Source: an uncultured Aquabacterium sp.
GTDB taxonomy: Bacteria > Pseudomonadota > Gammaproteobacteria > Burkholderiales > Burkholderiaceae_C
DNA: 36,734 bases
Assembly: GCA_937864045.1 (NCBI GenBank)
Contig: CALMIF010000212.1
Coordinates: 1 to 36,734, forward strand
Direction: 5' to 3'
How positions within the stretch are numbered: the stretch's first letter is position 1; each line of letters starts with the position of its first letter. Positions 1 through 36,734 of this stretch are shown in pieces. The position numbers and the translations under genes are program-made. The notes beneath the pieces are model-generated. The model was not told the origin of the DNA. It did not search any database and saw only the letters and a list, made by a program, of their open reading frames with translations.

Positions 1-184
1 GCCAGACGATGATGTTCAGCGTGTCGCCGGCACCGATCAGGTAGGAGTAGCTGTCAGCGGTTGCCGCGGCGGTCGGCGCGGGCGGCAGCACGGGGCCGCT
101 GGCGCAGCCTGCCGACAACACCAGTCCGAGGGCCATCAGGCCACCCAGGCAGCACTGCAACGCGCGGGAGAAATACTTGGTCAC
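1..184 (-). CDS. Wza-like exopolysaccharide export lipoprotein, N-terminal fragment (XrtA-locus type)
   Basis: Only the first 61 codons lie in the window; the gene continues past base 1. Translation starts at a GTG (complement of 182-184), preceded five bases upstream by AGGAG (190-194). The product opens with a lipoprotein signal peptide ending in the lipobox LSAGC, with Cys27 as the lipidated residue. A short Pro/Ala linker follows, then YLIGAGDTLNIIVW, the entry motif of the polysaccharide export (Poly_export/Wza) domain. Wza-family lipoproteins form the outer-membrane channel for capsule or exopolysaccharide. Because the PrsK/PrsR/PrsT genes and the XrtA-type sugar transferase lie on the same strand further right, this is most likely the export protein of the same exosortase-linked exopolysaccharide locus. 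The family call rests on the lipobox and one motif only, since most of the protein is outside the window. Confidence 0.8.
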   Translation of the reverse strand, partial: MTKYFSRALQCCLGGLMALGLVLSAGCASGPVLPPAPTAAATADSYSYLIGAGDTLNIIVW

Positions 185-625
185 CTTGGCTCCTAAACAG
201 GGAAGATCGCTGCGTTGTTGTGCCGCCCGCAGCCTGCGCATCGGTGCGGCCGCTCCGGCTGAGATCTATGTGAATCAGCGAGCTTTCAATGATCGCACAG
301 GCGCATGACGCCAATTTCGGGGGGCCGCGCATCTCGGGCAGTCCCGGATTGAAGAGTTCACGATTGCCGTGCCCGCAGGCGCAAGGGCGGGCGCGCGGCG
401 GCAGCGATCGGTTAAGCAGGGCTGAGCCGGCCGCGCTGCTCGGGCATTGCGCGGAGGGCGCTTGGGGCAACATGCGCGCTTCGACCGCGACCGGACGGCG
501 TGCCGCCCGAGCCGGCGCCAGTGCCCCTGCCCCATGAAGCCCAGCCACCCCCGCAAGCCGCCCCGTGCAACACCCGCTGCCGCCCGCCAGCGCGGCGGCA
601 TCGTGCGCGGCCCGTCCCGGTGCCG
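185..625. other. 441-base divergent intergenic region, no gene supported
   Basis: This separates the minus-strand export lipoprotein gene from the plus-strand cassette starting at 626, so it should hold two divergent promoters. Open frames here have no recognisable protein content and follow GC bias. The stretch around 260-300 is less GC-rich than its surroundings and is the likeliest promoter zone. A poor sigma-70-like pair on the minus strand (TTGAAA at 284-289, TAGATC at 263-268, only 15 bases apart) is too weak to call. I found no sigma-54 element with correct GG-N10-GC spacing and a good -12 box. Confidence 0.5.
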
Positions 626-1756
626 ATGAGCCAGATCTTCATCACCGGCGCTTCCGGCACGATCGGCAGCGCCATCGTGCCGCGGCTGCTCGCCCGCCCG
701 GACAGCACGCTCACGCTGCTGCTGCGTGCGCAGGATGACGCCGACCTGCAGCAGCGCCTGCACACGCTGCTGCACCATTGGCAGATCGCGCCGGGCAGCG
801 CGATGGCGGCGCGCCTGCAGCCCCTGCGAGGCGACATCAGCCAGCCCGACTTCGGCCTGGACCGCGCCCGCTGGCAGGCAGTGGCCGCCACGACCACGCA
901 CATCATCCATTGCGCCGCCAGCGTCAAGCTGACCATGCCGATGGCACAGGCGCTGGCCACAGCGGTGCAACCCACACGCACCGTGCTGGCGCTCGCCCGC
1001 CAGGCCAGCCAGGCCGGCTGCCTGCGCAAGGTGGACCTGGTCAGCACGGTCGGCGTCTGGGGGCGCACTCCGGGCCGCATGCCGGAGCGCGCGCTGCCCG
1101 AGGTGCAGCAGTTCCACAACACCTACGAGGCGGCCAAGGCGCAGGCCGAGCGCGTGGTGTGGGAGGAGGGCGTCGGCCTGCCGGTCACGGTGCACCGCCC
1201 CAGCATGGTGGTCGGCGAGCGCGACAGCGGACGCGTGCTGCACTTCCAGGTCTTCTACCACCTGTGCGAGTTCCTGTCCGGCGCCCGCACCTTCGGCATC
1301 ATGCCCGCGCTGGGCCAGACCCGGCTGGACACGGTGCCGGTGGACTGGGTCGCCGACGCCATCGCCTGGTCCAGCCACACCGATGCCATGGCGGGGCGGA
1401 TCCTGCACCTGTGCAGCGGACCCGAGCGCGCCATCGCCCTGCCGGAGCTGCAGCACCTGGTGCGCCAGCGCTGGCAGGCCGCCGGCCGGCCGCTGCCGGC
1501 CTTGCGCACCGTGCCCCGCAGCTGGCTGGAACGGTTGATCCCGCTGATTGGGCTGCTGGCGGGGCAGCGGGTGCGCCGTGCGCTGCGCGGGCTCAAGCCG
1601 GTGCTGGAATACCTGGCCGAGGACCAGAGCTTCGACAACACGGCCACCGCCGCCCTGCTGGACGCAGCCGGCCTGCCGCTGCTGCCACGCGAGCGCTACC
1701 TCGGCCCGGTGCTCGACTACTACCTGGCCAGCAAGGCCGCCGGCGGGCCACGATGA
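626..1756 (+). CDS. SDR family NAD(P)-dependent reductase, thioester-reductase/fatty-acyl-reductase-like
   Basis: The 376-residue protein starts at the ATG at 626, because the dinucleotide-binding motif TGASGTIG falls at residues 7-14, right where a Rossmann fold should begin; earlier in-frame codons add only low-complexity Pro/Ala sequence. HIIHCAASV follows, typical of the thioester reductase (carboxylic acid reductase R-domain, male-sterility) branch of extended SDRs. The active-site pair is Tyr167/Lys171 (YEAAK). Relatives reduce acyl thioesters to aldehydes or alcohols, or act as sugar epimerases; the AMP-forming ligase immediately downstream favours the first reading. The stop overlaps the next start as ATGA (1753-1756), so the two genes are translationally coupled. 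No good Shine-Dalgarno is visible. Substrate is unknown. Confidence 0.8.
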   Translation: MSQIFITGASGTIGSAIVPRLLARPDSTLTLLLRAQDDADLQQRLHTLLHHWQIAPGSAMAARLQPLRGDISQPDFGLDRARWQAVAATTTHIIHCAASVKLTMPMAQALATAVQPTRTVLALARQASQAGCLRKVDLVSTVGVWGRTPGRMPERALPEVQQFHNTYEAAKAQAERVVWEEGVGLPVTVHRPSMVVGERDSGRVLHFQVFYHLCEFLSGARTFGIMPALGQTRLDTVPVDWVADAIAWSSHTDAMAGRILHLCSGPERAIALPELQHLVRQRWQAAGRPLPALRTVPRSWLERLIPLIGLLAGQRVRRALRGLKPVLEYLAEDQSFDNTATAALLDAAGLPLLPRERYLGPVLDYYLASKAAGGPR

Positions 1757-3570
1757 GCAGCCCGCCCTCGCCCGACCGCACCAACCCGGCTGTCGCCGCA
1801 CCGGCGGACACCGTTGCCGAGCTGCTGCGGCGCCGTGTCGCCGCCAGCCCGGCGGCGGTCGCCTTCCAGCAGCAGGACGCCGACGGCCGCTGGCAGGCAA
1901 CGACTTGGCGCGCCTTCGCCGACCAGGTGCAGCGCGTGCAGGCGGCGCTGCGGGCCTGCGGCCTGGCACGCGGCAGCCGGCTCGCGCTGATCGCACCGGT
2001 GTCGCTGCGCTGGGAGGTGCTGCACCACGCGGCCCTGGGTCTGGGCATCGTCGTCGTCGGCCTGGACAGCCACGACCTGCCGGCCCGGGTGGCCGACATG
2101 ATGGCGGCGGCCGGCGTCGACGCCGTGGCCAGCAGCAGCAGCGCGGTGCTGGCCGCCGTGCCCGACGCCACGCTGGCACGCTGCCGGCTGTTGCTGCACC
2201 TGGGCGCCGGCCCGGCGCCAGCCGGTGGCCCGGCACCGTGGCAGGACTGGGCCGCCTTCGAGGCGCGCGGCGACGGCGCGCCGGTCGCACACGACCCCGC
2301 AACGGCACCTCACGGCAGCGACCTGGCGACCATCATCTTCACCTCAGGCACGACCGGCGCGCCCAAGGGCATCGCCTACGACCACGGCCAGATCTGCCTG
2401 GCCGTGGATGCGATCGCGCAGGCGTTCTCGTTCGTCGACGAGCACGGGCGGCTGCTGTGCTGGCTGCCGCTGTCGAACCTGTTCCAGCGCATCGTCAACC
2501 TGGCGGCGTTGCGCCGTGGCCCCGCGACCTACCTGCTGGACGACCCGCGCCGGGTGATGGAGGTGGTGCGCAGCGTGTCGCCGGACGTCTTCATCGGCGT
2601 GCCGCGCTTCTACGAGAAGCTGCATGCCGGGCTGCTGGAACACCTGGGGCGCCAACCGCCGCTGCTGCGTGGGCTGGTCGAGCGGGCCTGGGACAGCGGA
2701 CGCCGCCTGCACGCCCGCCAGCGCGCAGGCCTGCCGTCGACCTGGTTGCAGCGCGCTGCCCATGGCCTGGCCGAGCGCCTGGTGCTGCGCCGCCTGCGGG
2801 CGATCATGGGCAGCCGGCTGCGCTGCATGGTGTCGGGCTCGGCGCCGATGCCGCTGTGGCTGCTGCACGAGCTCCACGCCCTGGGCTGGCTGGTGCTGGA
2901 AAGCTACGGCCTGAGCGAGAACATCCTGCCGATGGCGATGAACCGCATCGACGCCTTCCGCTTCGGCACGGTCGGCCAGGTGGTGGATGGCAATGCACTG
3001 CGCATCGGGCCCGATGGCGAGATCGACGTGCGGGGCCCCGGTGTGTTCCGCGGCTATCTTGGCGGCGGCACCCTGTCCGGCGGCCCGGACGCCGACGGCT
3101 GGCTGGCCACCGGCGACCTGGGACGGCTCGACGCCGAGGGCTATCTCAGCCTGATCGGCCGCAGCGGCGAGATCCTGAAGACCAGCACCGGCCGGCGTGT
3201 CGCGCCGGCCGCCGTCGAGGCGGTGCTGCGCAGCGTCAGCGGCGTCGACCAGGCGGTGCTGCTGGGCGCCGGCCGCAAGTGCACGGTCGCCCTGTGCGTG
3301 CTGCCAGGCGGCTTGCCGGCGACGCCCGAGGCCGCCGCCGCCTTGCGCGCCGACCTGCTGGCGCGCCTGGACGCCGTGCATGCCCGCGACAGGCCGGGCG
3401 CCATCGCGCTGCTGACCGCCGCCTTCGGCATCGACAGTGGCGAGCTGACGCCGAACCTCAAGCTGCGCCGGGGCGTGATCGCCGAACGCCATGCGTCGGT
3501 CGTCGACGCGCTCTATGCCGCGGTCGATGCCGGCGCCAGCGACCGCCCGGACATCGTCGTCCTGAACTGA
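1753..3570 (+). CDS. AMP-forming acyl-CoA synthetase (long-chain fatty acid-CoA ligase type)
   Basis: This 605-residue protein belongs to the ANL superfamily, which activates carboxylic acids as acyl-adenylates and loads them on CoA. The phosphate-binding loop TSGTTGAPKG is at residues 197-206. Later come LESYGLSEN (the A5 region) and GWLATGDLGRLDAEGYL, followed by IGRSGEILKTSTGRRVAP at the hinge. The C-terminus ELTPNLKLRRGVI resembles long-chain ligases of the FadD15 type. No carrier-protein or condensation domain is attached. It overlaps the SDR gene by four bases and precedes the ABC ATPase by 13. Ligase plus reductase suggests an acid-to-thioester-to-aldehyde/alcohol step, or supply of an acyl-CoA for a lipid. 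The enzyme class is firm; chain length and physiological substrate are inferred only from similarity by eye. Confidence 0.87.
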   Translation: MSSPPSPDRTNPAVAAPADTVAELLRRRVAASPAAVAFQQQDADGRWQATTWRAFADQVQRVQAALRACGLARGSRLALIAPVSLRWEVLHHAALGLGIVVVGLDSHDLPARVADMMAAAGVDAVASSSSAVLAAVPDATLARCRLLLHLGAGPAPAGGPAPWQDWAAFEARGDGAPVAHDPATAPHGSDLATIIFTSGTTGAPKGIAYDHGQICLAVDAIAQAFSFVDEHGRLLCWLPLSNLFQRIVNLAALRRGPATYLLDDPRRVMEVVRSVSPDVFIGVPRFYEKLHAGLLEHLGRQPPLLRGLVERAWDSGRRLHARQRAGLPSTWLQRAAHGLAERLVLRRLRAIMGSRLRCMVSGSAPMPLWLLHELHALGWLVLESYGLSENILPMAMNRIDAFRFGTVGQVVDGNALRIGPDGEIDVRGPGVFRGYLGGGTLSGGPDADGWLATGDLGRLDAEGYLSLIGRSGEILKTSTGRRVAPAAVEAVLRSVSGVDQAVLLGAGRKCTVALCVLPGGLPATPEAAAALRADLLARLDAVHARDRPGAIALLTAAFGIDSGELTPNLKLRRGVIAERHASVVDALYAAVDAGASDRPDIVVLN

Positions 3571-3583
3571 ACCCGGTGAAGCC

Positions 3584-4366
3584 GTGACCCAGGAACCCGT
3601 CGCCCTGCTGAGCAATGTCGTCAAGTCCTACCGGCTCGACGCCGTCGAGGTGCCGGTGCTGCAGGGCATCGACCTGCTGATCCGCCCCGGCCACTTCACC
3701 GTGCTGCTGGGCCCCTCGGGCAGCGGCAAGACCACGCTGCTGAACCTGATCGGCTGCATCGACCGCGCCGACCAGGGACGCGTGCAGGTGGCCGGCACGG
3801 ACGTGGACACGCTGTCGGATGACGCGCTGGCGGACTTCCGGGCCGAGAACATCGGCTTCATCTTCCAGAACTTCAACCTCATCCCCGTCCTCAGCGCCTT
3901 CGAGAACATCGAATACCCGCTGGTGCTGGCCGGCATGGAGCCGGCGCGGCGGCGCCAGCGCGTGCTGCGGCTGCTCAAGGCCGTCGGCCTGGCCGACCGG
4001 GCCGACAACCTGCCCGGCCAGCTCTCGGGCGGGCAGCGCCAGCGCGTGGCCATCGCCCGGGCGCTGGCGCGCAAGCCCAAGCTGGTGATCGCCGACGAGC
4101 CGACGGCCAATCTGGACAGCCGCACGGGCGCGGCGATCATCCGCCTGATGCGCAAGGTGCAGGAGCGCTACCGCATCTCGTTCGTGTTCTCCTCGCACGA
4201 CCGCAGCCTGATGAAGGCCGCGGACGACCTGATCACGCTGCGCGACGGGGTGATCCAATCGATCCGGCGCAAGGCCGCGCCACCCGAAGTCCCGCCGCCG
4301 CCCGAAGACATCGACGACGACAACCCGGCCACACAGCCGATGGACGACTGGCATGAGCATGACTGA
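3584..4366 (+). CDS. ABC transporter ATP-binding protein, LolD/MacB type
   Basis: The 260-residue ATPase begins at a GTG (3584) shortly after GGTGAAG. All core motifs are present: Walker A GPSGSGKTT, Q-loop FIFQNFNLIPVLSAFENI, signature LSGGQRQRVAIARAL, Walker B LVIADEPTANLD, and the switch histidine in FSSHDRSLM. This pattern is that of the LolD/MacB/FtsE group, which drives extraction or mechanotransmission rather than classical solute import. The C-terminus carries an unusual acidic, proline-rich tail (PPPPEDIDDD). No permease is adjacent; the obvious partner is the FtsX-type permease at 9606-11018, five kilobases downstream on the same strand beyond an inserted PEP-CTERM gene. The following oxidase gene starts within this gene's last codons, indicating coupled translation. 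Confidence 0.9.
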   Translation: MTQEPVALLSNVVKSYRLDAVEVPVLQGIDLLIRPGHFTVLLGPSGSGKTTLLNLIGCIDRADQGRVQVAGTDVDTLSDDALADFRAENIGFIFQNFNLIPVLSAFENIEYPLVLAGMEPARRRQRVLRLLKAVGLADRADNLPGQLSGGQRQRVAIARALARKPKLVIADEPTANLDSRTGAAIIRLMRKVQERYRISFVFSSHDRSLMKAADDLITLRDGVIQSIRRKAAPPEVPPPPEDIDDDNPATQPMDDWHEHD

Positions 4367-6023
4367 GCCCCGCGACTCGATCCACACCGGCGGCAGAGCG
4401 CCCGCACTCGCCACGCCCGCCTTGCAGGCCCTGCGCGATGCCGTCGGCACGGCCCACGTGCTGACCGATGCGGCGGCGCTGGAGCGCTATTCCACCTGCA
4501 CCATCCCCTGGCAGCGGGACTGCGCGGCCGTGGTGTTTCCAGGCTCGGCCGACGAGGTGGCCGCCGTGCTGCGCGCCGCGGGGGCGCACGGGCTGTCGGT
4601 GTGGCCCTTCAGCGGCGGCCGCAACTGGGGCTACAGCACCACCCTGGCGTGTGCAAACGGTGCCGTGGTGATGGTGCTGCAGCGGATGAACCGCATCCTG
4701 GAGGTCAACGAGGAGCTGGCCTACGCAGTCATCGAGCCGGGCGTGAGCTACGAGCAGCTCAACGCCCACCTCAAGCAGCATCGCCACCGGCTGTGGGTCG
4801 ACTGCATCGACGGCACGTCGCAGGGCACCGTGATCGGCAACGCGCTCGACCGCGGTGTCGGCGAGACGCCCTATGGCGACCACTTCGGCAACCTCTGCGG
4901 CATGGAGGTGGTGCTGCCGGACGGCCAGATCGTGCCGGTCGGCGGCGACGACCGCGGCCTCAAGACCTGGCACCTGCACAAGTGGGGGGTGGGGCCCTAC
5001 CTCGAAGGCATGTTCACCCAGTCCAACTTCGGCGTGGTCACGAAGGCGGGCATCTGGCTGATGCCCGAGCCGGAGGCCTACAACTCCTGGGTGTTCGAGC
5101 TCGCCGGCCCCGAGCACCTGCCGGCCGTCATCGACGCCTTCCGCGAACTGGCCCTGCAGGGCATCGTGACGACCAAGCTGCACATGATCAACGACATGGT
5201 GTCGTTCACGGTCGTGACCCAGCGCATCGAGCAGCACCGGCTGGGCGGCAGCTACCTGTCTGCCGACGAACTGGCTGCGCTGCGCAAGCAGTACGGCATC
5301 TCGCCGCTGACCTGCGCCGGCGGCATCTACGGCACCCGGGCGCAGGTGCGCCTGCAGCGGCGGCTGCTCAAGCGGGCGGTGGGCCGCCACGGCCGCCTGC
5401 TGTTCATCTCCGACGGCCTGGTGGCCGTGCTGGAACGGGTGCTGGCCGCCGCCTGGCAGCGCCCCTGGCTGAAGCAGGTGGTCGAGCGGGTCGCCGGGGC
5501 CTCGCTGCAAGTGCTGGACTCGTCGCCGCACGTTCACCGAATCCTGCAGGGCATTCCCACCGACTACTTCGTCAAGCATGCCTACTACCGCAGCCGCCGG
5601 CGCCGCCCCGAGACCGCGATCGACCCGGCACGCGACGGCTGCGGCCTGATCTGGTTCGCACCGATCCTGCCATTCACCAGCCAGCACATGCTGCCCTTCC
5701 TGGACCAGGCACGGCAGCGATTCGAGCAAGCCGGCCTGGACTTCTGGGTGGCAGCGATGCTGATGAATCCGCGCTCGGTGACCTGCCTGATGAACATCCT
5801 CTACGACAAGGATGACCCGGACGAGACGCGCCGCGCCGCCGCGCTGTATGCCCAACTGGTGAGCGACATGCGCGCCGCCGGCTACCAGCAATACCGCGCC
5901 AGCCTGCTGGCCTGGTCCGGGCTGTACCAGGACGCGCCGACTGTCGGCCGCCTGAATGCGACGCTCAAGGCTGCGGTCGACCCCGGCAACATCCTCGCGC
6001 CCGGGCGCTACGGCATCGGCTGA
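4353..6023 (+). CDS. FAD-binding oxidoreductase of the vanillyl-alcohol oxidase / p-cresol methylhydroxylase family
   Basis: The 556-residue length is close to that of vanillyl-alcohol oxidase. The N-terminal PP-loop FAD domain shows WPFSGGRNWGY, then EPGVSYEQL and the very characteristic GNALDRGVGETPYGDH followed by CGMEVVLPDG. The C-terminus has the family ending around DPGNILAPGRYGI. Characterised members oxidise para-alkyl phenols such as vanillyl alcohol, 4-cresol or eugenol, with FAD often covalently bound. I did not locate a certain covalent FAD residue. The start overlaps the ABC ATPase gene; an alternative ATG lies two codons in (4359). Its place among acyl-activating and export genes suggests that the cassette product contains an oxidised phenolic part, or that a family member has taken on another substrate. 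The family is clear; the reaction is not. Confidence 0.85.
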   Translation: MSMTEPRDSIHTGGRAPALATPALQALRDAVGTAHVLTDAAALERYSTCTIPWQRDCAAVVFPGSADEVAAVLRAAGAHGLSVWPFSGGRNWGYSTTLACANGAVVMVLQRMNRILEVNEELAYAVIEPGVSYEQLNAHLKQHRHRLWVDCIDGTSQGTVIGNALDRGVGETPYGDHFGNLCGMEVVLPDGQIVPVGGDDRGLKTWHLHKWGVGPYLEGMFTQSNFGVVTKAGIWLMPEPEAYNSWVFELAGPEHLPAVIDAFRELALQGIVTTKLHMINDMVSFTVVTQRIEQHRLGGSYLSADELAALRKQYGISPLTCAGGIYGTRAQVRLQRRLLKRAVGRHGRLLFISDGLVAVLERVLAAAWQRPWLKQVVERVAGASLQVLDSSPHVHRILQGIPTDYFVKHAYYRSRRRRPETAIDPARDGCGLIWFAPILPFTSQHMLPFLDQARQRFEQAGLDFWVAAMLMNPRSVTCLMNILYDKDDPDETRRAAALYAQLVSDMRAAGYQQYRASLLAWSGLYQDAPTVGRLNATLKAAVDPGNILAPGRYGIG

Positions 6024-6100
6024 GGCCGGCCGCCGGGCTGACGCCAGCAGCCGGCAGCGCCCGGCGCGGAAGCCAGCCCGTCTGGCGAAACGCAATCCCA

Positions 6101-6128
6101 AAACAAAACCGCCTCCCGAGGGAGGCGG
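6101..6128 (-). terminator. Rho-independent terminator of the PEP-CTERM gene
   Basis: A perfect 9-base inverted repeat (CCGCCTCCC at 6109-6117, GGGAGGCGG at 6120-6128) is flanked on its left by AAACAAAA. Read on the minus strand, this is a GC hairpin followed by TTTTGTTT, the classical intrinsic terminator form, about 40 bases after the stop of the minus-strand PEP-CTERM gene. Read on the plus strand there is no T-run, so it would not be a canonical terminator for the oxidase gene ending at 6023, although the hairpin might still help. Confidence 0.88.
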
Positions 6129-6137
6129 CTTGCGGGG

Positions 6138-6157
6138 GTCTGCCCCGAGAGGCAGAC
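6138..6157. repeat. Second short inverted repeat downstream of the PEP-CTERM gene
   Basis: GTCTGCC (6138-6144) and GGCAGAC (6151-6157) form a 7-base stem with a 6-base loop, between the PEP-CTERM stop codon and the T-run terminator. In the minus-strand transcript it would form the first of two hairpins in the 3' end, possibly a 3'-protecting structure. It has no T-tract of its own. Confidence 0.55.
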
Positions 6158-6169
6158 GGTTCAGGCAAC

Positions 6170-7084
6170 TCAGGCCTTGCGACGACGCACCAGCGCCAGG
6201 CCGGCCAGGGCCACGCCCACGATCGCCAGCGAACCCGGCTCGGGGATGGCGAACGACGAGTTGGCGTCCGACTGGAAGATGAAGTTCGGGCCGGTGACGC
6301 CGTTGATGGCACCGACGTTGGCAGCCACGTCGCCGTTGGCGATGGTGTTGCTGCTGAACTGGCGCGACGGGTTGACTTGGTCGTACGGCGAGATCAGCGA
6401 CGAGTTGACCGAGGCCAGGGTCAGTTGGGTGTTGACGTTCAGGTCGGGGAAGTAGCCGGCGTCAACGAAATCCAGTTGAGCCAGCAGGCTGGCGGCGCCG
6501 GCGCTGGTCACGGTCTGGGTACCGCCCCAGTTGTCAGCGCCGAAACGGTCCAGCGGTTGCAGCGACGAGGGGAAGCTGGTCTGCGTGGCATTGCCACCCT
6601 TGATCGTGCCCGACAGGATGCCGTTGCCGGCGCAGGCAAAACCAGTGCCCGCCAGGTTGTTGCCGGACGCGGTCTGGGCGCACATCTTGAAAGTGCCGCC
6701 GGTGATTCCAAACGTGGTCTTCACGCCAGCGCCGTCGATGACCGACGAGGTGACGTACTCGGTGAACGTCGCAACGAACGTGAAGAACTTGCCGCTACCG
6801 CCGTTCGAGAACAGGATGTCGCCGTTTTCGTCCTGAACGATCGCCAGGTTGGCCTGGTAGTAGTCGGTGATCTGGGTGCCGACGGCCAGGGGGCGGCCAA
6901 AGTTGGTGGCGTTCAGGGCCAGCGTGCTGCCGACGGCCTGGTCCAGCGTGGTCGCGCCGGCGATCGCGCCGACGGCACCGGTGCCGTTCGGGTTGAACGA
7001 GAAGGTGACCGTCGCCTGCGCAGCGCCCACGGTGACGAACAGGCCGGCGGCTGCCAGGAGGGAAGAAAGCCGAGAGATTTTCAT
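6170..7084 (-). CDS. PEP-CTERM sorting domain-containing secreted protein
   Basis: This 304-residue protein has a Sec signal peptide (hydrophobic core LLAAAGLFVTVGAAQA, cleavage near residue 24) and a textbook PEP-CTERM tail. The tail is the Pro-Glu-Pro motif in AIPEPGS, then a hydrophobic segment (LAIVGVALAGLALV) and the basic end RRRKA. Exosortase substrates are cut at this tail and reach the surface or the exopolysaccharide. The body is rich in Gly, Ala, Thr, Asn and Ser, with two cysteines (KMCAQ, FACAG) that could form a disulfide; no enzymatic domain is recognisable. GGAG lies five bases before the ATG. The gene has its own sigma-54 promoter (7146-7161) and terminator (6101-6128) and runs against the surrounding plus-strand cassette. 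A matrix or floc-type role is likely by analogy only. Confidence 0.93.
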   Translation of the reverse strand: MKISRLSSLLAAAGLFVTVGAAQATVTFSFNPNGTGAVGAIAGATTLDQAVGSTLALNATNFGRPLAVGTQITDYYQANLAIVQDENGDILFSNGGSGKFFTFVATFTEYVTSSVIDGAGVKTTFGITGGTFKMCAQTASGNNLAGTGFACAGNGILSGTIKGGNATQTSFPSSLQPLDRFGADNWGGTQTVTSAGAASLLAQLDFVDAGYFPDLNVNTQLTLASVNSSLISPYDQVNPSRQFSSNTIANGDVAANVGAINGVTGPNFIFQSDANSSFAIPEPGSLAIVGVALAGLALVRRRKA

Positions 7085-7145
7085 GGGGACTCCAGAAGAG
7101 GGTTGGGCCGACCAACAGGATGCTGCCTGCCGCTGGACTCAATGA

Positions 7146-7161
7146 AGCAACACGTGTGCCA
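7146..7161 (-). promoter_or_regulatory. Sigma-54 (RpoN) promoter of the PEP-CTERM gene
   Basis: The minus strand reads TGGCACACGTGTTGCT. Against the RpoN consensus TGGCACG-N4-TTGCW this differs at one base only, and the invariant GG and GC are exactly ten bases apart. It lies 62 bases upstream of the PEP-CTERM start codon, which would leave a leader of about 50 bases. PrsR, encoded at 15948-17333, has the GAFTGA loop needed to activate this type of promoter, so it is the natural activator. The site itself is seen directly; control by PrsR is inferred. Confidence 0.88.
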
Positions 7162-7277
7162 GGAGTTTCAATTCCAGCAGCGACAACGACTTACGTGCGC
7201 GGCGTGGTGTTTGAGAACGCGCACCGCGTCGGGGCGTCAAGTTTTTCGACACTCCAGAAGGACCGGGAAGGACCGTG

Positions 7278-7289
7278 CGGACACGTCCG
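7278..7289. promoter_or_regulatory. Dyad CGGAC-AC-GTCCG, candidate upstream activator site
   Basis: A perfect 5-base dyad (7278-7282 and 7285-7289) lies about 120 bases upstream of the sigma-54 promoter, the usual distance for an enhancer-binding protein site. A related word, CGACACTCCAGAAG, occurs nearer the promoter at about 7249-7262. The site also lies upstream of the divergent methyltransferase gene. Binding by PrsR is a guess from position; a short GC-rich dyad can arise by chance here. Confidence 0.35.
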
Positions 7290-7397
7290 AAGCAGGTCAT
7301 CAGCACGGAAGGGACTGCTGTTCACGGCTTCGGCGGCCAGGCTGTTGGGCTAGGCTGCATGGTGTCTTCCCAAGCCCTGCCTTTCGGCAACCCACCC

Positions 7398-8297
7398 ATG
7401 CCGCCCCTGTCCGACACCGCCACACCCAGGTTCTGTGCGATCTGCGGCGAGACCGCCCGGCCGGCCGAGGTCGACCGCATCCGCTCGAACGTGCGCCGGT
7501 TCCGTGAGCGCCGCTTCGAGATCTGGCGCTGCCCGGCCTGCCAATCACTGCATTGCGAGCCCGTCGCCGACCTGGCGGCGTACTACCAGGGCTATCCGAT
7601 CCGCGCGCAACGGCTGGACTACTTCTCGCGTGCCTGGTATGCCGTGGTGCTGCGCCGCCTGGTGCAGGCCGGTTTCACGCGCCAGCACCGCCTGCTCGAC
7701 CATGGCTGCAACCAGGGCCTGTTCCTGGCCTATCTGAAGGAGCAGGGCTACACGCAGTGCACCGGCTACGACCCCTTCGTCGAGCGCTTCCACGACGCCG
7801 CGGTGCTGCAGCAGCGCTACGACGTCGTGGTGAGCCTGGACGTGATCGAGCACGACACCGACCCGGCGGACCACCTGGGCCGCATGGTGGCCCTGCTGCA
7901 GCCGGCAGGGCTGCTGTGCATCGAGACGCCCAACGCCAGCGGCATCGATCTCCGCCAGCCCGAGACCTACCTGCATGCGCTGCACCTGCCCTACCATCAG
8001 CACATCCTCTCCTGGCAGGGCCTGCAGCAGCTGGCGCAGGGCAACGGCCTGCAGCAGGTGCGGGCCTGGGACCGCTGGTACATGGATGCCTGGCAGCCCG
8101 CCACATCGCGGCGTCTGATCGAGGGCCTGTTGCTGCATGGCGACAATGACATCGACGCCGGCTACGAGCCGCCCCGCCTGGGCCTGTTCCTGCGCCACCC
8201 CAGCCTGTTGTTCCATCTCCTGTTCGGCTACTTCGTGCCGGGCCGAAAGAACGACCACATGATGATGATGTTCCGACCGGTGCAGGACCATGGCTGA
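7398..8297 (+). CDS. Class I SAM-dependent methyltransferase with N-terminal zinc-ribbon-like motif
   Basis: From the ATG at 7398 the protein has 299 residues. It begins with two Cys pairs (CAICG and CPACQ about 30 residues later), as in methyltransferases that carry a small metal-binding N-terminal domain. The Rossmann SAM site follows with LLDHGCNQGLFL (a variant glycine motif), then GYDPF and VVSLDVIEH, and later CIETPN, all typical of the UbiG-like Methyltransf_23 group. An in-frame ATG at 7359 would add 13 residues without extending the domain, so I prefer 7398; neither has a strong Shine-Dalgarno. It starts the second half of the plus cassette, 27 bases before the glycosyltransferase gene. 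Relatives methylate sugars, lipids or small molecules; the acceptor here is unknown. Confidence 0.82.
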   Translation: MPPLSDTATPRFCAICGETARPAEVDRIRSNVRRFRERRFEIWRCPACQSLHCEPVADLAAYYQGYPIRAQRLDYFSRAWYAVVLRRLVQAGFTRQHRLLDHGCNQGLFLAYLKEQGYTQCTGYDPFVERFHDAAVLQQRYDVVVSLDVIEHDTDPADHLGRMVALLQPAGLLCIETPNASGIDLRQPETYLHALHLPYHQHILSWQGLQQLAQGNGLQQVRAWDRWYMDAWQPATSRRLIEGLLLHGDNDIDAGYEPPRLGLFLRHPSLLFHLLFGYFVPGRKNDHMMMMFRPVQDHG

Positions 8298-8324
8298 GCC
8301 GCGGCAGAAGCGGGGAGTCCCGGC

Positions 8325-9563
8325 ATGAGCGGCCTGATGACGCTGAATGCAGGGCTGCTGCTGGTGGCATTCGCCTTCGGCCTGGTGCCGTTCATGCTGA
8401 CTGCGCGGATGAAGCGGCGCCTGCGCGAGGCCGCCGAGGCGCCACCTGCAGGCGGCCAGCTGCCGCCGGCGTCGGTGATCCTGCCGTGCAAGGGGCTGGA
8501 CCCGGGCTTCGAGCCGAACATCGAGGCCCTGTTCGCGCAGGACCACCCCGACCTGGAGCTGCTGTTCGTCGTTGCCGAGGAAGCCGATCCGGCCTACCCG
8601 GTGCTGCAGTCGCTGCTGCAGCGGCACGCCGCGCGGGGCGGCCGGGTGCGGGCGACGCTGCATGTGGCGGGCCTGAGCACCCAGCGTGCGCAGAAGCTGA
8701 CCAACCAACTGGCGGCACTGGCCCGCACGCGCGACAGCTCGCAGGTGCTGGTCTTCGTCGACTCGGACTGCCGACCTGACCCGGGCTTCGTGCGCCGGCT
8801 GGTGCAGCCGCTGCAGGATCCGGCCGTGGGCGCCACCACCGGCTACCGCTGGTACCACCCGCCCACCGCCGATCTCGGCTCGATCCTGCGCAGCACCTGG
8901 AACGCAGGCGCCCTGCCCTTCCTGGTGGACCCGGCGGTCGTGTTCGCCTGGGGTGGCGCGATGGCCATCGGCCGCGACACCTTCGCCCGGGCCGGCATCG
9001 CCCGTGCCTGGGACCGCGCCGTCTCCGACGACATGACGCTGACCGTGGCGGTGCGCCAGCTCGGCCTCGGGGTGCAGTTCGTGCCGACCTGCATCGCGGT
9101 GTCGCACGAGTCCTCCACGGTGGCCGAGACGCTGGAGTTCACCAACCGGCAGTCGCTGATCTCGCGGGTGTACTTTCCCCCGCTGTGGTGGGGCACGGCG
9201 ATCGGCCACGCGCTGGCGAACCTGCTGATCGTCTATGGCCTGGTGTGCGGCGCGCTGTGGCTGCAGCGCGGCGATGCGGCCTGGCTGCCCGGCGCCGCCT
9301 GCCTGCTGCTGCTGGTGATGCAGGCCGCCAACGCGGCCTGGATGTTCGGCAGCGCCAAGGCCCTGCTGCCGGCGCCGATCCGGCCCGAGTTGCAGGCGCT
9401 CCGGTGGAAGTACATCCTCGCCGCGCCCCTGGCGTCGGCCATGACCCTGCTGAACACGGTCCATGCCGCGCTGACGCGCCGCATGGTCTGGCGCGGCATC
9501 TGCTATGAACTGCGCTCGCCCACCGAGACCGTCGTCATCTCGCCGGCCGGCCGCGGCCGCTGA
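8325..9563 (+). CDS. Membrane glycosyltransferase, GT2/GT21 (ceramide glucosyltransferase / HpnI-like)
   Basis: This 412-residue protein has an N-terminal membrane anchor (LLLVAFAFGLVPFMLTA), a cytosolic GT-A domain and C-terminal membrane segments (LLIVYGLVCGALWL and others). GT21-type landmarks are present: VILPCKGLDPGFE at the nucleotide site, VFVDSDCRPDPGFV as the DxD-like pair, and VSDDMTL as the catalytic Asp region. The usual (Q/R)xxRW near the membrane appears as QSLISRVYF, so the Trp position differs. GGGGAG lies upstream of the ATG. HpnI in hopanoid producers and eukaryotic ceramide glucosyltransferase are the nearest described types; no squalene or hopanoid gene is nearby, so the acceptor is more likely a lipid made by this cassette. 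The fold is well supported, the substrates are not. Confidence 0.83.
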   Translation: MSGLMTLNAGLLLVAFAFGLVPFMLTARMKRRLREAAEAPPAGGQLPPASVILPCKGLDPGFEPNIEALFAQDHPDLELLFVVAEEADPAYPVLQSLLQRHAARGGRVRATLHVAGLSTQRAQKLTNQLAALARTRDSSQVLVFVDSDCRPDPGFVRRLVQPLQDPAVGATTGYRWYHPPTADLGSILRSTWNAGALPFLVDPAVVFAWGGAMAIGRDTFARAGIARAWDRAVSDDMTLTVAVRQLGLGVQFVPTCIAVSHESSTVAETLEFTNRQSLISRVYFPPLWWGTAIGHALANLLIVYGLVCGALWLQRGDAAWLPGAACLLLLVMQAANAAWMFGSAKALLPAPIRPELQALRWKYILAAPLASAMTLLNTVHAALTRRMVWRGICYELRSPTETVVISPAGRGR

Positions 9564-9605
9564 GGAACCGCGCATGGACTGCCGCCCGCAGACGAGCGCC
9601 GCCCG

Positions 9606-11018
9606 ATGAGCACCCTGCTCATCGCGTTGCGCAACCTGGTGCGCAACGCGCGCCGCTCGCTCGCCACCCTGCTGGGCATCGCCATCGGTGCCGTCGCGGT
9701 GCTGCTGTTCGGCGCCTACCGCACCAACATCGACTACTCGATGCAGACCGCCTATGTGCGGCTCGGCGGGCACCTGCAGATCCAGCACAAGGACTACTTC
9801 CTCTACGGCAGCGGCAACCCGACCGCCTACGGCATCGCCGACTACGGCCGCATCATCGCGGCGCTGCAGGCCGACCCGGAACTGGCGCCGCACCTGGTGG
9901 TCGTGACGCCGACACTGCAGTTCGGTGGCATCGCCGGCAACTATGCGGCCAATGTCTCGCGCACCGTGGTGGGCAGCGGCATCGTCGCGGCCGAGCAGGC
10001 GCGGCTGCGGGTCTGGAACCAGTACGACCTGCGCTCGGAGATCCCGCCGTACAAGCTGGCCGGCGCGCCGCGCAACGCCGCCATCCTGGGCGTGGCGCTG
10101 GCGCGCGGCCTGCAGCTGTGTGCGGCACTGAACATCAGCGACTGCCCGCAGCCCACGCAGGACGGGCCGGGCCCGCAGGCGGCGATGCCCGCCGACATCG
10201 AGGCCCTCAGCGCGCAGGAGTCCAAGCTGGCGGCAGCATCCCCCGCGCCAGCAGCAGCGGCCGCCGCTGACGCCCGCATCGACCTGCTGGCAAGCAACCC
10301 GCGCGGTGCGCCGAACGTCGTCTCGCTGCAGGTGATCGGCGCCGAGAGCCAGGGCTTCAAGGAGTTCGACGAGGTCAGCGTCGTGCTGCAGCTCGACCAG
10401 GCGCAGCGCCTGGTGTTTGGCGCGGCGCCGCCCAAGGCCACGTCGATCGTGATCCAGCTGCGCGACACCGCCATGGCCGGCCAGGTGCAGGCCCTCATCG
10501 ACCAGCGGCTGGCGCAGTGGTCCGGCGGGCAGCCGCTGCTGGTGCGCGACTTCCGCTTCCTCAATCCGTTCTACGTGCAGTCGATCAACATGTTCGGCAC
10601 GATCTTCGGCTTCATGTTCGTGCTGATCGGCAGCATCGTGATGTTCACCGTCAGCAACACGATGAACACCACCGTGGTCGAGCGCACCGTCGAGATCGGC
10701 ACGCTGCGTGCGATGGGGCTGCGCCGCGCGGGCATCCGGCGGCTGTTCGTGGCCGAGGGTTGTGCCCTGGGCGTCGCCGGCTCGGTGGCCGGGCTGCTGG
10801 CGGCCCTGCTGTGCGCACTGGTGGTCAACCAGCTGGGCCTGCACTGGCTGCCGCCCGGCAGCGCCACGCCGGTGCCGCTGTCGTTGTCGTTGTGGGGAGA
10901 ATGGGGCCTGATGCTGGGCACCACCGGCGGCCTGATCCTGATGGCCACGCTGTCGGCCTGGTGGCCCGCCTACCGCGCCGCCAGGCTCGATGTGGTGGAG
11001 GCCCTGCGCCATGTCTGA
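9606..11018 (+). CDS. ABC transporter permease, FtsX/LolC/MacB type
   Basis: The 470-residue protein has the FtsX-superfamily layout. A first membrane helix follows the basic start (about residues 15-38), then a large periplasmic MacB-like core, then three C-terminal helices beginning with MFGTIFGFMFVLIGSIVMFTV (quoted in part) and the coupling segment VERTVEIGTLRAMGLRR. In the periplasmic part there is a low-complexity Ala/Pro stretch (about residues 205-220) that looks like a linker. The overall design matches lipoprotein-releasing or mechanotransmission ABC systems. Its ATPase is probably the orphan LolD/MacB-type one at 3584-4366. The downstream LolA-like gene begins at or just after this stop codon, which strengthens the idea of a dedicated Lol-like pathway. 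Cargo is unknown. Confidence 0.87.
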   Translation: MSTLLIALRNLVRNARRSLATLLGIAIGAVAVLLFGAYRTNIDYSMQTAYVRLGGHLQIQHKDYFLYGSGNPTAYGIADYGRIIAALQADPELAPHLVVVTPTLQFGGIAGNYAANVSRTVVGSGIVAAEQARLRVWNQYDLRSEIPPYKLAGAPRNAAILGVALARGLQLCAALNISDCPQPTQDGPGPQAAMPADIEALSAQESKLAAASPAPAAAAAADARIDLLASNPRGAPNVVSLQVIGAESQGFKEFDEVSVVLQLDQAQRLVFGAAPPKATSIVIQLRDTAMAGQVQALIDQRLAQWSGGQPLLVRDFRFLNPFYVQSINMFGTIFGFMFVLIGSIVMFTVSNTMNTTVVERTVEIGTLRAMGLRRAGIRRLFVAEGCALGVAGSVAGLLAALLCALVVNQLGLHWLPPGSATPVPLSLSLWGEWGLMLGTTGGLILMATLSAWWPAYRAARLDVVEALRHV

Positions 11019-11049
11019 ACATTACGGGGTGACGATGGGAGCGAGCGTG

Positions 11050-11823
11050 ATGCAACGAGGGCGGCGTCTGGTGCTGCTGGCCTGGCCGCTGGCCGCGGGC
11101 CTGGCGTGGGCGGCGCCCGACCCCCAGGAACTGCTGCGCGCCAGCGACGCGATCCGCAACCCCGGCCGCCCGTTCAGCGTGCGCGTCACCCTGACCGACT
11201 TCGAGGGCGGCAAGCAGGTGGACAGCAGCAGCCTGACGAGCTGGGCGCGTGCGCAGGAGGACAGCGGCCAGTTCGCCAGCCTGATCCGCTTCACCCTGCC
11301 GGCGCGCGACGCCGGCAAGCTGATCCTGCGCAATGGCGACGACCTCTGGTTCTACGACCCCGGCACCAAGGCCAGCGTGCGGCTGTCGCCGCAGCAGCGC
11401 CTGATGGGCCAGGCGTCCAACGGCGACGTGGTGACGGTCAACCTGGCGCGTGACTACCAGGCCAGCCTGCTGGCCGAGGAAGACGTGCTGGACGGCGAGC
11501 GCCGCAGCCGCAAGGCGTACAAGCTGGGCCTGAAGGCCGGCAATGCGGCCGCCACCTATGCCAACGTCGAGCTGTGGGTCGATGCCGAGAACAGCCGGCC
11601 GCTGAAGGGCCGCTTCTTCGCCGAATCGGGCCGCCTGCTCAAGACCGTGTACTACCGGCGCTTCGAGCAGCAGCTCGGCCGCGAGCGGCCGACCGAGACC
11701 GTGATCATCGACGGGCTGAATCCGAAGGCCGTGACGCTGATGCGCTACTCGGACTTCGCCACGCCGACCATTCCGCAGAACTGGTTCCATCGGGACCACC
11801 TGCCCCGATTCCAACCGGACTGA
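11050..11823 (+). CDS. LolA-like outer membrane lipoprotein-sorting protein
   Basis: The chosen start at 11050 has GGGAG eight bases upstream and gives a clean Sec signal peptide (MQRGRRLVLLAWPLAAGLAWA, cleavage near residue 21; shown for its charge and core). In-frame ATGs at 11035 and at 11011, the latter overlapping the permease stop, are alternatives. The mature part (about 235 residues) has the LolA_like pattern: IRNPGRPFSVRVTLTDF, then LRNGDDLWFYDPGTK, RLSPQQRLMGQASNGDV and VELWVDAENSRPLKG. Proteins of this fold carry lipidated or hydrophobic cargo across the periplasm in a half-barrel. Next to a FtsX-type permease and before an outer-membrane barrel, it most likely takes cargo from the ABC complex to the outer membrane. 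It is clearly not the housekeeping LolA, whose gene neighbours are different. Confidence 0.85.
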   Translation: MQRGRRLVLLAWPLAAGLAWAAPDPQELLRASDAIRNPGRPFSVRVTLTDFEGGKQVDSSSLTSWARAQEDSGQFASLIRFTLPARDAGKLILRNGDDLWFYDPGTKASVRLSPQQRLMGQASNGDVVTVNLARDYQASLLAEEDVLDGERRSRKAYKLGLKAGNAAATYANVELWVDAENSRPLKGRFFAESGRLLKTVYYRRFEQQLGRERPTETVIIDGLNPKAVTLMRYSDFATPTIPQNWFHRDHLPRFQPD

Positions 11824-11833
11824 AGCAACGCGC

Positions 11834-13105
11834 ATGAACTTCCCCAAACTGGCCATCGGCCTGGCAGCCGCCGCCTGCTGCGCCACCGCAGCGGCCCAGA
11901 GCAGCGACAGCGAGGGCGACGCCCTCGGGCTCGTCAGCGCGCCTGATGCCCCGGCCGCCGCCACGCCCGCCCCCTTCAAGCTGATGCTCGAAGCCGCCGC
12001 CGGCGTGGCCGACCGGCGCAGCACCGGTGGCACGGCCGGCGTGCGACGGCTGTCGGTGGACCTGTACCGCGCCGGCCGGCTGGCGCCGGGCTGGCGCTAT
12101 GTCGTCTCCGACCGCATCGACCATGTCCGGCCCGCCGACGGCGGCCTGCCCGACACCGTCAACAGCCTGCGCGAGGCCTATGTGGGCTGGGATGCCGGCG
12201 ACGGGGCGTCCAGCCTGGAGTTCGGCCGCATCAACCTGCGCCAGGGCACCGGCTACGGCTACAACCCGACGGATTTCTTCCGCGACGGCTCGCTGCGCAC
12301 GGTGACCAGCCTGAACCCGTTCTCGCAGCGCGAGAACCGGCTGGGCGTGGTGATGCTGCGGGGGCAGCGGACCTGGGCGGGCAGCTCGGTGGCGCTGGCC
12401 TTTGCACCGAAGCTGGCCGACAGCCGCAGCAGCGACGGCACCAGCCTGGACCTGGGCGCCACCAACAACCGCGACCGCTGGCTGCTGAGCGCCAGCCGGC
12501 AGATCTCCGAACGCGTGAATGCCCAGGCGCTGCTCTACAAGGAGACCGGCCAGGGCGTGCAGCTGGGCGCCAGCGCCACGGCCCTGATCGGCACGGCCAC
12601 CGTGGCGCATGCCGAGTGGGCCCATGGCCGGCAATCGAGCCTGGCCGACATGGCTGGCGGCAGCAGCGGCGGCGAGAAGGCCGGCCACCGCTATGCGTTC
12701 GGCCTGACCTACACCACCGCCGGCAAGCTGTCGGTCACCGGCGAGCTGCAGGGCAACGACTTCGCGCTGGCCGATGCCGGCTGGGCAGCAGCGGGCGGCG
12801 CGGCGCAGCGCGGCGCCTACCTGCTGACCGCGGAGCAACGGCAGGACCTCGCGTCCCGCCGGGCCGCGCTGGTCTACCTGACGCAGAAGGACCTGCTGGG
12901 CGTGCGCAACCTGCTGCTGTCGGCGTTCGTGCGGTTCAACACCATCGACCACAGCCGCCTGCACTGGGCCGAGCTGCGCTACCAGTGGCCCAGCATCGAC
13001 ATGGCGGTGCAATGGCAGCGCAGCAGCGGCGGCGCGCTCGACCAGTGGGGCCTGATGCCCGACCGCCAGGTCGTGCAGGCCGTCGCCACCTACCACTTCC
13101 GCTGA
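11834..13105 (+). CDS. Predicted outer-membrane beta-barrel protein, family not recognised
   Basis: This 423-residue protein has a signal peptide (LAIGLAAAACCATAAAQ) and then alternating hydrophobic and polar residues with many Gly, Arg, Tyr and Trp, as in porin-like barrels. Examples are WRYVVSDRIDHV, LREAYVGWDAG, LEFGRINLRQGTGYGYNP and VVQAVATYHFR at the end. The C-terminal residue is Arg after Phe, so the typical terminal aromatic is one place in. The segment around RINLRQGTGYGYNPTDFFR looks like the constriction-loop region of DUF1302-like or alginate-export-like barrels, but I cannot assign a family. It starts 10 bases after the LolA-like gene and ends the cassette. A role as acceptor or surface exporter for the cargo of the ABC-LolA-like system is an inference from position. 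Confidence 0.72.
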   Translation: MNFPKLAIGLAAAACCATAAAQSSDSEGDALGLVSAPDAPAAATPAPFKLMLEAAAGVADRRSTGGTAGVRRLSVDLYRAGRLAPGWRYVVSDRIDHVRPADGGLPDTVNSLREAYVGWDAGDGASSLEFGRINLRQGTGYGYNPTDFFRDGSLRTVTSLNPFSQRENRLGVVMLRGQRTWAGSSVALAFAPKLADSRSSDGTSLDLGATNNRDRWLLSASRQISERVNAQALLYKETGQGVQLGASATALIGTATVAHAEWAHGRQSSLADMAGGSSGGEKAGHRYAFGLTYTTAGKLSVTGELQGNDFALADAGWAAAGGAAQRGAYLLTAEQRQDLASRRAALVYLTQKDLLGVRNLLLSAFVRFNTIDHSRLHWAELRYQWPSIDMAVQWQRSSGGALDQWGLMPDRQVVQAVATYHFR

Positions 13106-13113
13106 GCGGCCCG

Positions 13114-13135
13114 GGCCTGCGCCGGCGCGCAGGCC
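13114..13135. terminator. GC hairpin between convergent genes, possible two-way terminator
   Basis: GGCCTGCGC (13114-13122) and GCGCAGGCC (13127-13135) form a perfect 9-base stem with a 4-base loop in the 43 bases between the outer-membrane barrel gene and the convergent prsT gene. There is no T-tract on either side, so intrinsic termination is uncertain; the location argues for a transcription boundary. Confidence 0.45.
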
Positions 13136-13148
13136 GCCGGGGCAGCGG

Positions 13149-15923
13149 CTACAGCGACTTCAGCAGCGCGCTGACTTCCGCCTGCTTGTCGAAGCCGTCG
13201 CCCAGCGCGACCAGCTTCTGCAGTTCGGCGCGGGCGGCCTCCTTGTCGCCGCCGCCGATTAGGTGGCGGGCGAGGTGCAACCGGAGCAGCGGCGACTGCG
13301 GCTCGCGCTCCAGCGACTTGCGCTGCCACTCGATGGCCTTGGGCCACTGCTTCTCGGCCGCCAGCGCCATCGCCAGCGTATCCATGAAGCCCGCATTGCC
13401 CGGCATCAGCTGGACAGCCTGCTCGGCCATCTGCACCGCACCGGGCTTGCCCTGCCGCACCAGCAGCCAGGCCAGGTTGTTCATGCTCGATGCGTTGGTC
13501 GGCTCCAGTGCCAGCACCTTGCGGTACTGCGCCTCGGCCGATTTCAGGTTGCCGCGGCTGAGGTCACCACTGGCCAGGTAGAACAGGAAGGCTGCATCGC
13601 GCGGATGCTCGCGCAGCCAGGACTCGGCCAGCCGGTCGGCCAGGGCGTCGCGTCCGGCGCTGGCGTACAGCGCATGCAGGCGCGTCGCGTTGTTGGTCGT
13701 CGGTTCACGGTCGAGCGCCGCCTTGAACGCCAGCTGCGCCGGCTCCAGCTTCTGCTGGCCCAGCAGCACCTCGCCTTCCATCTGGAAGCCGACGGCCTCG
13801 CGCGGACGCTGCTTCTGCACCGTACGGGCCACCTGCAGGGCCTCGTCGATGCGCTTCTCCAGCACGGCGATGGTCACCAGCCCGCGCTGTGCGGCGACGA
13901 GATCGGGCTTGATCGTCAAGGCTCGGCGCAGGCTCTGACTTGCCGATGCGAGGTCGTTGCCGGCGCGGTAGGCCTCCGCCAGCCGCACTTGCGCCAGCGG
14001 GTCGCCCGGACGCTGCGCCGCGATCTTGTTGAAGGCGTTGAGGGCCTGACGCTGGTCGCCGACGGCCAGGTGCGCGCGACCGAGGGCGTCCTGCAACTGC
14101 ACGTCGTCCGGCATCGCCGCCACCGCCTCCTGGGCGGCATCGACCGCGGCCTTGACCTGGTGCCGCTGCAACCGGTGGTCGATCAGCGCGAGACGCGGCG
14201 CCTGCTCGCCGGGGTTGAGCTTGACCGCATCGACGAGCAGCGACTCGATCAGTTCGGGCCGCTCGCCCGCCTCCATGCGCAGCTGCGCCAGCGCCAGCAG
14301 AGCGAGGTGGTTCTTCGGATCGCTCTTGACGAAGGCCTCGTAGCGCGCCCGTGCCGCCTGGGGCTGGCCCTGGGCCAGGTCGACCGCAGCCAGGCCCTGG
14401 ACGGCCGGAAAGCTCGCTGCATCGGCGGCGAGGGCCTTGTCGAAGCTGACCCGAGCCTGGGCCAGATCACCGCGCGCGAGCATCGTGCGGCCGCGCAGCA
14501 GGTGCGGCAGGGGCTTGTCACCCGACTTGGCGATGAAGCGGTCGATCGCCATCAGCGCCGCTGCGAAGTCGCTGCGCTGCAGGCGTGCGCTGATGAGCGC
14601 CAGATCGGCGTACGCGGTCTTGTCGGCGGCGGCCAGCGATTCGAGCAACGAAAAGCCGGCATCGAGCTCGCCGCGGGAGATGCGGGTCAGTGCGATGGCG
14701 GTGCGCGACTTGGTGTCGTTGGGATCGGCCCTGCCGGCAGCGGTGAACAGGCGTTCGGCCTGCACCAGGTCGCCGGCCTGCAGGTGCGCCCGCGCCGCCA
14801 GGGCCAGCGTTGCGGCCTCGGGCTCTGCCGCCGCCAGCGCCGGCTGCAGCACCTGCAGCGCCTTGGCGGGCTGGCCGGTGCGCAGGTAGGTCTCGGCCAG
14901 CATGCGCCGGGCGCCGTGGGCGCCAGGCGCGATCTGCAGCACCTTGACCAAGTGCGCCTCGGCGGCCTTCGGAGACCCGCCCTGGTACTCGATCATGCCG
15001 GCCAGCTGCAGGGCAGTGGGGTCGCCGGACGCGGACTGCAGCAGGGCCGCCACGCTGGTGCGGGCGCGGGCGAAGTCCCGGTCCAGCAGGCCCAGCTGGG
15101 CGGCAAAGAAATGGGTCGTGGGATGGGTGGGCGCCGCCGTGACGAGGCTGGCCACCTGGGTGCGGAACGCCGGCAGGTCCGCCCGCTCCAGCAGCAAGCG
15201 CAGCAAGGCGGCGTGCGCTGGCACGTAGGCGCCGTCGGCGGCCAGCGCCTGGCGGTAGGCCGCGGCCGCGGCGTCGGGCTGGGCCTTTCCATGCCACAGC
15301 AGGTCGCCCTTGAACACCAGCGCATCCAACCGCTTCGGCGCGGTGCGCAGGATGTCGTCCACCCGCTTGAGCGCACCGTCAATGTCGGCGGCACCGGCTG
15401 ATCGGCGTGCGGCCAGCAGTTGGGCGACGATGTTCGTGCCGTCCAGGTCGAGTGCGGCGTCGATCGCCGCCGAGGCCTTGGCCGGGTCGCCCGCGACCTG
15501 GTAGGCACCCGCCAGCACGGCCTGCAACGCGGAACCGGCCTTGGGGTCGCCGAGCTTGGTGTCGGCGTACTGCTCCAGCACCTTCTTCGCCTGACGGGTC
15601 ACCAGCATGGCCTCGGCCAGCCGGGGCACCACCAGGTCGGCCGGATGGCCCAGGTCCTTGGCCTTCTGCAGCTCGACGGCGGCCCCGACCGCATCGCCCC
15701 CGCGCAACAGCGTGGAGCCGAGCAGGTAGCGGGCTTCAGCCAGGTTGGGGTTGCGCTGCAACGCCGACTTCAGACGGAGGAGCGCAGCCTTGTAGTCCTC
15801 CTGCTCCAGCGCAACCTTGGCCTCCTCCATGAGCTTGGTATCGGACGGGGTCCAGCAGCCCGCCAGCATCAGCACGGCCAGGGACACGGCCAGCGGCCGG
15901 ATGGCCTGGGTTCTCAATCGCAT
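13149..15923 (-). CDS. prsT: PrsT, XrtA/PEP-CTERM system TPR-repeat lipoprotein
   Basis: The 924-residue protein starts with a lipoprotein signal peptide ending in the lipobox LAGC (SLAVLMLAGCW), so it is probably anchored in an envelope membrane facing the periplasm. The rest is almost entirely TPR-type helical repeats, for example DYKAALLRLKSALQRNPNLAEARYLLG-type units (given in part) and later GNLKSAEAQYRKVLALEPTN. Length, lipobox and position directly after prsR match PrsT, the giant TPR protein that accompanies PrsK/PrsR in exosortase A loci. TPR solenoids bind proteins; in exopolysaccharide systems such lipoproteins often help assemble or guide the export machinery. The gap to prsR is 24 bases, so prsK-prsR-prsT is very likely one operon. 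Precise function is unproven. Confidence 0.93.
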   Translation of the reverse strand: MRLRTQAIRPLAVSLAVLMLAGCWTPSDTKLMEEAKVALEQEDYKAALLRLKSALQRNPNLAEARYLLGSTLLRGGDAVGAAVELQKAKDLGHPADLVVPRLAEAMLVTRQAKKVLEQYADTKLGDPKAGSALQAVLAGAYQVAGDPAKASAAIDAALDLDGTNIVAQLLAARRSAGAADIDGALKRVDDILRTAPKRLDALVFKGDLLWHGKAQPDAAAAAYRQALAADGAYVPAHAALLRLLLERADLPAFRTQVASLVTAAPTHPTTHFFAAQLGLLDRDFARARTSVAALLQSASGDPTALQLAGMIEYQGGSPKAAEAHLVKVLQIAPGAHGARRMLAETYLRTGQPAKALQVLQPALAAAEPEAATLALAARAHLQAGDLVQAERLFTAAGRADPNDTKSRTAIALTRISRGELDAGFSLLESLAAADKTAYADLALISARLQRSDFAAALMAIDRFIAKSGDKPLPHLLRGRTMLARGDLAQARVSFDKALAADAASFPAVQGLAAVDLAQGQPQAARARYEAFVKSDPKNHLALLALAQLRMEAGERPELIESLLVDAVKLNPGEQAPRLALIDHRLQRHQVKAAVDAAQEAVAAMPDDVQLQDALGRAHLAVGDQRQALNAFNKIAAQRPGDPLAQVRLAEAYRAGNDLASASQSLRRALTIKPDLVAAQRGLVTIAVLEKRIDEALQVARTVQKQRPREAVGFQMEGEVLLGQQKLEPAQLAFKAALDREPTTNNATRLHALYASAGRDALADRLAESWLREHPRDAAFLFYLASGDLSRGNLKSAEAQYRKVLALEPTNASSMNNLAWLLVRQGKPGAVQMAEQAVQLMPGNAGFMDTLAMALAAEKQWPKAIEWQRKSLEREPQSPLLRLHLARHLIGGGDKEAARAELQKLVALGDGFDKQAEVSALLKSL

Positions 15924-15947
15924 GCCAGTCCTTCGCGGCTCATGGGC

Positions 15948-17329
<1,382 letters not shown>

Positions 17330-17333
<4 letters not shown>

Positions 17334-19474
17334 GCCGCGGCCCCGGACGCCCGCAGGTCGGTGGCCGTCCGCAGATCGAACAGCGGCATCAGCAGGGTCA
17401 CCACGGTGCCCTGGCCCAGTTCACTTTTCACCTCGATGCTCCCGCCCAGTTCCTTGATGTACTGGAAACTCTCGTACGACCCGATGCCCATGCCGCTGGA
17501 TTTGGTGGAGTTGAAGGGCCGGAACAGGCGGTGCTGGACGAAGTCGGCGCTCATGCCCACACCGGTGTCGCCCACCTCCAACAAGGCGCGGCCCGACGAC
17601 TGCGCAAGCCGGGCCCACACCCTACCCGAGCCAGGCGTGGCGTCGAGGGCATTCTGCACAAGATGGCCGATCACCCGCTCCAGGCGCTGCGCATGGCCGC
17701 GGGTCGCGACCTTGTCCTCGATCTGCAGCTCCAGCCGCCGGCCGCGCTGGGTGGCCGCCGTCTCGATGCGCTGCAGGATCGGCGCCAGCTCGACGCCCGA
17801 GGCGACGCCCGCCGGCTTGTCGCCCTCGCGCAGCTGCAACATCATCTGCCGCATCTTGTCGAGCGAGCTCTCCACCGTCAGCAGCATGTCCTGCTGGAAC
17901 TCGGGGTTGTCGCGGTGGCGCTCGGCGTTCTTCATCATCAGCGACAGCTGGGTGATGATGTTCTTCAGGTCGTGCACCACGAAGGCGCTCATGCGGTTGA
18001 AGGCGTCGAACTTGCGGGCCTCCAGCAGGGCCTCGGTGGCATGCATCTGCGCCAGGAAGCCGGCCGCCTGGCGTGCCGCGGTCTTCAGCAGGTCGCGCAC
18101 TTCCCAGTCCAGCACCACCTGGGTGCGCGGGCGGGCCAGCACGACGAAGCCCAGCATCTCGTCGGCCACCAGCAGCGGCACCACCAGCCAGGCGTCGGGC
18201 AGGTCATCGAGCCAGCGTGGCAGCAGCGCCGCCTCGTCGGCCATGCTGGCGCCGGTGCGCGTGGCCCGCAGGTCGATGATCCACTCGCGCTCGGCCATCA
18301 GGCGCGCGAACGGCGAGTCGGTCGGCTCCTCGGCGGCCAGCTCGGGCAGGTTGATGCCCGCCGACTGCACGAAGGCATGATCGCCCAGGGCCTTGAACCA
18401 CATCGCGCCGGCCGAGCACTCGACCATGTCGGCCAGCCCCCGCACCACCAGCGCGCCCACTTCCTGCGGCGAGCTGCGCGTGGACAGCATCGCCGTGAAG
18501 CGCAGCCACTCCAGGCGGTAGTCGTAGCGGTAGCTGAAGAAGTTCTTGCCCAGGAAGACGCGCAGCCGCGCCCGCAGCGACCCCGAGGCCGCCAGCACCG
18601 TCAGCAGCACCAGCGCCGCGAACAGCAGTGCCACCTGCAGCGCGCCGCCCCAGGTGCCGCCGAAGAAGCGCACGTAGTAGCCGACCGCGGCGATGAACAG
18701 CAGGTAGGCGCCGATCAGCAGCAGCGAGGCCGAGTAGAACGCGGCCGTCTTCGAGACCTGCACCCGCGACAGCCAGCGCTCGCTGCGGCTGGACGCCATC
18801 AGCAGCAGCGGCATGACCACCGCGTGCACCAGGCTGCGCGCGGCCAGCGCATCGCCGTCGAAGCCGCCGAACATCACCGCCTGGCTGAACAGGTAGACGT
18901 CGTAGATGAACAGCCCGCCCAGACCCAGGCACAGCGGCTTGGCGGCCCAGCGCTTCTGGTCGACCTGGTTGCGCAGCACCTGCTCCACCAGCAGCAGGCC
19001 GAAGACCGGCCAGAACAGCTGGCTGACCAGCAGCACATGCGCCACGCCCGCCATGGCCATGCCCTCGATGCCGAGCAGCGCATTGGCCAGCAGGCCCAGC
19101 ACCAGCAGCAGGGCCGGCAAGGCCGCCCACAGGCGTGCGCGCGACGCGCCGAGCTGGCCCGCCATCGGCCGCACCAGCAGCAGCAGCACGCCGGACCAGG
19201 CGCCATAGCGCAGCTGGTCCACGGCCAGGGCCAGGTGGGAGGTGACGACCTTGGTGGAGTACAGGTCCGCCAGCCCGATGGCGCCCCAGACCGCGGTGCA
19301 GAGCACCGCCGCCAGGAACCAGCGCGCGCTCGGGTGGGCGTCGGAGCCCAGCAGGCCGCGGCGCAGCAGATGCACCGCATAGCCCGTGTAGACCACGACC
19401 ACCAGCGCGAAGCCGGCGGCCTGCAGGCCGATCTCGGGCAGGTCCGCGTTGAGCAGGTTGGCGGCGCCGGACAT
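17330..19474 (-). CDS. prsK: PrsK, XrtA/PEP-CTERM system sensor histidine kinase
   Basis: The 714-residue protein has an N-terminal membrane domain of several helices (about residues 15-300, for example GFALVVVVYTGYAVHLL and LLLIGAYLLFIAAVGYYV), then a GAF-like cytosolic region (about 330-480). The kinase core has the unusual H-box VVHDLKN with the phosphorylatable His at about 501, in place of the common SHELR/SHEIR. The ATPase domain shows LVQNALDATP (N-box), VGDTGVGMS (G1) and SSGMGIGSY (G2). This architecture, including HDLKN, is that of PrsK. It overlaps prsR by four bases and lies 73 bases after the sugar transferase gene. The multi-helix sensor has no evident large periplasmic domain, so the signal may be membrane-related; that is an inference. 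Confidence 0.94.
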
Positions 19475-19547
19475 CAGGGGCGATCAGCCTCGGCGCGGCG
19501 GCCGGACCGCGGCCGACCCGGCGCCAGGCACGGCGCGGGGGCCGGCG

Positions 19548-20930
19548 TCAGCGGGCACCCTTGCCGGTCAGCACCACGCCCACGGTCTCGATCAGGATCA
19601 CGAAGTCGAGGAAGAGGCTGTGGTTCTTCACGTAGTACAGGTCGTACTGCAGCTTTTCCTGCGAGTCCTCGATGGTCGAGCCGTACTGGTAGCGCACCTG
19701 GGCCCAGCCGGTGACACCAGGCTTCACGCTGTGGCGCACCGCGTAGTAGGGGATCTCGTTGGTCAGCTGCTCGACGAAGAAGGGCCGCTCGGGCCGCGGG
19801 CCGACCAGGCTCATGTCGCCGGTCAGCACATTGAACAGCTGCGGCAGCTCGTCGATGCGCACCAGGCGGATGAAGTTGCCCACTCGTGTCACGCGGTTGT
19901 CGTTGGCGGTGGCCCAGCGCGGCTTGCCGTCCTTCTCGGCGTCGGTGCGCATGCTGCGGAACTTGGTCACCATGAACGGCTTGCCGTTGAAGCCCGTGCG
20001 CTCCTGGCGGTAGAACACCGGGCCCTGGCTTTCCAGCTTGATGGCGATGGCGGTGACCACCATGATCGGCGCGGCCAGCACGATCAGCACCGTCGAGCAC
20101 AGGATGTCGAAGGCCCGCTTGACCGCCGTGCGGTAGAAGCCCTGGTTGAAGCCGTCGCCGAAGATCAGCCAGCCGGCGTTGACGAAGTCGATGCGGATCT
20201 GGCCGAGCATGCGCTCGAAGTAGGTGGTGATGTCGAAGACACGCACGCCGCTCAGCTTGCAGTCCAGCAGCTCGCGCAGCGGCATGCTGCCCGAGCGCCG
20301 TTCGGTCAGCGCGACGATGATCTCGTCCACGCCCAGCCGCCTGGCAGTCTGGGTGAGCGACTGCTCGGCGCTCAGGCGCTCGCCCTCGGGCACGGCGGCC
20401 TGCTTCTCGTTGGGGCCGGGAAAGTAGCCGACGATGGTCGCCAGCGGGTCGGCCACGCGCAGCGTGCTGCCCACCATCTGGGCCGCCGGCCCGGCGCCGA
20501 AGATCAGCACCCGGGCGCCGGCCCGCGCCTTGGTCGCCCAGTAGCCCATGACCACGCGGCGCAGGATCAGCGCGGCGATCACCAGCATGGCCGACGCACG
20601 GATGGCGTCCAGGTTGCCGAAGCCCACCGGCAGGAACTGAAAGATCTGATAGGTCAGCAGCAGCGCCAGCACCAGCGCCAGTGCCGCACGCAGGGTGGAT
20701 TCGACGACCGACCAGTCCTGGGCACGCTGGTACAGGCCCGAGGCACTGTTGATCACGAAGAGACCGGCGGCCAGCGACACGACCTGGGGACCGGCCATCG
20801 GGATGGCCAGCTTCAGGCTGTCGGCCTGGGCCAGCACCACGCCGGCCAGCGCCAGCAGCGACAGCAGGAAGTCGAAGAACACCCGCCGCAGCGTCCAGGC
20901 GTGGAAGTAGTGGTTGAACAACCTGACCAT
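19548..20930 (-). CDS. XrtA-system undecaprenyl-phosphate sugar transferase (TIGR03013-like)
   Basis: The ATG at 20928-20930, with AGGAG just upstream, gives 460 residues. The first third has several membrane helices (for example FFDFLLSLLALAGVVLAQA), then a CoA-binding-like nucleotide domain (VLIFGAGPAAQMVGSTLR). The C-terminal half is a bacterial sugar transferase domain: KRAFDILCSTVLIVLAAPIM, KFRSMRTDAEKDG, DELPQLFNVLTGDMSLVGPR and KPGVTGWAQVRYQYG. Such enzymes transfer the first sugar-1-phosphate to undecaprenyl phosphate and start a repeat unit. The combination and the prsK neighbour match the exosortase A version. The gene lies between the FeeM-PilZ gene and prsK on the same strand, so it may be co-transcribed with the regulators. 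Which sugar is used cannot be told from the sequence. Confidence 0.92.
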   Translation of the reverse strand: MVRLFNHYFHAWTLRRVFFDFLLSLLALAGVVLAQADSLKLAIPMAGPQVVSLAAGLFVINSASGLYQRAQDWSVVESTLRAALALVLALLLTYQIFQFLPVGFGNLDAIRASAMLVIAALILRRVVMGYWATKARAGARVLIFGAGPAAQMVGSTLRVADPLATIVGYFPGPNEKQAAVPEGERLSAEQSLTQTARRLGVDEIIVALTERRSGSMPLRELLDCKLSGVRVFDITTYFERMLGQIRIDFVNAGWLIFGDGFNQGFYRTAVKRAFDILCSTVLIVLAAPIMVVTAIAIKLESQGPVFYRQERTGFNGKPFMVTKFRSMRTDAEKDGKPRWATANDNRVTRVGNFIRLVRIDELPQLFNVLTGDMSLVGPRPERPFFVEQLTNEIPYYAVRHSVKPGVTGWAQVRYQYGSTIEDSQEKLQYDLYYVKNHSLFLDFVILIETVGVVLTGKGAR

Positions 20931-21148
20931 GAAAATCTCCTGACAGCGCGTTGCGCCCGCTCCGCAATCGCGGTCGACCTGCCGGTCGCCGCGGTCACAG
21001 CCCCTGGCCGGGTCAGCAGGCACAACACCCTGGCACTTCGAATGACTGTAAGCACCGCATCGACAGGATGGCAATCCACCGGTCCGGGGGCCCGGTGCGG
21101 GAAGCGGCACCGCGGAGATTGTGGCACCCGGCCGGCGCCGCTTGCTGC
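20931..21148. other. 218-base gap between the FeeM-PilZ and sugar transferase genes
   Basis: No gene is seen. It contains the Shine-Dalgarno AGGAG of the sugar transferase and a short inverted repeat (CACCGG 21077-21082, CCGGTG 21092-21097). There is no T-run and no convincing sigma-54 or sigma-70 element. TGGCAC at about 21051 is on the wrong strand for the sugar transferase and lacks a -12 GC. Confidence 0.45.
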
Positions 21149-22534
21149 TCAATCCGCCACGGCCGCCGCCAGTGCGTGCAAGGCACCACGCTGGCCCGGT
21201 GGGATGGATGCCGCCGACAGCTCGGCCGGCGGCGCCGACTGCACCGCATCCAGGTCGAAGTGGGTGCTGCCGGTCTGCAATGCCTGCACGCAGCGCCGCC
21301 AGACGGCATCCGGTCGCGGCACGGCAAAGCCGTAGGACACCAGGCCGCCGTTCTCCTGGCGGCGCACCGCGGTGGCATCGGCCACGGCGGTCTCGTTCTC
21401 GCCCAGGTCGACCTCGACGCTGCCCTGGGTGCCCTCGGGCAGGGGCAGGCTGCACTCGGCCTGGAAGCCGTGCAGCGACAGCTCGATGACCTGCAATGGG
21501 TAGGTCAGCACCGTGTCGTAGCTGCGCACCAGCAGGCGCGCCGGGCAGCGGATGGAGAAGCGCTGGTGCTGGCGCAGGCTCAGCAGGTCCTGCGCGCCCG
21601 CGCTGGGCGCGGGCAGCACGGCGCGGTACTCGGGCCGGTCGTAGATCGAGCGCAGCAGCAGGCGCTGGCGGTCGTTCAGCGTCTCGAAGACGCGGGTGCG
21701 CCGGTTGAAGAAGTGGTCCATCAGCGCCGGGGTCAGCACCGGGTCGTTGGTGGTGAAGAAGCGCCGGTGCGGCAGGCGGATGTTGTCCAGCTGCGCCTCC
21801 ACGAAGTAGTGGTGCAGGTTCTTGCGCGGCCGCTTGTCGGCATAGGTGGCGCGGAAGCGCTCAGGCGCGGCCTGCAGGTCCAGGGTGGCGCCCACGGCCG
21901 GCGCGCCGTTGGCGAAGTCGTAGCTGTCGACCACGCGCGCCTGCAGCCGCTCGAAGTGCAGCAGCGACTCGTACATCTCGATTTTGTTGGGGTTGACCGC
22001 GATCACCAGGTGGCGGGTGTCGAAGTAGTCGCGGCAGTACGCGTACATGAACTTCATCAGCGGGAACAGGATGCGCCCGCCCGTGGCGCGAAAGCGCGGG
22101 TCGATCGCCAGCGCCGAGATCTCGGCGATGCGCCCGGTCTTGGCGCGCACCTGTCCCAGGTTGAACACCGACTGCAGCGGAAAGCCGAACACACCCTCGC
22201 GGATCATCGAGATCGTGCCGACGACCCGGCCGTCCCACTTCGCGCACAGCGTGGTGGTGGTGGGCAGGGCGTGGTAGATGGTCACGCGCAGGCCCGACGG
22301 GTCGGGCTGCATGAAGCCGGCGGCGACATAGGCGTCGTGCAGGATGCGGAAGCACGCCTCCAGCTCCTCCTGCGTGTCGGCGATCTTCAGCGTCAGCCGC
22401 GGGTCCGGTGCCGGATCGCAGTCGATCAGGCTGCGGAACAGCGCGAACCGCCGCTCGCGCGGCAGCTGCGCCAGCGCCAAGCGCGCGCCCTGGTGCAGGG
22501 ACTTGCGGGCAACCGAGGCCAGGGAACGTTTCAT
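21149..22534 (-). CDS. N-acyl amino acid synthase FeeM-type acyltransferase fused to a PilZ domain
   Basis: From the ATG at 22532-22534 the protein has 461 residues. Residues about 48-245 have the autoinducer-synthase/FeeM GNAT-like fold: LKIADTQEELEACFRILHDAY, AKWDGRVVGTISM, RIAEISALAIDPRFR and VIAVNPNKIEMYE (some cut short). FeeM enzymes join long-chain acyl-ACP to amino acids, and a related acyltransferase is known from exosortase loci. Residues about 318-425 form a PilZ domain: the c-di-GMP motif RxxxR is Arg321-Arg325 (RQHQR) and the second motif (D/N)xSxxG is ELSLHG at 351-356, with Glu in the first place. So acyl transfer may be gated by c-di-GMP. No good Shine-Dalgarno precedes 22534; an open frame extends upstream, but its translation is low-complexity. 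Acyl acceptor is unknown. Confidence 0.82.
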   Translation of the reverse strand: MKRSLASVARKSLHQGARLALAQLPRERRFALFRSLIDCDPAPDPRLTLKIADTQEELEACFRILHDAYVAAGFMQPDPSGLRVTIYHALPTTTTLCAKWDGRVVGTISMIREGVFGFPLQSVFNLGQVRAKTGRIAEISALAIDPRFRATGGRILFPLMKFMYAYCRDYFDTRHLVIAVNPNKIEMYESLLHFERLQARVVDSYDFANGAPAVGATLDLQAAPERFRATYADKRPRKNLHHYFVEAQLDNIRLPHRRFFTTNDPVLTPALMDHFFNRRTRVFETLNDRQRLLLRSIYDRPEYRAVLPAPSAGAQDLLSLRQHQRFSIRCPARLLVRSYDTVLTYPLQVIELSLHGFQAECSLPLPEGTQGSVEVDLGENETAVADATAVRRQENGGLVSYGFAVPRPDAVWRRCVQALQTGSTHFDLDAVQSAPPAELSAASIPPGQRGALHALAAAVAD

Positions 22535-22774
22535 GAGGGCATGCAGACCGGATGGTGGCCGGGCGCCGGCAGACGCCCGAGGACAGCTCGTCCGTGCTGA
22601 TCGGCACGCCGGCGCGCCGATGAAGGCTGGCGCGGTAACAGCATGTGCCACGCCAGTGTGCACATCCCTAGTCGGGACCAAGAAAGCCGGGTCCGCGCCG
22701 CGGCAATCGGGCTACATTGATCCGGCACCTTGGCAGTGCGCCGTGACGGATCGCACATTTCGGAGGGCCCGGCC
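22535..22774. promoter_or_regulatory. Divergent promoter region between the FeeM-PilZ and PhoD-like genes
   Basis: These 240 bases separate two genes that point away from each other, so promoters for both should lie here. It contains the palindrome TGTGCACA (around 22661) and a less GC-rich patch near 22708-22720. I could not assign a -10/-35 pair or a sigma-54 element with correct spacing in either direction. Confidence 0.4.
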
Positions 22775-23740
22775 ATGAAGATCGCCTTCACGTCCTGCAT
22801 GTCGTTCACCGTGTTCGCGCAGCAGCCGGTGTGGGACCAGATCGCCGCCCAGCGGCCCGACCGGCTGCTGCTGCTGGGCGACTCCATCTACATCGACGGC
22901 CCGCCGTTCCCCGACGGCAACATCCACCCGAAGAAGCTGGCGCCGGTCGATTTCCTGCAGCACGTGCTGGAACGCTGGCGCACCCAGCTCGACCAGCCGC
23001 AGTTCCGCGCCCTGGTCAAGGCGGTGCCCACCGACGCGATCTGGGACGACCACGACTTCCTGTGGGACGAGAGCTACGGCGAGCGTGCGATCGAGAAGGT
23101 GGTCTACCGCGAGAACATCCGCATCAGCCGAGCGCTGTTCAATGCCTTCTGCCGCACGCTGGACGCCCGCCTGGCGCCGGGCAGCTTTCCGTCGGCCTAC
23201 AACGACACCCGCATCAACCAGCCCGACGAGCCGCCGCCGGGCTACCGCCACAAGGCGCTGGCGCCCGACCTGCACCTGCACCTGACCGATGGCCGCTCCT
23301 GGCGCATCGGCCGTGACCTGCTGGGCGCCGCGCAGCGCACGCAGATCGAAGCCAGGCTGGCCAGCGCGCCCACGGCCGTGCACCTGATCGCCTCGGGCTC
23401 GGTCGTGCAGGCCGACGACGATGCGCGGTGGGCGGAATTCGACGACCACGCCTGGCTGCTGGCGCTGGCGCGGCGCCACAAGATCCTGGTGCTCAGCGGC
23501 GACATCCACGCCAACCGCTTCAAGTCGACCAACCTGGGCGACGGCCACTGGCTGCACGACGCCACCGCGTCGGGTGCGGCGGTGTGCAAGCTGGTGGGCG
23601 TGGGCTCGAAGTGCCAGAACTACGGCCTGCTGAGCACCGCCCCGGCGACGCTGCGGCTGGACTTCTTCAGCCACGGCACGCCGGATTCGGTGGGCTCCTG
23701 GGCGATCGACCGCAACACCTGGAAGGCCACGAGCATCTGA
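22775..23740 (+). CDS. PhoD-like metallophosphatase
   Basis: GGAGGG seven bases before the ATG at 22775 fixes the start and gives 321 residues. The PhoD-type metal-binding motifs are in order: FTSC near the N-terminus, LLLLGDSIYIDG, DAIWDDHDFLWDES and LSGDIHANRFK. PhoD enzymes are phosphodiesterase/monoesterases using Fe and Ca, normally exported by Tat. This protein has no signal peptide and starts directly in the domain, so it is probably cytoplasmic and may act on an intracellular ester; that separates it from secreted PhoD. It stands alone on the plus strand, with a hairpin right after its stop. The fold is clear, the substrate unknown. Confidence 0.82.
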   Translation: MKIAFTSCMSFTVFAQQPVWDQIAAQRPDRLLLLGDSIYIDGPPFPDGNIHPKKLAPVDFLQHVLERWRTQLDQPQFRALVKAVPTDAIWDDHDFLWDESYGERAIEKVVYRENIRISRALFNAFCRTLDARLAPGSFPSAYNDTRINQPDEPPPGYRHKALAPDLHLHLTDGRSWRIGRDLLGAAQRTQIEARLASAPTAVHLIASGSVVQADDDARWAEFDDHAWLLALARRHKILVLSGDIHANRFKSTNLGDGHWLHDATASGAAVCKLVGVGSKCQNYGLLSTAPATLRLDFFSHGTPDSVGSWAIDRNTWKATSI

Positions 23741-23760
23741 AGCCGGCCCAGCCGCCGGCT
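23741..23760. terminator. Hairpin between convergent genes
   Basis: AGCCGGC (23741-23747) and GCCGGCT (23754-23760) form a perfect 7-base stem with a 6-base loop in the 19-base gap between the PhoD-like gene and the convergent M20 gene, touching the latter's stop codon. No T-run is present, so termination by this hairpin alone is uncertain. Confidence 0.45.
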
Positions 23761-25028
23761 CAGGCCGGATGGTGCAGGAAATCCGCCGCCAGGTTGGCGA
23801 GGCTGCGCACACCGACGATCAGGCAGCCCTCGTCGGCAAAGAAGCGCGGCGAGTGGTTCGGTGCGGCCTTCATCACGTCCTGCCCCGCCGGCACCACGCC
23901 GACGAAATAGAACAGGCCCGGCGCCTCGCGCTGGAAGAACGAGAAGTCCTCCGAGCCCATCACCTTGGGCACCAGCACCAGGTGGTTCTCGCCGACGCTG
24001 CGCGCCAGGCTGGGCCGCATCGCCGCGGTCAGCTCGGGGTCGTTGACGGTCACCGGGTAGTGCTTGTCGATGCAGACCACGCAGTTGGCGCGGTTGCCGC
24101 GGGCAATCGTCTCGCCCAGGTACTTCACCCGCTCGTGCACGTCGTCACGCATCGCCTCGTCGAAGGTGCGGATGGTGCCGGTCATCACCACTTCGTCGGG
24201 AATGATGTTCTGCCGCAGGCCGCCGTGGATGGTGCCGATGGTGACCACCGCCGGCTCGCGCGTCAGGTCGACCTGGCGGCTGACCACCGTCTGCAGGCCC
24301 ATCACCACCTGGGCGCTGGTGACGATGGGGTCGACGCCGAACCAGGGCATGGCGCCATGCGTCTGGCTGCCGCGCACGGTGATCTTCAGGCTGTCGGCGC
24401 TGGCCATGGTGGGGCCGGGCCGGTAGCCGATCACGCCCACCGGCAGGCGGCTGGTGACGTGCAGGCCGAACACCGCATCGGGCTTGGGGTTCTGCATCGC
24501 GCCCTCGGCCACCATCATCTTGGCGCCGCCATCCTCGCCCTCGGGCGGCATTTCCTCGGCCGGCTGGAACAGGAACTTCACCGTGCCCGGCAGCTGCGCG
24601 CGCAGGCCGGCCAGCACCTCGGCCACGCCCATCAGGATGGCGGTGTGGGTGTCGTGGCCGCAGGCATGCATCACGCCCACCTGCTCGCCGTTCCACTCGG
24701 CCTTGGCCTTGCTGGCGAACGGGATGTCGACCTCCTCGGCCACCGGCAGGCCGTCCATGTCGGCACGCAGCGCCACCACCGGGCCGGGCAGGCCGCCCTT
24801 GAGCAGCCCCACCACGCCGGTGTGGGCCACGCCGGTGGTCACCTCGTCCAGGCCCAGGGCGCGCAGGTGCTCGGCCACGATGCCAGCGGTGCGGAACTCG
24901 CGGTTGCCCAGCTCCGGGTTGGCATGGAAGTCGCGCCGCCAGGCGGTCACGCGGGCCAGCACGGCCTGCGCCGCGGTGGCGATGGCATCGGCCAGCGGGC
25001 TGGCCTGCACGGGGATGTCGGTGTTCAT
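23760..25028 (-). CDS. M20 family amidohydrolase (hippurate hydrolase / N-acyl-L-amino acid amidohydrolase type)
   Basis: AGGAG eight bases before the ATG (25026-25028) supports this start; the protein has 422 residues. It shows the M20D pattern: WRRDFHANPELGNREF, ALRADMDGLPV, HACGHDTHTAILMG with the metal-binding Cys/His/Asp, FQPAEEMPPEG, and late GSEDFSFF. These enzymes split N-acyl amino acids or related amides such as hippurate or indole-acetyl conjugates. There is no signal peptide, so it acts in the cytoplasm. It is the last gene of a tight minus-strand run, 44 bases after the M16 protease gene. Given the FeeM-type N-acyl amino acid synthase 1.2 kb away, hydrolysis of such products is imaginable but not shown. 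Confidence 0.88.
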   Translation of the reverse strand: MNTDIPVQASPLADAIATAAQAVLARVTAWRRDFHANPELGNREFRTAGIVAEHLRALGLDEVTTGVAHTGVVGLLKGGLPGPVVALRADMDGLPVAEEVDIPFASKAKAEWNGEQVGVMHACGHDTHTAILMGVAEVLAGLRAQLPGTVKFLFQPAEEMPPEGEDGGAKMMVAEGAMQNPKPDAVFGLHVTSRLPVGVIGYRPGPTMASADSLKITVRGSQTHGAMPWFGVDPIVTSAQVVMGLQTVVSRQVDLTREPAVVTIGTIHGGLRQNIIPDEVVMTGTIRTFDEAMRDDVHERVKYLGETIARGNRANCVVCIDKHYPVTVNDPELTAAMRPSLARSVGENHLVLVPKVMGSEDFSFFQREAPGLFYFVGVVPAGQDVMKAAPNHSPRFFADEGCLIVGVRSLANLAADFLHHPA

Positions 25029-25072
25029 CGGGAGGCTCCTGCTCGCGTGGGTTGGGGGTGAATCGAAGCGCG

Positions 25073-27850
25073 TCAGGGCTTGAAGTCGCCGGCCCACACC
25101 ACCACCCACTTCGCGGGGTCGATGTGGCGGCGCAGGGCGGCATTCACCTGGGCGGGCGTCAGGGCGGCGATGGCGTCGTCCACCTGCTGCTGCCGCGCGA
25201 AGCGCCGGCCCAGGTGCAGGTTGCTGACCAGGGCGCCAGCCACTGCGCCGTCCTGGGCGCGGGCCAGGCGGCGCTGGTTCAGCAGGCCGATGCGGGCGGC
25301 GTCCAGTTCCGCCTGGGTGAAGCCGTCCTTCAGCGCGCGGGCCGTTTCCTCCTGCAGCGCCGCCTCGACCCGGGCCTGGTTCTGCGGCGCGAAGATCGCC
25401 GACACGCGCCACGGCGTGTTGGGCTCGAAGCTGCTCCAGGCGGCGAAGCTGCGCACGTCGTAGCTCAGGCCGTCCTTCTCGCGGATGCGCGCCCACAGCC
25501 GGGCGCTGGCGTCGCCACCCAGCAGGTGGTTGGCCATCAGCAGGGCCGGGTAGTCGGGATCGGTGTCGTTGACCGCCAGCGACTGCTCCAGCAGCAGGTT
25601 GGCATTGGGCTTGTCGGGCGTGGGCAGCACCAGGCGCGCCGGCGGCACCGGCACCAGGGGCTGCGGCACGCGCAGGTACGCAGCCTGGGCCGACACGCCG
25701 TCGGCCGGCGCCTTCCAGTCGCCGAAGGCCTGGTCGAGCGCCGTGCGCACGGCCGCCACGTCCATGTCGCCGACCGCGCTGAACTCGCCCGCCGCCGCGC
25801 TGAGGAAGCGCCGGTGCACGGCCCGCACCGCGTCGATGCCGATGGCGTTGGCGGCGGCCACCAGTTCGTCGAAGCTGGGCGCGTAGCGCAGGTCGCCGCG
25901 CGGATAGGGGTTGCCGTGCCGCTGCAGCGCGTTGCCGGCCACCGCACCGGGCTCGCTGCGCTGGGCGGCCACGCCCGCCAGGGTCTGGCGGCGCCGCTCT
26001 TCCAGCGCATCGGCCGGGAAGGCCGGCTCGCGCAGCAGCCTGCCGACCAGGGCCACCACCGCCGGCAGGTGCTCGCGCACGGTGGTGATGCCCACGCTGA
26101 GCGCCTGGCCGCTGGCATTGAAGCCGACCTCGGCGCGCAGCTTGTCGAAGGTGTCGCTGATCTGCGCACGGGTCATGCCCGCGCCGCCCTTGTCGATCAG
26201 GTCGCCCATCATCGCCACGGCCAGCTTGCGCCCGCGCAGGCTGTCGACATCGCCGAAGCGCAGTACCAGCCGCGCCTGCACCCGGTTGCCGCGCGTGCCC
26301 TTGGGCAGCAGCGCCACCTTCAGGCCGCTGGCCAGGGTGCTGACCTGGGTGCGTGCGTCCAGGTTGGCCGGCGTGGCGTCGAAGGCCTCGGCCTGCGCCA
26401 CCGCCGTGTCACCCCGGTAGCCCTCGACCATCGGCGCCACGGCCACCAGGGCCGGCTCGGGCGCCCGCTTCGGGCTGTCGGTTGGCAGGTAGGTGCCCAG
26501 CGTGCGGTTGTCGGGCACCAGCATCGCCCGCGCCACGCGGTTCACGTCGGCCAGCGTCAGCTGGCGCATGCGGTCGCGGGCCAGGAAGAACAGCCGCCAG
26601 TCGCCGTTGCCGATGGCCTCGCTCAGCGCCACGCCCACCCGCTCAGGGTCGGCGAAACCCTGCGCCCAGTCATTGAGCCACTGCGTGCGCACCCGCTCCA
26701 GCTCCTCGGCGGTGAAGGGCTCGGCGTCCAGGCCGTCGATCGCGGCCAGCAGCGCCTGGCGCGCCTTGTCCACGTCCTGCCCGGGCGCCAGCTGCAGGCC
26801 CAGAAGCAGTGGCCCGGGCTCGGCCACACCCCAGGTGAAGCCGAAGCTGCTGGCCGCCAGCCCCGGCTCGACCAGGCGCTTGTGCAGCCGCCCCGACGGC
26901 GCGTTGCCCAGCATCGCGGCAATGGCCTCGGTGGCGGCGAAGTCGGGGTGCGCGGCCGGCACGCCATGCCAGCCGGCCAGCAGGAAGGGCGCACCGCCAC
27001 GGCGGCGCACGGTGGTCGTGCGCTCGCCCTTCTGCACCGGGTCCACGGTGTAGGTGGGCGGCAGCACACGCGTCGGCCTGGGGATGGGCCCGAAGCTCTG
27101 CGCCACCCAGGCCAGCACCCGGGCCGGGTCGAAGCTGCCGGCCACCACCAGGGTGGCGTTGTCGGGCTGGTAGTGCAGCCGGTAGAACGCCTGCAGCCGG
27201 CCGATGTCGACGTTCTCGACATCGGCGCGCGCCCCGATGGGCGACTTGCCGTAGTTGTGCCACTGGTACATGGTCGCCAGCGTCTGCTCCAGCGTCGCGC
27301 GCACCGGGTTGTTCTCGCCGGCCTCCATCTCATTGCGCACCACCGTCATCTCGCTGTCGAGGTCGCTGCGGGCGATCAGGCTGTTGACCATGGCATCGGC
27401 CTGCCAGGCCAGGTACCAGCGCAGCGTCTCGTCGCTGGCGCTGAAGCTGGCGAAGTAGTTGGTGCGGTCGAAGCCGGTGCTGCCGTTGAAGCGCAGGCCG
27501 CGGCGGCTGAACTCGCCCATCACGTTGCGCTGGGTGGGCGTGCCCTTGAAGATCAGGTGCTCCAGCAGGTGCGCCATGCCGGTCTCGCCGTAGTTCTCGT
27601 GGCGCGAGCCGACGTGGTAGGTCAGGTTCACCGTGGTGCTGGGCTTGGTGGCGTCGGGCACCAGCAGCACCTGCAGCCCGTTGGCCAGCCGGTAGGCGGC
27701 GATGCCCTCGACCTGGGTGACGGCCGCCACGCCTGCCGGCAGGGCGGGGGCTGGCGTCTGGGCCTGTGCGGCCGGCGGCAGTGCGCAGGCGGCGGCAGTC
27801 AGCAGGGCGACCGTCAGGCGGCGCAGCGGGGCAGAACGGGCGATGGGCAT
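25073..27850 (-). CDS. M16 family zinc metalloprotease, two-domain, exported
   Basis: The 925-residue protein has a Sec signal peptide (LTVALLTAAACALPPAAQAQ) and two tandem M16 halves. The N-terminal half carries the inverted zinc motif HLLEH (residues 94-98) and the downstream Glu region VVRNEMEAGENNP. The C-terminal half lacks a second HxxEH, as is usual for the inactive partner domain. Such pitrilysin/insulinase-type enzymes degrade peptides in a closed chamber, here in the periplasm. It lies between the NUDIX gene (37 bases upstream) and the M20 gene (44 bases downstream), probably in one transcript. Function beyond peptide turnover cannot be said. Confidence 0.92.
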   Translation of the reverse strand: MPIARSAPLRRLTVALLTAAACALPPAAQAQTPAPALPAGVAAVTQVEGIAAYRLANGLQVLLVPDATKPSTTVNLTYHVGSRHENYGETGMAHLLEHLIFKGTPTQRNVMGEFSRRGLRFNGSTGFDRTNYFASFSASDETLRWYLAWQADAMVNSLIARSDLDSEMTVVRNEMEAGENNPVRATLEQTLATMYQWHNYGKSPIGARADVENVDIGRLQAFYRLHYQPDNATLVVAGSFDPARVLAWVAQSFGPIPRPTRVLPPTYTVDPVQKGERTTTVRRRGGAPFLLAGWHGVPAAHPDFAATEAIAAMLGNAPSGRLHKRLVEPGLAASSFGFTWGVAEPGPLLLGLQLAPGQDVDKARQALLAAIDGLDAEPFTAEELERVRTQWLNDWAQGFADPERVGVALSEAIGNGDWRLFFLARDRMRQLTLADVNRVARAMLVPDNRTLGTYLPTDSPKRAPEPALVAVAPMVEGYRGDTAVAQAEAFDATPANLDARTQVSTLASGLKVALLPKGTRGNRVQARLVLRFGDVDSLRGRKLAVAMMGDLIDKGGAGMTRAQISDTFDKLRAEVGFNASGQALSVGITTVREHLPAVVALVGRLLREPAFPADALEERRRQTLAGVAAQRSEPGAVAGNALQRHGNPYPRGDLRYAPSFDELVAAANAIGIDAVRAVHRRFLSAAAGEFSAVGDMDVAAVRTALDQAFGDWKAPADGVSAQAAYLRVPQPLVPVPPARLVLPTPDKPNANLLLEQSLAVNDTDPDYPALLMANHLLGGDASARLWARIREKDGLSYDVRSFAAWSSFEPNTPWRVSAIFAPQNQARVEAALQEETARALKDGFTQAELDAARIGLLNQRRLARAQDGAVAGALVSNLHLGRRFARQQQVDDAIAALTPAQVNAALRRHIDPAKWVVVWAGDFKP

Positions 27851-27887
27851 GGCGGTGCGGTGCAGGGGAAGCGGCGACCGCGGCAGT

Positions 27888-28340
27888 CTAGGCTGCGGTC
27901 TGTTGCTGCAGTTGCAGCAGCAGCGCGGGCAGCGACAGCCGCTGCGTCAGCACCTCGGCCATGTGGCGGGCGCAGCGGCGATGCACCCGCTCGAAGCGCG
28001 TCCACTCGAAGCCGTCCATCTCGGGCCGGTCGCGGCCCCAGGTGTCGGTGTAGTGGCTGTCGCAGTGGCAGGCGCCGGCGTCGAAGCGCTCGGTCAGCAC
28101 GGCGAACAGGTGCAGGTCCTTGCGCGGGCGGTAGGCCATGCGGCCCAGGTCGAGCAGCGGCCGGTCGCTGAAGTCCAGGCCGGATTCCTCGCGCGTCTCG
28201 CGCAGCGCCGCCACGCGCGGCGGCTCGTGCGGCTCGATGCCGCCCTTGGGAATGTCCCAGTGCCAGGCGCCGGTGACATGGCACAGCAGCAGCTCCTGCT
28301 GTGCATTCAGCACCAGGATGCCGCAGGACAGGGTCTTCAT
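27888..28340 (-). CDS. NUDIX hydrolase
   Basis: This 150-residue protein has a complete Nudix box: GGIEPHE, seven residues later REtREESGL (the GX5EX7REUXEEXGU pattern). WHWDIPKGG just before it is typical of (di)nucleoside polyphosphate or NADH-type pyrophosphohydrolases. The start codon overlaps the stop of the MFS gene as ATGA, so translation is coupled. Substrate cannot be predicted. The Gln-rich C-terminus (LLLQLQQQTAA) is odd but probably harmless. Confidence 0.88.
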   Translation of the reverse strand: MKTLSCGILVLNAQQELLLCHVTGAWHWDIPKGGIEPHEPPRVAALRETREESGLDFSDRPLLDLGRMAYRPRKDLHLFAVLTERFDAGACHCDSHYTDTWGRDRPEMDGFEWTRFERVHRRCARHMAEVLTQRLSLPALLLQLQQQTAA

Positions 28341-29575
28341 GTGCGGGCCACCGGTGCGGGCAGCGGCGGCGCTGGTGGCGGGTCGCCCTTGAGCCGCCAG
28401 GCCGCGGCGGTCGCCAGCGCCGCCAGCGCCAGACAGCCCCAGATCACCGGCGTGTAGCTGCCCATGCGGTCGAACACCGCGCCGGCCACCCAGGGCCCCA
28501 GCAGGTTGCCGGCCGCCGCCCCGGTGTACAGCGTGCCGATGATGGCCGACACCGCCCGCGCGCCGAACAGGTCCATGCACATCGCCGGCATCAGCGACAC
28601 GATGCCGCCGTAGCTCAGGCCCATCCACAGCGCGAACACCGCCATCGCGCCCCAGCCGCGCGCGCCCCACCACACCAGGAAGCACAGGCCCATCGACGCC
28701 ATCGCCATCACCAGCGTCAGCGGGCGGCCGATGCGGTCGGCCAGCGCGCCGATGGCAAAGCGCCCGGTCAGGCTGCCGATGCCGATCAGGCCGACCAGGC
28801 CGACGGCGCGGGCGTCGTCCACGCCCAGGTCGCGCGCGGCGGCCGACACATGGGCGAAGGGCACGAACATCACCGGCCCGGCCAGCACCGTCATCAGGTA
28901 GAACCAGCGGAACTGCGGCGTGGCCATGGCCTGGCGCAGCGTGTGGCCGGCCACCGCCCGGCCGCCGGCGCCGCTGGCCGACGGCGCCCGCGCCAGCAGC
29001 AGGGTGGCGCCACCGCCCAGCAGCACCACGCCCACGGCCAGCACCTGCATCGCGCCGCGCCACTGCAGCGCGGCGATCAGCGCCGTGGCCCCCAGCGGCA
29101 CCAGCACCGTGCCGGCGCCGATGCCGGCGCTGGCGATGCCCGCGGCCAGGCCGCGGCGGCGGGTGAACCAGGGCTGCACGCAGGCGATCGACGGTGTGTA
29201 GACCAGGGCGATGCCCACGCCGATGCCCACGCCGTAGGCCAGGTAGATCGCCAGCATCGAGGTGGCGACACTGCTGACCGCCAGCCCGGCGGCGATGCAC
29301 AGCATGCCCGCGCCGCAGACGATCCGCGGCCCGAAGCGGTCGGCCGCCAGGCCGGCCGCGGCGCCGCCGGTGAAGTACACCAGGCCGCACAGGCCGAAGA
29401 CCAGGGCCACGTCGGCCCGGCTGGCGCCGAACTGCGCCGACAGCGACTCGAAGAACGCGGCGAACGAGTACGAGACGCCGAAGATCACGCCCAGCGCCAC
29501 GAAGCAGGCCCAGACGACGACCCAGGCCTGGCGGGATTCCTCGGGGGCGTTGGCTGCTGCAGCGGTGGCGGGCAT
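28337..29575 (-). CDS. MFS transporter, oxalate/formate antiporter-like (monocarboxylate type)
   Basis: The 412-residue protein has twelve predicted membrane helices and the MFS loop motif GLAADRFGPR after helix 2, with its counterpart ALADRIGRP between helices 8 and 9. The N-terminal helix pattern (WVVVWACFVALGVIFGVSYS, in part) and PWFTRRRGLAAGIASAG are typical of the OFA/monocarboxylate transporter group. It would move a small carboxylate across the inner membrane. It begins 52 bases after the PEP-CTERM gene ending at 29628 and overlaps the NUDIX gene. Substrate is unknown. Confidence 0.87.
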   Translation of the reverse strand: MPATAAAANAPEESRQAWVVVWACFVALGVIFGVSYSFAAFFESLSAQFGASRADVALVFGLCGLVYFTGGAAAGLAADRFGPRIVCGAGMLCIAAGLAVSSVATSMLAIYLAYGVGIGVGIALVYTPSIACVQPWFTRRRGLAAGIASAGIGAGTVLVPLGATALIAALQWRGAMQVLAVGVVLLGGGATLLLARAPSASGAGGRAVAGHTLRQAMATPQFRWFYLMTVLAGPVMFVPFAHVSAAARDLGVDDARAVGLVGLIGIGSLTGRFAIGALADRIGRPLTLVMAMASMGLCFLVWWGARGWGAMAVFALWMGLSYGGIVSLMPAMCMDLFGARAVSAIIGTLYTGAAAGNLLGPWVAGAVFDRMGSYTPVIWGCLALAALATAAAWRLKGDPPPAPPLPAPVART

Positions 29576-29627
29576 CGCCCCAGTTTAGGGCGGTGCCGTG
29601 CGATGCCGTGTCAGGACCGGGACGGAC

Positions 29628-30362
29628 TCAGGCGCGACGGCGGCGCGCCAGCGGCGCCAGGGCGGCCAGGCCCAGGCCCAGCATCAGCCAGGTCTGCGGC
29701 TCGGGCACGGCCACCACGGTGCGGGTGAAGGCGCAATCGGGGTTCTGACCATTGCTGCAGGTGAACCCGAGGTCGACGCCGTTGGTATACAGGAAGTTGC
29801 CGTCGGCATCCACGCCGTTGAAGCTCAGCGAGAGCCCGCTGCCGTAGAACGCGTAGTGACCGGCCGGCGCACCACCGGCGCGCGGCGTGAAGGTGACGAA
29901 CACGTACTCGAACGAGTCGCCCGGCTGCAGCGACAAGGTGTTCATGCCGATCGCCGACGGCCGATCCGGCGTGCCGTTGTAGTGCCAGTTGTAGGTGTAG
30001 ACACGCGGGGTGCCGTTGCAGTTGTTGGTGAAGGTGTCGCTGCAGGAGAACCAGACGTTCAGGCTGGCATCCGTCAATTGCGCGAACGGCCGCGCCTCGT
30101 ACTGCTGGGTGAGCGGGTTGTAGAACTCGCCTTCCGTGGGCAGGTCCTCCGGCTGGAAGCCCGACAGGTCGCCCGGCGCCAGCAGCAGCGGCGTGGACTC
30201 CATGCCCAGCGTGAAGCGCAGGCGCACGTCGATCACGTCGGTCGGCCCGACCGTGCCGGTGGGTTCGACAAAGCTCAGGCTGCCGAACGGCAGCGCCGCA
30301 AAGGCGGCAGGCGCCAGCAGGACAGCGGCGGCGACGGCGGTGGCGCGAAGGGCAGAGATCAT
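29628..30362 (-). CDS. PEP-CTERM sorting domain-containing secreted protein (second)
   Basis: The 244-residue protein begins with a signal peptide (AAAVLLAPAAFA, cleavage near residue 22) and ends with the sorting tail VAVPEPQTWLMLGLGLAALA followed by the basic cluster ARRRRA. The body is rich in Thr, Asn, Gly and aromatic residues and contains two cysteine pairs (FSCSDTFTNNC and FTCSNGQNPDC) that suggest disulfides. No known enzymatic domain is seen. GGGAG lies upstream of the ATG. It is unrelated by eye in its body to the PEP-CTERM protein at 6170-7084, as is normal for exosortase substrates. It heads the minus-strand run leading to MFS, NUDIX, M16 and M20 genes, although sharing a transcript with them is unproven. 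Confidence 0.92.
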   Translation of the reverse strand: MISALRATAVAAAVLLAPAAFAALPFGSLSFVEPTGTVGPTDVIDVRLRFTLGMESTPLLLAPGDLSGFQPEDLPTEGEFYNPLTQQYEARPFAQLTDASLNVWFSCSDTFTNNCNGTPRVYTYNWHYNGTPDRPSAIGMNTLSLQPGDSFEYVFVTFTPRAGGAPAGHYAFYGSGLSLSFNGVDADGNFLYTNGVDLGFTCSNGQNPDCAFTRTVVAVPEPQTWLMLGLGLAALAPLARRRRA

Positions 30363-30413
30363 CGTGAAAAGCTCCCGGGTGGATGGCCTGCAGCCAGACT
30401 AGCCGAGAGGACC

Positions 30414-30429
30414 TGCCGCAGCAAAGCCA
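30414..30429 (-). promoter_or_regulatory. Weak sigma-54-like element upstream of the second PEP-CTERM gene
   Basis: The minus strand reads TGGCTTTGCTGCGGCA: GG and GC are ten bases apart and the -24 core TGGC is right, but CAC is missing and the -12 box is CGGC rather than TTGC. It lies 52 bases upstream of the start codon. On its own this would be dismissed; it is listed because the other PEP-CTERM gene here has a clear RpoN site at a similar distance. Confidence 0.25.
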
Positions 30430-30501
30430 CCACCCCGCATTCGCGGGTGTCCCGGCCCGGGATCCCCCTAAACTGCCCCACCCGTCCCGGAGCCCTTCCC
30501 C

Positions 30502-30804
30502 ATGATTCTCGAGATCGCCGACATCCGCATCCAGCCCGGCCAGAACGCCGCCTTCGAGGAAGCCATCCAGCGTGCGCTGACCACGGTCGCCGTCCAGGCC
30601 GCCGGCATGCAGGGCTACAGCGTCACACGTGGCGTCGAGAGCCCCGAGCGCTACGTGCTGCAGATCGTCTGGGCGACGCTGGAGGACCACACGGTGGGCT
30701 TCCGCGAGGGCCCGCTGTTCCCGCAGTGGCGCGGCATCATCGGGCCGTTCTTCGCCCAGCTGCCGCAGGTCGAGCACTTCAGCCTGGTCACCAAGTCGGC
30801 CTGA
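30502..30804 (+). CDS. Antibiotic biosynthesis monooxygenase (ABM)-fold small protein
   Basis: A 100-residue protein with the dimeric alpha-beta barrel pattern: ILEIADIRIQPGQNAAFEEA, then GMQGYSVTRGVESPERYVL and IVWATLEDHTVGF (shown in parts). GGAG lies before the ATG. ABM-fold proteins include quinol monooxygenases, heme-degrading enzymes and many of unknown role. It starts a plus-strand run and is 9 bases from the M20 peptidase gene, so the two are probably co-expressed. Catalytic function is not certain from the sequence. Confidence 0.82.
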   Translation: MILEIADIRIQPGQNAAFEEAIQRALTTVAVQAAGMQGYSVTRGVESPERYVLQIVWATLEDHTVGFREGPLFPQWRGIIGPFFAQLPQVEHFSLVTKSA

Positions 30805-30813
30805 GGCCCTGAC

Positions 30814-32238
30814 ATGACAGAAGCCGCCGCCGTCGCCCACGCAGAGTCGCAGTTCGACAGCGGCGCCTTCTTCGCCACGCTGGCGGCCCGTGTGGCCTGC
30901 CGCACCGAGAGCCAGAACCCCGAGCGTGCCGAGGCGCTGGCCGCGTACCTGGACGGCCAGATCGCACCGGCCCTGGCGGCGCTGGGCTTCAGGTCGACCA
31001 TCCACCCCAACCCCGAGGCCGGCGCGCCGCCGTTCCTGATCGGTGAGCGGCTGGAAGACCCGGCCCTGCCGACGGTGCTGTTCTACGGCCACGGCGACGT
31101 GGTGCGCGGCCACGAGGGCCAGTGGGCCGAAGGCCGCGACCCGTGGACGCTGACGCCGGCCGACGGCCCGAACGGTGCACGCTGGTACGGCCGCGGCGCG
31201 GCCGACAACAAGGCCCAGCACAGCATCAACATCGCCGCGCTGGCGGCGGTGCTGGCCGCGCGTGGCGGCCGGCTGGGCTTCAACGCCAAGTGGCTGGTCG
31301 AGATGGGTGAGGAAACCGGCTCGCCGGGCCTGGCTGCGTTCTGCGCGGCGCAGAAGCAGGCGCTGGCCGCCGACGTGCTGATCGCCAGCGACGGTCCGCG
31401 CCTGCGCGCCGACCGGCCGACCGTGTTCCTCGGCTCACGCGGCGTTGCCAACGTCGACCTGGTCTTGAAGGAACGCGACGGCGGCCACCACTCGGGCAAC
31501 TGGGGTGGCCTGCTGCGAAACCCGGGCACGGTGCTGGCCAACGCCATCGCCAGCCTGGTCGACGCCCAGGGCGGCATCCGCGTGCAGGGGCTGCGCCCGC
31601 CGCCGATCCCGGCCTCGGTGCGCGCCGCGCTGGCCGACATCGCCGTGGGCGGCGGCCCGGGCGACCCCGACGTCGACACCGCCTGGGGCGAGCCCGGCCT
31701 GACGCCGGCCGAGCGCGTGTTCGGCTGGAACGCGCTGGAGGTGCTGGCCTTCGGCTGCGGCAACCCGGCGCAGCCGGTCAACGCGATTCCGCCGGCCGCG
31801 CGCGCCACGCTGCAGCTGCGCTTCGTCGTCGGCACCGACCTTGGCAACGGAGGGCAGCGCATCCGCCAGCACATCGTGGCGCATCTGCACGACCACGGCT
31901 TTCACGGCGTCGAGGTCAGCGAACCGGTGGTGATGGCCGCCACCCGCCTGGACCCGGACAACGCCTGGGTGCGGCTGGCGATGCAGAGCCTGCAGGCCAG
32001 CACCGGCGTCAAGCCCGCCCTGCTGCCCAACCTGGGCGGCAGCCTGCCGAATGACGTGTTCGCCGACATCCTGGGCCTGCCCACGGTGTGGGTGCCGCAC
32101 AGCTACCCGGCCTGCAGCCAGCATGCGCCCAACGAGCATGTGCTGCCGGCGGTGCTGCGCCAGGGCCTGGGCATGACCGCTGCCCTGCTGTGGCAGGTGG
32201 GCGAGCAGGCGGCCGTGCTGCCGCGGCGCGCGGGCTGA
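30814..32238 (+). CDS. M20 family metallopeptidase (dipeptidase/deacylase type)
   Basis: The 474-residue protein has the M20 metal site in order: FYGHGDVV, RGAADNKAQHSINIAAL, then the catalytic Glu pair EMGEETGSPGL. A dimerisation lid domain follows, and late conserved NLGGSLPNDVF and HAPNEHVL. No signal peptide is seen, so it is cytoplasmic. The sequence type is closer to M20 dipeptidase/ArgE-like enzymes than to the hippurate-hydrolase type at 23760-25028. It lies between the ABM-fold gene and the substrate-binding protein gene (4 bases downstream), suggesting shared expression. Its substrate may be what the binding protein recognises, but this is only a contextual guess. Confidence 0.87.
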   Translation: MTEAAAVAHAESQFDSGAFFATLAARVACRTESQNPERAEALAAYLDGQIAPALAALGFRSTIHPNPEAGAPPFLIGERLEDPALPTVLFYGHGDVVRGHEGQWAEGRDPWTLTPADGPNGARWYGRGAADNKAQHSINIAALAAVLAARGGRLGFNAKWLVEMGEETGSPGLAAFCAAQKQALAADVLIASDGPRLRADRPTVFLGSRGVANVDLVLKERDGGHHSGNWGGLLRNPGTVLANAIASLVDAQGGIRVQGLRPPPIPASVRAALADIAVGGGPGDPDVDTAWGEPGLTPAERVFGWNALEVLAFGCGNPAQPVNAIPPAARATLQLRFVVGTDLGNGGQRIRQHIVAHLHDHGFHGVEVSEPVVMAATRLDPDNAWVRLAMQSLQASTGVKPALLPNLGGSLPNDVFADILGLPTVWVPHSYPACSQHAPNEHVLPAVLRQGLGMTAALLWQVGEQAAVLPRRAG

Positions 32239-32242
32239 GGCC

Positions 32243-33274
32243 ATGGCGGTCGCTCGCCGCCACCTGCTGCTGCACGGCGCCGCGCTGGGCGCCAGCGCCG
32301 CCGCACCGGCCCTGCTGCGCGCCCAGCCCGCGCCCACCGAGGTGGTGCTGGCCACACCGGGCCCTGGAAGCGCCGTCTCGCTGATCCCCGAACTGGCGGC
32401 CAAGACCGGCGCCGACCGTGCCGAGGGCCTGGCGCTGCGGCTGAAGTTCGTCAACGGCGGCGGCGTGGCGATCCGCGAGCTGAACAACGGCAATGCGCAC
32501 TGCGCCGTGTTCGGCCTGCCGGCGGCGATGCACGAGAACCTGGCCGGCCCGAAGCTGGTGGCGCTGGCGGCACTGGAAGACCGCACGCCGCTGTCGCTGA
32601 TGGTGCGCAGCGACCTGAAGGGCACGGTGCGCAAGGTCGAGGACCTGCGCGGCCGGGTGCTGGGCGTGCACAGCAACACCCTGACCACGCGGACCACCGG
32701 CCAGCAGTTCCTGCTGCTGGTGCTGCGCGCCCATGGCGTGCCCGAGGACACGGTGCGCTTCGTCGCCGCCGGGCAGTCGTGGGACACGCAGTCGGCCGCG
32801 CTGCGCGGGCGCCTGGCCGACGCGGTGGTGTCCGAGGAACCCTTCGGCGTGCGGCTGGAGCAGGCGGGCCTGGCCTTCCCGCTGGTGCGCATCGGCCACC
32901 CGGGTGACAGCAACCGGCTGCCCGGCATCGGCTTCCTGCGCGGGGCGCTGATCACCACCCGCCGGCTGGTCGAGCAGCAGCCCGACCTGGCGCAGCGCCT
33001 GGTGGCGATGGCGCAGCGCACCCTGGCCTGGCGCCAGGAGCGCACGCCCGAGGCGGTGGTCAGCGCACTGGGCCTGGCCGGCGCCGATGCGGCGGCCTTC
33101 GCCGCGATGCTGGGCGCCTATCCGCAGCAGTACAGCCCCGACGGCCGTTTCTCTGCCGCCCAGCTGGCGCAGACCGAGGTCTTCTTCCGCGAGAGCGCCG
33201 GCCACGCGCCCGAGGCGCAGGCCTTCCAGGTGGCGTCGATGGTGGTCGACCGCTGGGCCGGTCGAAAACCCTGA
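32243..33274 (+). CDS. ABC-type substrate-binding protein, NMT1/TauA-like, without a transporter
   Basis: This 343-residue protein has an export signal containing twin arginines (ARRHLLLHGAALGASAAA), compatible with Tat or Sec export. The mature part shows the NMT1/SsuA-type periplasmic binding fold: LKFVNGGGVAIRELNNG, VEDLRGRVLGVHSNT and GRLADAVVSEEPFG. GAGG lies upstream. Such proteins normally feed a permease and ATPase for sulfonates, nitrate or pyrimidine precursors. Here no permease or ATPase follows; the next gene, 6 bases away, is a membrane hybrid kinase. It may therefore serve as the periplasmic ligand sensor for that kinase. Confidence 0.83.
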   Translation: MAVARRHLLLHGAALGASAAAPALLRAQPAPTEVVLATPGPGSAVSLIPELAAKTGADRAEGLALRLKFVNGGGVAIRELNNGNAHCAVFGLPAAMHENLAGPKLVALAALEDRTPLSLMVRSDLKGTVRKVEDLRGRVLGVHSNTLTTRTTGQQFLLLVLRAHGVPEDTVRFVAAGQSWDTQSAALRGRLADAVVSEEPFGVRLEQAGLAFPLVRIGHPGDSNRLPGIGFLRGALITTRRLVEQQPDLAQRLVAMAQRTLAWRQERTPEAVVSALGLAGADAAAFAAMLGAYPQQYSPDGRFSAAQLAQTEVFFRESAGHAPEAQAFQVASMVVDRWAGRKP

Positions 33275-33280
33275 GTCGCC

Positions 33281-35578
33281 ATGACCACCGCCGTCGGCCG
33301 CCGCTCCCCGGACACCACGCTGACGCTGCGGCTGCTGGCCATGCTGCTGCTGATCCTGGCGGTGGTGGTGGCCTGCTTCGCAGTGGCCGCACGGCTGGTG
33401 ATCGCCAGCGTGCGCGCACAGCAGCTGCAGGATGCCCGCGACTACTTCGCCCAGCGCATCCGCACCATGGACGAGGGCTGGCGGCTGACCGGCTTCGCCG
33501 TGGGCCAGCAGCTGATGCTGTGGCAGGCCGAGCCCGGCCATGCCAACACCACGCCCGACGTGGCCGAGGCCCGGCTGCGCACCCTGCTGGTGACGCTGAC
33601 CGACCAGGGCGACTTCAGCCATGTGCTGCTGGTCGACGGTGATGGCCGCACCTTGCTGGCGCAGGGTTCACGCTCGCAGGACCGCCCGGCGCTGCCGCCA
33701 ACCGGTGACCGCCAGGGCCTGGACTGGGTGTGGAGCGAGGCAGACCGCACCATCTACCGCACCGTCAGCATGCCGCTGAAGCTGGGGCCGCAGGTGCTGC
33801 GCATGCTGCTGTACTTCCCGATCGACAACGCCCTGCTGGCGCGCATGGTCTATCCGCAGTCGCACCTGGACCTGCTGCATGGCGGTGCGGTGCGGGCCAC
33901 GGCCAGCGCCGTGGAGGCGGCCTCGCGCGCGCTGCTGCAGGGCGCCCCGGCCACCGACCTGCCCTGGGACGCGCGTGCCGGCGCACCGGTGCTGCGGGTG
34001 CAGCGGCCGGTGGCGCCACCGCTGAGCGATGGCCAGCTGCTGGCGATGCTGGCCGCCGGCGCGCTGGGCTTCGTCGGCGCCGGCTGGTGGGTGCTGGGGC
34101 GCTGGGTGCGGCAGCAGGCACGCCGGCTGTGGCTGCTGCGCGAGGCCGCCACCGGCTTTGCGGTCGATGGCGCGCTGACGACTTCGGTCGCCCGCCGGCT
34201 GGACGGCGCCGCCGAGGACCGCCACCGGGGCGACGACATCCACCAGCTGGCCGACGGCCTGCGCGCGATGATGCTGCGCATCGACCAGGCCCGCGCCGAC
34301 CAGCGGCGCGACCAGGCCGCACTGGCGGCGCTGAATGCCGGGCTGGAGGAACGGGTGCAGGCGCGCACGCGCGAGCTGGAGGTCGCGCGCGACGACGCGC
34401 TGGCCGCCGGCCGGGCCAAGGAGCAGTTCCTCTCCAGCATGAGCCACGAAATCCGCACGCCGATGAACGGCATGCTCGGCGCGCTGGACCTGATGGCCAC
34501 CACCCAGCTCGACGCCGAGCAGCAGCGCTACACCGAGGTGGCAGCGGCTTCGGGCGCGGCGCTGATGGCGGTGCTGGACAACGTGCTGGACTTCGCGAAG
34601 ATCGGCGCCGGCCGGCTGCAGCTGCTGCACGCGCCGATGGACGTGCTGGCGGTGGGGCTGTCGGTGACCACGCTGTTCGCCGCCAGCGCCCAGCGCAAGG
34701 GCCTAGCGCTGCGGCTGGAAGCCGACCCGCGCCTGGCCGGCTGGCGCCTGGGCGACGCGATGCGCCTGCGCCAGGTGCTGCTGAACCTGGTGGGCAACGC
34801 GATGAAGTTCACCCAGCGCGGCGAGGTGGTGCTGGCGCTGCGCGAGGGGCGCAGCGGCGAGCCGCCCGACGCCCTGCATTTCAGCGTGCGCGACACCGGC
34901 CCGGGCATCGCCGAGGCCGACCAGGCGCGCATCTTCCAGCCCTTCGTGCAAGGCGAGGTGCCGGGGCCGCGCGAGGACGGCGGCACCGGCCTGGGCCTGG
35001 CGATCAGCAGCCAGCTGGTGCAGGCCATGGGCGGCACCCTGGTGCTGCACAGCCACCCCGGCCAGGGCGCCAGCTTCGCCTTCTGCCTGCAGCTGCCGCG
35101 GGCCGCCGCACCGCCGTCACCGGCCCTGCCCCTGGCCAACGGCGTGCCTGCCCAGCTGCACGGCCAGGTGCTGCTGGTCGAGGACAACCCGGTGAACCGC
35201 CTGGTGGCCATCGCCATGCTGGAGCGGCTGGGCCTGCAGGTGCTGGCCGCCGAGCAGGGCGAGGAGGCGCTGGCCCACCTGACCCTGCCCGCCGCCGGCC
35301 TGCGTGCGGTGCTGATGGACTGCCAGATGCCGGTGCTCGACGGCTACGAGACCACGCGCCGCCTGCGTGAACTGGAGCAGCAGCAGCGCCGGCCGCGCCT
35401 GCCGGTGATCGCGCTGACCGCCAATGCGCTGAGCGGCGACGTGCAGCGCTGCTTCGCCGCGGGCATGGATGCGCACCTGACCAAACCCTTCACCCTGCAG
35501 CAGCTGCACGCCGCGCTGGCGCCGTGGTGCGGCCCGCCACCGGTCGACGCCGCCGGGGGCCGTATGCTGGGCGGATGA
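33281..35578 (+). CDS. Membrane-bound hybrid sensor histidine kinase/response regulator
   Basis: The 765-residue protein has a first membrane helix (about 15-44), a periplasmic sensor domain of about 200 residues, a second helix (about 252-274) and a linker with a HAMP-like and coiled-coil stretch up to about 375. The kinase core has His389 in SMSHEIRTPMNG, the N-box NLVGNAMKF, G1 DTGPGIAEA and G2 GTGLGLAIS. A C-terminal receiver has Asp680 (LMDCQMPVLDG) and the conserved Lys in LTKPF. No separate output protein or Hpt is adjacent, so the phosphorelay partner is elsewhere. It lies 6 bases after the orphan binding protein gene and overlaps the next gene as ATGA. The sensor domain is not one I recognise. 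Confidence 0.92.
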   Translation: MTTAVGRRSPDTTLTLRLLAMLLLILAVVVACFAVAARLVIASVRAQQLQDARDYFAQRIRTMDEGWRLTGFAVGQQLMLWQAEPGHANTTPDVAEARLRTLLVTLTDQGDFSHVLLVDGDGRTLLAQGSRSQDRPALPPTGDRQGLDWVWSEADRTIYRTVSMPLKLGPQVLRMLLYFPIDNALLARMVYPQSHLDLLHGGAVRATASAVEAASRALLQGAPATDLPWDARAGAPVLRVQRPVAPPLSDGQLLAMLAAGALGFVGAGWWVLGRWVRQQARRLWLLREAATGFAVDGALTTSVARRLDGAAEDRHRGDDIHQLADGLRAMMLRIDQARADQRRDQAALAALNAGLEERVQARTRELEVARDDALAAGRAKEQFLSSMSHEIRTPMNGMLGALDLMATTQLDAEQQRYTEVAAASGAALMAVLDNVLDFAKIGAGRLQLLHAPMDVLAVGLSVTTLFAASAQRKGLALRLEADPRLAGWRLGDAMRLRQVLLNLVGNAMKFTQRGEVVLALREGRSGEPPDALHFSVRDTGPGIAEADQARIFQPFVQGEVPGPREDGGTGLGLAISSQLVQAMGGTLVLHSHPGQGASFAFCLQLPRAAAPPSPALPLANGVPAQLHGQVLLVEDNPVNRLVAIAMLERLGLQVLAAEQGEEALAHLTLPAAGLRAVLMDCQMPVLDGYETTRRLRELEQQQRRPRLPVIALTANALSGDVQRCFAAGMDAHLTKPFTLQQLHAALAPWCGPPPVDAAGGRMLGG

Positions 35579-36276
35579 TCATCGCCGCCCACCCCGCCAC
35601 CACGCTCGCCGGCCAGCGCGTGCTGCTCACCCAGGCCGACACCTTCATGGGCCCGGTGCTGGCCGATGTCTTCACGCGCCAGGGCGCCACGGTCATCGCC
35701 GACACCCGGCCGCTGGCCGACGACCCCGCCGCCGCCGCCGCGGCGGTGGCCGATGCGGGCCATGTCGACGTGCTGCTGATCCACCTGGCCGTGCCGGCGC
35801 CCGCCACCGCGGCGCAGGCCATCGGCGAGGCCGAGTGGCGCCATGTCTTCGCCCACATGGTCGACCCCATGCCGCGCCTGGTGGCTGCCGTGCTGCCGCA
35901 GATGCTGGCGCGCAAGTCGGGCCGCATCCTGCTGATGGGCAGCGCCGCCGCGCTGCGCGGCCAGAAGCGCACCGGCAGCTACAGCGCCGCCCGCGGCGCG
36001 CAGCTGGCCTACATGCAGGCGGTGGCGCTCGAATTGGCGCCGCAGGGCATCCCCTTCAACGCCATCGCGCAGAACTTCGTCGCCAACCCGACCTACTTTC
36101 CGCCCGAGGTGCAGGCCAACCCGCGCTTCCAGGAACGGCTGGCGCGCGAGGTGCCGCTGGGCAGGCTGGTGTCGGCCGAGGAGGACGCGCTCTTCGCCGC
36201 CTACCTGTGCAGCCCGGCGGCGGCCTGCTTCGTCGGCCAGGTGTTTCCGGTGTCCGGCGGCTGGGCGCTGAAGTAG
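35575..36276 (+). CDS. SDR-like protein with the full halohydrin dehalogenase signature
   Basis: Starting at the ATG overlapping the kinase stop, the protein has 233 residues. It is SDR-shaped but lacks the NAD(P) glycine motif TGxxxGxG; in its place is T19-x4-F24-x-G26 (TQADTFMG). The active-site triad is Ser123, Tyr136 and Arg140 (GSAAA ... SYSAARGA), with Arg in place of the SDR lysine. T-x4-(F/Y)-x-G together with S-x12-Y-x3-R is the pair of motifs described for halohydrin dehalogenases, and both match exactly. The C-terminal part (IPFNAIAQNF, YFPPE, GQVFPVSGGW) also resembles HheC by memory. These cofactor-free enzymes convert vicinal halohydrins to epoxides and open epoxides with small anions. 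Natural substrates of such genes are mostly unknown. Activity is predicted, not proven. Confidence 0.82.
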   Translation: MIIAAHPATTLAGQRVLLTQADTFMGPVLADVFTRQGATVIADTRPLADDPAAAAAAVADAGHVDVLLIHLAVPAPATAAQAIGEAEWRHVFAHMVDPMPRLVAAVLPQMLARKSGRILLMGSAAALRGQKRTGSYSAARGAQLAYMQAVALELAPQGIPFNAIAQNFVANPTYFPPEVQANPRFQERLAREVPLGRLVSAEEDALFAAYLCSPAAACFVGQVFPVSGGWALK

Positions 36277-36320
36277 CTGGCGCGACACCGCGCCGCGCAG
36301 GCGGCTTCTAGACTGGCCGC

Positions 36321-36734
36321 ATGAAACACCAGCCCTGGCGGCGCGATGCCGCCGCGTATCCGACGCAAGGCACGCTGCAACCCCGGTTCAACGACGTGGA
36401 CCTGTGGCAGCACCTGAACAACGTGGCCCAGATCGGCCTGCATGGCGAGCTGCTGCAGCAGTGGCTGCACGCGCACCTGGGCCCCGACCCCTGGCGCCGT
36501 GCGTCGCCCAAGCTCGTGGTGCAGGCCAACGCCACCGACTTCCTGGCCGAGGCGCACTACCCCGCGCCGCTGGCCACCGGCACGCGCCTGCTGGGCTGCG
36601 ACGACCACCGCCTGACCCTGGCCACCGCGCTGTTCCAGCACGGCCACTGCACCGGCCTGCACCAGGCCACGCTGGGCGCCTTCGACGGTGACACCGCCGT
36701 GCCGCTGCCCGCCGACTGGCGCGCCGCGCTGCAG
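36321..36734 (+). CDS. Acyl-CoA thioesterase, hot-dog fold (4HBT-like), C-terminus cut by window
   Basis: 138 codons are visible without a stop, and the gene runs past the end. RFNDVDLWQHLNNVAQIGL near residues 22-40 is the classical 4HBT active-site motif (RFxDxDxxxHxNN), where the Asp or neighbouring acid is catalytic. VVQANATDFLAEAHYPAPL follows, as in YbgC/FadM-type thioesterases. It begins 44 bases after the dehalogenase-like gene and on the same strand. It would hydrolyse an acyl-CoA or acyl-ACP; chain length is unknown. Confidence 0.83.
   Translation, partial: MKHQPWRRDAAAYPTQGTLQPRFNDVDLWQHLNNVAQIGLHGELLQQWLHAHLGPDPWRRASPKLVVQANATDFLAEAHYPAPLATGTRLLGCDDHRLTLATALFQHGHCTGLHQATLGAFDGDTAVPLPADWRAALQ

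Follow-up and report, generated by a model that had tools for sequence, protein, structure and literature searches.

Gene content and setting of the locus

The window analyzed here (36,734 nucleotides, contig CALMIF010000212.1 of an uncultured Aquabacterium sp.) carries nine plus-strand genes between positions 626 and 13,105. The initial annotation had taken these for a single cassette; all nine are real, but a minus-strand PEP-CTERM gene splits them into two runs. The first run (gaps of -4, 13, and -14 bp) encodes a thioester-reductase-like SDR (626..1756; Pfam NAD_binding_4, 168.7 bits), whose gene overlaps by 4 bp that of an AMP-forming acyl ligase (1753..3570; AMP-binding, 180.8 bits); a LolD-like ABC ATPase (3584..4366; ABC_tran, 117.2 bits); and a VAO/PCMH-type flavin oxidase (4353..6023; FAD_binding_4), whose gene overlaps the ATPase gene by 14 bp. 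The second run (gaps of 27, 42, 52, and 10 bp, with the LolA-like gene taken to start at 11071) encodes a SAM methyltransferase (7362..8297, starting at 7362 or 7398; Methyltransf_23, 77 bits); a GT2/GT21-type glycosyltransferase (8325..9563; Glyco_transf_21; PF13641, 49.6 bits, and PF13506, 46.2 bits); a type-1 FtsX permease (9606..11018; FtsX, 53.7 bits), beginning 42 bp after the glycosyltransferase gene; a LolA-like periplasmic carrier (~11050..11823, start uncertain, with the frame open from 10990; LolA_like PF17131, 128.9 bits); and an outer-membrane barrel (11834..13105). The families originally named for the first eight agree with these Pfam matches. The barrel has no Pfam match, yet was rightly recognized: it is modeled by AlphaFold2 with 18 strands (pLDDT 83).

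The gene between the runs (6170..7084, minus strand), separated from them by 146 and 277 bp, encodes a pepA-like PEP-CTERM protein, with 25.2 bits to PF07589 (cut-off 20.7) and 71.6 to the PepA model, under its cut-off of 80. Upstream of it is a sigma-54 promoter-like site (7146..7161, minus strand), the sole exact match within the window to TGGCAC-N5-TTGCW; when two or fewer mismatches are tolerated, the pattern occurs 23 times, as against 24.5 expected by chance.

Downstream, all on the minus strand, are prsT (13149..15923; TIGR02917, 704.7 bits, cut-off 312.2), the sigma-54 activator gene prsR (15948..17333; TIGR02915, 703.7 bits, cut-off 502.6), the histidine kinase gene prsK (17330..19474; TIGR02916, 780 bits, cut-off 300), and an EpsB_2 sugar transferase gene (19548..20930; TIGR03013, 514.2 bits, cut-off 393.35). 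All four exceed their NCBIfam cut-offs, in agreement with the initial annotation of 13149-20930. Next is a minus-strand NAS-PilZ gene (21149..22681, or starting at 22534 according to the gene caller), with 150.7 bits to Pfam FeeM (cut-off 27) and 25.7 to PilZ (cut-off 22.5). The gene caller used general amino-acid frequencies, and mis-called parts of two comparison loci, L082 and L087. At its other edge, the contig breaks inside a Wza-like lipoprotein gene, labeled by eye and in the initial annotation. Because no exosortase match was found in the assembly (86.7% complete), the locus is designated "XrtA" on the strength of PrsT/R/K, EpsB_2, Wza, and PEP-CTERM, all of them present. The genome of the closest relative found has two exosortases.

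The NAS-PilZ protein matches FeeM structure 2g0b (E 1.3e-6), and the Glu in its RIAEISAL segment aligns with that in FeeM KLAEVVQF. Craig's 2011 paper is said to have linked NAS genes to the PEP-CTERM/exosortase system, and why they are in such loci has reportedly been a question since; the window is similar in having NAS within a PEP-CTERM/EPS locus. In the literature searched, no description was found of linked transporter, oxidase, and SDR-ligase modules; the 2011 paper may mention them. The aligned FeeM residue is the catalytic Glu95 by our reading of the numbering in part of PMC4897644, which also describes N-acyltyrosine from NAS-PilZ enzymes of metagenomic clones.

Distribution of the Lol-like transporter

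The nine genes form a conserved block in none of the loci read. A single transferable 12.5-kb cassette was rejected on this comparison: in the closest relative found, one locus (L063) reads pepA-FtsX-LolA-prsT-prsR-prsK-NAS without the other genes, with a pepA homolog 53% identical to that of the window in the matching place, and SDR, ligase, and oxidase are on another contig. There (L088), a FeeM gene, the genome's second NAS, is one gene away from an SDR-ligase-oxidase-GT-GMC oxidoreductase series.

The transporter genes recall LolCDE-LolA and YbbAP-TesA, as described in part of PMC12646458, in combining a type VII-like ABC ATPase, an FtsX permease, and a LolA-fold carrier; the model of the carrier (pLDDT 86) best matches 3buu, of the LolA superfamily (E 2.3e-22). 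They differ from LolCDE-LolA in falling short of the LolD and LolCE equivalog cut-offs (214.6 vs. 307.75 and 80.8 vs. 362.45 bits), in having the 18-strand barrel within the run, and in the absence of LolB among the genes scanned. By Foldseek, the barrel is closest to AlgE and also matches OprD/Occ porins (TM ~0.55).

Permeases of the window's type 1 were found in 15 of 300 genomes of the order (E <= 1e-40); eight of these 15 have exosortase, no clear enrichment over the 119 of 300 overall. In 24 of 28 loci the type-1 transporter is a four-gene operon without synthesis genes; it is beside NRPS-like genes in L068 and L069 (domains tested in L068), and in Rhodoferax (L092, L093) it accompanies ThiF, PEP-CTERM, and Wza genes, with a nitroreductase in L093. 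The related type 2 is distributed differently: all 32 genomes with strong matches have exosortase, as against 119 of 300 in the order (Fisher p 8e-15, ignoring shared descent), and 25 have a strong FeeM match. In at least 21 of the 32, no more than 15 kb separate the FtsX gene from a match to the FeeM model; the distance computation included strong FeeM places, 19 weaker ones, and most exosortase places, so that links may be missed. None of 16 weaker type-2 matches (under 220 bits), serving as a control, has an entered FeeM or exosortase place within 60 kb, with exosortase present in nine of the 16 genomes. PEP-CTERM-like tails (by a loose pattern) were seen in 10 of 11 type-2 loci read; these 11, like some other regions, were picked on earlier signs of linkage, so counts within them are not unbiased.

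These associations could mean that the transporter carries exosortase-processed PEP-CTERM proteins, alone or joined to NAS-derived lipid, to the outer membrane, with the lipid enzymes making a membrane anchor. The type-2 counts, higher for exosortase (32 of 32) than for strong FeeM matches (25 of 32), fit such a cargo, as do the PEP-CTERM-like tails and the position of pepA between the two runs; but seven of the 15 type-1 genomes have no exosortase found (the window's incomplete assembly among them), the type-1 transporter also occurs beside NRPS-like genes, and the amine of an N-acyl amino acid is not free for transpeptidation. That the lipoprotein system LolCDE is placed among type VII ABC transporters, in part of PMC12646458, is a further point in favor, and overall we consider the proposal unlikely, if worth keeping in mind.

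The oxidase and its exchange with ThiF and nitroreductase

The PDB matches of the oxidase are p-cresol methylhydroxylase (PCMH), eugenol oxidase, and vanillyl-alcohol oxidase (VAO). Its Y94, Y514, and R515 align with the phenol-binding set, mapping by counting to Y95, Y473, and R474 of 1dii, which we take to be the PCMH equivalents of the VAO residues; Tyr/Tyr/Arg is kept in all eight matrix-linked oxidases aligned (that of L088 was left out). The likeness to this enzyme family has limits. Tyr384, presumably the covalent FAD residue of PCMH, is not kept: the aligned column is Ala in the window, with Tyr one column on, in a stretch where the alignment is unsure. There is an insertion before the GLIW motif, and while short genes bearing a CxxCH motif (read by eye) are near four of five close PCMH homologs, no such cytochrome-like gene is among those predicted beside the window oxidase. 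For VAO, part of PMC6017454 gives the phenol-binding residue roles, a His as covalent FAD residue, and a preference for dehydrogenation with 4-alkylphenols bearing large side chains.

Of the 300 genomes of the order, 21 have the oxidase, and 13 of these 21 also have exosortase. Seven of 18 neighborhoods fetched were labeled matrix-linked; two more matches (L012, L020) were viewed as short loci only. The remaining 11 have weak signs only, namely PEP-CTERM-like tails on short frames in L034 and L035 (loose pattern) and NtrC-type prsR matches in L030 and L033. On a tree of 19 oxidases, the matrix-linked label needs four changes, and matrix linkage has therefore been gained or lost repeatedly. Eight rows without the label share a clade with PCMH-like enzymes, and counting every oxidase match as evidence was accordingly rejected.

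SDR homologs (E <= 1e-50) are in eight of 37 genomes searched. Six of these have the type-2 transporter, 5-14 kb from the SDR, and all six are without ThiF. The ligase also adjoins the SDR in L022, L023, L088, L089, and L090; it is below the curated cut-off of every one of the best 25 of 99 NCBIfam models.

Fifty of the order's 300 genomes have ThiF, and 49 of the 50 have exosortase. Among the 32 strong type-2 genomes, 20 have ThiF, in every case no more than 14 kb from the FtsX gene, and 11 of these also have nitroreductase; nine have a linked oxidase or SDR, with no overlap between the two groups (p 8e-6, ignoring shared descent). The exchange is clearest in two species of one genus: L079 has the ThiF/nitroreductase block and L026 the oxidase at its place, while the transporter, PilZ, and FeeM genes they have in common are 74-92% identical. 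Two genomes (G088, G218) have ThiF plus an oxidase homolog, the latter outside any matrix locus. Neither ThiF nor nitroreductase had a match in the window's genome (86.7% complete). Another genome of the window's family has the type-1 operon, the oxidase, NAS-PilZ with prsT/prsR, and exosortase on four contigs.

The functions might alternatively be independent and merely co-localized, with oxidase, ligase, and SDR active in general acyl metabolism or on plant phenolics, and with the transporter belonging to an unrelated envelope system. The solved oxidase relatives are p-cresol, eugenol, and vanillyl-alcohol enzymes, the type-1 operon usually lacks synthesis genes, and the nine genes do not stay together as a block. 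We nevertheless regard independence as improbable, given the ThiF/oxidase exchange at one syntenic site and their mutual exclusivity, the SDR-ligase-oxidase series one gene from NAS in the closest relative found, the overlap of ATPase and oxidase genes, and the lack of a CxxCH gene among those predicted in the window.

A proposed N-acyl-aromatic lipid pathway

The probable product of these genes is a fatty phenolic molecule resembling tyrosine, which they probably also deliver to the outer membrane. This keeps in outline the original suggestion of a modified, possibly phenolic lipid, now the best-supported reading, without the nine genes as a conserved block. More specifically, we lean toward a pathway, formed by the two runs and the NAS-PilZ gene, for synthesis and export of a tailored N-acyl-aromatic-amino-acid lipid that serves the XrtA/PEP-CTERM matrix; both its chemistry and the transporter cargo we infer. 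As the initial annotation proposed, the product might also anchor PEP-CTERM proteins or polysaccharide. It is best read as modular, with the VAO-type oxidase replacing ThiF/nitroreductase in synthesis of an N-acyl-tyrosine-type lipid, and the related gene sets beside matrix genes across the order suggest a matrix system with its own lipid supply line.

The closest known parallels are the N-acyl-dehydrotyrosine clusters (stieleriacine, kyonggic, and thalassotalic acids), with NasY, ThiF, and nitroreductase (PMC12479983), and TyzABC of the mycobacterial tyrazolones (PMC10404671). Shared features are the N-acyl amino acid synthase hallmark, a carboxylate-activating enzyme, a flavin enzyme proposed to desaturate the tyrosine side chain, and, in some, methyltransferase tailoring. 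The window differs in having a VAO-type oxidase, ligase, and SDR, with ThiF and such a nitroreductase not found, and in adding a Lol-like exporter and the PrsT/R/K and PEP-CTERM context.

Judging by its homologs, NAS-PilZ would attach a fatty acyl chain to tyrosine, a step that c-di-GMP may control. The oxidase could then dehydrogenate the p-alkylphenol side chain to give N-acyl-2,3-dehydrotyrosine, as its conserved residues and the gene exchange suggest; elsewhere, this desaturation is assigned to a nitroreductase-family enzyme. More speculatively, in place of adenylation by ThiF, the ligase might activate a carboxylate and the SDR reduce the thioester. The methyltransferase and glycosyltransferase may decorate the product. 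By family resemblance, the ATPase and FtsX permease would pull the lipid out of the inner membrane, the LolA-like carrier would take it across the periplasm, and the barrel would receive or export it. PrsK/PrsR and the sigma-54-like promoter may switch on the neighboring pepA.

To our knowledge, it is not established what the acceptor of PEP-CTERM proteins is or how these proteins reach the outer membrane. For this question and that of why NAS is in PEP-CTERM loci, a Lol-like exporter with exchangeable chemistry (either VAO oxidase or ligase plus SDR, vs. ThiF plus nitroreductase) provides testable genes; one prediction is that the VAO-type enzyme desaturates N-acyl tyrosine. It is conceivable, though quite doubtful, that the NAS-derived N-acyl-aromatic lipid is itself what exosortase uses as acceptor or anchor, with XrtA joining PEP-CTERM proteins to it and the ABC/FtsX-LolA-barrel system being the dedicated route of these lipid-tailed proteins to the outer membrane and matrix. 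If so, this would be a second lipoprotein-like pathway beside LolCDE.

Neither the methyltransferase nor the GT21 enzyme of the window fell into a cluster with any gene of the compared loci. A glycolipid of hopanoid or ceramide type, for which the GT21 enzyme would catalyze the key step, would account for the matches of this enzyme to HpnI and Glyco_transf_21, but is very improbable and was rejected as the main reading: the HpnI score (114.8 bits) is far under the cut-off of 310, no hopanoid or sphingoid synthesis family is among the scanned part of the window's genes, and L023, L075, and L088 contain a glycosyltransferase of another family (EryCIII-like).

Gene layout around pepA

In the assembly that holds the contig (4.57 Mb, 86.7% complete), ten genes run from the Wza-like fragment to prsT, nine of them on the plus strand. 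The families named for these nine in the initial annotation hold (for the barrel, by model only), but the tenth, at 6170-7084 on the minus strand, had been missed. Its product is a PEP-CTERM protein and a relative of PepA, known from flocs, although it scores below the PepA model cut-off; the gene is called pepA here. It separates two plus-strand runs, SDR-ligase-ATPase-oxidase and methyltransferase-glycosyltransferase-FtsX-LolA-barrel, with intergenic gaps of no more than 52 bp inside each. The sole exact sigma-54-type site in the window is upstream of pepA, with the gene for the sigma-54 activator PrsR as a close neighbor. In Aquincola, transcription of pepA is reported to be RpoN1-dependent, and its overexpression to bring flocs back (PMC9850573). 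A second PEP-CTERM protein gene (29628-30362, minus strand; Pfam score 28.2 bits, cut-off 20.7) is far from these runs.

The picture of a single nine-gene cassette therefore needs correction: pepA splits the run, and in G294, a genome from the window's own family, the parts are spread over four contigs, carrying respectively a type-1 transporter operon (ATPase, FtsX permease, LolA-like carrier, and barrel); the oxidase and a PEP-CTERM gene; an N-acyl amino acid synthase (NAS)-PilZ gene with prsT and prsR; and the exosortase. The window's arrangement is thus one local assembly of parts. The broader proposal, that a modified phenolic lipid is made and exported within the matrix locus, is supported in outline and can be sharpened to an N-acyl-tyrosine-type lipid. 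The families and layout of the genes, their co-occurrence, and their exchange are observed; we infer the substrate, reaction order, cargo, and link to PEP-CTERM anchoring.

Two kinds of transporter

Searching with the FtsX permease turned up 28 type-1 loci, 24 with homologues of all four transporter genes; within the fetched stretch, none of these 24 full operons had matches to the oxidase, ligase, SDR, methyltransferase, or GT21 genes. Among 300 genomes of the order, 15 have the permease, and 8 of these have an exosortase, close to the background of 119/300; the type-1 transporter alone therefore looks like a general system. It does occur in several matrix loci: the window; L075, a second operon in the same genome (contig C408), whose FtsX is ~52% identical and which has as neighbors prsT, a ligase gene, and genes for a PEP-CTERM-like protein and an EryCIII-like glycosyltransferase; L063; L066, with prsT and PEP-CTERM-like genes; and Rhodoferax L092 and L093, with a PEP-CTERM-like gene, ThiF, Wza, and EPS-type genes, and an exosortase on the permease's contig, ~20 kb away by coordinates. 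The barrel model (pLDDT 83, 18 strands), which resembles AlgE and OprD/Occ porins (TM ~0.55), points to an outer-membrane channel and says nothing on cargo; the LolA-like model (pLDDT 86) best matches the LolA-superfamily protein 3buu. In L068 and L069, NRPS-like genes (domains tested in L068) directly precede the type-1 ATPase-FtsX-LolA genes, which suggests another cargo there, lipid or lipopeptide. A further copy is found in Morganella psychrotolerans (L064, FtsX 42%), a host distant from the rest; by record title, the other hosts are mostly Betaproteobacteria.

The type-2 transporter was first met in oxidase neighborhoods, and has two FtsX permeases, an ATPase, a LolA-like carrier, and a putative barrel (DUF1302 match below cut-off). 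With its first permease as query, the same 300 genomes yielded 48 matches at E<=1e-30: 32 strong (>=264 bits) and 16 weaker. All 32 strong genomes have an exosortase match (E<=0.001), vs. 119/300 overall (Fisher p 8e-15, shared descent ignored). Among the matches listed, at least 21 of the 32 have a FeeM-model (NAS family) match within 15 kb of the permease (18 strong, 3 weak) and at least 11 an exosortase within 30 kb, while none of the 16 weaker ones has either placed within 60 kb. Of the 11 type-2 loci read, 10 have called genes with PEP-CTERM-like tails, and 8 have FeeM or the related exosort_acyl. No description of a LolA/FtsX system in exosortase loci was found in full-text searches screened by title, opening of the abstract, and term counts, with most subscription journals, including Craig 2011, outside their coverage.

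Oxidase, ThiF, and nitroreductase

The oxidase belongs to the VAO/PCMH family. When it is aligned with p-cresol methylhydroxylase (1dii), its Tyr94 pairs with Tyr95, Tyr514 with Tyr473, and Arg515 with Arg474; all three are kept in 8/8 matrix-linked oxidases, and in 17, 16, and 19, respectively, of all 19 compared. In VAO, the matching tyrosines are described as stabilizing the deprotonated phenol, and a large alkyl chain as favoring dehydrogenation over hydroxylation (PMC6017454). N-acyl tyrosine is a phenol with just such a large side chain. PCMH's flavin-linking tyrosine has no counterpart at the aligned column, however, which counts against this reading.

A ThiF-family protein is encoded in 8 of the 11 type-2 loci and a nitroreductase in three (L078, L079, L082), with Pfam confirmation of these calls for L077, L078, and L079. 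NAS, ThiF, and nitroreductase together are the gene set assigned to N-acyl dehydrotyrosines (PMC12479983); in mycobacterial TyzABC, N-acyl tyrosine is reportedly desaturated by a nitroreductase-family enzyme and cyclized by a ThiF homologue (PMC10404671). ThiF of this type is found in 50 of the 300 genomes, 49 of them with an exosortase, a link not met in the literature listings searched for it. Among the 32 strong type-2 genomes, 20 have ThiF, always on the same contig as FtsX and within 14 kb (11 of them also with nitroreductase); nine have a linked oxidase or SDR, none of these with ThiF (Fisher p 8e-6, shared descent ignored); and three have neither. Both states occur within each of three genera, and one ThiF genome (G218) has an oxidase homologue elsewhere. 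At the thresholds used, neither ThiF nor nitroreductase was matched in the window's genome, an assembly 86.7% complete, or in those of seven other matrix-linked oxidase loci (L022-L024, L026-L029).

Within one genus (g91), loci L079 and L026 have both permeases, LolA, ATPase, barrel, PilZ protein, and FeeM 74–92% identical, and flanking genes 84–100% identical. The oxidase of L026 occupies the place taken in L079 by genes for a fatty-acid desaturase, ThiF, and a nitroreductase plus a 357-aa gene; the PEP-CTERM genes at this point are dissimilar. No single observation argues more strongly for equivalent work by the oxidase than this exchange in place.

Tailoring genes and NAS-PilZ

A search of 37 genomes brought up SDR homologues in eight. 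Six of these are type-2 genomes with the SDR on the transporter's contig, 5–14 kb away, and none of the six has ThiF. The closest relative found, L088, has SDR (66%), ligase (52%), and oxidase (74%) in a row that lies one gene away from FeeM and continues with a glycosyltransferase and a GMC oxidoreductase; in L023 the oxidase adjoins these same two families. Judging from this comparison, tailoring genes differ between loci while the core comes back. As a guess, ligase and SDR might activate a carboxylate and then reduce it. The genes at L088:3382-4476 and L090:6603-7568, beside SDR-ligase pairs, have no Pfam match at E<=0.001; parts of their products seem to resemble a PP-loop amidotransferase.

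Metagenomic clones have yielded NAS-PilZ fusions (Nas343, Nas354) and a biosurfactant that is an N-acyltyrosine (PMC4897644). The occurrence of PilZ with NAS in the window (21149-22681, minus strand), in L026 (11819-12571), and, by similarity, in L079 suggests c-di-GMP control of lipid synthesis.
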